From positions 36,505,360 to 36,569,359 of the forward strand of contig NC_052392.1 of NCBI RefSeq assembly GCF_009389715.1: a stretch of DNA of 64,000 nt, in the 5' to 3' direction. The translations under genes were made by a program, and so were the position numbers. The notes beneath the pieces were generated by a model. That model ran no database searches and was not told the DNA's origin. It saw nothing but the letters and a program-made list of their open reading frames with translations. The first letter of the stretch is position 1, and each line of letters opens with the position of its first letter. Below are positions 1 through 64,000 of the stretch, piece after piece. Source of the DNA: Phoenix dactylifera. Lineage: Eukaryota > Streptophyta > Magnoliopsida > Arecales > Arecaceae.

Positions 1-1019
1 ATGCGACTTTCCTGCCGATAATTCCCTCTAAGGCAAGATGATGCCTGACATTGGATTCTTTTTTGAGTCGTAAATTTCCATGCCCTTCCCAGTTGCTATA
101 CTTCGAGCACCGAGTATGTCTGTCGGTTTACTGAGAGCCTGTCAAGTACTTCGATCTCAAAGACTGAAGAGGATCCTAGCTTGGCCTTCTTTGCAAGCAA
201 CCAAGATAAAGAACTATATTGGAACTAGAAGCAAATAAGAAAATCTAGAAGAGAGCTTTAATAGTTGAAACAAAGCAATAGAGAGAGAGTCGAGTACAGG
301 TTAGATTCCCCAACCATTCCTCTTTATATTTCTATATTTTCATTATATCTCTTGTTCTATTTAAGAGTGGGTCGCTGAAGACAAGATTAGAGATGAGAAA
401 AGAGGTATTTAGAGGTGCTTATATCAGGCTTTTAGAAGAAAAGGGACAGTGGAAGCCAGACTGTGGAAGGTAAGGCATGGTAATAGAAACAATTATAAAG
501 ACAGACTTGTTAAATTGTATTCAAAATCCAAAATTTAACAAAAAATTTAACAAATGGTAAGGGATTAATTAGCAATGAAACAATGATCAACTAAAATTGG
601 GGGCAAAATAAGAAGCTCAAAACCGAGAGAAATTTAGGCATAGTTTGTTGGAGAGAACTTTAGGCAAAATAAGAAGCTCAAAACCATGGGCTGGAACCAC
701 GTATGCATGCGCTCGGCTATGTTGGCGGTGCCATGAACAACATGTACACACGCGTGGCTAGCACGTTTTGCCACACATTCTGTTGAATTTGAATTGGATT
801 GAGCCTATAAAATAACTCCAAGTCCTAGGTCTTTAGTACACCACAATAGCCTACAACCCAAGAGATAGCCCTCTATTTAATTCCTACTCTTCTTTCATTA
901 TTTTGTAAGTCGTTTTTAAGCCTTTCTTAGTCTCTTCTTTGGGGGAATTGAGATGTCATGATCGTGCTCGTGATAGAAAAATTAGGCTGAGCTGGGCTTG
1001 TTGTACGGCTAAAACTAGG

Positions 1020-1960
1020 TTGGACTATATCCAGCTGTATCAATTTCCATAATTGATTCGGGTTGGTTTCGAATACTATTTCTTTGGTCCAATCAAATTT
1101 GGATACGGATTCGGATAATTAGCTCAAAAATCTTCCGGATACAGATATAGATACAGATACACCTAATTTTTTTAGATTTAGATCCAGATTCAGATATCCG
1201 TACAATAAGGGTAAGTAAAAAGAAAAAGTTTAAGTTAAGTTGAATTAGATAACCAATTAAATGATTAACCAATTCTTAACTAAAAGAAATTCAGCAATTA
1301 GATGACCGCCATTTAAGATAGTAACCCAAATACGGATATCCGATTCGGATAAAATCCTTCGAATTATCCTGCATGCCTCAAAGGCTTAAACATCTTGTTC
1401 ATCTATTTTGTCTCTATTTTCTATTCGTCGTCTTCAAACAACTAGAGTTTCGAAGATTTCGTCCACTTTCTAGTTCCTATCGGGCGATTGCAAACCAGAG
1501 ACAGTTGTTAGATGCCTTAGTGGCAGCATAGATTCTGTCTACTTCGGTAATGAGCAACTTTGAGTGGTAGATCCTTTATAAAATTGTTTATTTTTATTAC
1601 TAATAAATGCTTATCAAAATTATATTTTTTTTAATTAAACCTTTCTATTATGATCATGTCTTCATTTCTAGTATTCATCACTGAATTTTGTTCAAATTTG
1701 ATTAACATCCGAAAAGTATCTGATTTATATTCATATTCGGATAAAAAAATATGGTTATGTTTAATATCTGATTCATATTCGTATTCGTTTATAACAAATG
1801 TGGATATGTTTAATATCCGATTTGTATCCGTATTTATTTAGAAGAAATGTGATTATTAATTTTTATATCTGTTTAATATCTATATCCGTTGATACAAATA
1901 TGGATATATCAATATCCGATCCATATCCGATCTATTTTCATCTCTTGTCTGTTGTACCTT
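1020..1960. repeat. TATCCG/GGATA-rich degenerate tract, unit 1
   Basis: About 940 bp dense in variants of GGATATCCGA, TTCGGATA and ATCCGTAT on both strands, with AT-rich spacers. The paired tract in unit 2 (about 17470-18320) has the same layout. Similar tracts occur in non-autonomous DNA transposons of many plants, but I could not define terminal repeats or a target duplication. No credible gene lies here. The short open frames at 1650-2173 are by-products of the low-complexity sequence. Confidence 0.5.
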
Positions 1961-2994
1961 AGGCATGATCTTGCCATAGACTTGCACAAAGAGGCATATT
2001 TCATTCTTAGATTAGTAATTTCACAGGCCTCGATCCAAACAAACTTTCTTTCTTTTGATTTTCATAATATATTATTGTTATTATTATTACTTTATATTTT
2101 GCAATTATTATTTTTTGAATATAATTTGCAATTTACGGAACCATACGTCCAACAGAGTTTGTTGCCGATGTGAAAGGGGAAGAGGCCATTTGGATGGAAG
2201 ATGAGGGAAAAGTTCCCATGGTCCAAGATGAGGGCCGGGGGTGGTCCAGGAGAGGAGTGAATGAGGACGAACTGGTAAATTGTTGGGAATCCATAGGAAT
2301 TACTTGGTTTGATTCCTAAAACTAGATTATACAAGCTTATTAGGTTGAATGAGGAAGGACTTTTACCCCTAGCTCATCTGTGTCCCTCATTGGCATTGTG
2401 CCTGTTCCTTCCCTTCATCTCCATTGAGGCTGCCCATGCTCATCACATGGATGCATAGACCCACTAAGATCAGCTCGATGTCGAGGAGGGTCTAAGAATT
2501 CTTGTGGAGATTCCCCAATTTGGGAGAAACTCCCATTACAAACAAAAGATCAATAGTTTTCTCACTTATTGTACTAGAATGGTGGTTATGACAAGTATCT
2601 CAGGTATTATATCAGGTATCAACCAGCTAGTGGTTTAATTTTAGTCATCCAATCTAAATATACAAATGGCTCATAAAACATTAAGGTACCAAAGAAAACT
2701 GAATATTTTATTACATGACCCTGAAGATAAGCATATCAAAATAACGTACAACATGTTCTCGACTAGAATTATCATTACAGTTGCCCATGCAGGAGATTTT
2801 AAATATATTATATTTCAAGCTTATATGGCAAAGACATACAACACCCGATCATATAATGAAACACCTATCAAAAACAAAAAGTACCTAATTATATAGTTGA
2901 ATTATAAATCACTGGTATGATGGGTAACATGGTACCATTGTTAAACCTTTCTAACATGACTCACCTTCCTTCAAGGGCCCAACAGAGTTGTGTT

Positions 2995-5681
2995 TCAAAC
3001 TATAGAGCAGCTTTCAGAATTTGGAGGAGGAGCAGGCACATTTCTTGGAGGAGAATGAAACATTGGAATGGGCATATTGGGTGGCAAAGCTGGCAATGGA
3101 GTATCAAATTTAAGTACATTGATTGCTTGCCTCATGGTCGGCCTTTGATTTCTGTCAGGGTGAGCACACCATAGTCCCACTACCATCAAGTACACCATTT
3201 GTTGTTCATCGAATTTCATATCTAACCTTCGGTCTGCTGCAGCCAAACATCTTCCATTCCCATAAAGTTCCCAAACCCACTCCGCCAAATTCTCTTGATC
3301 ATCCTTCTCCACTTCAGATGGCTTTCTACCGCATGCAATTTCTAATATAACTACTCCAAAGCTGTAAACATCAGCCTCTTTACTAGCTTTTCCTGTGGAA
3401 TGTTACGACATAATTAATTTAGGTTGTCAAAATAAACCAATGCTTATAGTTGCTCGAATTTATTTTTGTTAAAAATAAAATGATCTAGCTTTTTCAATGA
3501 TATTAAAATTTTATAGACATATGCAAGCAAAGTTTTACAAGTAACATAGTATTACTCATTCAACTTAGTTATTTCTCTTTTTGGTTAATCTAGAGTTCGA
3601 TGATTTCAATTTAAGGTGTGACATGGTTCTGCAGGAATAACCCAGACTACCAGACTCCAAGAACAAACAATGATTGATTGAGGCTTAAGAATTTGGATCA
3701 GTACTTAGCTTGTTTTAGATTTGGTCAAGTCAATCAGAAAAATCATAGGTCTGACAGGTTAAGTTTAACATCATAACTCTATGCATATATATATATTGTT
3801 GCGGCAAAGAGTTTTTTCTCAAAAAAGAAAAGTATGTGTAGAGTAACCATGATTTAAATATCTTACAGAATTCCGTTGTTTATTCAGTAAAATTACTGTA
3901 TCCTGGTCCTATTTTTATGGAACTCTTAGGTGATTTTGGAAATAAATCTTTTGACGTAGCGAGTGTATAAATTGGAGTGGCATATATGTCTTTTCGACAA
4001 AGGGTAAATTAGAATTCCTTGCAAAATCTAGTATAGTGGCATAGATTTTGTTACCTGTAATAGCATACTCTGGTGCAATATATCCCATGGTCCCGGCCAG
4101 AACTGTTGTTTCTCGGTTGGAGTCATGGTTCATGAGCTTTGCCAATCCAAAATCACCAAGTTTAGCATTGAATCCCGAGTCTAGCATCACATTGCTTGGC
4201 TTTACATCTCTGTGGATCACGCACTGCTCCCACCCCTCATGAAGATATAGCAACGCTGATGCTAAACCCAGAGCTATCTTGTACCTCTCGGGCCATGCGA
4301 GCAGTCTTGTATTTTTGTATAAATGGTAATTGAGGCTTTTGTTTGGCATGTACTCATAAACAAGCAGCAAGTCGCCTTTCTCATGACAATAGCCTATGAG
4401 TTGCACAAGGTTGCGGTGCCTTAGCCGGCTTATGATCGTTACTTCCGATATGTACTCTTTCTTCCCTTGTCTGGAACCTCTGGAGATCCTTTTAATGGCC
4501 ACCTCAAGCTGTGAATCATGCAGTACCCCTTTGTATACCTCCCCAAATCCTCCTCCACCAAGTTTCTCCTCCTCCATGAAATTTTTGGCAGCACTCTCGA
4601 GTACCCTGTAAGGAAACCTCCTAGGCCTACTCCCTCTCTCAAATGCAACATTAATCAATGAATCAATACTAACATCTACTTCTTTCTTCCCTCTATCACC
4701 TTTCTTGCATGAATGTTGCCTCATAAACCACATCAAGCCCAACCCACATAGTAAGACCACGGCGCCAATACCCAACCACTCCAAAAATATATAATGATGT
4801 CTAGCTCTTGGAGTAGGGCTTGGACTAGAACCATAACCCTGAGAACTCAAATCGGAGGAACTGAAATTCCAAGATACAAGGCTATGTTGTTCGGTCTTGT
4901 TACCTGTGGCAGCTGTGAAGCCAACGGCTACCTTAGCAGGCAGAACCTTCCTCAAGTCAACAACATGAGACAGGCTCCAATTCCTTGTAGGATCTGAAGC
5001 ATTACTAAGGAAGACACTCAAATTTTTGGTGGTAGCTCTGTAATTAACACACGCGTTGAACGTCGTGTTCTCTCTCATGTTAGCTTTCAAGTCCAGCTGA
5101 ACAACTGAGTATATCGTGTGGACGTCGATTCCGATATGGTTGGCGCTTATATCCTTGTACTGAGGATTGAAGAAGGTATCAAACTCGACAGCAACGACAG
5201 TACTCGGGAGCGTTTTGTTGCCATCAGGACTGGTAAACAGACCGAGAGTTCCGCCGCAGGATAAATCGGGGATTGCCGAAGGGTATGACGAGAGGAAGAA
5301 GGCGAGTCCGTCAGCACTGACTTCTCTTTTGAAGCCATAGATAAAGAAGGAGAAACATGAAGTGAAGTTGATGACGGAAGCTTCGTCATAGATAGTCACT
5401 GGTTCAGGATATACCATTCTTCCGGAGCTCCTCTTAAGGTTGATGTCGGCCTGGTTCTTGGTGAGTTGGACGATGCTGTCGTCGAAGAAGGCGTCCCGCT
5501 GGTAAATCATGTTTGGAATGTTCAAATCATCACCAGAGTAGTTGAAGGAGAGTGGGCTTGCAAGGGGGATTAGGATGGACAGCAAGTGGAAGAGAGGCAG
5601 CAAAATTTGGAGGGATGGAGGGGTTCTGGAGTTGGAGAGAGCCATGCTTGGTATGTTGGAAAGGAGACATTCCAAGGCCAT
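2995..5681 (-). CDS. L-type lectin-domain receptor-like kinase, copy A
   Basis: Two exons on the minus strand: 5681-4055 and 3392-2995. The intron (4054-3393) is 662 bp, GT-AG and phase 1. The predicted protein is 674 aa. Order: hydrophobic signal peptide (about 1-43), legume-lectin domain (about 44-275) with SADGLAFF, CGGTLGLF and the metal-site run VAVEFDTFFNPQYKD followed by NHIGID, a membrane helix (about 298-321), and a kinase with glycine loop KLGGGGFGEVYKG, VAIK lysine near 397, HRD near 492, DFG near 510 and GTMGYIAPEY. It is an RD kinase and appears catalytically complete. LecRKs of clade IX, the closest group by sequence feel, act at the plasma membrane, and Arabidopsis members are linked to oomycete resistance; the role here is inferred. 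The C-terminus is nine residues shorter than copy B because a TCA codon there reads TGA here. A second ATG at 5645 is an alternative start. An in-frame ATG at 5744 would add 21 residues before the signal peptide and is less likely. Confidence 0.92.
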
Positions 5682-7548
5682 TTGGTGGCTTGGGCAGCTA
5701 AAGAAGGTGCTTGTCAGACCACACAACGTGAATCGAGTTCTCATCTAGATTCTTCTTTTATGGTTGAAGCTTAGAACGGTGTCTAACTACGTAAATTGAT
5801 TTTTCTCTGGTGTATTAAATTTTGATTTTAATAAATGGTAAAACCTTTGGTCCGGTTTGAATTGTATGAGATGGTCTCTCTATTTTTTGAGGGAAACGTA
5901 ACGACAAATCACAGCTTTGAAAACTTTTCCTCCTTGGCGGACAAATTTGTAGAGGCGACAAGGTGATGGCCTCCAGCCGCCAGAAATTATGCAGCGAAAA
6001 ATCATAAAAAATTAACTCAAAGCACTCCTTGTTACACACGTGTAGCACAAGGATAAGGATATATTTTCTTTATCCGTTAAACTCGAATATTTTACTATTT
6101 TTTTAAAAAAATAATCAAAGTAAATTTTTGGTTCTTTTTTCAATTGAAGATAGATAAACGGAGATATATAGTTTGGCCAGTCTTTGCATAATTTGAATAG
6201 GATTTTTCTTCTAATTTAAATTGAACTCAATTTTTCAAAATAGGCATGACCAGTAGAAATAAACATGAAAAAGCTAAAATTATGCAGAAATTAGGTATCG
6301 ACTCTTATATAGACTTAGCTTCAACTGCTCTATTTAATTCATTCTAGATTTGGAGATATACCCGATCAAAATATCTTTTAAGAAGAAAATTTTCTGTTTC
6401 ACCGGCCTATTTGGAGACCTAAGCAATGGAATTTTATTATGATCAGTTAGTGTGTTTCACCCTTTGAGAGGTAACGCTAGATTATAGAGCTCGAGAAGTT
6501 ACCCAATTTAATTAAAAAAGAAAAAAAAATATTACCTCAATCTATTATTATACGATGAAGTTATGGCGTCCAAAAATTTGGCACATAATTTGATTTTTCG
6601 ATATATCATATTTCACTTTTAAATCCTATCCGACTCTATCCGTAGCAGCCAAAATAATTCACATCGAATCAGATAATTCTTTCAGGATATTTAGAAAGTA
6701 GGTAAAGAATATCCAGTCAAAAAGCAACCTATCCTCCTGAGGATTGCTTATTCTGCTACAAAACCAGACCTGGGGGTTTGGATCACTTGCCTGTAGGTGG
6801 CCTTTCCTTAGATAAAAACTTGACCTCATTTGGGCGGCTTTAGCAGGGAGCACATATCGTATCACTGCGGAGGTCAATTACCTCAGCTCTGGAATATCGG
6901 TGACTTGGGCCCGGAGGGTTTAGACCGATATCTTTTTTTTTCTTTTTTTTTAATGAAATAGCCGCCTCTTTCCATTAGAGAAATTGTTGGAAGAACGCAC
7001 GCAAGTCTTCTCGAGTGAATGCGATAGCTGGAGGGAGGCAGAGGGAAGTTCCAACCCTCCGACGGCACGACAGCCTTGAGGGTGTTTTTGGCCGTGATTA
7101 AAGCTTTCTCACTATTAAAGCTTCCTTGCAGTGGCTCCCACTATTCAAGCCAGTCTTCCACCTCCCGCTCTTCTGAAACTTTCTCAACGCCAAACTCACA
7201 GGACACCGTGCGAACATCTTCGAGTGGTCAAGGTTTGCTTACTGTTGCTTACTAAGGGGTTCGGTCGCTGATGCTTTTTTTGGAGTTGGTGATATTTCTG
7301 GATTATTCATCCGGCCTCGTGTTAGTTTAGCATTTTCAAAATCTTTCAGCCTTGCTAAATTTCACATCTTTGCATTGACCGTCAGGTTCAATAAAGTAGG
7401 ATGACTTTTTAGCAGAAACAGTAGAAAAATTATAGATATAGCCCTCCAAGTTAAGACTATTTATCCTTAAATATCATAAGTTTAAAAGTATTCATTAGCC
7501 ACCAAAACTTAAAATTCGTTGCAATATGGTCTACTTATCACCAAAATT

Positions 7549-8295
7549 TGTTGTGCTCATAAGCTCTGATATTCGTCTTTTTTAGAAATATATTTCATTC
7601 ATATGATAGAATATAGAGTTAAATAAATTGGATCCTTGCTGAGCCTTCTCCGAATAAATACTTGGTTCTTTGATGGTGGAGGAGAACAAAAGCCAAGCGC
7701 AAATAGGCTCTTCTTCGTTATAACCGAACATAAGTCCTACTCAAGTTAGGACTTCTCCCTTTCAGCCGTGCGGCTGATGGGTGGTTCAAGTCTTTGGACG
7801 TGAAGGACTTCTCCTTTGATGGCTGTGTGCCCTTGTGTTCTTGGAGATGGTGGCTTACGTGCATGAGAGGAAGAGAAGAAAAAGAATAAGATTTTCAGAG
7901 TGTATATATACATACACAAAATACATGAGTGTATATATACATGGTCAATCATGATTCAAACCCAAAAACTCCCTTAGGCTAAACCACATAAGAAAGCACT
8001 CAACCCAAGCCCATGTATACCCATGACTTGCATGCTCTCTCTTCCTTTAAGCCTAAACCCGGTCCAATAATGGTTAGCCCCCTCAAGACCCAAATTACCT
8101 GAGTCTCAAGCAGGTAGAAGACCAATTTCCGTCTCTACGTAAATCTAGCGCATGCCTGGGATCGACCCTTTAACAGCATGAGTCGACCCCAGCTCTATAG
8201 GGGTCGACCCCAGATCAGCATGAGTCGACCTCTCTATTGTTTCCACTGCAGTTTCTTGCATTCTTTATTTTGGATGCGCCACACTTATGGCCACA
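7549..8295. mobile_element. Solo LTR, 747 bp, inserted in unit 1
   Basis: The sequence begins TGTTGTGCTC and ends GGCCACA (TG...CA) and is flanked by the direct repeat AAATT (7544-7548 and 8296-8300), as expected for a 5-bp target duplication. Units 2 and 3 have the uninterrupted host sequence at the matching place (near 24235 and 36708). It therefore inserted after unit 1 separated from the others and later collapsed to a solo LTR. Inside are repeats of the word GCATGAGTCGACC. The family is not determined. Confidence 0.8.
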
Positions 8296-8365
8296 AAATT
8301 ATCACGCAAAGGTCACTTAATAACCACCCTTCCCACTAGCTGAGCAAAAGACTCTGGCTCTATTG

Positions 8366-8912
8366 TGAATTGAAAATGAGTGCTTTAAGATCTGTGCGGA
8401 TAGATGAATGACAGGAGATGCAGTGCTTCGAGATTTATGCAGACAGATGAACGTAAATGATGAAATGTTTTGAGATCTACAAAAGTGAATGGATAATAGA
8501 GAATAGTATGCTTTTAGATTTATGCAAACGGATCATGATAGAGGATGAAACACTTTAAGATTGGTGCAGATAAATGAATGACAGAGGATAAAGTGTTTTG
8601 AAATCTATGAGACAAATGAATGATAAGAGAATGGAGAACTTTGAGATCTGTCCAAGTAGATGAATGACAAAGGACAGAGTGCTTTGAGATTTGTGCAATA
8701 GATGAATGATAGAAAATAGAGCATTTTAAGATTTGTACAGATAACAAATGATAGAGAATTGAGTACTTTGAGATTTATGAAGGTGGATAGATGATAAAGG
8801 ATGGAGTATTTTGAAATCTTCGTAAAGTAGATGAATGATAGAAAATGAAGCGCTTTGAGATCTGTATAAGTGGATGAATTATAAAAGACGAAATAATTTG
8901 AGATTGCGTGAG
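8366..8912. repeat. Minisatellite, period 43-45 bp, unit 1
   Basis: About 12 diverged copies of a unit resembling GATAGAGGATGAAGTGCTTT, then GAGATCTGTGCA, then AGTGGATGAAT. Related arrays lie at 24325-25105 and 36790-37605. Open frames on both strands across the array are products of the repeat, not genes. The period is not a multiple of three throughout, which argues against coding. Confidence 0.85.
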
Positions 8913-9675
8913 AGCCACCATCTGGCCTCACTGAATCAAGGATATTTTGGTATTTTCTTTCACTTTATTAACGGTATTAGGATCCAGATAGACGACTGAA
9001 CCATATTGCAATAAAAATGAAGTTTTGGTGGCTACATGTAACTTTCTATATTTTTAGGATCTAAGTATAATTAGCTCAAATTTGAAGGGTATCTGTCTAA
9101 TTTTATTTAACAAAAGCAGGTTGGGTGACTTTGGCGAACATTGGGGTGGCAATGAATTGAACGTGGTCAGTTACTGGTTAGGTCAAAAAATGACCGCTAC
9201 CAACTTTGATAAGGCCTCTCAGGGAGAGTCGTTCCTTGATATTAAATATTCTTGTGATGTGACAAATTTTATAAAAAACCGATGTTACAAACCTCTGTGC
9301 ACTGCAATTATAAGTCTGCGCACGTTCCTTTAAGTTCTAGTGGGGCCCTTTAAAATTAATGACTCGTCGTTTAATTACGCCAGCTGATGGAGTACCCGTG
9401 CATACAGCCGCTAAGGTTGTGTTTTGATAGCTGTGCGTGCATTGCAAGGCCACCAAAAGAAAACGCCAAATATAACACTAAAATAGGCCTAAATATTTGT
9501 TTCCACGAGAAGGTTCCAATATGAACACTAAAGTAGATGGTCCAAGCCCGTCTCGGGGAACAAAGAGTTGGCCCAAGTCTGAGCACAACTTGGCTCAATA
9601 TAGCTGAGAGCCGACCAACTCGTATTGGGTGGCAATAGCACTGTGTATGTCTGCGAGAGAAAGGGAACAGCACAT
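8913..9675. other. Duplicated intergenic DNA, no gene seen
   Basis: This stretch is collinear with about 25106-25850 and 37606-38440 in the other two units. The short open frames are not conserved between the three copies and match no protein family I recognise. Confidence 0.6.
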
Positions 9676-9678
9676 AGA

Positions 9679-10159
9679 GGGCTCGTTTGGTTCGCGGGAA
9701 GCATTTTTCTTCCTAGGAATATGATTTCTGGAAAACAAATTCCTAGGAAGAGGATGCCTAGGAAAGTACTTTTGGCATGTTTGGTTGACCATGGGAAAGT
9801 GACAAATTTCCAAGGTGCTTATGTTTGGTTGGCCATCCACTTTTCTAGGAAAGTTATATATAATTCCTATTATGCCCTTAATAAAAATTAGGTTTTTAAT
9901 ACCTCTTTAATGCTTCTTTAATGCTGAAGGGACTTTTTGGGAAAAAGTAAAAATGGAGTGATTCCCGCCTCATGGGAAAGTAACTTTCCCATGTTTCTCA
10001 TGGGAAAGACTTTCCCATGAAATGTGGGAATCACATTCCCATGGGAATACAACTTTCCCTTCTCTCTCCTTTGAAAACTCCAACCAAACAAGAGGCATCT
10101 CATTACTTTCCCGTTGACCACACTTTCCCCCCTTCTTTTCCCGCGAACCAAACGAGCCC
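9679..10159. mobile_element. PIF/Harbinger-like MITE, copy 1 (481 bp)
   Basis: The ends are perfect inverted repeats of at least 20 bp, GGGCTCGTTTGGTTCGCGGG, flanked by the 3-bp duplication AGA (9676-9678 and 10160-10162). Unit 3 holds the matching empty site near 38450 with a single AGA. TIRs starting with GG and a 3-bp target duplication are the hallmark of Tourist/Harbinger MITEs. The interior has no transposase frame. A second copy lies inverted at 60482-60952. Confidence 0.85.
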
Positions 10160-10204
10160 AGAATTGTCGGATTGTTGCCATGCCCTGCCTCTATCCTATC
10201 TATT

Positions 10205-10397
10205 CTATATTATATTATATTTATATTATATTATATTATATTATATTATATTATATTATATTATGTTGTACTGTATTGTAATATTTTGTATTGTGTTATG
10301 TTATGTTATATATATTATATTACATTGTCATTTTATATTGGACACAGTAAGCTATGTTATACTACATCATTTTGTACTATATTATATTGTATTGTAC
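10205..10397. repeat. (TTATA)n microsatellite with diverged tail, unit 1
   Basis: Runs of TTATA/ATTAT pentamers give way to TGTTATG-type variants. The same composite tract appears at 25868-26050 and 38475-38710. Tyrosine- and isoleucine-rich frames across it are artefacts. Confidence 0.85.
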
Positions 10398-10400
10398 TAG

Positions 10401-11055
10401 TGTAAGAACCCACCTTATTGGGCATCGGGGCCACGGCGCCTAGGCCGGCCCCTGGGTGACTGTGCCCGCTCGGCCCATATGGCTAGGGAGGGAGGGAGGG
10501 AGGGAGGGAGGCTTTCGATCGGAGTCTTCCTCTTGCCCTTCTCCATTTTTCCCTTTGGTTCCACCTAAAGAGGGAGATTAAGGCTTACCAAATTCGAGCC
10601 CAGCCTCGCTTATAAAGGCACTCATCCCCCTCCTCCCCGGCATCAACCGGGGAGCTCTTCCATTAGACCTTTGATCCTGTGGGAGAAGCTCGGAGTGTTT
10701 GTTGTCGGGCCGGCTGGAGAAGCTCACCGGCAGCAAGGTGAGTTCCCTCTCCTTTTCTCCAATCTTGGGCCACCATTCTTTTTGAGTCCGGTTGGCCAGC
10801 CGCCGGATTAATGTGAATCCAGAACTCCCCTGTTTTGCTTTTTTCCTCTCCCATTCAGCCAGCCGTCGCCGAGCGTGGTGCGCTACTGGCACCGTCGGGG
10901 CCATCGACCATGGGGTGTCACCTACGGCCTGCTCCGACCCGACCCGGTCCAAACCTGCAAAACTATTTAGGCCCGCGGGTTGCAAATTTAGATCTTGATC
11001 TAGATTCTTTATGGGCTTCAGTGGTTGCAACAATGTATGAATTTCATGGAAAATA
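10401..11055. mobile_element. LTR-like sequence, probably gypsy type, partial
   Basis: It starts TGTAAGAACCC exactly where homology to the other duplication units stops. It is GC-rich, contains a (GGGA)n run near 10487-10510 and a TATAAAGG box near 10610, and runs into a LINE fragment on the right. These features suit an LTR promoter region. I found no partner LTR or target duplication, so family and boundaries are tentative. Confidence 0.4.
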
Positions 11056-11061
11056 GGAGGA

Positions 11062-11350
11062 CTACGACTGTCGTAGAAGAGCATCTACGATTTGGAAGGA
11101 AATAGTTAATCATTCCAAGTGGCTTAGATTTGCTTTCGAGTGGCATATAGGCGATGGTATAAGAGTACATGTTCTTTCAGATACTTGGGTATGGAATATC
11201 CTTATTCTTTTCTGGCCAACAACGCTAAATGCTCTACCACAAGGTCAGTAGAATATGCAGGCTCTTAATGAGCTATTCTCTTCTGTTCTGGTTGATGAAA
11301 TCACTTCCATTGCTCTACCATAATTTCCGGACATGAATACTCTAGTTTGG
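11062..11350 (+). mobile_element. LINE fragment, C-terminal part of the reverse-transcriptase ORF
   Basis: One plus-strand frame reads ASTIWKEIVNHSKWLRF, then WHIGDGIRVHVLSDTWV, then LFSSVLVDEIT. This is the conserved tail that follows the reverse transcriptase in plant L1-type LINEs. At least two stop codons interrupt it. It is a small dead fragment wedged between an LTR-like sequence and a copia relic. Confidence 0.7.
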
Positions 11351-11547
11351 TTTAATTTGGTAAATTTGTTACACTTTGATAGTCCTTCGATGAACCAAAT
11401 TCGAACAAACAGACTCGACCCAGACTCAAACCAGACCCAATTTTTTTAAATTGGGACCAAGTTATACATAGACCTAACCCTATCTAAATGACCCGTTGGG
11501 TCAAAAAATTATAAACTAACTCAATATACCTGAGTTTATCTTTTAGT

Positions 11548-13785
11548 AGGAGATAGTAATGTTTCTATCTTCCAATGAGAGAGAGAGAGCATATTTGGTG
11601 TTTTATTAAGAGAGGGAAAGAGTGACACGAAGTATAAAGAGAGCTTCTTTTTCATAAGGCGTCTTTATGAAAGAGAGCCAAACTTATTATTTTAGCCTTT
11701 ATTTTTTAAAATAAAATTTTCTCTTTCTATTTTTTTTCTACTACTATTGCTTGATTTTATTGGTACTTGTTCTGGATCCTAAACAAACACATTTGATCCA
11801 CACTGAAAACATGTTGTTTCACATAGCATCAGAGTGAGGCTGAAGTATTGCCAAGCATCGTGCGGTTTCATTTAGATTTATCTAGGGTACAATTTTTAGA
11901 GCGGTGACTTCATTGTTAGAGGTTTTAAAAATAATTGTTCAGTATGGTTCTAGAGCTTTCAGTAATTCATAGTGTATATTTATAAATATGGGAACTCTAA
12001 TTCGATATCTCGACCATCATGGATGATTTCACCAACATCATAAAGCCATTTTTGCTACCAGTTGTCTACTCCATAAGTTGAATAATACCAAAGGTCCTAT
12101 TTGGAAATCTATGGTTAAATCATATCTGATGAGAGAAGATTTGTAGGATATCTTGAAAGAGTCAGAGATCATGCCAACAAATACTCTTTACAATGAGTTT
12201 GCAAGAAGAAAGTAGAATCCCAAATCTGAAAATGTGATGTTGATTATCTAAGCTACATTTGATAGAGAGAATTATCTCCACTTCCAATATATAGAGGAGT
12301 CAAAGGAAGAAAATAATTTTATGGCTGTCCACTAAAGATCTAGCTAGTAAGGCAGGGCATCAAAATGTTTTCCAACAAAAATTGTTTAGAGTGTGGGTTT
12401 TAGTTTCAGACTTTGCCGAAAATCCAAATGAAGTGTGGAATTAATTTAAAGATGAAGATTTAAAGCAACAAGAGCTTGATCAGTTAGAGGTTGGATCGAG
12501 TTTAAAAGAAATTTCAGAGTATGGCAAGGTTGATCAACTCAAGGATCAACCAAGTCCAGAAGAAAACCTAGAGCAGGAGGAGCCTGATCAAATAGATAGC
12601 GTTGTATCAAATTCAGAAGAGATCAAAATTGAAAAACAAACTGATTTTCAAATTTCATAGGAGTTTAAGGATCCTATAGTTGATCTAGCCATAGATGTAC
12701 ATATTGAAGAGCCATATCATGCAAAAGAGTCTCATGTTAAAGCTTCCAGGGTATTGAGTTTTTTTTTTTTTTGAAGATTTACTCAACCATGAAGATGAAG
12801 AGCTGACCAATTTTGAAGTCGCTTTAGAGATCAAGAAACATGAAGACATTCTTAATGTTGATAATTCATATTTTGCCTTATATTCAACAAGATTTTTAGT
12901 GCGCTAATTAATTTTGAAGCTCCTCTAGAGTTTGAATAGTTAGCAGACTCTACGCATGAGGATTTGACTTAGTGTATAGAAGCTAACTATATGCAGATAT
13001 ATAGTGTTGCTTAACTAAAGGCATGTGAATATGGCTAAAGTTTTGTTGTTAATTTTACTAATTTGTAGGTAATGGCCAATGCTATAGCGAGTAGCGATAA
13101 AAACTAAGAATTTGACGTTTCTTGGTGCAAGCTAGATGCTTGATGGAATCTTGGCATAGTGACTGTGGAGTCAATATTAAGGAAAAGTGCTGGAGAACAT
13201 CATTGACTCCTAGATACGCATCAAGGGGATGAGCTGATGAAAGAGTTATGGTTTGAGCCAATAAAGGAGCTGTGTTGTTTAATTATTAGCTCAATAAGTA
13301 ATTGCATTTGCTGTTACTGTAATATAATGGCTGTGGCTACCATGTTTTTCAAGTCATCAACAAGTACGATATTCTTGCATGGAGTTCGTAATGAAGGGGA
13401 GTATTAGAATCATCACGAACTACAACTCATTAATAATTTTTTTTTTTTAATCTGCTGATGCAAGTTAGTTAGGTTGAGTTTTAGGTTTAACATATCTAAA
13501 GTTGTTTTTTTTGAGAGAAAATAATATTTCTATCTTTTAGTTCCAAGGTGTGTGGTGTTTATTAATAGGGGGAGAGAGTGAGGTGCGAAGTTTGGGAAGA
13601 GTTCTTTTTCTTGAGTCATCTTTGCGTGAGCGAGCTAAATACATTGTTGTGGCCTTTATTTTTAAAAATAATTTTTTCTTCTTCCAAAATAATTTTTTTA
13701 CTACTATTTCTTGATTTAATTGGTGCTTTTTTTGGATCCTAGGTCGGTGTCTATGATCTACAATGAAAACCATGCCGTTCAATAC
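11548..13785 (+). mobile_element. Ty1/copia-like LTR retrotransposon relic
   Basis: Two diverged direct repeats (about 11548-11820 and 13404-13785) share a block from ATTTCTATCTT to TTGGATCCTA. After the left one lies a degenerate initiator-tRNA-Met primer site (GCATCAGAG, near 11828). Before the right one lies a purine tract (AAGGGGAGTA). A gag-like stretch near 12110-12320 resembles copia UBN2-type Gag. The internal region is only about 1.6 kb with no pol seen. The element is old and broken, with many lesions and strong LTR divergence. Confidence 0.65.
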
Positions 13786-13943
13786 CTTTCATATTCACAA
13801 GATTATCCGTCCTTTGAGATATGTGGCCACGTGCGATCATGCATGAACACATATCTAAAAGTGGCTCTAGGACGCGATCCGGCAGTTGTCATTAATATAT
13901 TGGCTGTCATGTGTAAGCTAATGGAAACCAGTCATGTTAGCTG

Positions 13944-13987
<44 letters not shown>

Positions 13988-15960
13988 ATATCAAAGGCTT
14001 GATCAGCAAGAAGTATCCGTTAACTTTCTATTAATTAGCGAGTCTCCTCTTCAAGTCAATGAATTGGAAGGATGCATGCAACTTAAGCCAGAAGGTATGG
14101 GTCGAGGCAAGTGCTGGGGACTTCCTAAGAAGTTGGAGGTCGAGTGAGTTCGTCGACATGCATATTTTGGTGTTGTCATATGACAATTATGTGCAGGGGC
14201 TTCCACATTATTAAAGTTCTGTCATTGGCCCTTGCTCCTCTCAATTTTCTTGATAGCTGCTTTATTTAAAGCTTGAGCAATACCAAACTAAAACGAGGGC
14301 ATATGAATATATTTGACAAGAGAAGATTATTATACAAATTCACCCAAACATATGGTGCCTTGCCTTCTAGGCAGGCGTTACTCTTGATCTTTCTATTTGA
14401 GTGCCCTCATGCATTTTGGATCGTTTTAGCCTTTTGTAATAACTAAAAATGCATCGAATAACACAAGAAATTACATAGATGGTTGGCAGTAGTCCACTTC
14501 TCCATATCTATGATCATCAATATCCAATTCACGGTAATCTTTCAAAAGTTCCAATTAAGAAATATCGGTGGCAATCGGTTGGCTCTACTCGGGCACAAGT
14601 GGGGTCAAAAAATTGTTAAGCACCATATCAACTTTCTTCAGACAAACAAGGGATTTTACTAGCCTAAGAATAAATAAATAAGGGAGGATTATCTAAAGGT
14701 AAAGATAACTACCCTCGATTAGTTATCTTCCATAAAAAAGAAGTCTTAGAATGCAAAACTCTAGCTTCTTGGTTATTTTGTCTTGAAGCAAAAATTAAAA
14801 AACTAAAAAAAAAGCTGCCAGTTTGTTCTCCCAAGTTTGGTTCCTATTGTCCCTCAAATCACAGTTTCCTGTAATGTTCCATTCTTTTTCTTCATTCATC
14901 CTCTCCTCTCATCCAACCAAAACTGGACACAGGGCACGCCCAGCCCAAATGCTAAAAGGGCACCCCAAAATGGGTCAGATCGAACTGATGGTCAACTCTG
15001 CACCTTCAGAAGCCATCCAATGGGGCCACAGTTATAGTTAGATGAAGAGACCATGTCAAAAACATCTAATGGTGAATTACCGCCTAGAATAGTTGGCCAC
15101 GAAGCAACCGAGTCTGAGATGAACTCTATCAGATCTGAGTTCAACTTGAAGACCAAAACTAGATTAATATCCGGAGGTGGACTAGTAACCATCAGATAGC
15201 ATCCGATGATAGAATAACTATCATCCGAGCTCTTCCAATAGTAGCTAGGTCACCATCAATAAAAAATAAATAAATAAATCCTTCTAGAAGTGAGAAAATA
15301 AAGAGATGGCTTACTTAGTTGTTCAAGGACTTTGTTTTTGAGTTTTCTTTGGTCTATATGGACACTCCATTGATTTTAGCACTTGTAGAGATTTCAGGGC
15401 CTATAAATTCTATATATACCCTAATGTTTCGTCAATCGATGAAATTAACTCTTTCTTGAGTTCGCTTTGCCATGTTGCTCTCTCTTTATGCATGATGGAT
15501 TAGGCACAAGACCTGGAGGATGCTGGGGATAACAATGAGATTAGTGGTAGAGCCCTTCATTATGGCACATAACGGCAACGTTTCTTCCTGGAGTCTTGGT
15601 GATGGTGAAGCATTTTGGGTAGCTACTAGTTACTTTTTATATTAGCATAGATCTAGTTTTTCCTTGGCCTTTTAGTTTTCAAATTTGATTTTTCTAATTT
15701 CGTATGCTATATGTTGATTAAATCATGCTTAGAGTATTTGATTTCTTGCTTAGATAATTCACTTCTTTTTTCTTTTATTGAAGTGGATGAATCAACCATC
15801 CAAATAAATTAGAAAACAAAATATCCTCAAGCTAAATAAGAACCAAAGAAAAGTTTTCCAAGATAACATCTTTGAAATAGTTAGCTACATAAGATGTCAC
15901 CTAATCACTTGCAATATTTGCCTCTCAATAAACATGAGTCATTTCAAAAGGCCATTAAGA
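13786..15960. other. Intergenic DNA, no gene recognised
   Basis: AT-rich sequence with an (AT)18 run at about 13946-13981. No open frame has recognisable motifs and no terminal repeats were found. It separates the copia relic from a LINE fragment. Confidence 0.6.
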
Positions 15961-15974
15961 TTCTTGATGATTTT

Positions 15975-16228
15975 CCAAGTATCCAATGATGGTGGGCAGG
16001 CGCTAGTCGAGTCAAATTATTTCCTCACTTGACTGATCAGATTTCCTCGAATCTCCCTCCAAAATAATATGGTTGGCTTGTAGGATGATAGTAGCATATT
16101 TGATCACCCCCCAATATAGCAACATATTATCCAAGCAGCAACCCTCTGTAACCACAAAACATGAGTTTGGGCCTCTAATCACAAATCCAGCTCCACCCCT
16201 GCCCTACTGACTACCTCAAGAGTAACTT
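15975..16228 (-). mobile_element. LINE fragment, RNase H-like domain
   Basis: The minus strand encodes GAGFVIRGPNSCFVV, then a short gap, then IKYATIILQANHIILEGDS. This is typical of the C-terminal RNase H-like domain (RVT_3) of plant LINEs. Frame breaks are present. Just to the right (16364) begins duplication unit 2. Confidence 0.6.
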
Positions 16229-17469
16229 TGATGATAATTCACTTTTCCGTGGTGCACTCTAATCTAACATGTGACTTTCTCGACGGGGTCAAAACAACCC
16301 CAACCTCCTTGCCTCTCTCCCTTTCTCTATATTCCCTTAGCATGATGTTTGGAGTGTCCCATGTACTAAGGCAAGATGATGCCTGACAGTGGATTCTTTT
16401 CCTTGAGTCGTAAATTTCCATGCCCTTTCTAGTTGCTATACTTGGAGCACCTTGTATCTCTCTCTCGGTTTATTGAGAGCCTGTCAAGTACTTCAATCTC
16501 AAAGACTGAAGAGGATCCTATCTTGGCCTTCTTTGCGAGCAAACAAGATAAAGAAGTATATTGGAACTAGAAGCGAATAAGCAAGTCTAGAAGAGAGCTT
16601 AATAGTTGAAACAAAGCAATAGAGAGAGCTGATCACAGGTTAGATTCCACCACCATTCCTCTTTATATTTCTATATTTTCGTTATATCTCATGCTCTATT
16701 TAAGAGTGGGTCCCTGAAGACAAGATTAGAGATGAGAAAAGAGGCATTTAGAGGTGCTTATATCAGGCTTGTAGAAGAAAAAGGACAGCGGAAGGTAAGG
16801 GATGGTAGTAGAAACAGTTATAAAGACAGACTTGTTGAATTGTATCCAAATCCAAAACTTAACAAAAATTTTAACAAATGGTAAGGGATTAATTAAGTAG
16901 AAATGAAACATTGAAACAAAAACAAGGAGGGCAAAATAAGAAGCTCAAAACCGAGAGAAAATTGGGGCATAGTTTGTTGGAGATATTTATTTTCATTTTT
17001 TTTAAAAAAATAAAATTTTTAAATAAAAGCTTAAATGCTTCTTTTTTAAAAATGGTTCATATTTTTGAAATTATATAACTAATAGTCCCACGTTGGATAA
17101 ATACATGCAACTATGCTAGCGTTCATTGATGTCCAGTTCACTCAAGTCCAAGTCCAAGTTGGGCTTTAGGAACCATGGGCTTGCATGGCGTGGCGTGGCA
17201 CCCGCATGGACACACACGTGGTTAGCATGTTTGGCCGCACATTCTGTTGAATTTGAATTGGATTGAGCTCCAAGATCTGGGTCTTTAGTACACCACAATA
17301 GCCTATAGGCCACTTGCTGCTCCTTTGTAATTGCCCTCTATTTCCTGCTCTTCTTTCATCAGTTTTTAGTCTCTTTTAAGCCTTTCTTAGTCTCTTCCAT
17401 GGCAATTGAAATGTGATCGTGCTCATGATAGGAAAATTAGGCTGAGCTGGGTTCGTTGTAGGGCTAAAA

Positions 17470-18320
17470 GCAAATTAGATTATATCCAACCATATCCATT
17501 TTTATATTCGATTCGGATCGAATTCGATACTGTTTTTTTGGTCCGATCGAATTCAAATACAGATCAAGATAGTCAGTTTCAAAATCTTTCGATTATGGAT
17601 ACGAATCTGGATATACCTAATTTTTTCGGATTCAAATCCGGATCCGGATATCCGTACAATAAAGATAACTGAAAAGAAAAAGTTTAAGTTAAGTTAAATC
17701 AGAGAACCAATTAAATGATTAACCAAATCTAAACTAAAAGCAATTCAGATATCGAATGATCGTAACCTGAATGCAGATTCCAGTTCGAATAAAATCTTTC
17801 AAATGATCCTGCAAGCCTGAAACGCTTAAACCACTTGTTCATCTATTTTGTCCTTCTTTTCTCTTCATCGTCTTCAAGCAGCTACGGTTTCGAAGATCCT
17901 GCCCACTTTCTAGTTTCTATACGGCGATTGGTGACAAGCAACCTTGAGCGGTATATCCTTTATAAAATTGTTGGTTTTTATTACTAATAAATACTTGTCA
18001 AAATTATATTTTTTTTAAATTAAATCTTCTTTTTATGATCATGTTTTCATTGCTAGCTTTCATCACTGAATTTTGCTCAAATTTGAATAATATTTGAAAA
18101 GTATCTGATTTATATCCATATTTGGATTAAAAAAATTAGATATATTCAAAATTTGATTCGTAGCCTACTATCTAATTCTTATCCATATTTGTTTAGAAGA
18201 AATATGGATATTAATTTTGATATCCGTTCAATTTTCATATTTGTATTCATATTCGTTGAAAAATATGGATACAAATATGAATATTTCAACATTCTATCTG
18301 TACCTGATCCATTTTTATCT
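17470..18320. repeat. TATCCG/GGATA-rich degenerate tract, unit 2
   Basis: Counterpart of 1020-1960, with the same run of GGATATCCG-like words and more point changes. It contains no gene and no clear terminal repeats. Confidence 0.5.
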
Positions 18321-18447
18321 CTAGTTCATTGAACCTTGGGCATGATCTTGCCATAGACTTGCACAAAAAGACATATTTCGTTCTTAGATCAGATATTTCA
18401 CACACCTCGATCCAAACACACCTTCATTCTTTTGATTTTCATAATTT

Positions 18448-18482
<35 letters not shown>

Positions 18483-19525
18483 TGCAATTATTATTTTTCG
18501 TATCTATTAGGAATTTATGGAACCATACGTGGAACAGAGTTTGTGGGCCATGTGAAAGGGGAAGAGGCCATTTGGATGGAAGATGAGGGAGGAGTTTCCA
18601 TGGTCCAAGATGAGGGGGTAGTCCAGGAGAGGAGAAGGGAATGAGGACGGACTGGTAATTTGTTGGGAATCCATAGGAATTGCTTGGTTTGAATACTAAA
18701 ACTAGATTAGACAAGCTTATTATGTTGAAAAATGCTGCTAGCTTACCACCATAACCAATTGAAGGACTTTTACCCCTTATCTCCTTGGATTGCAGAATCC
18801 AGCCTCACCGCAATCTCATTCTCTCTCTCTTGAGAGAGTACGATCTCCTTCTCCCTTGTTGTCTTCTTTGCACTTCTATCGTCTCCGTCAATCTTCATCT
18901 CCTCTTTTCCGGCAATGCCCTCCATGGCAACTTCATCTGTGTCCCTAATTGGCATTGTGCCTGTTCCCTCCCTTCATCTCCATTGAGGCTGCCCATGCTC
19001 ATCACATGGATGCATGGACCCAATAAGAACAGCTTGATGTCGAGGAGGGTCTAAGAATTCTTGTGGAGATTCGCAATTTGAGAAAAACTCCCCTTACAAA
19101 CAAGAAATCAATAGTTTTCTCACTTATTATACTTGAATGGATGGTTATGACAAATATCTTAGGTATTATATCAGGTATCAACCAGCTAGAGGTTTAATTT
19201 TAGTCATCCAATCTACATATACAAATGGCTCATAAAATATTAAGGTACCAAAGCATAACGGAATACTTTATTACATGACCTTGGAGATAAGCATATCAAA
19301 ATAACGTACAACATGTTCTCGACTAGAATTATCATTACAGCTGCCCATGCAGGAGATTTTAAATATATTACATTTTAAGCTTTTATGGCAAAGACATACA
19401 ACACCCGATCATATAATGAAACACCTATCAAAAACAAAGAGTACCTAATATATAGTTGAATTATAAATCACTGGTATGATGGGTAACATGGTATCATTGT
19501 TAAACTTTTCTAACATGACTCACCA

Positions 19526-22500
19526 TTAACGGCCCAATAGAGCTGTGTTTGAAATTACGGAGCAGCTATCAGAATTTGAATGAGTAGCAGGCACATTTCT
19601 TGGAGGAGAATGAAACATTGGAACGGGCATATTGGGTGGCAAAGCTGGCAATGGGGTATCGAATTTAAGTATATTGATTGCTTGCCTCATGCTTGGCCTT
19701 TGAGTTCTATCAGGGTGAGCACACCATAGTCCCACAACCATCAAGTACACCATTTGTTGTTCATCGAATTCCATCTCTAACCTTCGGTCTGCTGCAGACA
19801 AACATTTTCCATTTCCATAAAGTTTCCAAATCCACTCCACCAAATTCACTTGATCATCCTTCTCCACTTCAGATGGCTTTCTACCGCATGCAATTTCTAA
19901 TATAACTACTCCAAAGCTGAAAACATCAGTCTCTTTACTAGCTTTTCCTGTGGAATGTTACGACATAATTAAATTAGGCTGTCAAAATAAACAAATGCTT
20001 ATAATTGCTAGAATTTAATTTTGTTGAAAATAAAATGATCTAGCATTTTCAATGATATTAAAATTTTACAGACATATGCGAGCAAAGTTTTACGAGCGAC
20101 TTAGTATTACTCTTTCAACTGAATGATTTCTTTTTTTCTGGTTTCTCTAGAGCTTGATGATTTCATTTTATAGACATGGTTCTGCAGGAATAACCCAGAC
20201 TACTAGACACCAACAGCAAACAATAATTGATTGAGGCATAAGAATTTGGACCACTACTTAGCTTGTTTTAGACTGGGACAAGTCAAATCATAAATATCAT
20301 AGGTCAGACAGGTTAGGTGTAACATCATAACTCTATGCATATAGACCTTGATATGTGCGAAGAGTTTTGTCTCAAAAAAGAAAAGTGTGTGTTAGAGTAA
20401 CGGTGATTTAAATCTCTTACATATTTCCGTAGTTTATTCAGTAAAATTACCGTATTTTGATCTTATTTTTATGGAACTCTTAGGCGATTTTGCACATAAA
20501 TCTTTTTACTTAGTGAGTGCATAAATTCGAGTGGCATATATGTCTTTTCAACAAAAGGGTAAATTAGTACTTTGACACTATATGGTACCTATTGTAATGA
20601 ATTAAGCTCTTATCGACCACCTCATCCATCTTACTTTTGATGCACTAAGAGGCGTGAGCACATCATGCACACATCTGTCATCATGGATCACAGATAGAGA
20701 AATACATAGAGTTGAACATGATAAAATAAAAAATTAAAAAATTTTGCTGAAACTGTTCACACATCTACCACATCCTAAAGTGCAGCTAATGCCATGCCAT
20801 GTTGGATGACCACACATCCATAGTGTGACGGACCTGCCATCTTTACCATCTTTATCCAGGAGAAGTAAAATAACTATGATGCCTTTCAATTTTATTAAGA
20901 AGCAATTAAAAGATCTCGCAAAATGTACTATAGTGGCATAGATTTTGTTACCTGTAATAGCATACTCCGGTGCAATATATCCCCTGGTCCCGGCCAGAAC
21001 TGTTGTTTCTCGGTTGGAGTCATGGTCCATGAGCCTTGCCAATCCAAAATCACCAAGTTTAGCATTGAACCCTGAATCTAGCATCACATTGCTTGGCTTT
21101 ACATCTCTGTGGATGATGCACTGCTCCCACTCTTCATGAAGATATAGCAACGCTGATGCTAAACCCAGAGCTATCTTGTACCTCTCCGGCCATGCGAGCA
21201 ATCTTGTCTTTTCATACAAATGGTAGTCGAGGCTTTTGTTCGGCATGTACTCATAAACAAGCAGCAAGTCGCCTTTCTCGTGACAGTAGCCTATGAGTTG
21301 AACAAGGTTGCGGTGCCTTAGCCGGCTTATGATCGTTACTTCTGATATGTACTCTTTCGTCCCTTGTTTGGAACCCCTGGAGATCCTTTTAATGGCCACC
21401 TCAAGCTGTAAATCACGCAGCACCCCTTTGTATACCTCCCCAAATCCTCCTCCGCCAAGTTTCCTCTCCTCCATAAAATTTTTGGTAGCACTCTCGAGTA
21501 CACTGTAAGGAAACCTCCTAGGCCCACTCCCTCTCTCAAATGCAACATTAATCAACGAATCAATACTCATATCTACTTCTTTCTTCCCTCTATCACCTTT
21601 CTTGCGTAAACGTCGCCTCATAAACCACATCAAACCCAACCCACATAGTAAGACCACGGCGCCAATACCCGACCCCAAAAATATATAAAGATGTCTAGCT
21701 CTTGGAGTAGGGCTTGGACTAGAACCATAACCCTTAGAATTCAAATCGGAGGAACTGAAATTCCAGGATACAAGGCTATGTTGTTCGGTCCTGTTACCTG
21801 TGGCAGCTGTGAAGCCAACGGCTACCTTAGCAGGCAGAACCTTCCTCAAGTCAACAACATGAGACAGGCTCCAATTCCTTGTAGGATCTGAGGCATTACT
21901 GAGGAAGACACTCAAATTTTTGGTACTAGCTCTGTAATTAACACACGCGTTGAACGTCGTGTTCTTTCTCATGTTAGCTTTCAAGTCCAGCTGCACAACC
22001 GAGTATATCGTGTGGACGTCGATTCCCATATGGTTGGCGCTTATATCCTTGTACTGAGGATTGAAGAAGGTATCAAACTCGACAGCGACGACAGTACTCG
22101 GGAGCGTTTTGTTGCCATCAGGACTGGTAAACAGACCGAGAGTTCCCCCGCAGGATAAATCGGGAATTGTCGAAGGGTATGACGAGAGGAAGAAGGCGAG
22201 TCCATCAGCACTGACTGCTTTTTTGAAGCCATAGATAAAGAAGGAGAAACATGAAGTGAAGTTGATGACGGAAGCTTCATCATAGATAGTCACTGCTTCA
22301 GGATATACCATTCTTCCGGAGCTCCTCCTAAGGTTCATGTGGGCCTGGTTCTTGGTGAGTTGGACGATGCTGCCGTCGAAGAAGGCATCTTCCTGGTAAA
22401 TCATGTTTGGAAAGTTCAGATCCTCACCAGAGTAGTTGAAGGAGAGTGGGCTTGCAGGGGGGATTAGGATGGACAGCAGGTGGAAGAGGGGCAGCAAAAG

Positions 22501-22575
22501 TTGGAGGGATGGAAGGGTTCTAGATTTGGAGGGAGCCATGCTTGGTATGTTGGATCGGAGACATCCCAAGGCCAT
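19526..22575 (-). CDS. L-type lectin-domain receptor-like kinase, copy B
   Basis: Exons on the minus strand are 22575-20952 and 19947-19526. The phase-1 intron is 1004 bp. The protein is 681 aa and the closest sister of copies A and C. Signal peptide about 1-43, lectin domain 44-275 (metal-site residues in VAVEFDTF at 163-170, NHMGID at 181-186), membrane helix about 297-319, kinase from about 365: glycine loop 373-382, catalytic Lys 396, HRD 489-491, DFG 509-511, then GTRGYIAPEY. All catalytic residues are present, so it is likely active. The start MALGC is the first Met in the frame after a stop and is shared with A and C. The C-terminus ends ISNTALLGR. Exon 1 reads on into the intron for about 70 codons without a stop, so intron retention would give a protein cut off in the kinase. 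Confidence 0.93.
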
Positions 22576-23337
22576 TTGGTGGCTTGGGCAGCTAGAGAAG
22601 GTACTTGGCAGACCACAGAACGTGAATCAAGTTCTAATCTAGATTCTTCTTTTATGGTTGAAGAGCTTAGCACGGTGTCTAACTAGGTAAATTGATTTTT
22701 CTCCGGTCTATTAAATTTTTAATAAATGGTAAAACTTTTGGTCCAGTTTGAATTGTATGAGATTTCCTTCCCCCCGATGGCGATGGCCTCTCTTTTTTTC
22801 AGGGAAACGTAATGACAAACCACATCTTAGAGAACTTTCCCTCCTTGACCGTCTAATTTCTAGATACCAGTGACAAGGTGATCGCCTGCAGCCACTAGAA
22901 ATTATGCAGCAAAAAAATAAATAAATAATTAACTCAAATATAGCAGATTTCACTCCTAAATTCTCTCCGGATCTATCCGTGAAACTCTGAAAGAAATGAA
23001 AAATGGACCATTTTGTTCTGGAATAGCCTTATCCTGTCATTTCCCACTTTACCTAGATAAAAGCTTAAAACCTCATTTGGGCGGCTTCGTGGGAAGCAGA
23101 TATCGTATCACTGCGCTGGCCGATTACCTCAGCTCTGGAGACTTGGTGCCGGAGTGTTTAGACCGGAATCCTTTTTTTATTATTTTTTTGATGAATTAGA
23201 CGTCGCATTCCATTATGTGTTACTCGAGAAATTGTTGGAAGACCGCACACAAGTCTTCTGGAGTGGCAGGTAACGGAATGCGACGGCTGGAGGGTGCATG
23301 GCAGCGGGAGTTCCACTCCTCGGACGGCAGGACTTTT
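22576..23337. other. 5' flank of LecRK B, no gene
   Basis: Collinear with 5682-7080 and 34796-36200 in the other units apart from insertions there. It should contain the LecRK promoter, but I cannot single out a TATA box with confidence. Confidence 0.5.
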
Positions 23338-23680
23338 TTTTTTTTTTTTTTTTTTTTGTGGTTTATAGGAGGGAAGGGGGGCCCACTCGTGCAGTAGCCT
23401 CCACTGCCCCCTTCCACAAAAAAATGTTCGATATAGGTCGTAGGTTTCGCGTGCTTTCCTCGTCCCGTGGACTTATCTAACTAGGCTCATCACCTTCACG
23501 TGTGGGTACATCACCCCAGCGCCACCTTAGTACAAGTGGAAGGAAAGCATCACCGCCAACGAGCCAATCGAGCGTGGGGCATTCGGTCCCCTAATTTAAT
23601 CGACGCCCGTAAGTTTCGAATCCGGACAATTCGGGTGGAATTATCGCCCCCTTATCACCAGGCTACTATCTTGGTGGCTC
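23338..23680 (-). mobile_element. tRNA-derived SINE, copy 1 (in unit 2)
   Basis: Minus orientation: the tail is a T run at 23334-23357 and the tRNA-like head is at the right, with the B-box complement around TTTCGAATCCGG (23613) and the A-box complement around CCAGGCTACTATCTTGG (23658). Target duplications are AGGACTTTT (left) and AGGATTTTCTT (right). Units 1 and 3 are empty here: unit 3 reads GCAGGACTTTCTTGAGGG. The insertion is therefore younger than the duplication. Confidence 0.85.
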
Positions 23681-24324
23681 AGGATTTTCTTCATGGTGTT
23701 GTTGGATCCTTTCTCATAACTCTAATTAAAGCTTCCTTGCTGTGGCTCCCACTATTCAAGTCAGTCTTCCAACTCCCGTTCCTCTGGAGCTTTCTCAATG
23801 CCAAACTTACAGGGCAGTGTCAACATCTTCGAGGGGTCAAGGTTTTTGTAGAAGATCCGTTGCTTACGGAAGGGTTCGGTCGCTGAAGCTTTTTTTGGAG
23901 TTGGTGATATTTCTGGATTATTAATCCGGCCTCATGTTAGTTTACCATTTTCCAAATCTTTCAGCCTTGGCATGGATCAAATTAGAGATCCATACCGTCT
24001 CTAGACGTCCAAAAGCTCCGCCGGCCAGCAGAAAGCAAGTACTAAATTTCACATCTTTGCATTTACCATCAGGTTGCAATAACGTAAAATGACTTTTTAG
24101 CAGAAAAAATAGAAAAATTATAGATATACCCCCTCCAAATTTAGGATGTTTACACTTAAATCTCATAAGTTTAAAAAGTATGGATTAACCACCAAAACCT
24201 GAAATTCTATACAATGTGGTCTAGTTATCACTAAAATTATGACATGAGGGTCACCTCATAATTAAACTTTTATAAAATTTCGGAACTACCCTTCTCACTA
24301 GCTAAGAAAGGGGCTCTTGCTCTA

Positions 24325-25105
24325 GTGTAAATTGAAAATAAGGGCTTTAAGATCTGTGTGGATAGATAAATGGCAGAGGATGCAATATTTTGAGATTTAT
24401 ACAGGCAAATGAATAATAAATGATGAAATGCTTTGAGATCTACGAAGGTGAGCAGATAATAGAGGACAAAATGCTTTGAGATTTATGTAAACATATGGAT
24501 AATAGAGGATGAAACGCTTTGAGATTGGGGCAAGTAGATGAATGACAGAGGATAAAGTGCTTTGACATCTATGAGACAAATGAACTGAGATCTGTACAAG
24601 CAAATAGATGACAAAAGAGAGAGTGCTTTGAGATCTGTGCAAGTAGATGAATGATAAAAAATAGAGCATTTTCATATCTGTATAGATAACAAATGATACA
24701 GTATGGAGTTTTCATATCTATGTAGGTCGATGGGTGAGAAAGATTGAGTGCTTTGAGATCGTGCAGATGGATGGATGATAGAGACGAAGTGCTTTAAAAT
24801 CTATACAAGCTAATGGATGATAAAAAATGAAGTGCTTTGAGATTTATGCAGACCAATGAATGACAAATGGAGTGCTTTGAGATCTATGCAGGTGTATCAA
24901 TGATAGTGGATAAAATATTTTGAGATCTATACAAGCAAATGGATGATAGAAGATGGAGTACTTTAAGACCTAAGCAAGTGGATGGATGATAAAGGATGGA
25001 GCATTTTGAGATCTGTGCAAGTGGATAGATGATAGAGAATGGAGCGTTTTGAGATCTGTACAAGTGGATAAATAATAAAAGACGGAGTGTTTTAAGATTG
25101 TGTAA
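24325..25105. repeat. Minisatellite, period 43-45 bp, unit 2
   Basis: Roughly 17-18 diverged copies of the unit described at 8366-8912. Copy number is higher than in unit 1. Confidence 0.85.
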
Positions 25106-25867
25106 GAGCCACTATCTGGTCTCTCTGAATCAAAAATATTTTGATCTTTTCTTTCACTCTATTAACAGTGTTAAGATTCAGATAAACGATTGAACTATAT
25201 TACAACAAAAATGGAATTTTGGTGGCTACATAAAACTTTCTAAATTTTTAGGAGTATAATTAGCTCAAATTTGAAGGGCTATTTGTCTAATTTTATTTCA
25301 TAAAAGCATGTACGGTGACTTTGGCGTAGATTCTATGAGTACGGGTGGCAATGAATTGAACGTGGTCAGATACTGACCAGGTCAAAAAAGACCGCTGCGA
25401 ACTTTGATTAGGCCTCTCAGGGGCAGTCGTTCCTTGGTATTAAATATTCTTGTCATGTGAAAAAAAATTTTATAAGAAACGGATGTTACAAACCTCCATG
25501 CACTGCTATTATAAGTCTATGCGCGTTCCTTTCCCTTAAGTTTTAGTGGGGCCCTTTTAAATTAATGACTCATCGTCTAATTACGCCAGCTGATGGAGTA
25601 CCTGTGCATACAGCTGTTAAGGTTGTTTTCATAGAGGCTACCAAAAGAAAACGCCAAATATAACATATAATATAATAAAATTTAAGAGCAACGGATGGGA
25701 GGCCGGAATAATTAGGCGTAAATGTTTGTTTCCACGAGAATATTCCATTATGAACACTAATAGATGGTCCAAGCCCGTCTCGTTGAACAAAAAGATGGGC
25801 CAAGTCTGAGGACAACTTGGCTCAATATAACTGAGATCAGACCAACTCAGATATTGGACCAAATTTG

Positions 25868-26050
25868 AGCTATATTATATTATATTATATTATATTAGGT
25901 TCTGTTGTACTGTATTGTATTACCGTGTATTGTGTTATGTTATGTTATGCATGTTGTATTACATTGTCATTTAATATTGCACATTAAGTTATGTTATATA
26001 CTATACTATGCTATACTATATCATTTTATACTATATTATATTATATTGTC
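25868..26050. repeat. (TTATA)n microsatellite, unit 2
   Basis: Shorter version of the composite pentamer tract, followed by TGTTATGTTATG variants and a diverged ACTATATTATATTATATTG tail. Confidence 0.8.
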
Positions 26051-26249
26051 CTAGAGAGTGTAGCAAAGTACTACCGTACATAATATAATATATAGTATAC
26101 TATAGTATAGTTATATTAAATTTATATATTTTGTATGTATTACATAAAACATTGCCGAACAGGGACAGGTTAAATTTGATGAGCCCAAGCCCCATCCAAT
26201 TGTTAATCAAGCCTAAGGTTTTCAACCCATCCGGTCCTGTTGATCCGAA

Positions 26250-26905
26250 ACCCATTACCCAGGCCCACCAGAATCAGATGGCTGAGTCGAGTTTCGGGGC
26301 AACTCTTGTAATGAAAAAACTTTGTTTGATTACTTTAAACTATGATTGCTCCCTTTGAATGTATCGTGCCACTAAATGAGAGCAGCTGAATAGTGCAAGG
26401 CATCTGACTAGTGATTTTTTCTGAGTTTCCGTAGCATTTGCTCTTTGGATACTTAAAGGCATGCTCGTTACATTTAATAGGTTATTATTACTTCTGCTTG
26501 GTCTACTTAGGCTCCATTAATTGTGCATCCGTTGCATTCTTTTATCGAATTTTGCAAACCCATCAAAGATCTTCGTTTTAGTGGTGAAAAATGATACCCA
26601 AGCCTGCCAGAATCAGACGGCCGGGTCTAGTTTCGGAGCAACTCTTGTAATAACAAAACCTTTTTTTTTATTACTTTAAACTATGATTGCTCCCTTTGAA
26701 TTAGCACCGTGAAGCGTGCCACTAAATGAAGACAATTGATTCGTGCATGGCACCCGAGTGACCAATGATTTTTTTCTGAGTTTCCGTAGCATTTGCTCTT
26801 TTGATACTTAAAAGGCATGTTCGTTACATTTAATAGGTTATTATTCCTTCTACTTGGTCTACTTTAGGCTTCATTAATTGGGCATCTGTTGCATCCTTTT
26901 ATCTA
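26250..26905. repeat. Local tandem duplication, about 310-320 bp
   Basis: The block from about 26255 (CCCAGGCCCACCAGAATCAG) to 26570 is repeated from about 26590 (CCCAAGCCTGCCAGAATCAG) to 26905. Both contain TTTCTGAGTTTCCGTAGCAT and TTACATTTAATAGGTTATTA. Unit 3 has one copy (about 38910-39180), so the tandem arose in unit 2 or was lost from unit 3. Confidence 0.8.
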
Positions 26906-27009
26906 ATTTTGCAAACCGATCAAAGATTTTTACGGGTGCAAAATAATACTAATGGAACAAGAAACTTTATAATTCTTCAATAAATATATATTTATTCTCT
27001 GTGTACATG

Positions 27010-27318
27010 CGCTACCCAAAAATCGTTTGATGGTTAACAGAGTATAGGGTTCGAAACGTGCGGACGTCGATTAAATCAGAGGACCGCATGCCCCACACTC
27101 GGATGGCTCTATGTGGATGTGCTTTCCTTCCATCAGTACTAAGATGGCGCTCGGATGACATACTCACACGAGGATGATCCAGTAGGATTTTCCACAGGTT
27201 GGAAAAGACATGCGGAAACTTGCAACCCGCATCGAACATTCCAGTCAATGGGAGCTGCTACGCGGGTGGGGTTCTGCCTCTTCCCTTCCTCTCCTATTAT
27301 TTACCAAAAAAAAAAAAA
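27010..27318 (+). mobile_element. tRNA-derived SINE, copy 2
   Basis: Plus orientation, B-box GGGTTCGAAACG near 27048, body with CATCGAACATTCC and GGAGCTGCTACGCGGGTGG, and an A-rich tail at 27306-27318. The 5' A-box end looks degraded. It sits just past the end of unit 2. Confidence 0.75.
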
Positions 27319-27319
27319 T

Positions 27320-28985
27320 TAAATAAGCAACCATAAGATTGAGTTGCATATCTTTGGGCATCAACTTTAATTTTTTTAAATATTACATAATGGGCACATT
27401 TGTTGGTCTCGGATAACCTTGATAAAACCTTGGGCCACGGGGATTTCTACTTTATTTTTTGGACAGCCAAAAATACATAAGCATCCATTATTTTATAAAT
27501 AGAAGGGAAAACAACAGGAATCCTATTTTTCCAGCAAACCAATTGGCATAATTTTCCCTTGACGACCAAGAGTTTTTATCACCTCTATACAATCAAGAAG
27601 GGCATCGAGTTATTCAATCTCAAAGATCCTTAAAATTTCCCCTCGATCGAAAAGAGCCACTTAATCTTGTAACGATCTGAACCTTGCTGTCTAATGATTT
27701 TATCTTTTGTAAGAAAAGCATGCGAATAGCCCCAACTTCTTCTTTTATCTTTTGTGTACATGAGAACTACTCATAGCATACTTGAGGAGCATTAATTACT
27801 TTCCATGGCCAACTAGTATGCAAACAAGAGAGCAGCAAATAATAAATAAACTTACTCTCGTTCCGCATGTTAAACGAGGCAAGCTCTCCTCTCCTGTCTT
27901 AGAGCAAGTCCTCAGTAAACGGCTTTCTGTAGCTCTCCAAGTAGCAAAATCTTGCTTTGGAATGGGCAAATTACTCCACATAAGCATCGACTTACATACT
28001 GTTGGTTTATTAATAAAATATTTAATTCAAAATTTTCGGATTTTAGAATTTCATATTGGATATTTATCAAAACATAAATCTAGTTAAATATAAAAACTTA
28101 TCTTAGATTCCAAATAACTTGGCTTTCTAAATATATAAGATTTAATTTTCTATCTTTATCTTTCTCCTCTCTTAAAATTTTACAGAATTCTACGGACACA
28201 TTTCTAATTGTTTCTCATGCGGTATCTTAAAAAGAAGTATAGAGATGTTTTCTCTTTTCACAAGACATCCCGAAGAGATGCTTTGCAAACGGACTCTTTG
28301 GAAGACTTCTGTAGATGAAAAGATGCATTCTCACGAAAACATGCATTTGATCCGATGGTGACCCCAAGGGACACAACCTTGATAAATGGATGGATTATGT
28401 GAAGGGATGCATTCAATGAAAGGATGCTTAAGCATCTAATCATACTCATCCTTTCACATCTATAAATAGAAGAGGAATCATACTTTTTATCCTTCAAAAC
28501 ATCCCCTTTCTATCTAAATAACTCCAAATTAGAGAAAAAAATTGAGAGCAGTAAGTGAGTAAACTCAAGTACACTCAATAAGCATTTGTGAAGAGGATTG
28601 TGTCCACATATAAGAGGATTGAGAAAAATTGTTTCAATCAAAATTGCTGATTTTCAATGCATCTAGATTTGGCTAGTTCGGGTTCGACTCTAATTCTCCT
28701 TTGTTAGAATGCACTTCAAGAAGAACACGAAACGGTTCGTTGTATCTTGAGAGTAGACTGTAATCACTTGTTTGCACCTAAGTAGGGTGAATTCCACTCT
28801 AATGGAAGCACCTTTCATAGCTTGCCTCGAACTAGAAAATATTAAAAATTAATTTATTTTTTTAGTGCGTGCAGAAAGTCATTAATTAAATATTGAAGAT
28901 AAAATAATAAAATCATATAAAAGAGATTTATAAGAGTTTAGCAGATAGATTATTTTTTGACAATTTTAGAGTAGGATTCATCTTG
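27320..28985. other. Intergenic DNA, no gene recognised
   Basis: AT-rich. Sequence from about 28008 (TGTTGGTTTATTAATAAAAT) to the Gag fragment at 28990 may be the LTR and leader of the same copia relic, but I did not find a matching second LTR. No conserved host coding sequence is seen. Confidence 0.45.
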
Positions 28986-28989
28986 TTTG

Positions 28990-29500
28990 CTATTGTGCTT
29001 AAGGCATCATTAGATGATTACACTGATCCACAAAACCAGAAAAACAATTTAGACAAAATTTTAGCAACTGGCAGTGCCAAATGCACAATTGGGTGACCCT
29101 TTTAGGATTGTATTCAGTTATTGAAAATCCTAATCCTGCTAAGGGCACCACCACCTCTACCACTCTGGATTCAACAACCACTGCTACCACCCCTCCACAA
29201 TCAAATATAGAAAAGGATTTTATCTGCCGTAGTAGAATTTTATATGCTCTTTTTGATGCACTTCATGATATGTATTGCACCACTTCCACTGCACATGAGT
29301 TAAGGGATGCATTGGAACAAAAATATGGTAAGGAAGATGAAGGTATAGAAAAATACATTGTAGGAAAGTTTCTAGACTATAAAATGATAGATGAAAAATC
29401 AGTAGTGCAACAAACTCATGAACTTCAAGCTTTAGTACATCATATGACCCAAAAAAAAAATAATCTTGATGAGAAATTTCTAAAGTCTCGTCAAGATTAA
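28990..29500 (+). mobile_element. Ty1/copia Gag (UBN2-type) fragment
   Basis: A plus-strand frame reads WVTLLGLYSVIENPNPAKG, then DFICRSRILYALFDALHDMY, then KYIVGKFLDYKMIDEKSVV, the typical N-terminal half of copia Gag in plants. Pol is absent nearby. This is a truncated, broken relic of an LTR retrotransposon. Confidence 0.75.
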
Positions 29501-30732
29501 TCCAAACCCGAGCTAAGATTTTCTCTTCTCTTTTTTTCTCTCTCTAGACATGCTCGGAGATCTTAGTGTAAGCCCTATTCTTTTTGTTGCTCGAATCTAA
29601 GTTGACCCAGTTTAGAGACCTTGAACCGCCTGGGTACTCGAGTGGTGGACTGGCCATTACTTCAGCACCAGCTAGATTTGGCTACTTTCGATCTTCATCT
29701 CTGACCCATTGAATCCTCCTTGCTCGGACCGAACTGATTTGGGGGCATGAGACCGTAGTATCTAATTTTGACTTCTGAAATTATGTTAAAGTTAATAATA
29801 TTTTAATAATATTAAATAGATGTATCTGACATGTTTGCCTAAAGTGGGATTTAAAGCGAAAAGATGTAAGTAACCTAATGCTTCAAAGTATGTTTTCTAA
29901 ATTATTTGGTAAAGTAATTATTAGTGGATTAAAGTTTGATACGTGTTTTGTACTTAGCTAAACGGGTCAGGCATCTTAATAATTATTTTAAAATTATGAT
30001 ATATATTATGAAATCTGAAAAATGTGACCGGGCAAATTATGAAAGATCTATTTTGTATGTATGTATTCTCAGCATGCCTATGATCTATTATGGTCCCGCC
30101 AATGGGGTATTTGTTGGCCCAGTCGACTTGTAATCTATGAGAAACTAATTTCGACACCGTACCACTAGTGATTAGAATAGTAGTTTTTGGACACTTTGGC
30201 ACCGGTGGTTAATAATAGTAGTTTTGACACTTTGTGCCACCCATGCCATTAGGTTGTATGGCCATAACCTATTGATGTTGGAATTCTGGTATCAAAGTTT
30301 TTATGAAAATGCTTAATTAATTTTTTTTAAAAAAATTTTATTTGTGATTTATTTTTTAGTCATTATTTTGTATTTTAATTAAATATCTAGCATGCTTTGA
30401 CCCCACTCTGGGGTATTATGTTGCTTACTGGGCTAGTATAGCTTATTATCATATTTTTTTCAATTTTCAGATCCACAGGCATGATTGTATGGGACTGGAG
30501 AGAGTGCTAGATTTTCTAAAAAAAATTTAGTTATTGGCATTTTAGTTAATTTAGTTAGATTATTTGATTTATGTTAGCACATGTTACTTTGAAACTATTG
30601 TAAAAACTATTTGAATAAATTATTACTTAAATAAATTTTATGGATTTGTCATTACTTTGATATGATCCGTAGCCTTACATGCCTGTACAGTCCGTCATAT
30701 AGGCATGCGGCGTTTGTCGCGCACTAAATTCG
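29501..30732. other. Intergenic DNA, possibly LTR-derived; no gene
   Basis: AT-rich sequence. A short local duplication lies at about 30155-30240 (two copies around AGTAGTTTTTGGACACTTTG and AGTAGTTTTGACACTTTGTG). The block ends abruptly at the start of unit 3. No coding motif was recognised. Confidence 0.45.
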
Positions 30733-31392
30733 GAGAGTGACAGCTACCGTCTCCATCAATCTTTATCTCCTCTTTTTCGGCAATGCCGTCCATGGCAACT
30801 TCATCCGTGTCCCTCATTGGCATTGTGCCTCTTCCTTCCCTTCATGTCCATTGAGGCTGCCCATGCTCATCACATTGATGCATATACCCACTAAGATCAG
30901 CTATATGTTGAGGAGGGTCTAAGAATTCATGTGGAGATTCTCCAATTTGTGAAAAACTCCCCTTACAAACAAAAAACCAATAGTTTTCTCACTTATTATA
31001 CTAGAATGGATGGTTGTGACAAGTATCTCAGGTATTATATCAGGTATCAACCAGCTAGATGTTTAATTTTAGTCATCCAATCTAAATATACAAATGGCTT
31101 ATAAAAGATTAAGGTACCAAAGCAAAACTGAATACTTTATTACATGAACCTTGAGATAAGCATATCAAAATAACATGTTCTTGACTAGAATTATCATTAC
31201 AGCTTCCTATGCAGGAGATTTTAAATATATTATATTTCAAGCTTTTCATGCAAAGACATACAACACCCGATCATATAATGAAACACCTATCAAAAACAAA
31301 AATTTCCTAATTATATAGTTGAATTATAAATCACTGCTATGATTGGCAACGTTATACTATTGTTAAACTTTTCTAACATGACTCACCATCCT

Positions 31393-34300
31393 TCAACGGC
31401 CCATCAGAGTTGTGTTTGAAATTATGGGGCAGCTATCAGAATTTGAAGGAGCAGGCACATTTCTTGGAGGAGAATGAAACATTGGAATGGGCATATTGGG
31501 TGGCAAAGCTGGCAATGGGGTATCGAATTTAAGTACATTGATTGCTTGCCTCATGGTCGGCCTTTGATCTCTATCAGGGTGAGCACACCATAGTCCCACA
31601 ACCATCAAGTACACCATTTGTTGCTCATCGAATTCCATCTCTAATCTTCGGTCTGCTGCAGCCAAACATCTTCCATTCCCATAAAGTTCCCAAACCCACT
31701 CCACCAAATTCACTTGATCATCTTTCTCCACTTCAGATGGCTTTCTACCGCTTGCAATTTCTAATATAACTACTCCAAAGCTGAAAACATCAGTCTCCTT
31801 ACTAGCTTTCCCTGTGGAATGTTATGACAATTAATTTAGGCTGTCAAAATAAAACAATGCTTATAGTTGCTCGAATTTAATTCTGTTAAAAATAAAATGA
31901 TCTAGCATTTTCAATGATATTAAAATTTTATAGACATGCCCGAGCAAAGTTTTACGAGTAACTTAGTATTACTCTTTCAACTGAGTGATTTCTCTTTTTG
32001 GTTACTTTAGAGTTTGATGATTTCAATTTGAGGTGTCACATGGTTCTGCAGGAATAACCCAGACTACTAGCCACCAAGAACAAACAATAATTGATTGAGG
32101 CATAAGAATTTGGACCACTACTTTAGCTTGTCGTAAATTTGGTCAAATCAATCAGAAAAATCATAGGTTTGACAGGTTACGTATAACATCATAACTTTAT
32201 GCATATATGCCTTGATATGTGCGAAGAGTTGTTTCTCAAGAAAAAAAAGTGTGGTCATTGAAGTGGTAGCTCAGCGGAACGGGGCCTTACTTTTAACCAA
32301 GTGGTTCCAAGTTCGAAACATATGGGCGTCGATTAAATTGAGAAGACCAGATACTTCCTGCTCGGACACGGAATTTGGAAGGGCTGCTGGTCCGCTGGTA
32401 GCCTCGGTGGTGCCAGATGTGACGTACTCACATAGAGGATTCGTGTCGGAGCCTAGAGGGGTCACCGAGCCGGCCCACGGGTGGGAGAGTATGAGTAAAA
32501 CCGGACGAGGTGCCCAACACACGGTCATTTCTGCCCGCATCGAACATTCTCCTGGTGGGATGAGGGTCCAGTAGGGGTTGCTACGTGGGGGTGGACTTGT
32601 CCCTTCCTCCCCTTTTCCCTTTTGCTTTAGCATAAAAAAAAGAAAAAGAAAAGAAAAGAAAAAAAAAGAAAAGTGTGTATAGAGCAATGATGATTTAAAT
32701 CTCTTACAGAATTCCGTTGTTTATTCAGTAAAATTACTGTATCCTGGTCCTATTTTTATGGAACTCTTAGGTGATTTTGCACATAAATCTTTTCACTTAG
32801 TGTATAAATTGGAGTGGCATATATGTCTTTTCAACAAAAGGGTAAATTAGTACTTTGACACTATATGGTGCCTATTTTAATGAATTAAGTCCTTATCAAC
32901 CACCACATGCGTGCATCTTACTTTTGATGCACTACGATGCGTGAGCACTTCATGCACACATCTGTCATCATGGATCAACTACACATCTACTACATCCTAA
33001 GGTGCAGCTAATGCCATCATGGTGGATGACCACACATCCATAGTGTGTCGGACCTGCAATCTTTATCATCTTTATCCAGGAGAAGTAAAATAGCTATGAT
33101 GCCTTTCAATTTTATTAAGAAGCAATTAAAAGACCTCGCAAAATGTACTATAATGGCATAGATTTTGTTACCTGTAATAGCATACTCCGGTGCAATATAT
33201 CCCCTGGTCCCGGCCAAAACTGTTGTTTCTCGGTTGGAATCATGGTCCACGAGCCTTGCCAATCCAAAATCAGCAAGTTTAGCATTGAATCCTGAATCTA
33301 GCATCAAATTGCTTGGCTTTACATCTCTGTGGATGACGCACTGCTCCCACTCTTCATGAAGATACAGCAACGCTGATGCTAAACCTAGAGCTATTTTGTA
33401 CCTCTCCGGCCATAAGAGCAATCTTGTCTTTTTGTATAAATGGTAATCAAGGCTTTTGTTTGGCATGTACTCGTAAACAAGCAGCAGGTCACCTCTCTCA
33501 TGACAATAGCCTATGAGTTGCACAAGGTTGCGGTGCCTTAGCCGGCTTATGATCGTTACTTCTGATATGTACTCTTTGGTCCCTTGTTTTGAACCCCTGG
33601 AGATCCTTTTAATGGCCACCTCAAGCTGTGAATCATGCAGCACCCCTCTGTATACCTCCCCAAATCCTCCTCCGCCAAGTTTCCTCTCCTCCATAAAATT
33701 TTTTGTAGCACCCTCGAGTACACTGTAAGGAAACTTCCTAGGCCCACTCTCTCTCTCAAATGCAACATTAATCATTGAATCAATAGTCTTATCTACTTCT
33801 TTCTTCCTTCGATCACCTTTCTTGCATAAACATCGCCTCATAAACCACATCAAACCCAACCCACATGGTAAGACCACGGCGCCAATACCCAACACCAAAA
33901 ATATATAAAGATGTCTAGCTCCTGGAGTAGGGCTTGGACTAGAACCATAACCCTGAGAACTCAAATCGGAGGAACTGAAATTCCAGGATACAAGGCTATG
34001 TTGTTCGGTCTTGTTACCTGTGGCAGCTGTGAAGCCAACGGCTACCTTAGCAGGCAGAACCTTCCTCAAGTCAACAACATGAGACAGGCTCCAATTCCTC
34101 GTAGGATCTGAGGCATTACTGAGGAAGACACTCAAATTTTTGGTACTAGCTCTGTAATTAACACACGCGTTGAACGTCGTGTTCTTTCTCATGTTAGCTT
34201 TCAAGTCCAGCTGCACAACCGAGTATATCGTGTGGACGTCGATGCCCATATGGTTGGCGCTTATATCCTTGTACTGAGGATTGAAGAAGGTATCAAACTC

Positions 34301-34795
34301 GACAGCAACGACAGTACTCGGGAGCGTTTTGTTGCCATCAGGACTGGTAAACAGACCGAGAGTTCCGCCGCAGGATAAATCGGGAATTGCCGAAGGGTAT
34401 GACGAGAGGAAGAAGGCGAGTCCATCAGCACTGACTGCTCTTTTGAAGCCATAGATAAAGAAGGAGAAACATGTAGTGAAGTTGATGACGGAAGCTTCAT
34501 CATAGAGAGTCACTGGTTCAGGATATACCATTCTTCCGGAGCTCCTCTTAAGGTTCATGTGGGCCTGGTTCTTGGTGAGTTGGACGATGCTGCCGTCGAA
34601 GAAGGCGTCACCCTGGTAAATCATCTTGCCAATGTTCAGATCCTCACCAGAGTAGTTGAAGGAGAGTGGGCTTGCAAGGGGGATTAGGATGGACAGCAGG
34701 TGGAAGAGGGGCAGCAAAAGTTGGAGGGATGGAAGGGTTCTAGATTTGGAGGGAGCCATGCTTGGTATGTTGGAAAGGAGACATTCCAAGGCCAT
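31393..34795 (-). CDS. L-type lectin-domain receptor-like kinase, copy C
   Basis: Exons on the minus strand are 34795-33172 and 31811-31393. The phase-1 intron is 1360 bp. The protein is 680 aa. Domain order and numbering follow copy B: signal peptide about 1-43, lectin domain 44-275, membrane helix about 297-319, kinase with KLGGGGFGEVYRG, catalytic Lys 396, HRDVKPSN at 489-496, and ADFGLARLVD at DFG 509-511. All catalytic residues are intact. Differences from B cluster in the juxtamembrane part and the kinase C-lobe (ADFG for GDFG, NLMLD for NVMLD). The frame stays open 32 codons upstream to an ATG at 34891, but MALEC is shared by A and C, with MALGC in B. The intron holds a SINE. Confidence 0.93.
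32253..32665 (+). mobile_element. tRNA-derived SINE, copy 3 (in LecRK C intron)
   Basis: The tRNA-like head has A-box TGGTAGCTCAGCGG (about 32264) and B-box GTTCGAAAC (32311). The body shares CGCATCGAACATTC with the other copies, and the tail is A-rich with AAAAG repeats. Flanks duplicate AAAAGTGTG (about 32244-32252 and 32668-32676). The introns of A and B have the single uninterrupted site. It is antisense to the gene. Confidence 0.88.
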
Positions 34796-35292
34796 TTGGT
34801 GGCTTGGGCGGCTAGAGAAGGTGCTTGGCAGACCACACAACGTGAATCGAGTTCTAATCTCGATTCTTCTTTTATGGTTGAAGCTTAGCACGGTGTCTAA
34901 CTACGTAAATTGATTTTTCTCTGGTCTATTAAATTTTGATTTTAATAAATGGTAAAACTTTTGGTCCAGTTTGAATTGTATGAGTTCCCTTCCTCCGATG
35001 ACGATGGTCTCTCTTTTTTTTGAGGGAAACGATATGACGAACCACGGCTCATAAAACTTTTCCTCCTTGACCGACTTAAATTCTAGAAACCAGGTGGCGA
35101 CAAGGTGATGGCCTGCAGCCAATAGAAATTATGTAGTAAAAAATTACAAAGATCTGACTCCTAAATCTTATCCGGCTCTGTCCGTAACGGCTCCATATCG
35201 ATTCAGATGATTCTTTTGGAACATTTAGAAAGTAGATAAGGGATATTAAGTCCAAACCCTGAAAGAAATGAAAAATGGACCATTTTGTAGGG

Positions 35293-35620
35293 TTGAAATG
35301 CTAATCCCTAGCAACTCAATCAAATCTTGGATAATTAGGGATAGGAGGTTCTATATACCATGGACCAAGCTATCTCTGATCCTATGAATTTTATGAAAAT
35401 GACCAAAATAGTCCTTTTATTAGCAAAATGTAACTAGTCTTTTGATCTAAAAATAGTCATTATGATTTTCTTTTGATGTTTTTATTTTTTTGGATTCTCA
35501 TTAGTCATTATGATTTCATATTCTCTATGGTACAAGACAATCATATAATGAGTACAGAAATTGGTTATTAAACTGTTCTCAGCCACAAAAAAAAAAGAAA
35601 AGAAAAGTTATCCAAACAAC
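35293..35620. mobile_element. Insertion of about 330 bp in unit 3, MITE-like
   Basis: Unit 2 reads CCATTTTGTTCTGG here and passes straight to GTCATTTCCCACTT. Unit 3 has about 330 extra bases between them, beginning GGGTTGAAATGCTAATCC. The size suits a MITE, but I could not confirm terminal inverted repeats, so the class is open. Confidence 0.4.
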
Positions 35621-36789
35621 GAAAAAGCCTTGTCATGTCATTTCCCACTTTACCCGGGAACCATGTATTCTCATTGAGCTTAACAGCAACCTAAGCCTGG
35701 GGGTTTGGATCACTTGCCTGTAGGTGGCCTTTCCATCGATAAAAACTTAACCTCATTCGGGTGGCTCAGCGGGGAGCAGATATATACTCACGCAATCTAA
35801 GATAAATCGAGCAAATCAATTTGACCAACTACGGAACGATATTCTCAAATAAATAAGAAATCTTTATCGCGCGCATGAACTGCCTCCAGTTAAGGATGAG
35901 AGGGAATATTTCATTATGGTTGATTTCAGCTCTGAAATATCGAAGATGGTCCCGGAGTGTTTAGACCAGCATCTTCTTATATATATATATATATATATAT
36001 ATGAAATGGTCGACGCATTCCATTACGTGTTACTCGTGAAATTATTGGAAGAACGCACGCAAGTCTCCGACCCTGGGAAGTTCCAAACCTGTGACGGTAT
36101 GCAGGACTTTCTTGATGGTGTTTCTTCTCGAGTGACAGGTAATGGAATGTGACGGCTGGCGAGCGTCAGCGGGAAGTTCGAATCCTCGAACGGCAGGACT
36201 TTCTTGAGGGTGTTGTTGGGTGCTATCGCAGAACTCTAATTAAAGCTTCCTTGCGGTGGCTCCTCTGGAGCTTTCTCAATCCCAAACTCACAGGGGACCG
36301 TGTCAATATCTTCGAGAGGTCAAGGTTATTGTAGAAGATCGGTTGCTTGCTGTTGCTCACTAAAGGATTCGGTGATACTTTGGATTATTAATCCGGCCTC
36401 ATGTTAGTTTAGCATTTTACAAATCTTTCAGCCTTGCATGGATCAAATTAGATATCCCATTACCGTTACTAGAAGTCCAAAAGATCTCCAGGCCAGCAGA
36501 GAGCAAGTACTAAATTTCACATGTTTGCATTTACCATCAGGTTCCAATAACGTAAAATGACTTTTTAGCAGTAAAAATAGAAAAATTATAGATATACCCC
36601 CACCAAATTTTGGATGTTATCGCTTAAATCTCATAAATTTAAAAAGTGTAGTTTAGCCACCAAAACTTTGAATTTGTTGTAATGTGGTCTAGTTATCATA
36701 AAATTATCACGTGAGGGTCATTTGATAACTAATTTTTTGTAAAATTTCATAACTACCTTTTCCACTAGCAGAGTAAGGGACTCTTGTTC

Positions 36790-37605
36790 TGATGTGAATT
36801 AAAAATGAGTGCTTTAAAATCTGCGCAGATAGATGAACGGCAGAGGATGCAGTGCTTTAAGATTTATGTAGGCAGATGAACGATAAATGATGGATTGCTT
36901 TGAGATCTGTGAAGTTGTATAGATAATAGAGAATAGAATGCTTTGAGATTTATGCAAATAGATGGATGGTAGAGAACAAAACACTTTGAGATGAATGACA
37001 GAGGATAAAGTGTTTTGAGATCTATGAGACAAATGAACGGTAGAGAATGAAGCGCTTTGATATCTATACAAGCAGATGGATAACAAAGGTAGAGTGATTT
37101 GAGATCTTAGATGAATGATAGAGGATAGAGTATTTTAAGATTTGTACGATAATAAATGATAGAGGATGGAATACTTTTGAGATCTATATAAGTGGATGGG
37201 TGAGAAACAATTGAGTGCTTTGAAATCATGCAGATGGATGGATGATAGAGACAAAGTGCTTTAAGATTTGTGGAGGCAGATTAATGATAGAGAATATAGT
37301 GCTTTAAGATCTATATAAACAGATGGATGATAGAGGATGAAGCGCTTTGAGATTTGTGCAGACAAATGGAGTGCATTGAGATGTGTGTAGGTGGATTAAT
37401 GATAGAGGATGAAATACTTTGAGATCTATGCAAGCAGATGAATGATAGAGGATGGAGTACTTTGAGATCTATGCATGTGGATGGATAATAGAAAATGAAG
37501 CACTTTGGGATCTATGCGAGTAGATGAATGATAGAGAATGAAGTGTTTTGAGATCTGTATAAATGGATGAATTATAAAAGACAGAGCATTTTCAGATTGC
37601 GTGAG
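36790..37605. repeat. Minisatellite, period 43-45 bp, unit 3
   Basis: About 18 diverged copies of the shared unit. This is the longest of the three arrays, and its copy order differs from unit 2, indicating turnover after duplication. Confidence 0.85.
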
Positions 37606-38474
37606 AGCCACTATCTTGCCTCTCTAAATCAAGGATATTTCGGTCTTTTCTCTCACTCTGCTAACAATACTGTTAGGATGTAGATAGACGACTGGACCAT
37701 ATTGCAACGAAAATAAAGTTTTAGTGGCCATTAGGCCATATTGCAAGGAAAATGAAGTTTTGGTGGCTACCAAAAACCTTATTATTTTTTTAGAATTTAA
37801 GTATAATTATCTCAAATGTGAAGGGGTCTTTGTCTACTTTTATTTAAAAAAAGAATGTAGGGTGACTTTGGCGAAGATTCCATGAGTAGGGGTGGCAACG
37901 AATTGAACGCGCTCAGGTACTAGTCAGGTCAAAAAAAGACCACAACCCACTGTGATAAGGTCTGCGAGGGAGATCCGTTCCTTGGTATTAAATATTCTTG
38001 TGACGCTTTAACAGTTGAAGCGACAAATTTTATAAGAAACAATCGTTACATATCTCTGTGCATTGCAATTATAAGTCTACGCAAGTTCCATTAAGTTTTA
38101 GTGTGGCCCTTTTAAATTAATGACTCATCGTTTCATTACGCCAGCCGATGGAGTACCTGTGCGTATAGCTGTTAAGGTTGTGTTTTGATAGAGGCTGCCA
38201 AAAGAAAACGCCAAATATAACATATAATATAATATAATTTAAGAGCAACGGAGGGCCGGCCGAAGTAACTAGGCGGAAATATTTGTTTCCATGAGAAATG
38301 TTCCATATGACCCAAGCCCGTCTCGGTGAACAAAGAGATGGCGTAAGTCTGAACACAACTTGGCTCAATATAGCCAAGATCAGACCAACTCATATATCGG
38401 CTGGCAATAGCTCCGTATATGTCTATGTGAGAGAAAACGAAGAGCATATAGAATTGTCAGATTGTTGCCATGCC

Positions 38475-38710
38475 CTACCTGCTATGCTACTATACTATAC
38501 CATACAATACTATATTATATTATATTATATTATGTTATGTTATGTTATGTTATGTTATGTTGTACTGTATTGTATTATCTTGTACTGTGCTATGTTATGT
38601 TATATATGTTATATTACATTGTCATTTTAAATTGCATAGTGAGTTATACTATATACTAACCATGCTATACTATATCATTTTATATTATATTATATTATAT
38701 TGTACTAGAG
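38475..38710. repeat. (TTATA)n microsatellite, unit 3
   Basis: Pentamer tract with a run of TTATG repeats at about 38531-38560, then the conserved tail shared with units 1 and 2. Confidence 0.85.
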
Positions 38711-40121
38711 TGTAGCAAAATACTATTGTATAATATAATAGATAGTATACTGTAGTATAGTTATATTAAATTTGTATATTTTGTATGTATTACATAAAAC
38801 ATTGCCGAGCAGGGAGGGGTTAAATTTGATGAGTCTAAGCTTCATCCAAATGTTAATGAAGCCAAAGTTTCTCAACCCAGCCCAACTTGTCGATCCGAAT
38901 CCCATTACCTAGGCCTGCCAGAATGACACAGCCAGGTCCAGTTTCGGGGAAACTCTTGTAATGACAAATCTTTTTTTGATTACTTTAAACTATGATTGCT
39001 CCCTTTGAATTGGCATCGTGCCACTAAATAAGGGCAACTGAATCGTGCAAGGCACCTGAGTGACTAGTGATTTTTTCTGAGTTTCCATAACATTTGCTCT
39101 TTGGATGATTAAAAGGCATGTTAGTTACATTTAATAGGTTATTATTACTTCTACTTGTCTACTGAGGGCTTCATTAATTGGGTATGGCGTGAGAAAAAAA
39201 AGGGGATATGGCTAGATGGTGTGAGAAAAAGGGAGGAGTCCTTCTCTAACTAGGACTCTTAATTAAGAAAAGGATATGGCGTGAAAAATAAATTATGACG
39301 TGAGGAATGGAAAGAGAATGCTGAAACGTGAGGGAAGGATTGGAATGGGAATGAAAAGGGATAACTAAAGAGGATGGATGGAAGAGTCTCACCTTCACTT
39401 AAACTCTTAAAGGGTTGGCGTGAAGAAGAAGAAGGAGTTTCATCTTCACCAACTTCTACCAAGGGCTTGGCGTCTCACCAAGAAAAGAAAAGGAAAGTGT
39501 CTCACTTCCTTCACGAGAGAGGCTCCTAATTTTTTTTGTAAAACTCTATTCTCTGAATTTTATTCTTCAATCTATTCTTTATATAGAGTAGAGGTTGGGA
39601 TAAGTTGGACTCTTACAATCTGAAATTTAAATAACTCCTACTTTAACAAGAACTTCTTTGACTAGGACTCCTATTTGAACTAAGACTCTTACTTGACATG
39701 GACTCTTTTAAATTAAACAATTGACTAAATCAACTAACAAGATAGGACTTCCACTTGACTTGGACTGTTCATGGTGCATGGAATGAGATTCCATGTCTGT
39801 TAGGACTCTTCCTAAATGTCATGAGGACTAAATGACTAGACTCCACACAAACACAAGGACTCTTCAAAGCCTTGGACTCAATGTGATTTAGGCATTGGAC
39901 ACTAACTCAAGAGGATTTGACATGCCCCAAACAAAAGGACTCAATATAACATTGGACACACCCAATGTTGGACCCAAACTCTCTAATTCAAGACTCCTAA
40001 TAAACTTGGACTCTCTAATTGACACATGACTAAGAGTCCAAATTAGCTAGGACTCTTTTACACGACACATGGACCCATTACAAAGCCTCCAAATAAATTA
40101 GGAATCTTCAACGCCTCTAAG

Positions 40122-40305
40122 ACTCAATGTAATTGGGCGTTGAAATACTAGAACCTAATGTAATTAGGTACCGAAATTCTTGGACCCAATGTGTTCTAGT
40201 TCTGAAACTCTTAGACGCAATGTGTGTGTTGGCACTAAAACTCATGGACCCAATGTGTTATGGCATCGGAACTCTTGGACCCAATGTAATTTGGTGCATA
40301 CCCAA
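40122..40305. repeat. Minisatellite, period about 31-33 bp
   Basis: Five to six tandem copies of a unit like AATGTGTTNTGGCAN followed by GAAACTCTTGGACCC. The preceding 39.6-40.1 kb is loosely rich in the same GGACTC word, as if an older and more diverged array continues leftward. Confidence 0.75.
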
Positions 40306-41794
40306 GGAGGGGCCTCAATCTCCGTGCACGCCATATGCTTCGACCCATGCTCCTGCATCAATTCCTCCTGCTGAGAAGAACTTGACTCCGTCAAGTTGGG
40401 GATGATTTGAAGAATCCTGCTTTGATTGGAATCCGTTATATAGTGCGTGCTCAGGTGCAGGCTGGTGCATGCCGGTAGAGTCCTGGTAAAACTGAGACTC
40501 GAGTCTGGTGTGTTGGTGAGCCGTCAGCGGGATGGGTGTGCATGAATGTGGGTCTGGTGTGCACGGGATGCGGGTCTGATGCTTAAGAGATGCAAATCTG
40601 GCGAACGCCGGGAGGCTGCTGCACTCGGTTGCAGACTTGTGCATGGGCGCTGGGCGTGGCATAGTGCGTGGATCAGCTAGTCGCTGCTTGTGCTCCTCAC
40701 GGCTTTGACTAACGATCAGATTTTTTATCTCGAAATCAGATGACATCTCTTCTGAATTTTTAGCACCATCTTTCTTAACAATCGATGCAAACATGTCCCC
40801 AACTTCATGGTTGATCTCCTCGATTCGCCTCATAGACAACACCCTTTGGATTACTAAATTTTTGGGCTTGAAATCAACAATCTGTAGTGGTCAGTATGGC
40901 TCAGGATGAGGCTTCGGTTTCAACTTCATCTTGTTCAGCAACTTGTAAGAGACGATGTTCATCCCGTCCTCATTGTCGATGATGAGGTTCGTGGCTTTGT
41001 TGTTGTGTTCGACACAAACATGGAAGAGGATTTTTTGTGGCACGAACGAAGGAAGGGGCAGCAATGGGAAAGAAGGTCTTGGTGAAGACGATGGTGGGGA
41101 AGAAGGGATAACTAGAAGGTTGGGTAGACTAGATCCCAGAACAAGATCTATGTTATGCTGAATGTCATGCATGGGTGGAAGTTCCCTGGATAGATCCTCA
41201 GGTGTTACATCAGAAAAGTCCTCCAAAATAAACTTGAAATTAGATGGGATTACCTCTGAAATTTCAAATTTTAACTTGTTCGCCTTACTTGCAACCCAAA
41301 AGAACCCTGCGAACAACACAAACGGGCAGATCTGAACCTTCTAGTTCCACCGCAAGCGCTTTTTCCTTGTTGCCTTCCTCCTCTTTTTCAATCTCAGTGG
41401 GTTTAGGAGAAACTTCAGATATCTCCGTGATCTCATTTTCTTCGCACACCAACGTAAATTGTTGGTCTTTGGTGGGGCAAACATTAGCAAAGTACCCTCA
41501 GCCACCATACTTATAGCAGTCGGATTGGCTTCCTCTTTGCGATATAGGACCTTTTTCTTTCTCATTGGTCCTTGCTACTCCTCGCTCTAGATATGGACCC
41601 CTATTTGCAGAAGTTTCAGATCTCATGAAAGGAGGATTACCTCGAGAAAAAGGAACGCTCTTGTTCCTGCGTTCTAAAGGTCCTCACCCAACTTGAGGGC
41701 GACGCTATAGTTGTGCCTCCACAACATCCATCTTTTGGGTCATCACAGCATGTTGATTGGCAATTTTAGCTAGCATCTCCTCTTCTTGTTGATC

Positions 41795-42015
41795 GTTATT
41801 ATAGGGATGCCCGCTTTCTATACTCATGAAGGTAAAATACCTAAGTTGATATCGATCGGCATTGTAGGGACAGCCACTTCTTGTACTCATAAAGGTAGAG
41901 TACCCACATTGATGTCGACCGATGTTGTAGGGATGGCCGCTTCTTGTACTCATAAACGTAGAGTACCCAAGTTGATGTCCGACATTGTAGGGGCGGCCGT
42001 TTCTCGTACTCATAG
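41795..42015 (-). repeat. Tandem repeat of the Gag N-terminus, about 63 bp, four copies
   Basis: On the minus strand the motif MSTRSGxPYN and about ten further residues ending YSTF occurs four times with small changes. The parent element normally has it once. It lies in the gypsy relic and is not a host gene. Confidence 0.75.
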
Positions 42016-42644
42016 TGATCAGCAGAAAATTCGCTCTGATACTACTTGACGCAGTTGGGATGGGAAGGTTGCTGAAGATTGGGGATGGCAGCTGATTTCT
42101 TTCTTCTTCTTTTCTTCCTCTATCAATGGCGGCTAGGGTTTCTTATGGATGGAGGAAGGAGATGAAGGGATGATGGCTAATTGGGTTCATTTGGGTTCAA
42201 TTGGGTGTGGGTTGACTCAATCGTGTGCAAAAATTACTGATGGATTGTGGCCGCAATAGGAAGTGGGCTTAGACTCGCTGTGGGATTGGGTTAGGATGTG
42301 AAGGACTCATGGGTGGCTAGAGATTAGGAGTCCTAATGGAATTAGGACTCTAGGGTTGGCATGAGAAAATAGTATGGCGTGAGATAAACATGGTTGTTGG
42401 TGTGAGATAACAGAAATCCTTCTAGCACAAGGACTCTTAAATGAAAGGATATGGCGTGAGGAAATAGCCAATTATGAATGTACTGAAAAACTAACGTACT
42501 AGATGAGTGAGGACAGATCTCAGAGAGAAGGCAACTGAAGCTCAAGGATGCTCGTAGACGAAAGCACTATGAAAGAAGAGCAAGAGACCTCGAATTGGAT
42601 GATAAAGGAGCCGGGGGCAGCAAATAAAACTGGAGATTAGGGAT

Positions 42645-42907
42645 TGGGGCGACGCCATGCAGATGTACACCTCCATGATCAAAAGTGGGACCGTGCCTAC
42701 CGAGTTCACCTTTGCCAAGCTTCTAACGGTACGGTATGGTGCGCTGCTCTTGCATGATCGAGAGCGGGACCGCGCCTACCGAGTTCACCTTCGCCAAGCT
42801 TCTGACGGTATAGTGTGGCGCGCTGCTCCTGCATGATCAAGAGCGGGATCGTGCCTACCAAGGTTCACCTTTGCCAAGCTTGTGATGGTACGGTGTGGCC
42901 CGCCGCT
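42645..42907 (+). pseudogene. PPR-like gene fragment, tandemly repeated (79-bp period)
   Basis: The plus strand reads MYTSMIKSGTVPTEFTFAK, which looks like one helix pair of a pentatricopeptide repeat. The DNA that encodes it is repeated three times (42677-42755, 42756-42834, 42835-42907). Because 79 is not a multiple of three, the repeats destroy the frame. It cannot encode a working PPR protein. The last copy runs straight into a cytokinin-dehydrogenase fragment on the other strand. The family call rests on one motif. Confidence 0.5.
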
Positions 42908-43232
42908 AGATAGTAGAGGACTGGACCCAGCCGAGATGTGGGCTGGCATGAAGGGCAAGTCGGGAGAGAGAGGGACCGTGGGTCAACCATTTACCGAGTC
43001 GGCGTTGCTCACGAAAGTGAAGCCCTCCACAGAATCGAAGGCAGTCGGCTCGGGCTAGGTCACGAACCACGCGGCATCGCCTGAGTATTCCACGAACCGG
43101 TCATACACCACCCTTATCCATTTCACCGTGCAAGCGACGGGGGGGAGCGGGAAGTGAGCACAAGTGATGACACCGAGCTGGCCGAGGCCACCAAGGGTTG
43201 CAAAGAAGAGGTCGGGGCGTGTGGCAGCGGAG
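42908..43232 (-). pseudogene. Cytokinin dehydrogenase (CKX) gene fragment
   Basis: The minus strand reads [19 protein letters not shown], then [18 protein letters not shown], then AFDSVEGFTFVSNADSVNG. This matches the part of CKX that follows the FAD-binding core (the LGGLGQFGIIT block). CKX enzymes degrade cytokinin. Here only about 110 codons remain, with in-frame stops (after WFVT and after SVNG) and no start or end. It is a dead fragment inside a mosaic of other gene pieces. Confidence 0.8.
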
Positions 43233-43399
43233 CATACGACGCAACGAGGATCGTGGCGACAACATCGTCGTATTCCATCTCCTTTAGGGAGATCTCGCAG
43301 GTGGCGCCCATCTCGACAACAAGAAGCGTGGGGATGGTGCCACTGTAGATGCCACGCTCCTGGCTGCCTCCGCTCATTTGGGGCTCGTGCATTAGCGAA

Positions 43400-43562
43400 T
43401 TGAAGAAGATCGCGAAGCCGACAAAGCTGACGCTCTACTCATACTGGCAGAGCTCGTGCTCACAGCAAATCCAAATTGTCCTCCATCTCAAAGGATTCAA
43501 GTATCTGAACTAAAGGAGATTGCAAAGCCGGCAAAGCTGACTCTCTATTCCCATGGATGGGG
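43400..43562 (+). pseudogene. Zeta-class glutathione S-transferase fragment, duplicated
   Basis: The plus strand reads [20 protein letters not shown], the N-terminal GSTZ strand-helix with the SSC active-site motif, then IQIVLHLKG. A second copy of the first part (EIAKPAKLTLYSH) follows at 43507-43558 without the SSC motif. GSTZ acts in tyrosine breakdown as maleylacetoacetate isomerase. Only about 45 codons are present. Beyond 43562 I do not recognise the plus-strand sequence. Confidence 0.7.
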
Positions 43563-43647
43563 AGGGCACGACCCCGGATGCCACATCCTCCTCGCCGTGT
43601 CAGTCGGCTACAAGACCGTGAGGGCCATAAAGGCGTACATCAGCAAA

Positions 43648-44122
43648 GTTGAAGGCAGAATGTAGGGACTCGAGGCGGTGGTTGAGGACATCGGGGAAGC
43701 AGACGATAAAGGGGAGCTGGAGGCAGTCGAGCATCTCGAACCACTGGAGCTTCCAGGCCACCGAGAGGATCTAGGCCATTGTCAGACCGAACTTGCCCTT
43801 CTTGCCAAATGTTGATCCAAAGTGGCTGGAGTGCCGTGTCCGTAGCTTCACCCGGAGGCTGATCACCGGCCAGACGGTGAGCCTCCGGCCGGTCTCCACC
43901 ATCATGTCGAGCTCCTCCTCTCCTCATCCTTGTAGTCGTTGCAAATAAGGAAGGCATCGGGGCTTCCTCGCACGAGGCAGCTTATGGCACGGAGTAGCTC
44001 CGGCTTGGATCCAGCCTCGAGGCTGAAGCGGAAGGGGGCACCAAACCCGATGATGTCCTCAACGATGAAGCGGTCCTGGTTCATTTGACTAGGTAAACGC
44101 TCTAGTAGTGGGCACCGTAGTT
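43648..44122 (-). pseudogene. Arginine decarboxylase (ADC) fragments in shuffled order
   Basis: Reading the minus strand downward: YGAHYQ-like and [45 protein letters not shown] (44122-43920), then [42 protein letters not shown] (43890-43713), then PFIVCFPDVLNHRLESLHSA (43715-43650). These are unmistakable plant ADC blocks, the first step of the arginine route to putrescine. In true ADC the last block precedes the first; here it is moved to the end. The join falls at a shared LQL, encoded by CTCCAGCTC. A stretch of about 45 residues after KDE is missing and stops are present. It is dead. Confidence 0.85.
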
Positions 44123-44289
44123 GGTGGAGCGGATCTCGTCCCTCGAAATAGGTGACCCGGTCACCGAGTTCCACCTCTCCGACTTCAAGGTCATCGTACG
44201 GATGAAAGGGGATGGGGAGAGGGAAGAAGAGAAATCCAACAATCGAAATTAAGGGTCGGATCAGCTTCTTTTCGAAATCATATTGCCGG

Positions 44290-44640
44290 GATTGTGGCGT
44301 CGTCCGATCAATGGTTGCCGTACATGGGGATCAACCTGGATGTGTTCCTAGAGAGGGAGAAGGAGCTGACCAAATGGTCAGAGAGTGCAGTCGTGCTGCA
44401 GATCTTCTTCAACGAGAAGCTTTTGGGGGGCTTGGTGGCATTGAATTCGTTGAGTTATAGCGGAGAGTTTCATGGTCGACCAGTCTGGACGAGTTCCAGC
44501 CGATCGAGCCTTCCGTCTCCGTCAACTCCCCCATCGTGGATGTCTTCTCCATCGAGAAGTACCTCCGCGATCGGGGTAACAACTTCTCGGCGGCGATCGT
44601 GAAGCGGATCTCATCGCTCAAAGAACTGGGCGAGCCCCAC
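44290..44640 (+). pseudogene. Unidentified gene fragment between two ADC pieces
   Basis: The plus strand has coding-like sequence: [18 protein letters not shown], then IFFNEKLLGGLVALNSL, then after a frame shift near 44475, DEFQPIEPSVSVNSPIVDVF and IEKYLRDRGNNFSAAIVKRI. The composition and clean amino-acid pattern suggest a real host exon, but I do not recognise the family. It lies opposite in strand to the ADC pieces on both sides. Confidence 0.45.
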
Positions 44641-44720
44641 AGCGCAGGAAGAGAGACATCCCAGACGCGGGCATAGCTAGGAGGGGCGAATGCAGCGCCT
44701 ACGCAGGCCAGGGCTGGCAT
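44627..44720 (-). pseudogene. ADC N-terminal fragment
   Basis: The minus strand from 44720 reads MPALACVGAAFAPPSYARVW, then DVSLPAL, the conserved start of monocot ADC. It breaks off after about 32 residues and the next ADC block begins about 500 bp away at 44122, with unrelated sequence between. It belongs to the same captured gene as 43648-44122. Confidence 0.75.
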
Positions 44721-44819
44721 CTCTTCCTGATTACAGTAAAGATGAAAGAAAAAAAAAGTTAGATTTCTCTCGGATTTGAAAAAGAGAGTTTTGGAGCCGT
44801 CGAGGCCGGAGCCCCGGCT

Positions 44820-44821
<2 letters not shown>

Positions 44822-44850
<29 letters not shown>
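44822..44850. repeat. Poly-C run, about 29 C
   Basis: A near-pure cytosine run between the ADC start and the copia LTR. It makes poly-Gly or poly-Pro frames that are not genes. Its length is unlikely to be reliable in an assembly. Confidence 0.9.
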
Positions 44851-44948
44851 ACCCCAAACGAGGCAGGAGAAATAGAGGATCTGCGAGCCATGATGACGAC
44901 CACAGCAAAGACGAAAGAGATGATGGCAGCAATTTACGTGATCGGTGA

Positions 44949-45295
44949 CTCTGATACCATGTTGAAATATTTGGAGAAGAAGAGAAAAACAAAAAGAGAG
45001 AGAGAGAAAAGTAATTTTATTTCTCTATTTACTTCTTCTCATTTGGTATATCTCAGGGGTTATATATACTCGTATATAGACTCCATACATGGAAGATAAT
45101 ATAGGTTGATATAAGATCTCGCTAATAATGAAAAATATTATAGGTGATACAGCTTCTCATATGATCCCTAAAATCACCCTAACAAAATTATGCTAACAAA
45201 GGAAACTAATATTAATTGATATAGAATCACATTGATAAAGAAAAACATTATGAGTGATGCAGGTTGTTATGTGATCACTAAAATTATTCTAATAG
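44949..45295 (-). mobile_element. Ty1/copia-type 5' LTR with primer-binding site
   Basis: In minus orientation the LTR ends ATTTCAACA at 44960, directly followed by the primer site TGGTATCAGAG (complement 44949-44959), which matches initiator tRNA-Met. The LTR start is near 45295 (TTAGAATAATTTTAGTGATC on the minus strand). Downstream, where Gag should follow, the host-fragment mosaic lies instead. I found no partner LTR near 42.5 kb. The element is incomplete. Confidence 0.6.
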
Positions 45296-45299
45296 TATG

Positions 45300-46210
45300 A
45301 ATTTATTAACCAAGCTCGGTTTCAAGAAGAAGAAGAAGAAGAAGGCAGATAGGAAAAAATAAAGTAATGATGGATACGGTGTCTTTGTAATTAACATAAT
45401 AACTTCATTTGGGAATGTCAATTACGTCCCTGGTAGTTGTAGTTTTCATCAGTGGACAGAAAGAACAAAAGAAAGATTCCATAGATAAGATCAAATGCTT
45501 TCATGAGTGTCTTTTCTGGTTTGTTTTTCTGTGAATCTTCCATACCTTTTTTTTCCTAATTAATTTGCTTGACTACGTGGAAGCTCATCGACCATCAAAT
45601 TAATTAAAGACCATCAAACAAAAAGGAGAATATATATATGCATTGTCGAATCTGTAAGACCGCTTTAGAATCCTATAAAGAGCCCATTTTAGAAGCCACC
45701 AAGAAACCGTATGGAATTCTCTTGCCGCTCATTAGAGGACGGCCACCTACCTTCTCCTAGTGGCTGGCCCCTCCTTTGGTTCCCCGCTTGCAGGCATCTC
45801 CGGTGTTTTTCTTTAGTTATATTTTTTTCAGAGTTGCTTTGCATATGGGCCAAGGTCAGCAATGCCACCAAACACTTACCGTCAGCAAACGAGTTGCACG
45901 CTCAATAACTTGGCAAAGAATATCTTAGGGTTTACCTTCCACTAATACACTGCATGGTCGTCCATATAGATGATTACAACCGCTTGTTTCCGAACACTCA
46001 TCTTAATGCACCTTTATAGAAACAAACGATTGTGATTATCTACATGCATAACCACGTGGTGCATATAATTTTTTAGAGTTACTACTAAAACTATGTGCTC
46101 GTGCATATAGATAATCACAATCGTTCGTTACTAAACGCTCATCTTAATACATCTCTATAAAAACAAATAATTGTTGTTATCTACATGCATAACCATGTGG
46201 TGCATGCAAG
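45300..46210. repeat. Upstream block shared by LecRK D and E
   Basis: A (GAA)n run and GGTAGTTGTAG-type words at 45325-45480 match 61855-62000, and AAGCCACCAAGAAA at 45690 matches 62210. Two internal copies of a block of about 110 bp (45965-46070 and 46090-46205, sharing TTATCTACATGCATAACCA) match one copy near 62770-62880. No gene is seen. Confidence 0.7.
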
Positions 46211-46824
46211 ATATAATTTCTCACATCTTAGTGGGTGATATGGTGGAAGCGTTGCATCATTGTTCTCTTTTTTACTTTGATCGTAAGTGGGAGGTGGGAC
46301 CCACCATCAATTTTATTGATGAATGTGTTCATTTACAATGGTTGGTTGGTGGTGCTTCCCTACTTAAAAGAGTTTTGAAGTGAAGTGGTCCTCTTGGTTT
46401 ACAAAAAAAAAAGAGAGGAAAAAACAGTAGTTCACTTGAGTTGTGAAACAGTTCTATGACCACAGCCACACATCTCCTCTCTTCTTGTTCAATCGTTCCT
46501 ATTCAGTCTTCCTTCTGTCTTTCTATTTAGTCAATCCTACCGTCTTTCAAAGCACTTATGATGCTTAAAATGTGATTCTTAGCATTGACTTTGTATTCCG
46601 AAGTCTAGCTTTCGTGCAAGAAGCTTGCTTTCTATTTGGCTGTTACTTTATTATAACATTTACTGGCCATTGTTTTTTAAAAAATAGATTCTCCATGTCT
46701 GTGAGAAAAGAAATTTTGGGCAATGATCTGAGCAAAAAGTCTGTACTTTTTTTTGTTATTTTTAGTTATCTTTCAATATAATATTTAATAATAGCCCTTA
46801 ACTAACTATTTCCATGAAGATATA

Positions 46825-47140
46825 TGTGAGTATGTATTTTGTCTTACATCGGCTATGCACTGGATAGATCTTAAATACTTATAAAGAGCCGGAAAACTCA
46901 AATAATATCGTTTTGCTAGTTTCTTTTTGGATAAGGTACTGGATTGTTGCAAATACTATTAGACCAAACTCAGTTCATAGTCTATGTAGACTAGGAGAAT
47001 TGACCACGGGCTTATCGAGGTATTTATGATTGGATTTGAATGAGACTTTTAGCCTGGCAAGAATACTATAACTTAAACAAGATGAGTATGTAACGACCCA
47101 TGCAAACATATGTTTACATCACTTGTTCTAATCATGACTA
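46825..47140. mobile_element. TRIM retroelement relic, diverged
   Basis: Left terminal repeat 46825-46951 (TGTGAGTATG to GATTGTTGCA), short internal part, then the start of a right repeat at 47089 (TGTAACGACCC). It is a diverged cousin of the TRIM at 62333-62771 and shares TAGATCTTAAATACTTATA-like words. It is old and partly lost on the right. Confidence 0.7.
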
Positions 47141-48666
47141 TCAACGAAAGATACTTTTTCCAAAAAAAATATGGTAGAAATACCACCATCGAAATTAGGA
47201 TTGAAGCCTATACATAAAAGAGAAGGTGCCAATCTACTTGGATAGGAGCTATTACAAAAGTTTTACAAAATACTCTTATACTAATGCACTTTTATACAAT
47301 TATGAATTAAGATAAAATCTCCAACACATTCATCCATTCATCATATCATATCATGATTGGAAAAAGTTGCATTCATCTTTCTAATTCATTGACTTCTAGA
47401 AATTTTAGCACATGATGACCATAAGTTCAAAAAAACACATGGTACACCTGAGTATCTAAGTATTAACTCAATAATATATCCTCTTGTTTCCAAGAGGCTT
47501 GCATCTTGAAGTGGTGTTAACTTCCAAGACTTTAAGTACCCCTCCTTTCCCAAAAATATTCTTTGGAGTAAAAAAACCTAATCCCATGTGCAATAAGCCA
47601 CATTCCTTGCTAATTATATCATTTGAGTAATGTTGATAGACGTCAACTTTGGACCATATTCGATCCCTTCTGTCTCTCATGTTTGTATATGTGACTTTTC
47701 TCTGTTCTCTCAAAAACACCACAAATACCAACCCCACCCCCACAAGTGCAAATACCTCCTAAAAATTCTAGTGAAAGTGGAATTTGAACATAAAATTTAT
47801 GTCATTAGTGCAACACTCGAAAAAATTCCCTAGCAAGCAAGAATATTAATTATAGGTCTCTACTTGAGTCAAGTCGTTAAGATACATGTGTAAGGTCACG
47901 CGCAATAGGACCAGTAGAACATATTACAAAATATATCGAAAATGAACCAACACGACTCAAGTTGAAGAGACATGTGGGCCATACAATGTTACTGCATTGG
48001 GTGCTTCATATTCAGCATCATCCTAAAAGTTGTATTCGGAGAACAACAACAAACCGATCGGCAACTCTCACAAATATCCATCCTGAACCGAACAGAGGCT
48101 GTGTTTGTATGTAAGCAGACTTTGAGTGCTTTGAGATTAGTGCAGGATACGATCCAACGATCAATATTATTAAAAAAGATCAATTATTTTTTTTGTGCGA
48201 AAGATGCAACCTGAATCCTTGTGAACTAGGGTTAGCTCACCCAAGTTCTTCTGGCCAAGGGCTGCCATCTGGACACGCGGCCTTCACTCTCACCAATCCT
48301 GATCATCAAGTTCTTTGTGAAGCTTCGGTGTTTGATTGTGCTATGCAATTATTTATAGCGAATGCTAAAGTGGGCACCAACGTCCATCTTAGTGCCTAGG
48401 GAATAATTTGGTCGATATTGTGGGATTTGCTACGTTAGGGTTTATTATTAAATTTTTCAAATCCAACTTTTTTCCTTTATGTCTCTCTCTTTCTTCTTGG
48501 TGTGAGTCTTCCACTTCCTCTTTATGCTTTGGTTGGTCTATTTCGATGTGCTGCATGATTATCTTTCTTTTAGAAAAGTTGGACAATGGACATCACTAAA
48601 TCCTTTGCCACTCAGAAAATAAATCACCAGATAGCCTTTGAACTCTTCTTACCCTGCAAAACACGC
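47141..48666. other. Intergenic and 5' flank of LecRK D
   Basis: AT-rich. The last 100 bp matches the sequence just before LecRK E (ATAAATCACCA, ATTATCTTTCTTTTAGAAAA), so it is probably 5' UTR and promoter. An open frame from 48586 joins LecRK D but is probably not translated (see LecRK D). No other gene is recognised. Confidence 0.5.
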
Positions 48667-51656
48667 ATGGCTCTCTGCAATTTCTCTCTCCAAGCCATGG
48701 TGCCTCTGCTTCAGTTGTTGTGCTTCATATTCCCCCTAGCAAGCTCTCTCTCCTTCAACTTCTCCCGCTTCAACCAGGACAACACAAACATAGTCTTAGA
48801 TGGCGACGCCTACTTGCTCGACCATGTCATCCAGCTCACCAAGAACCAGCTCGACTCTTCGATCGAGAAGAGCGAAGGCAGAATCACATATTCTAAGCCA
48901 GTGCCTATCTGGGACGAAGCTTCCGACAAGCTCGCCGATTTCAATACATGTTTCTCATTCCTCATCAACGGCTTCAATAAAACAGTAAGTGCCGATGGGC
49001 TGGCCTTCTTCCTTTCATCCTTCCCTTCCAAGATCCCAGATAACTCGTATGGTGGGGCTCTTGGACTATATAACCGTACTGGTGCTAACTCGACCGCGGA
49101 TCATGTCGTGGCCGTCGAGTTTGATACCTTCAAAAATCCAGAGTATAATGATTCAAGTTCCAATCATATCGGAATTGATATTAACACAATCTTTTCCGTC
49201 GCATGGCTCGATTTGAATATTAGCATCAGACAGAAGATCAAGTTTGATGCTTGTGTCAGTTACAATGCCAAGAGTAAAAATTTAACTGTCTTTCTCCGTA
49301 GTGCTACAAACCACACAAGGAATTGGAGCCTCTCTCATGGTGTTGACTTGAGGATGGTCCTGCCGGAAAAGGTAGCCGTTGGCTTCTCGGCGGCCACCGG
49401 TAACCAAGTCGAGACACACAGCTTATTTTCTTGGAATTTCAGTTCCTCTGATTTGAGTCGTCAGGGCTATGGTCCCAATCCACATCCAAGCACCAATTCC
49501 AGGCACAAGCCTAGTTTTAAACTCTTTTGGCTTGCCATTGGCGTTGGGATGCTGCTCTGTGGGCTGATTTTGGTTTGGCTAGGAAGACGTTTATATAATA
49601 AGATGGCTATTACAGGGAAGAAGGAAGAGATGGCCATTGATTCAATAATCCATGATAACTTCGAGAGAGGGAGTGGGCCTAGGAGATACTCTTACAGTGT
49701 ACTTGTGAGTGCAACCAAAAGTTTTTCCCAGGAGGGGAAGCTTGGGGAAGGAGGATTTGGGGAGGTGTACAAGGGAGTACTGCATGACTCCAAACTAGAA
49801 GTGGCCATCAAAAGAATCTCCAGAGGTTCAAACCAAGGAGCAAAAGAGTACATATCTGAAGTCACAATCATAAGCCGGTTACGCCATCGCAATCTTGTGC
49901 AGCTGATCGGCTTTTGCCATGAAAGGGGTGACCTGCTGCTCGTCTACGAGTACATGCCAAACAAAAGCCTTGAATACCATCTCTACAGTGAGGAAAGATT
50001 GCTTGCATGGCCAGAGAGGTACAAAATTGCTCTGGGCTTGGCCTCAGCTTTGCTCTACCTTCATGAAGAGTGGGAGCAGTGTGTAGTCCATAGAGATGTG
50101 AAGCCTAGCAATGTGATGCTAGATTCAGAGTTCAATGCGAAGCTCGGTGACTTCGGATTGGCAAGGTTGATGGACCATGATAGCAATCCAGAAACAACTA
50201 TCTTAGCAGGGACCATGGGATACATTGCACCTGAATATGCCACTACAGGTAATGTGAACTGTTACACTTCAATTTAATTTTACATTATATTTAAATGTAA
50301 AAAAAACTGTTGTTTAAATTGTTCTGCTTCTGCTAAAAAGGGATGGCAGGAGATCACGTTTGACGCATATTGGATGATTGTGGCATCGATCAATATTGTT
50401 GAATGACTAATAATCCAATATGTGTTAAACTTAATCTACCTCCAAGTTAATAATAACAGGATAATCCAATAAAAAGTAAGCTTCAAGCCCTTACCAAACA
50501 CAAAGTTGAGGCTTGAATGGTAGTAATAAGTCTTGATCTTAAGTTTTTTATGACAATGAAATTTTCAATTTTTAATTTATTATTTTGTGTTTTACGAAAA
50601 TACGAGATAATAAAAGTTAGAATAATATGATAACTATTCTTCTTATTCAAGGTGTAGACTTATCATAGTCAAAGTCTTTGGAGCAGGTCATCGCGTCGCT
50701 TCTTATGGGCATGGGTACCTTTACTTTTGAGTCAAGGTCGAATACCTTTAGGAAGATGCTTGGGGCCCAACCATGGTCTCAAAAAGAAAAAAAAAAAAAA
50801 AAGGACTTCATTGCAATGTAACAGTAACACCCATTGATTGGCTTTCACAAAACAAACCAACGTGACCACACAAAATAAAATAAAATAAAATAAAATGAAG
50901 AGATTTTTATTAATTTTTGAATAATTAAATGAGACAATGAGAATCTGGACGTCCTTCTGCCACCGTCCTCTGTGGAGGAAACCCGGCTCTTACCGTTCTC
51001 CTTAACAAGCACGGAACCTCAAGGAATGCATGAAAATTTGAATAGGATGTTCAGGAATTTGAATAGGATGTTCAAGAATTTTTTCTATTGTTGCATTGTA
51101 GCTTAAATTATTTTATGAAATGCATAAATTTTTTAGTTGTACTAAATGAAATGCATCTTAATATGCAACAGGAAAAGCTTGCAAGGAGTCTGACGTCTAT
51201 AGTTTTGGAGTAGTAATCTTAGAAATTGCATGTGGTAGAAAGCCAATTGAAGTAAGGGAGAACCAAGGCAAGGTGAAATTGGTAGAGTGGGTTTGGGAGC
51301 TTTATGGGAATAAGATGTGTTTGAGTGCAGTGGACCAAAAGTTAAAGTTGGAATATGATCCACAACAAATGGAGCAATTGATGATTCTGGGGCTGTGGTG
51401 TGCTCATCCAGATTACACTCGACGACCATCTATAAGACAAGTTATCAACGTTCTAAAATTCAATGCTCCACTGCCAATTTTGCCACCCAAGATGCCAATT
51501 CCGATGTTCTATTCTCCTCCAGTTGAAGCATCTAGTCATTGTAATAGCTGCTCTACTGCTTCAACTCAATCAAGTTGGGGGATTGATGATTGTAAGCCAT
51601 GTCAAACTCAAGCATCAGCACCGTTTCTCTCATTAGATCAGCATATAAGATTTTAG
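48667..51656 (+). CDS. L-type lectin-domain receptor-like kinase, copy D
   Basis: Exons are 48667-50248 and 51172-51656. The phase-1 intron is 923 bp at the same place as in A-C. The protein is 688 aa. Signal peptide 1-27, lectin domain about 28-262 (SADGLAFF near 108-115; VAVEFDTF at 148-155; NHIGID at 166-171), membrane helix about 286-306, kinase from about 350: loop KLGEGGFGEVYKG 358-370, Lys 382, HRD 475-477, DFG 495-497, GTMGYIAPEY. It looks fully active. The start ATG at 48667 is preferred over the in-frame ATG at 48586 because in copy E the upstream ATG is out of frame, and the first residues after 48667 form the signal peptide. The tail after the kinase (SSHCNSCSTASTQSSWGIDD onward) is longer than in A-C. 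It is clearly diverged from the A-C group, less so in the kinase. Confidence 0.94.
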
Positions 51657-53940
51657 CTATACAAGTTTGTGTCCTCTCATCTATGTGAGACTTATTTGGG
51701 TTATGTTTTTTGTAATTGCAATGTAAAAGAAGTCGGTTAAGCACTGAAATAGTTATTTGACATGATGTGATATCAATATTTTGATGAAATTTTGGTCGGG
51801 TTTGTCTTCATCCTATATATTTCATGTGTAATGCCTTTTGCCCCTTATTTGCTCAAGGCACCCTATATGTAGAACTCATTAGCTTGTAATATATGAATTT
51901 GTATTGTTCAACCCAGCCCTTCTATATGAAAGACTTTTCGATTGTGTGACAAATTTTATTCTTTAGCCAACAAAAATAGTGCTTGGCTCTAGAGATGGGG
52001 CTGGTTTGAGTTAGGTGTAAGATTCCTTACCTTTCTTGCCTATTTTCCTATATTGGGTCATAGTTCATAAGCTCTATTTTCTTTACCAAGAGATGAAGTA
52101 TTCAACTAATGAGCAACTCATCTTGATATATAAGTTGTTCCACATTATTACTCGATAAATGGATACAATTAACATGTTTCTATCATAAGAAGGTTCATTA
52201 GATATTTTGCATAAGTAATGCTACAAGGCTCTTATTATTTATACAAGTACAATTTTCTTGCCATGTGGCATCAAAGGATTTATGTAATTGACAAGGTTGT
52301 TGCCAAAAAGGGTTGGTTGATTTAGAAATTACTAAATCGGAATTTATATGATTGATTTCAGCTTTGTTATGTACATGCAACGAGCACCATGAAGCATTTT
52401 CTTTTCCCCTTTCAAAGTGATGAAAAGAAAAGGGGATCAGAAATTTGTTCCTGTCGACATGAGAGAGTTTGCCGGATCACTTGGATATAGTGTCCTGTGC
52501 CTTTTTCTTCAATTCTTCCTCTTTTATTTCTTATTTATTTTTAGGCTTCACAAGTTCTAGTATTAACTAGCCAAATCATAGACCAAACATTAGGTCAACA
52601 TGTTCGACTTGTATAAGATTTCTCTCGTGCTCTACTTAGAACATGCCTGCTAATATCCTTGGTTATGTTAAGATATCTACTATCACTCAAGAACATGTTA
52701 TCTAAGTACCAGCACAATAATAATTGTTATATAATGTACCTACTATGAAAGAAGTCCTCTGTGGCTTTTTTTCCATAATAAAAAAGGAAAAGATGGAGCG
52801 GGCTCACTCTATGAAATAATTTTTAAAGAAAATTCTAGATGGAGCTACTCATAAAGACAAATTGAATAGAGTCAAGCTCCACAAGATACCATGAAACCAC
52901 ATATTTCATGGATGTATAATCTATTTAAAAACATGATACAACCCTGGGAATGGAGAGAATTTATATAGAAAATGGAGTTAAAAATTTGGGTTGAAATACA
53001 TGGTGTTGAAACTTACTATTGTAGTGAAGAGATGCAAAAATAAGTTTTCTTTTTTAATATATGAAAAGATAAGTCAACCATGGATATAGTATCTACTTTT
53101 ATAATGCAAACTTCTGAAGTCTTTGTTTATTTGCAGGTCATTAATCTTCTCTACTGAGCCAACCATTAGTAAGCACGGTTACAACTATACTCTTTCTTTA
53201 TTAAATAACTTTTTATGAGCAATTTTGATTGATAATGTGAAAATATCCACTAAATGCCTTTTACACTTTTCACTCTTCATTAATAAATTAATATTTTTAA
53301 TTAAATTTTATGTTAAATTTAAAAATAAGTTTTCTTCTTATCCACAATGTTATGCTAAATCTTTAAATAGTCTCTAACCAATAAATAATGAGCTAAGAAA
53401 AAAAATAACATTGTTTTCTCTATGCACAAGTTTTTACTATAATAATGGCCAATAATAACTATCCTAGAAGCCTACATCTTATCTCAAATAAATTCAGTTC
53501 AAATCAAGATTTCAATAATAATATTATTTCATTACTAGTGAGGTTACTTGTATAATCAAAAAGAATCAAGGGTGGAAAAATAATGCCGTTATTTACCTAA
53601 ATCACTTTAGACTAAATAATTTTTTTTCCATCAATTCTATATATTACATAAATATTTTCAATAGGTCAAAAATTTAATCTGGAAAATGATTTTATGGATT
53701 GAGTAGTCCAAATAACATTCTAATAACGTTAGTATATACTATAACCGGCTTCCCTGAAACTGGTTACTATCTCAAACCACGGTCCGCGGTAAATGAGTAA
53801 ATCGACGGATGTTATCTCTTCCTTGTATTAGTAATGGTACCTTCTGTTCTATTCCTTTGAAACCCTCCGCTTCTGTTAGAACTTAGAACCTCCCCCTTGG
53901 ACAAAACCTCTCCCTTTTGAATTGAAACGAGAGTTTCCTG
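51657..53940. other. 3' flank of LecRK D and intergenic DNA
   Basis: AT-rich with no recognised coding sequence, no terminal repeats and no SINE. The first few hundred bases are presumably the 3' UTR and polyadenylation region of LecRK D. Confidence 0.5.
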
Positions 53941-53944
53941 ATTT

Positions 53945-54165
53945 CCTGTTAGAAGCCTGTTGGCTTATGAAAGCAACTTGTGGCCACCTATGGATAGTGG
54001 GGTTGAATAAGGCTCATGGCTTTGTATTAAAGATATGAGATATTTGTATGAGGGAGTAGGTGGTTTTAACACGGTAGTTATAAAAGCTTCGTATCCAAAC
54101 CCTAGTTCTCTTAATAATGATAGGACCTTATTTTGATCTGATACGGGTTTTCCTGTCGTAGCCAA
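53945..54165 (-). mobile_element. Ty1/copia Gag fragment
   Basis: The minus strand reads ATGKPVSDQNKVLSLLREL, then GYEAFITTVLKPPTPSYKY, the part of copia Gag (UBN2) that follows the N-terminal domain. Only about 70 codons remain, with no LTR or pol nearby. It is a broken relic. Confidence 0.7.
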
Positions 54166-54494
54166 ATTATCACATATACATACCTAAAACATCTAAAGTA
54201 TTAATTCGTACAAAGAAACTGCACCTTTCTGAATAACAAGTTTTACACCTGAGTTGGAGCCAACCAATGAAAGGGTGCTCCGTGTTCACCAAACGAGTTT
54301 CAACCAGCTTGAATTGACACTAATCATTCAAAGCCAACATATTTAATTAAAATTCGTCACACAACAACAACCTCTACGAATCTGACAAAAGGTTAGTACC
54401 TCCCAACCGACCTGGGGCAAATACAATATCATTACCTTTGACATCTTATCATGATTCAATATATCACTATTTTTTCATACATAATATATATCAG

Positions 54495-54971
<477 letters not shown>

Positions 54972-55479
54972 TTTCAATAATTGCTTTTACGTTATGTATA
55001 TTGCATTGGCATAACTAATGTGCTATCTCTTTTGTATATCTTACCTTTATTTCCTTTAGATTGTCTTAATGATAACTCTATCTGCATTGATATTATAAGA
55101 CAAATATTTCAAAGATCGCATGCACGGTAGATACATAATACTATTTTCCAGTCTAACCTTTGAGTTCATTCTTCCTCAAGGTAATTGATATCGTAGCACC
55201 TTCTGGAGCAAGCATGATTTTGTTGGATTGATTGATGATGATTTCATTATTGATTGATCATACTTGAAACAGTGTCGCCTTGATTTGAGTGGCTGGTAAA
55301 ATTATTTACATCACAAAAGTCTATTAATGGAACCAAATATCACAAAAGCACGTTAGCAAGTACAAAAATACATACCTTTTCATCAAATAAAACAATATCC
55401 ATCATAGTTCCTGAATCTTTTGTAGCGTCATAGACTCTACAAATGCCTATCTAGGGATCATAAATAAAATGTACACAGC

Positions 55480-56003
55480 ATGTTTTTGACACTGGTAAAA
55501 TTCCTAGCAGCTGGAAGAAAACTCTTATTACATTGCTTCTGAAGAGATGTAACCCCTAGTAGCATAGCCATTTTTGGGCAATTAGTTTATGCAATATTTT
55601 GTACAAAATTGCCGCCAAGTTGTTAGCGAACAGATTGAAGAACGTTCTTGACTCTTAAATTAACGAAGATCTAAGCAGCATTTCTACCCTGGCGTAAAAT
55701 ACATGAAAATGTTGTTATTGCTCAAGACATGAATGTTCTGCGACAAGACCTCTAATGGTTATTAAATTAGATAGGGAAAGGGTCTACGATCGAATGCTGT
55801 GGGATTACACTGAAATAGTTCTAGGTCACATTAATTTTTCTGATAAATAGATATTATGGATTAATACTTGCATCAGATAGCCTTCTTTTGCATTTCGTTA
55901 AGGGCATACCTGTATGTTATCGTTTTCTTCTTCTATTGGTCTATATTAGAGATGTGCATTGTCTCCGTATCTTTTTATTTTGGGTGCTAAGATACATTCT
56001 TGA
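55480..56003 (+). mobile_element. LINE reverse transcriptase, 5' part (interrupted copy)
   Basis: The plus strand reads WKKTLITLLLKRCNP, then ISLCNILYKIAAKLLANRLK, MVIKLDRERVYDRMLWDY, and ALSPYLFILGAKI. These are the RT fingers and palm of a plant L1-type LINE (usual forms RPISLCNVIYKI, KLDMEKAYDR, GCPLSPYLFIL). Several stops and frame shifts are present. The reading breaks at 56003, where a TIR element starts, and resumes at 57357. Confidence 0.85.
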
Positions 56004-57356
56004 TAGGGGTGCAAATAGGTCGGTCGGATTGGGTCATGAGTGACTCTGAACCGATCCGGTTTCTTGTTCGGATTCTAATTTTGGACCCAAACTCAATCCA
56101 ATAAAAGATTGGATCAGGTCTAGGACTACAATTTTTGACCCAACGGATCATTTGGATCGGATTGGGTCCATGTATAACCTAGTCCCAACTTAAAAAATTC
56201 GGATCTAGTTCAGGTCGGGTCCAGACCCATTCAATTTTACAAAATAAATACGATGCATATTTCAGTATTCATGCACAACGCGTTATAAAAATTCATATAC
56301 AATGGCCTTTATCTTCATGTAGGCCTTGGTGGCCGGGTCCTCGAACTCCCTCCCCTTAATGCTAGTGTCGTTCAACAAGACATTCTCCTGGTGCTTCGGA
56401 ACCCCGGCCGTCCCGTTGGCGTTGGACTGGGTCTTGCTGGAGTTGGCCATGGTGGACTGTATCACGTTGTGCATCTGGTTCTTGCTGTTCTAACTCTGGT
56501 TCCCATAGGGGTGCTGCCTCTAGCTCTGCTCTAGGCCATCTACCGGCATGGAATAATGATCCATTGTTGCGTTGTTGGCCATGACGATGGAGTGGATGGA
56601 CATGCCTTTGGAGGGAATGGCATACTTGGAGTGCTCCTGGACGGTCTCGAAGGCGAGGTGGATGATGAGGAGGCGGATGACATTGTGTTGGGTGAAGATG
56701 TCCTGGCGCTTGGGGTGGTTGGCGGTGAGCTCCACCGCGGCCGACACCACCATCGCCTGGAATTTCATGGCTTCTTCTTTGAGGACCTCGGCGAAGACTG
56801 AGCAAACGCCGGCAAGCACCATCTGCTCGACGCTCTCCAGGTCGCGGGCAAGCAGGCCGATGGCGAGTGCGGCGTTCTCTTGGGCCTCCACCCGACCCTC
56901 CTTAATCAGACAGAGCAAAGGGTCCACGCCATCTTCTTCAATGATGAGCTTGTCGTAGCCGTCGTTGCCGCGAGCGAGGGAGACGAGGGAGGCAGCGACG
57001 TTGGCGCTGGCGTCAAGGGAGCCGATGAACATGGTGCCGATCGGCTCCCAGATGAGGAAGAGAATGGACTTGCTGTGGGCGATGGGGGGCTGGCCGAAGT
57101 CGTGATCAGCTGCGAGCGTAGAGACGTGGATGAGCCAGGAGAATGCCATAGAGCAAGAAAGCCTAAATTGCCCCAAAAATCAAACAAGTCGGGTCGGATC
57201 GGATTGGGTCAGAATTTAGTAAACCCAGACCCAATCCGAAAAATAGAACGGATCTAATTTTAGAACCCAACCCGGCTCCACAGGTCCTATCGGATCGGAT
57301 CTAAGCAGGTCGAGCTGGGTCGGGTCGCGGGTCGATCCGACCCAATTGTAGCCTTA
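56004..57356. mobile_element. TIR element carrying an ARO gene fragment (Pack-type)
   Basis: The left end TAGGGGTGCAAATAGGTCGG and the complement of the right end, TAAGGCTACAATTGGGTCGG, match at 15 of 20 bases. Both subterminal zones are dense in GGGTCGGATC words in inverted arrangement. The 1353-bp block interrupts a LINE reading frame, so it inserted there. TA(G/A)GG ends are hAT-like. The 8-bp target duplication is not clear. The interior is a piece of a host ARO gene. There is no transposase. Confidence 0.7.
56283..57172 (-). pseudogene. ARMADILLO REPEAT ONLY (ARO) gene fragment
   Basis: The minus strand from about 57145 reads WLIHVSTLAA, then SKSILFLIWEPIGTMFIGSL, ASLVSLARGNDGYDKLIIEE, AALAIGLLARDLESVEQMVL, and EHSKYAIPSKGMSIHSIVMA. 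After a shift near 56530 it continues QMHNVIQSTMANSSKTQSN and SIKGREFEDPATKAYMKIKA. Residue order agrees with plant ARO proteins, which are armadillo-repeat regulators of polarised growth. Both ends of the gene are missing; the 641-nt first part is intact in frame. It lies wholly within a TIR element, so it is a captured, non-functional copy. Confidence 0.85.
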
Positions 57357-58130
57357 CTTATTGGCAGCTCAATTTGGAGCTGCAATTAGACACATTGCAT
57401 ATTTGTATGCGCGTAGACCTAAAATGGAGCTCGATATAGAACGAAAAGGAGGCCAATCCTATTACTCACCTTCTGTTTACTGGTGATTGCTTGCTCATCA
57501 GCCAAGCCAAAAAGAAGGATTGCTCGGCATTCAGAAGAGCTTTGCAATATTATTGTCTTGCTCCCTATTAGAGAATGTTTTCAGAAATCCTATGTGATCT
57601 TCAGTCCAAAATTTCCCTTAAAAGTCATGCTACAATTCTTGTAAATCTACCTCCTCTAACCTGGGTAGTTATTTCGGTATTCTGGCATGAGAGGTAAGAT
57701 GGAAACCTTCTTTTCTTCAGCCAGTTAAGGGTAAGGGCCTATCTAAGCTGGACTCTTGGATGTGGAAGCCCTTACCATTTCTAGATCGGATTACTTTGAT
57801 GAAGATCTGTACTATACCAAATCATTTTGTTCTCATTCTGCACAGTGCCTATTGGGTTCATTAAATGGTTGGAATCAATTTGCAGAGCTTTCCTTTGGGG
57901 GCATGATTTCAACTAAAGAACATTTCACCTAATCTCCTGGTATTTCCATGTCTGCCAAAAGATGAGGGTGGTCTGGCAATACGTAGCTACAGCTTCATAT
58001 ATGGTCTAAATCTTTGATGGTTAGAGCGGCAGCTTCAACCAACTAATAGTTTGGTGCAGACTAGGTCGAGCTATATATTCATTTCATAGAGAGTGGGAGT
58101 CATATAAAACTCCTTGAACATTGTTGGGAA
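57357..58130 (+). mobile_element. LINE reverse transcriptase, 3' part (continuation)
   Basis: The plus strand resumes with LLFTGDCLLISQAKKKDC (the FADD box is here FTGD), then FRRALQYYCLAP, and further on SICRAFLWGHDF, HLISWYFHVCQK, and QKMRVVW. This is the thumb and post-RT region that should follow 55480-56003. Multiple stops are present and the catalytic aspartate pair is altered, so it is dead. Confidence 0.8.
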
Positions 58131-59505
58131 CTGGAGAACTATTTGTTCAGCGGCACCTCTTTATTTTAACTGATTCAGATGCTATCTTGGCAATGGAGAT
58201 GGTGCTTGCACCACTAATGATCCATGATATAATATATATATAATATTATATTCTTTCAGGCTCGTCCAAGCTTGACTCATAACCTTGGGTTTAGCCCATG
58301 GCCCGACCCGAGTGAGCCAGGATAGGCACAGACACAGAATTAGGCTGGCTCAGGTGTGAATGATAAGGAGAGTCTCTTTGATGAGCTTTTTTTCTTTTGA
58401 CTTGATCCTTGAGCCATATATTGAAGAAAGATATGGGCTGACACCTATATTAATTTAATTAAATAAAAAAAGAACTCACAGTCAAGTAACGGCGGGTTCG
58501 CCCTGGCTGCTTAAACGGACCGGTAAACGTTCTTTTCTTCTTCCTTCCGTCGTTTGAAATGGGGAAGGAATTCGAGCCCTAGCGGTCTCCTCTGGAATCC
58601 AAGAGGTCATCTTGATGCAATCCGTTGTTTAGGGGAGGGTTTCGATTCATTTCCGCTTCTTCTTCTTCCTGCGTTTTTTGATGTTTACATGGATGGGCGG
58701 GTTCTCTGTCTCCGATTCGGTGTTTTCCTCCCGTTTTTGGAGGATTTTGGGATTTTCATGGTCTTAGGTCGATAAAGATCTGATCTTTTTGGTTGTGTTG
58801 GATTCCTGTTTTAAATTGCGTAAAGGATTTCCAAGAAATTAATGATTTTAGGGCTCTTCTCTCCCGTTTTCGGTGGGTTTTGGGGATTCCATAGACGTAG
58901 ATTGTCAAAGGTCTCATCTTTTTCGTTATCTTTTTGATAGCCACGCTCCCTATTTTTCTTTGTGATTCCAAAAAAGGTTCTTGCTTTATCCATGTCATCT
59001 TGACAAAAAATGAAATATGCTTCCTTTCTCCTGTGGTCATAATCAATCAAGCCTTTGCTCATGCTGCTGAGTTTCACAGCCCATAGATTCTGGTCACTGG
59101 GGAGCCACTGCATCTTCTGACGCTAATCAAAACCTCTCAAAGTTCTGTTGGACTGCAAACCGCAACCAAGTTAGCTGAATTCCATGGAGCTTTTACCAAT
59201 ACCTGAGGGGTTTTGTGGATTGCAAGCGACTATTCGTCGCTTTACAGCCGCTGGAAGAGGGATTCCTCAACAGCTGGGGCCAGAAAGGATTCGACCCCTG
59301 AGGGCCAATTTGATATGACAAAAGATCGAATCTTTATTTTTTCCAGATGCTTCTTATAACTTTAGCAGGAACCTTTGCTTACCATTCTTCATAAAATGAG
59401 TGGTCCTGCTTTCTCTCATGGCAACTTGGAAACCGATTGAGGTAAGTTTCCATCTATATCCATTATTAACTAGTGGATGGGATGAGTCCCCACTTTTTAA
59501 TTTAA
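58131..59505. other. Intergenic DNA with a UTR-like stretch
   Basis: From about 58500 to 59330 the sequence has a gene-like start (pyrimidine-rich tract, short frame at 58554-58775) and a diverged internal duplication of about 120 bp (58725-58800 and 58850-58925, both with CCCGTTTT and a TCTTTTT run). No protein family is recognised. It could be the 5' end of a lost gene. Confidence 0.35.
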
Positions 59506-59509
59506 ACTA

Positions 59510-59700
59510 AGGTGGCGCTGGGGTGACGTACCCACACGTGAGGCGGTGAACCCAGTGGGGTGAGCCCACGGGTCGGAGAAGGCACGCGAAACCTGCGACC
59601 TGTATCGAACATTCCCTAGTGGAAGGGGGGCCCAGTAATGGAGCTGCTACGTGGGTGGGCTGGTCCCTCCCCCTCCCCTCCTATTTTTCACCAAAAAAAA
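59510..59700 (+). mobile_element. tRNA-derived SINE, copy 5, 5'-truncated
   Basis: Only the body and tail remain: GGTGGCGCTGGGGTGACGTA, then TATCGAACATTCC, GGAGCTGCTACGTGGGTGGG and an A-run followed by (TA)n. The A and B boxes are lost. Confidence 0.75.
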
Positions 59701-59704
59701 TATA

Positions 59705-60478
59705 TATATATATATATAAAGAAGCACCTAGCAATCCCCTTCTTTTAGTACCAATATTAATTTTTTTAAATCTAGTAAAGAGTATTTGTATTATAGGTAC
59801 AACTTAGTAAAGTTTAACTATCAAATTAGAATTTAAGAGATATACTTTAGGTTACATAGTATATGATTGGAATGAAAAAGGTTTTATTTTGCTTGATTAG
59901 ACAAGTAGAAGATCTTCTTGGATATAGATAATTTGAAGTATGACAAGTAAAAGGTTTTAAATTTAAGCATCACAAGTATTAAGCAGTAAACATTTCTTTC
60001 AATACAATCAACAATTCTAGCATGAACTAATTTATCTCTAAAATCCATAGATCAACTTGTCATATGGAAAAAGTTGCTTAGCTCTTTCCATCAATATGCT
60101 AACGGAAAGTGATTAACTATTAGGAATGCTGTGATGCATAAGTAGGAGTTGAGACTTGTAGTATTCAGTGCAAAGATTCACTAAGAAAGACCGTTCTACG
60201 GAGTCTCATGTTATATACATAATAAGAGAGAGAGAGAGAAAGAGAAATAGATAGAGAAAGAGAGAGAGGATTGAGAATTTTGCTTACTGTTTCATTTTGG
60301 TACTATAGGGGCCTTGTTGTGCTTAGATTTTTCACTTTCTAAGAGAGTTAGGAGTTTGAGTCATTTGAGTTCTTATCTGGGGCCAATAGTTGAGTTTTTT
60401 TTTATAATGGGAATTACATTATTAGCTTATAACTGAAGCTCCTCTTAAAGGCTGAGTCTGTGTCCAAATGGCGCCACT
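59705..60478. other. Intergenic DNA with (GA)n run
   Basis: AT-rich sequence without a recognised gene. A GA-rich microsatellite lies at about 60226-60268. Confidence 0.5.
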
Positions 60479-60481
60479 TTC

Positions 60482-60952
60482 GGGCTTGTTTGGTTCGCGG
60501 GAAAAGAAGGAGAGAAAGTGTAGTTAACAAAAAAAGTAATGAGATGCCTCTTGTTTGGTTGGAGTTTTCAAAGGAGAGAGATTGGAAAGTTGTATTTCCA
60601 TGGGAATATGATTTTCACATTTCATGGCAAAGTCTTTTCCAGGAGAAACATGGGAAAGTTACTTTCCCATGATGCTGGAATCACTCCATTTTTATTTTTT
60701 TCCAAAAAAGCTCTTCAGTATTAAAGAGGCATTAAAGACCTAATTTTTATTAGGGGTATAATAGGAATTACACATAACTTTTTTAGAAAAATGAATGGTC
60801 AATCAAACATAAGCACTGTAGAAATCTGTAACTTTTCCATTTTTAACCAAACATGCCAAAAGTACATTCTCAAGCATTCTCTTCCTAGGAATCTTCTTCC
60901 CAGAAATCATATTCTAAGGAGAGAAAATGTTTTCCACAAACCAAACGAGCCA
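60482..60952. mobile_element. PIF/Harbinger-like MITE, copy 2 (471 bp)
   Basis: Inverted relative to copy 1 at 9679-10159, with the same words along its length. The ends are GGGCTTGTTTGGTTCGCGGG and the complement of CCACAAACCAAACGAGCC. Flanking TTC at 60479-60481 and 60953-60955 gives a 3-bp target duplication if the right terminal base has mutated to A. No transposase. Confidence 0.8.
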
Positions 60953-60959
60953 TTCATGG

Positions 60960-61810
60960 TAGGAAAAGTTAGGATTTAGAAGTAGAACCCTAGTTTAGGC
61001 TCATCTAAGCTCGACCTTGTATTCAAATTGATATTATACAATATTATACTTACACAAAAATGATAGGGCCTTTATCTTGGCTGAGATGCCAATTTATTTG
61101 TAACAATGCCTCGTGTATATGTGAAATATCAGCTCTCTTTATCTTGAAGGGTATAAAATATCAAGCAAGATACTGTCCCAATTTATCTTCAACCTCTTGA
61201 AGCCTAGTTTGCAGGGACACAAGATCATAGTGTTTTCCCCCCTCTTGAATACTAATACAAATGACCATATTTTAATGGTACCCATGTATCAGGGTCGTTA
61301 ACTTATGGAGATCATTCTTTTGTATATCCCTCTCTACCAATCGATTCTGGGCCATACGTCCAATTGTTCTTTCCAGTTAATTCATTCCCATGCAGCATTG
61401 CCCATCTATTTGGGGCACTTAATCATACCTCATTTGCCAATCATTCCTAGCTAGGTCTATTTTTTGATGTTCTACAAGCTTTCTCAAATATAAGAAATCT
61501 TAAAATCCATGGTAAACACCACTATTTGTTTCATTTTCCAAATTACCAGAATTCTCTTGGTCGAATCAGAACAACACTAAAAAGCATCAAAACCAATCAT
61601 TTTATTGATATGAAATATTATCAAACTTGAGCAAACACTGAAGAATCCAGTGAATTATTCTTAAAATATTGCAGGATTTTTTTATTTTTCAATTTCTAAA
61701 GAGTTGGTCACTAAAAAAGAAGGCTCAATTACCAGATTTCTAGGTCTGAATTCAAGAGCATTTCCCAAACCCCTTTGCATAACTGGACAGAAAGAGCAAA
61801 AGAAAGATTT
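60960..61810. other. Intergenic DNA, nothing recognised
   Basis: AT-rich, with no open frame of interest, no terminal repeats and no SINE or LINE motif that I could see. Confidence 0.5.
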
Positions 61811-61814
61811 CATT

Positions 61815-62330
61815 GTATGAATCCATTAACTGCATGTCGAAGCCCGATGTCGAGAAGAAGAAGAAGAAGAAGGCAAACAGGAAAAAAAAAAGTAATGATG
61901 GATATGATGTATTTGTAATTAACATTATAACTTCATTTGGGCATGTCGATTACGTCCCTGGTAGTTGTAGTTTGCATCAGTTGACAGAGAGAAAAAAAAT
62001 AAAGATTTCATAGGTATATAGGATCAAATGCTTTCATGCGTCTTTTCTGATCTGTTTTTCTGTGAACGTTCCGTGCCTTTTTTTATTTTCTAATTAATTT
62101 GCTTGGCTACGTGGAAGCTCATCGACCATCAAAGAAAAAGCAACATATAAAGAGATCATTTTCGAATCTGTGAGACTGTTTTAGAATCGTATAAAGAGAC
62201 CATTTGAGAAGCCACCAAGAAATCGCATGGCATTGCCTTGTCGCTCGTAAGAGGGCGGCCGGCCACTTGGTTCGCCACTTGGGCATCTTCCATTTTTTTT
62301 CTTTTTCTCTTTTTAATTTTTTTCATGATA
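61815..62330. repeat. Upstream block of LecRK E, copy of 45300-45720
   Basis: The (GAA)n run, the GTCCCTGGTAGTTGTAGTTT words and AAGCTCATCGACCATCAAA match the block upstream of LecRK D. This shows D and E arose by a duplication that included more than the genes. Confidence 0.75.
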
Positions 62331-62332
62331 GC

Positions 62333-62771
62333 TGTGAGGATGCATGCGGGCGTGTGTTTAGTTTCACATCGGTTATTCGCTGGGTAGATCTTAGGTACTT
62401 ATACAGGATCAAAAAATCTAAATAATATCTTCCGGCTAGCCATTTTGGGTGAGGTCTTGGGTTGTTACAAATGGTATCAGAGCGAACCCGATCCATAACT
62501 TATGTGGAATAGGGGGACATTGCAGCACGAATCCATTGGGATTGACCACGGACCAATCGTGATATTTGTGACTAGATTTGAATGGATTTGAACCCTTAGC
62601 ATGACGAGGATGTCAGGGCTTGAACGGGGAGAGTATGTGAGGACCCGTGCGGGCGTGTGTTTAGTCCCACATCGATTATTTGCTGAGTAGATCTTGGATA
62701 CTTATACAGGATCAAGGAACCCAAACAATACTTTCCGACTAGCTATTTTGGATAGTTCTTGGATTGTTACA
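62333..62771 (+). mobile_element. TRIM retroelement, structurally complete (439 bp)
   Basis: Left repeat 62333-62469 and right repeat 62636-62771, each starting TGTGAGGA and ending TTGTTACA, about 84 per cent alike by eye. Primer site TGGTATCAGAGC follows the left repeat (about 62472). The purine tract GGGGAGAG precedes the right one. The 5-bp target duplication ATAGC flanks it (62328-62332 and 62772-62776). It has no coding capacity, as is normal for TRIMs. The LTR divergence points to moderate age. It sits 236 bp upstream of the LecRK E start. Confidence 0.9.
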
Positions 62772-63006
62772 ATAGCTTTGCATCTGGATAATCACAACTG
62801 CTCGTTTCTATTATCAGTTCCATTTATCAAGTGCTCATCTTAATGCATCGCTACAGAAACAAATCTTTTGCCCCAGCAAGCAAGCCATTTGTTGCATAAT
62901 TATCTTTCTTTTAGAAAAGCTGCACGATGTACATCACTAAATCCTTTGCCATTCATAAAATAAATCACCAAACAGCCTTCGAATTCTTCTTACCCATCAA
63001 ACAAGC

Positions 63007-64000
63007 ATGGCTCTCTGCAATTCATCTCTCCAAGCCTTGGTGCCTCTGCTTCAGTTGTTGTGCTTCATATTCCCCGTAGCAAGCTCTCTCTCCTTCAACT
63101 TCTCCAGCTTCAACCAGGACAACACAAACATAGTCTACGATGGCGACGCCTTCTTGATCAACCATGTCATCCAGCTCACCAAGAACCAGCTCGACTCTCC
63201 GATCGAGAAGAGCGAAGGCAGAATCGCATATTCCGAGCCAGTGCCTATCTGGGACAAAGATTCTGACGAGCTCGCCGATTTCAATACATGCTTCTCCTTC
63301 GTCATCAATGGCTTCAATAAAACGGTAAGTGCCGATGGGCTTGCCTTCTTCCTCTCATCATTCCCTTCCGAGATCCCAGATAACTCATATGGCGGGGCTC
63401 TTGGACTATTTAACCTTGCTGGTGCTAACACGACCGCGGATCGTGTCGTGGCCGTCGAGTTCGATACCTTCAAAAATCCGGAGTATAATGATTCAAGTTC
63501 CAATCACATTGGAATTGATATTAACACAATCTTTTCCGTCGCATGGCTCGATTTGAATATTAGCATCAGACAGAATATCAAGTTTAATGCTTGTGTCAGT
63601 TACAATGCCAAAAGTAAAAATTTTACTGTGTTTCTCAGTAGTCCTAGAAACCACACATGGAATTGGAGCCTCTCTTATGGTGTTGACTTGAGGATGGTCC
63701 TGCCGGAAAAGGTAGCCGTTGGCTTCTCGGCTGCCACCGGTAACCAAGTCGAGTCACACTGCTTATTGTCTTGGAATTTCAGTTCCTCTGATTTGAGTCA
63801 TCAGGACTATCGTCCCAATCCACATCCAAGCACCAATTCCAGGCATAAGCCTAGTTTTAAACCCTTTGGGCTTGCCATGGGCATTGGGATGCTGTTCTGT
63901 GGGTTGATTTTGGTTTGGCTTGGAAGATGTTTATATAAGATGGCTAGTACAGGGAAGAAGGAAGAGATGGCCATTGATTCATTAATCCATGATACGCTTG
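63007..64000 (+). CDS. L-type lectin-domain receptor-like kinase, copy E (partial)
   Basis: Open from the ATG at 63007 to the window edge, 331 codons. It contains signal peptide (1-27), lectin domain with SADGLAFF, YGGALGLF, VAVEFDTF and NHIGID, membrane helix and the start of the juxtamembrane segment (EEMAIDSLIHD). It is the tandem sister of copy D, and most codons match. The N-terminus is fixed by comparison: an upstream ATG at 62930 matches the one before D but is out of frame here by one base, so the inner ATG is the true start. The kinase lies beyond the window, so catalytic state is unknown. A TRIM lies just upstream and may affect its promoter. Confidence 0.9.
   Translation, partial: MALCNSSLQALVPLLQLLCFIFPVASSLSFNFSSFNQDNTNIVYDGDAFLINHVIQLTKNQLDSPIEKSEGRIAYSEPVPIWDKDSDELADFNTCFSFVINGFNKTVSADGLAFFLSSFPSEIPDNSYGGALGLFNLAGANTTADRVVAVEFDTFKNPEYNDSSSNHIGIDINTIFSVAWLDLNISIRQNIKFNACVSYNAKSKNFTVFLSSPRNHTWNWSLSYGVDLRMVLPEKVAVGFSAATGNQVESHCLLSWNFSSSDLSHQDYRPNPHPSTNSRHKPSFKPFGLAMGIGMLFCGLILVWLGRCLYKMASTGKKEEMAIDSLIHDTL

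Follow-up and report, generated by a model that had tools for sequence, protein, structure and literature searches.

How did short pieces of unrelated genes come to lie against one another, on both strands and beside a long terminal repeat (LTR), in the genome of the date palm? The locus lies in a stretch of 64,000 nucleotides, the window (G000:C1:36505360-36569359), and stands out by its composition: GC is 0.573 at 43001-44000 and 0.538 at 44001-45000, and ranges from 0.296 to 0.525 in the remaining 1-kb segments. Between 42.9 and 44.9 kb we identified fragments of six host genes, arginine decarboxylase (ADC), glutaredoxin-DEP, subtilase, zeta GST, cysteine desulfurase and cytokinin dehydrogenase (CKX), and a search of the 773-Mb genome found donor loci elsewhere that match these pieces at ~80-91%. 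We conclude that the island is very probably the interior of an old, 3'-truncated and apparently non-autonomous minus-strand LTR retroelement that captured host sequences at the RNA level. This reading is carried by the donors, the spliced state of the pieces, the contiguity with LTR and leader, the related copies and the sister composites of two relatives.

Host-gene pieces and retroelement parts

The original prediction held that at least four unrelated host genes are present as short pieces on both strands, taken from distinct genes by a gene-capturing element, and suggested a search for their donors; this search yielded separate donor loci for six genes (Table 1). The calls of CKX (-), zeta GST (+) and ADC (-) agree with PDB sequence matches of the island pieces (best E 5.9e-15, 4.8e-5 and 3.5e-5, respectively), which for zeta GST are the basis of the identification, and with donors in the same genome, those of ADC being C58 and paralogs. 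A plus-strand piece described only as coding-like corresponds to glutaredoxin-DEP (donor C1124/C505). The gene list was nevertheless incomplete, in that the cysteine desulfurase and subtilase pieces had been missed, and the predicted extent of 42600..44760 marks a real patch but stops short of the captured part, which continues to ~44879. Pfam searches of five donor ORFs returned the decarboxylase domain for ADC, glutaredoxin for glutaredoxin-DEP (E 1.1e-13, with DEP below the cut-off), FAD-binding for CKX, aminotransferase V for the desulfurase (Aminotran_5, E 2.5e-85; the island's own translation matches PDB at E 1.2e-10) and subtilase (Peptidase_S8 and PA).

A further predicted piece, PPR-like on the plus strand, is not supported as a gene capture. 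Its Pfam match is weak (E 0.0015; 19.1 bits, cut-off 30), three other copies gave E 0.18 in one case and nothing in two, no donor was found among the 40 of 120 candidates scored, and the segment is a repeat dispersed across the element family, often adjoining other family parts. The local duplications that had been noticed are real, and consist of 79-80-nt units of this repeat at 42674-42907 and of two GST copies.

The window element is transcribed from the minus strand. The minus-strand LTR and primer site that had been predicted next to the island were both recovered and are matched in relatives, and the primer site TGGTATCAGAGTC is presumably of the initiator-Met tRNA type. Homology of the flank to a paralogous receptor-kinase (LecRLK) flank at 61815 onward, a site without the element, resumes exactly at 45295, i.e., at the right LTR end. 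At the opposite end, the deletion in the 3' core joins near 42497-42508, with a displaced match at 42471-42508, and the 3' LTR, the purine tract and the left-side target site have been lost. The window copy carries a primer site and a 5' LTR only, not two direct LTRs; as predicted, no second LTR is visible in the window beyond two weak partial matches, because the element is truncated at ~42471. No gag, pol or helper gene was identified in the 10 of 70 ORFs of the region that were scanned with Pfam, and the copia label given to the LTR in the original prediction is, for want of a pol gene, unconfirmed.

Table 1. Features of the window copy, from right to left; sense and antisense are relative to the element.
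Feature	Position	Strand	Donor, identity and remarks
5' LTR	44960..45294	-	Family LTR matched at many loci; TA...CA ends; right boundary 45294, then GTATG
Primer-binding site TGGTATCAGAGTC	44947..44959	-	Directly after LTR; equal motif after 5' LTR in L035, L023, L017, L010
Retroelement leader	44880..44946	-	Common to wider family; 44846-44989 matched in L009, L010, L017, L023 at 76-81%
ADC piece A: 5'UTR, start codon (ATG at 44720-44718), first codons	44642..44879	-	C58 (L004), 87% over 189 columns plus 19/19 past a poly-C run; sense
Predicted chimeric open frame, 103 aa	44409..44720	-	Starts at captured ADC start codon, runs antisense through glutaredoxin-DEP piece
Glutaredoxin-DEP, upstream part	44471..44636	+	L002 2006-1841, 90%; antisense
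Glutaredoxin-DEP, downstream part	44124..44473	+	L002 1878-1501, 81% including gaps; antisense
ADC pieces D-C	43713..44134	-	L004 ~1230-1716, 73% including gaps, ~84-86% without; sense
ADC piece B	43643..43724	-	L004 1718-1799, 88%; on wrong side of D-C; sense
Subtilase (SBT-type), PA-domain piece	43549..43644	+	C447 90%, C29 91%; antisense
Zeta GST copy 2	43503..43551	+	Exon 1 end and exon 2 start, join 43515/43516; 89% over 36 nt to L041; antisense
Zeta GST copy 1	43391..43505	+	Exon 1/2 join near 43405/43406, exon 2/3 join 43493/43494; 90% over 88 nt to C14 GST cluster, exon-3 start read in paralog L047; antisense
Cysteine desulfurase (NFS1-type)	43266..43387	-	C19 87%; sense
Cytokinin dehydrogenase (CKX)	42913..43242	-	C11 (L006) 80-85%; sense
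PPR-like 79-80-nt tandem repeat	42622..42907	+	Family-wide
Retroelement 3' core, truncated element end	42471..42621	-	42497-42621 at 83-88% in L030, L033, L035, L036

Joins, block order and the proposed route of capture

At six joins the longest runs common to both sides are 6, 3, 12, 7, 2 and 4 nt. Measured against a null of random donor positions, the microhomology exceeds chance at three of the six (6, 12 and 7 nt; 0.0029, 0 of 20,000 and 0.00195) and does not at the other three (3, 2 and 4 nt; 0.30, 0.75 and 0.08); four other joins, with intervening bases that have no assignment or can be read only in part, were left out. The order of the blocks is also altered. In the ADC donor (L004, plus) it is D-C-B-A, and in the island B comes first, followed by D-C, then by glutaredoxin-DEP and finally by A; piece B starts at donor base 1718, piece C ends at 1716, and B and D join on the 12-bp direct repeat GGAGCTGGAGGC. 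Likewise, the two glutaredoxin-DEP parts are swapped relative to the donor, with a donor overlap of 38 bp between them at the opening. Tandem partial duplications affect GST in the window copy and metacaspase in the relative L009. A gap of 64 bp in ADC pieces D-C is a coding deletion and not a missing intron, as the donor is coding there.

In the reading of the island's origin that we prefer, a reverse transcriptase at work on the RNA of the element moved over to host mRNAs, copied stretches of roughly 50-500 nt and then changed template again, often at short sequences in common, until the copying ended on the element leader. The ancestors of the window element would have acquired host sequence in this manner, possibly over several rounds, inside a virus-like particle and with the help of an autonomous element, with template switching as the putative agent. 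For the swapped genes, the enzyme may have entered the mRNA, run along it, jumped back downstream on the same template and stopped at the point of entry. Such once-round copying, as on an RNase-H-trimmed or circular RNA, is a speculation on two cases, ADC and glutaredoxin-DEP. Half of the six captured genes (GST, subtilase and glutaredoxin-DEP) lie antisense to the element, which simple minus-strand copy-choice does not yield. The antisense pieces would need switching during second-strand synthesis, antisense transcripts or several rounds.

We also asked whether the permuted ADC and glutaredoxin-DEP blocks could derive from circular templates, either circular host RNA or small circular DNA, and not from back-jumps on linear mRNA. 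The change from D-C-B to B-D-C, opened at donor 1716/1718, is what a circle would give, glutaredoxin-DEP is swapped as well and opened with a 38-bp overlap, and a precedent exists in the mouse retrocopies derived from circular RNA that are mentioned in PMC5408686. However, strand transfer on the 12-nt direct repeat accounts for the ADC join equally well, the chance that an opening falls within 38 of 506 bp is estimated at ~15%, and the tandem partial duplications of GST and of metacaspase in L009 show that back-jumps happen regardless. We therefore regard circular templates as an unlikely source, and return to template switching on host mRNAs as the preferred reading.

A lineage of related elements

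A query covering the ADC 5'UTR piece, leader, primer site and LTR (44740-45330) gave at least 41 matches, with 40 of 913 first-look candidates scored, and among the matches listed several span nearly the whole query. Eight relatives have two LTRs, not counting L010, which is a near-identical duplicate contig of L009, and to these are added C2 and C8. The full relatives are ~1.7-3.1 kb long, with direct terminal repeats of ~220-390 bp and tRNA-type primer sites where these were read, and L033, L035, L015 and L023 have a purine tract before the 3' LTR in the orientation of the element. Six relatives had both ends read (L017, L009 and L027 were left out), and of these three have perfect 5-bp target-site duplications (L015, L035 and C2), L026 has a duplication in four of five letters, and L033 and L023 have none. 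Three relatives, L009, L017 and L023, have leader, core and repeat in common with the window element and LTRs that gave no match to the window LTR at E 1e-6, so that "family" is a broad term here and we speak of a lineage.

The interiors of five elements, which were picked as long and already loaded and hence do not form a random sample, were searched in the genome, and all five carry host pieces, mostly of different genes. In L015 these are a sugar transporter (donor Pfam E 3.5e-78) and a tubulin piece (Pfam Tubulin E 2.7e-6, below the cut-off) that we take to be of the alpha type; in L023, ascorbate peroxidase and two loci with no assigned gene (C8 at 93% and C5 at 89%); in L009, metacaspase in three pieces above the Pfam cut-off and a locus on C61 with no assigned gene; and in L027, a P450-like piece (C8, 92%; Pfam E 0.0008, below the cut-off) and a C3 locus at 87%. 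Spliced pieces of at least two host genes lie inside an LTR element both in the truncated window copy and in relatives.

ADC is common to several elements, and the other identified genes differ between them. At eight other loci (L015, L030-L036) its 5' piece runs without a break into leader and LTR, and in a comparison of 15 element sequences, one of them the window copy, 12 contain part of the 5' segment, with no match in L011, L026 and L027 at the threshold used. The ADC 5'UTR piece is an old capture common to the lineage. A more far-reaching idea is that this is a gene-trapping LTR lineage in which serial mRNA capture is the usual outcome of replication, in which the ADC-derived leader offers a landing pad to which ADC mRNA is drawn anew, and in which the back-jumps, ending at the point of first entry into the template, record a reverse transcriptase that reached RNase-H-cut or circular host RNA. 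The landing pad is suggested by L009, which holds ADC coding sequence closest to the C2 paralog (93%, versus 84% to C58) beside an old 5'UTR piece. We offer this idea tentatively and consider it rather doubtful as a whole.

The search for further copies of the whole island that had been suggested found it at a single locus, its parts matching separate loci (40 of 120 first-look candidates scored), and for the subregion 43230-43690, where all 13 of 13 candidates were scored, there was no second copy of the composite. In these same searches the present arrangement of the CKX, cysteine desulfurase, GST, subtilase and glutaredoxin-DEP pieces and the remaining ADC pieces was met in the window copy only, and no match carried a subset of its late captures. 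The CKX, desulfurase, GST, subtilase and glutaredoxin pieces might then have been added singly after insertion, as processed pseudogenes or repair patches, into an element that is old and truncated. Such a history is, however, at odds with the structure of the island, in which most pieces meet directly or across a few unassigned bases, with no intervening poly(A). Furthermore, the divergence of nine fragments is homogeneous (9-18%, P 0.36), which fits one capture period, although a similar divergence may possibly also arise if the extant donors differ from the exact sources. Comparable captures in relatives also recur as composites at further loci: a sister of L023 lies at C14:23985393 (85% over ~950 bp), and L009 has partial sisters at C414:124756 and C107:46594 (91%; C888, a 99% duplicate contig of C107, was excluded from the count), so these composites moved or were duplicated after capture. 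Piecemeal addition is therefore highly improbable, and capture within the element remains the reading on which we build.

Spliced captures and previously described systems

Donor introns are absent from the captured pieces in all eight testable cases across the window copy and its relatives: one in CKX, two in alpha-tubulin, two in GST (paralogs combined), one in ascorbate peroxidase and two in metacaspase. The CKX donor intron (GTACGT...GCGCAG, ~104 bp) is exactly missing at 43126/43127, and the alpha-tubulin piece of L015 lacks two introns, GT/AG having been seen in one donor for both genes. In zeta GST, the junction of exons 2 and 3 lies at 43493/43494, L041 supplying the donor site and paralog L047 the start of exon 3; exons 1 and 2 are likewise joined in each of the two copies, as read by combining L041 and L047 because the L041 acceptor differs. 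The remaining cases rest on coordinates: the ascorbate peroxidase piece of L023 lacks 103 bp of its donor, and the metacaspase piece of L009 lacks 585 bp (C31) and 679 bp (C958), with a second gap of only 36 bp in donor C31 that counts against the missing-intron reading. ADC, glutaredoxin-DEP, desulfurase and subtilase are silent on splicing, since the reading frame of their donors is uninterrupted across the captured segment. The sugar transporter of L015 has a gap of 142 bp that was rejected as an intron, since the donor frame reads through it, and is a coding deletion. Judging from the sequences, the captures came from spliced RNA.

The original prediction had left retroelement transduction and a Helitron or Pack-MULE equally possible; the first of these now stands strongly favored, and the second disfavored. 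If a Helitron or Pack-MULE had captured the pieces at the DNA level and the LTR element adjoined them by chance, the mixed orientation and the GC-rich pieces would be accounted for, both being typical of such captures. Capture by these elements uses genomic DNA, however, and introns are expected to stay, so their absence in eight of eight cases argues strongly against it. Moreover, the ADC piece is contiguous with leader and LTR in the eight other loci, captures sit inside two-LTR copies, and no inverted-repeat arms of at least 20 nt bound the island in 38000-52000, in line with the lack of clear terminal inverted repeats that had been noted. On the missing introns and the LTR contiguity we reject this origin as scarcely tenable. 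Least credible of all is an assembly error or chimeric contig; near-identical duplicate contigs exist (C107/C888 at 99%; C505/C1124 with matching hits), but comparable composites occur in other contigs and the island pieces differ from their donors by 9-18%, and hence are not misjoined donor reads.

Capture of host RNA by an LTR element, as we read the island, has counterparts in other plants. The Bs1 retroelement of maize is described in a review as carrying three transduced genes and a chimeric gene (PMC13317346), and the palm element resembles it as an LTR retroelement with pieces of several host genes; unlike Bs1 as described there, the palm copy has six host genes in mixed orientation and permuted blocks, and its relatives have other gene sets. 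GmaRetroS15 of soybean, also an LTR element of small size, carries the exons but not the introns of pieces from three host genes and has 5-bp duplications (PMC4717578), features that recur in the exon-only host pieces of the palm elements and the 5-bp duplications of some relatives. The gene-carrying TRIMs of that study, 30 elements in seven subfamilies, measure 1,172-1,449 bp, and the palm relatives are longer; date palm TRIMs are listed there, and the gene captures that it describes are in Medicago and soybean (PMC4717578).

Likewise, LTR-mediated retroposition (Tan et al., 2016, as described in PMC5408686) involves a change of template, at microsimilarities, between the RNA of the element and mRNA packaged along with it, with several switches possible in theory; unlike the process described, the palm element has several genes in series and permuted and antisense blocks. 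Many host genes have also been recorded inside LTR elements in rice and sorghum (672 and 1,343, respectively; PMC3726574), a likeness to the palm lineage, and that survey concerns annotated genes, whereas multi-gene mosaics and the structure of the joins are set out here for the palm element. With Bs1, GmaRetroS15, template switching and the rice and sorghum captures on record, the kind is already known, and the palm element is an extreme variant by its gene count per copy, its permuted blocks and a habit of capture that extends across the lineage. We found no report of the palm lineage in the open-access literature searched.

The multi-gene captures by plant LTR elements described in these sources are few, with three genes each for Bs1 and GmaRetroS15. 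A lineage with host pieces in five of five searched interiors, and with donors still present at ~80-97% identity, gives many readable joins and makes the mechanism of capture testable, as orientation, microhomology, splicing, order and gene reuse can be counted genome-wide. The predicted chimeric open frame, in which Pfam found no match, has been left next to a receptor-kinase cluster.

Lectin receptor kinase-like array

Long open reading frames that resemble one another form an array in the window, with units that are similar across kilobases (five are listed in the table). One of the five frames was scanned against Pfam, and on the basis of the domains matched there the array is predicted to consist of lectin receptor kinases.

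Long open reading frames of the array
Window position	Strand	Basis
3918-5744	-	similarity to other long ORFs
20737-22626	-	similarity to other long ORFs
33020-34900	-	similarity to other long ORFs
48574-50274	+	similarity to other long ORFs; Pfam Lectin_legB, Pkinase
62959-63999	+	similarity to other long ORFs

Truncated end and nearby repeats

A segment at the end of the receptor-kinase homology (39182-39298) is 73% similar to a segment at the truncated end of the retroelement (42372-42477), and this sequence similarity is possibly linked to the truncation. A 63-bp tandem repeat of about 3.5 units (41791-42014) lies a short way to the left of the element. Elsewhere, 134 bp (54835-54968) form a perfect repeat with a 6-bp period, identical to its own reverse complement.

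Chimeric frame and related copies

A predicted chimeric open frame of 103 amino acids (44409-44720, minus strand) begins at the captured arginine decarboxylase start codon and continues through the glutaredoxin-DEP sequence in antisense; a Pfam scan of this frame gave no match. In the related element L009, the captured metacaspase piece in the interior (5100-6400) contains, in translation, a tandem partial duplication of its own sequence. The assembly contigs C107 and C888, which hold L009-related copies, are near-identical, as are C505 and C1124, which hold the glutaredoxin-DEP donor; both haplotypes were probably retained.
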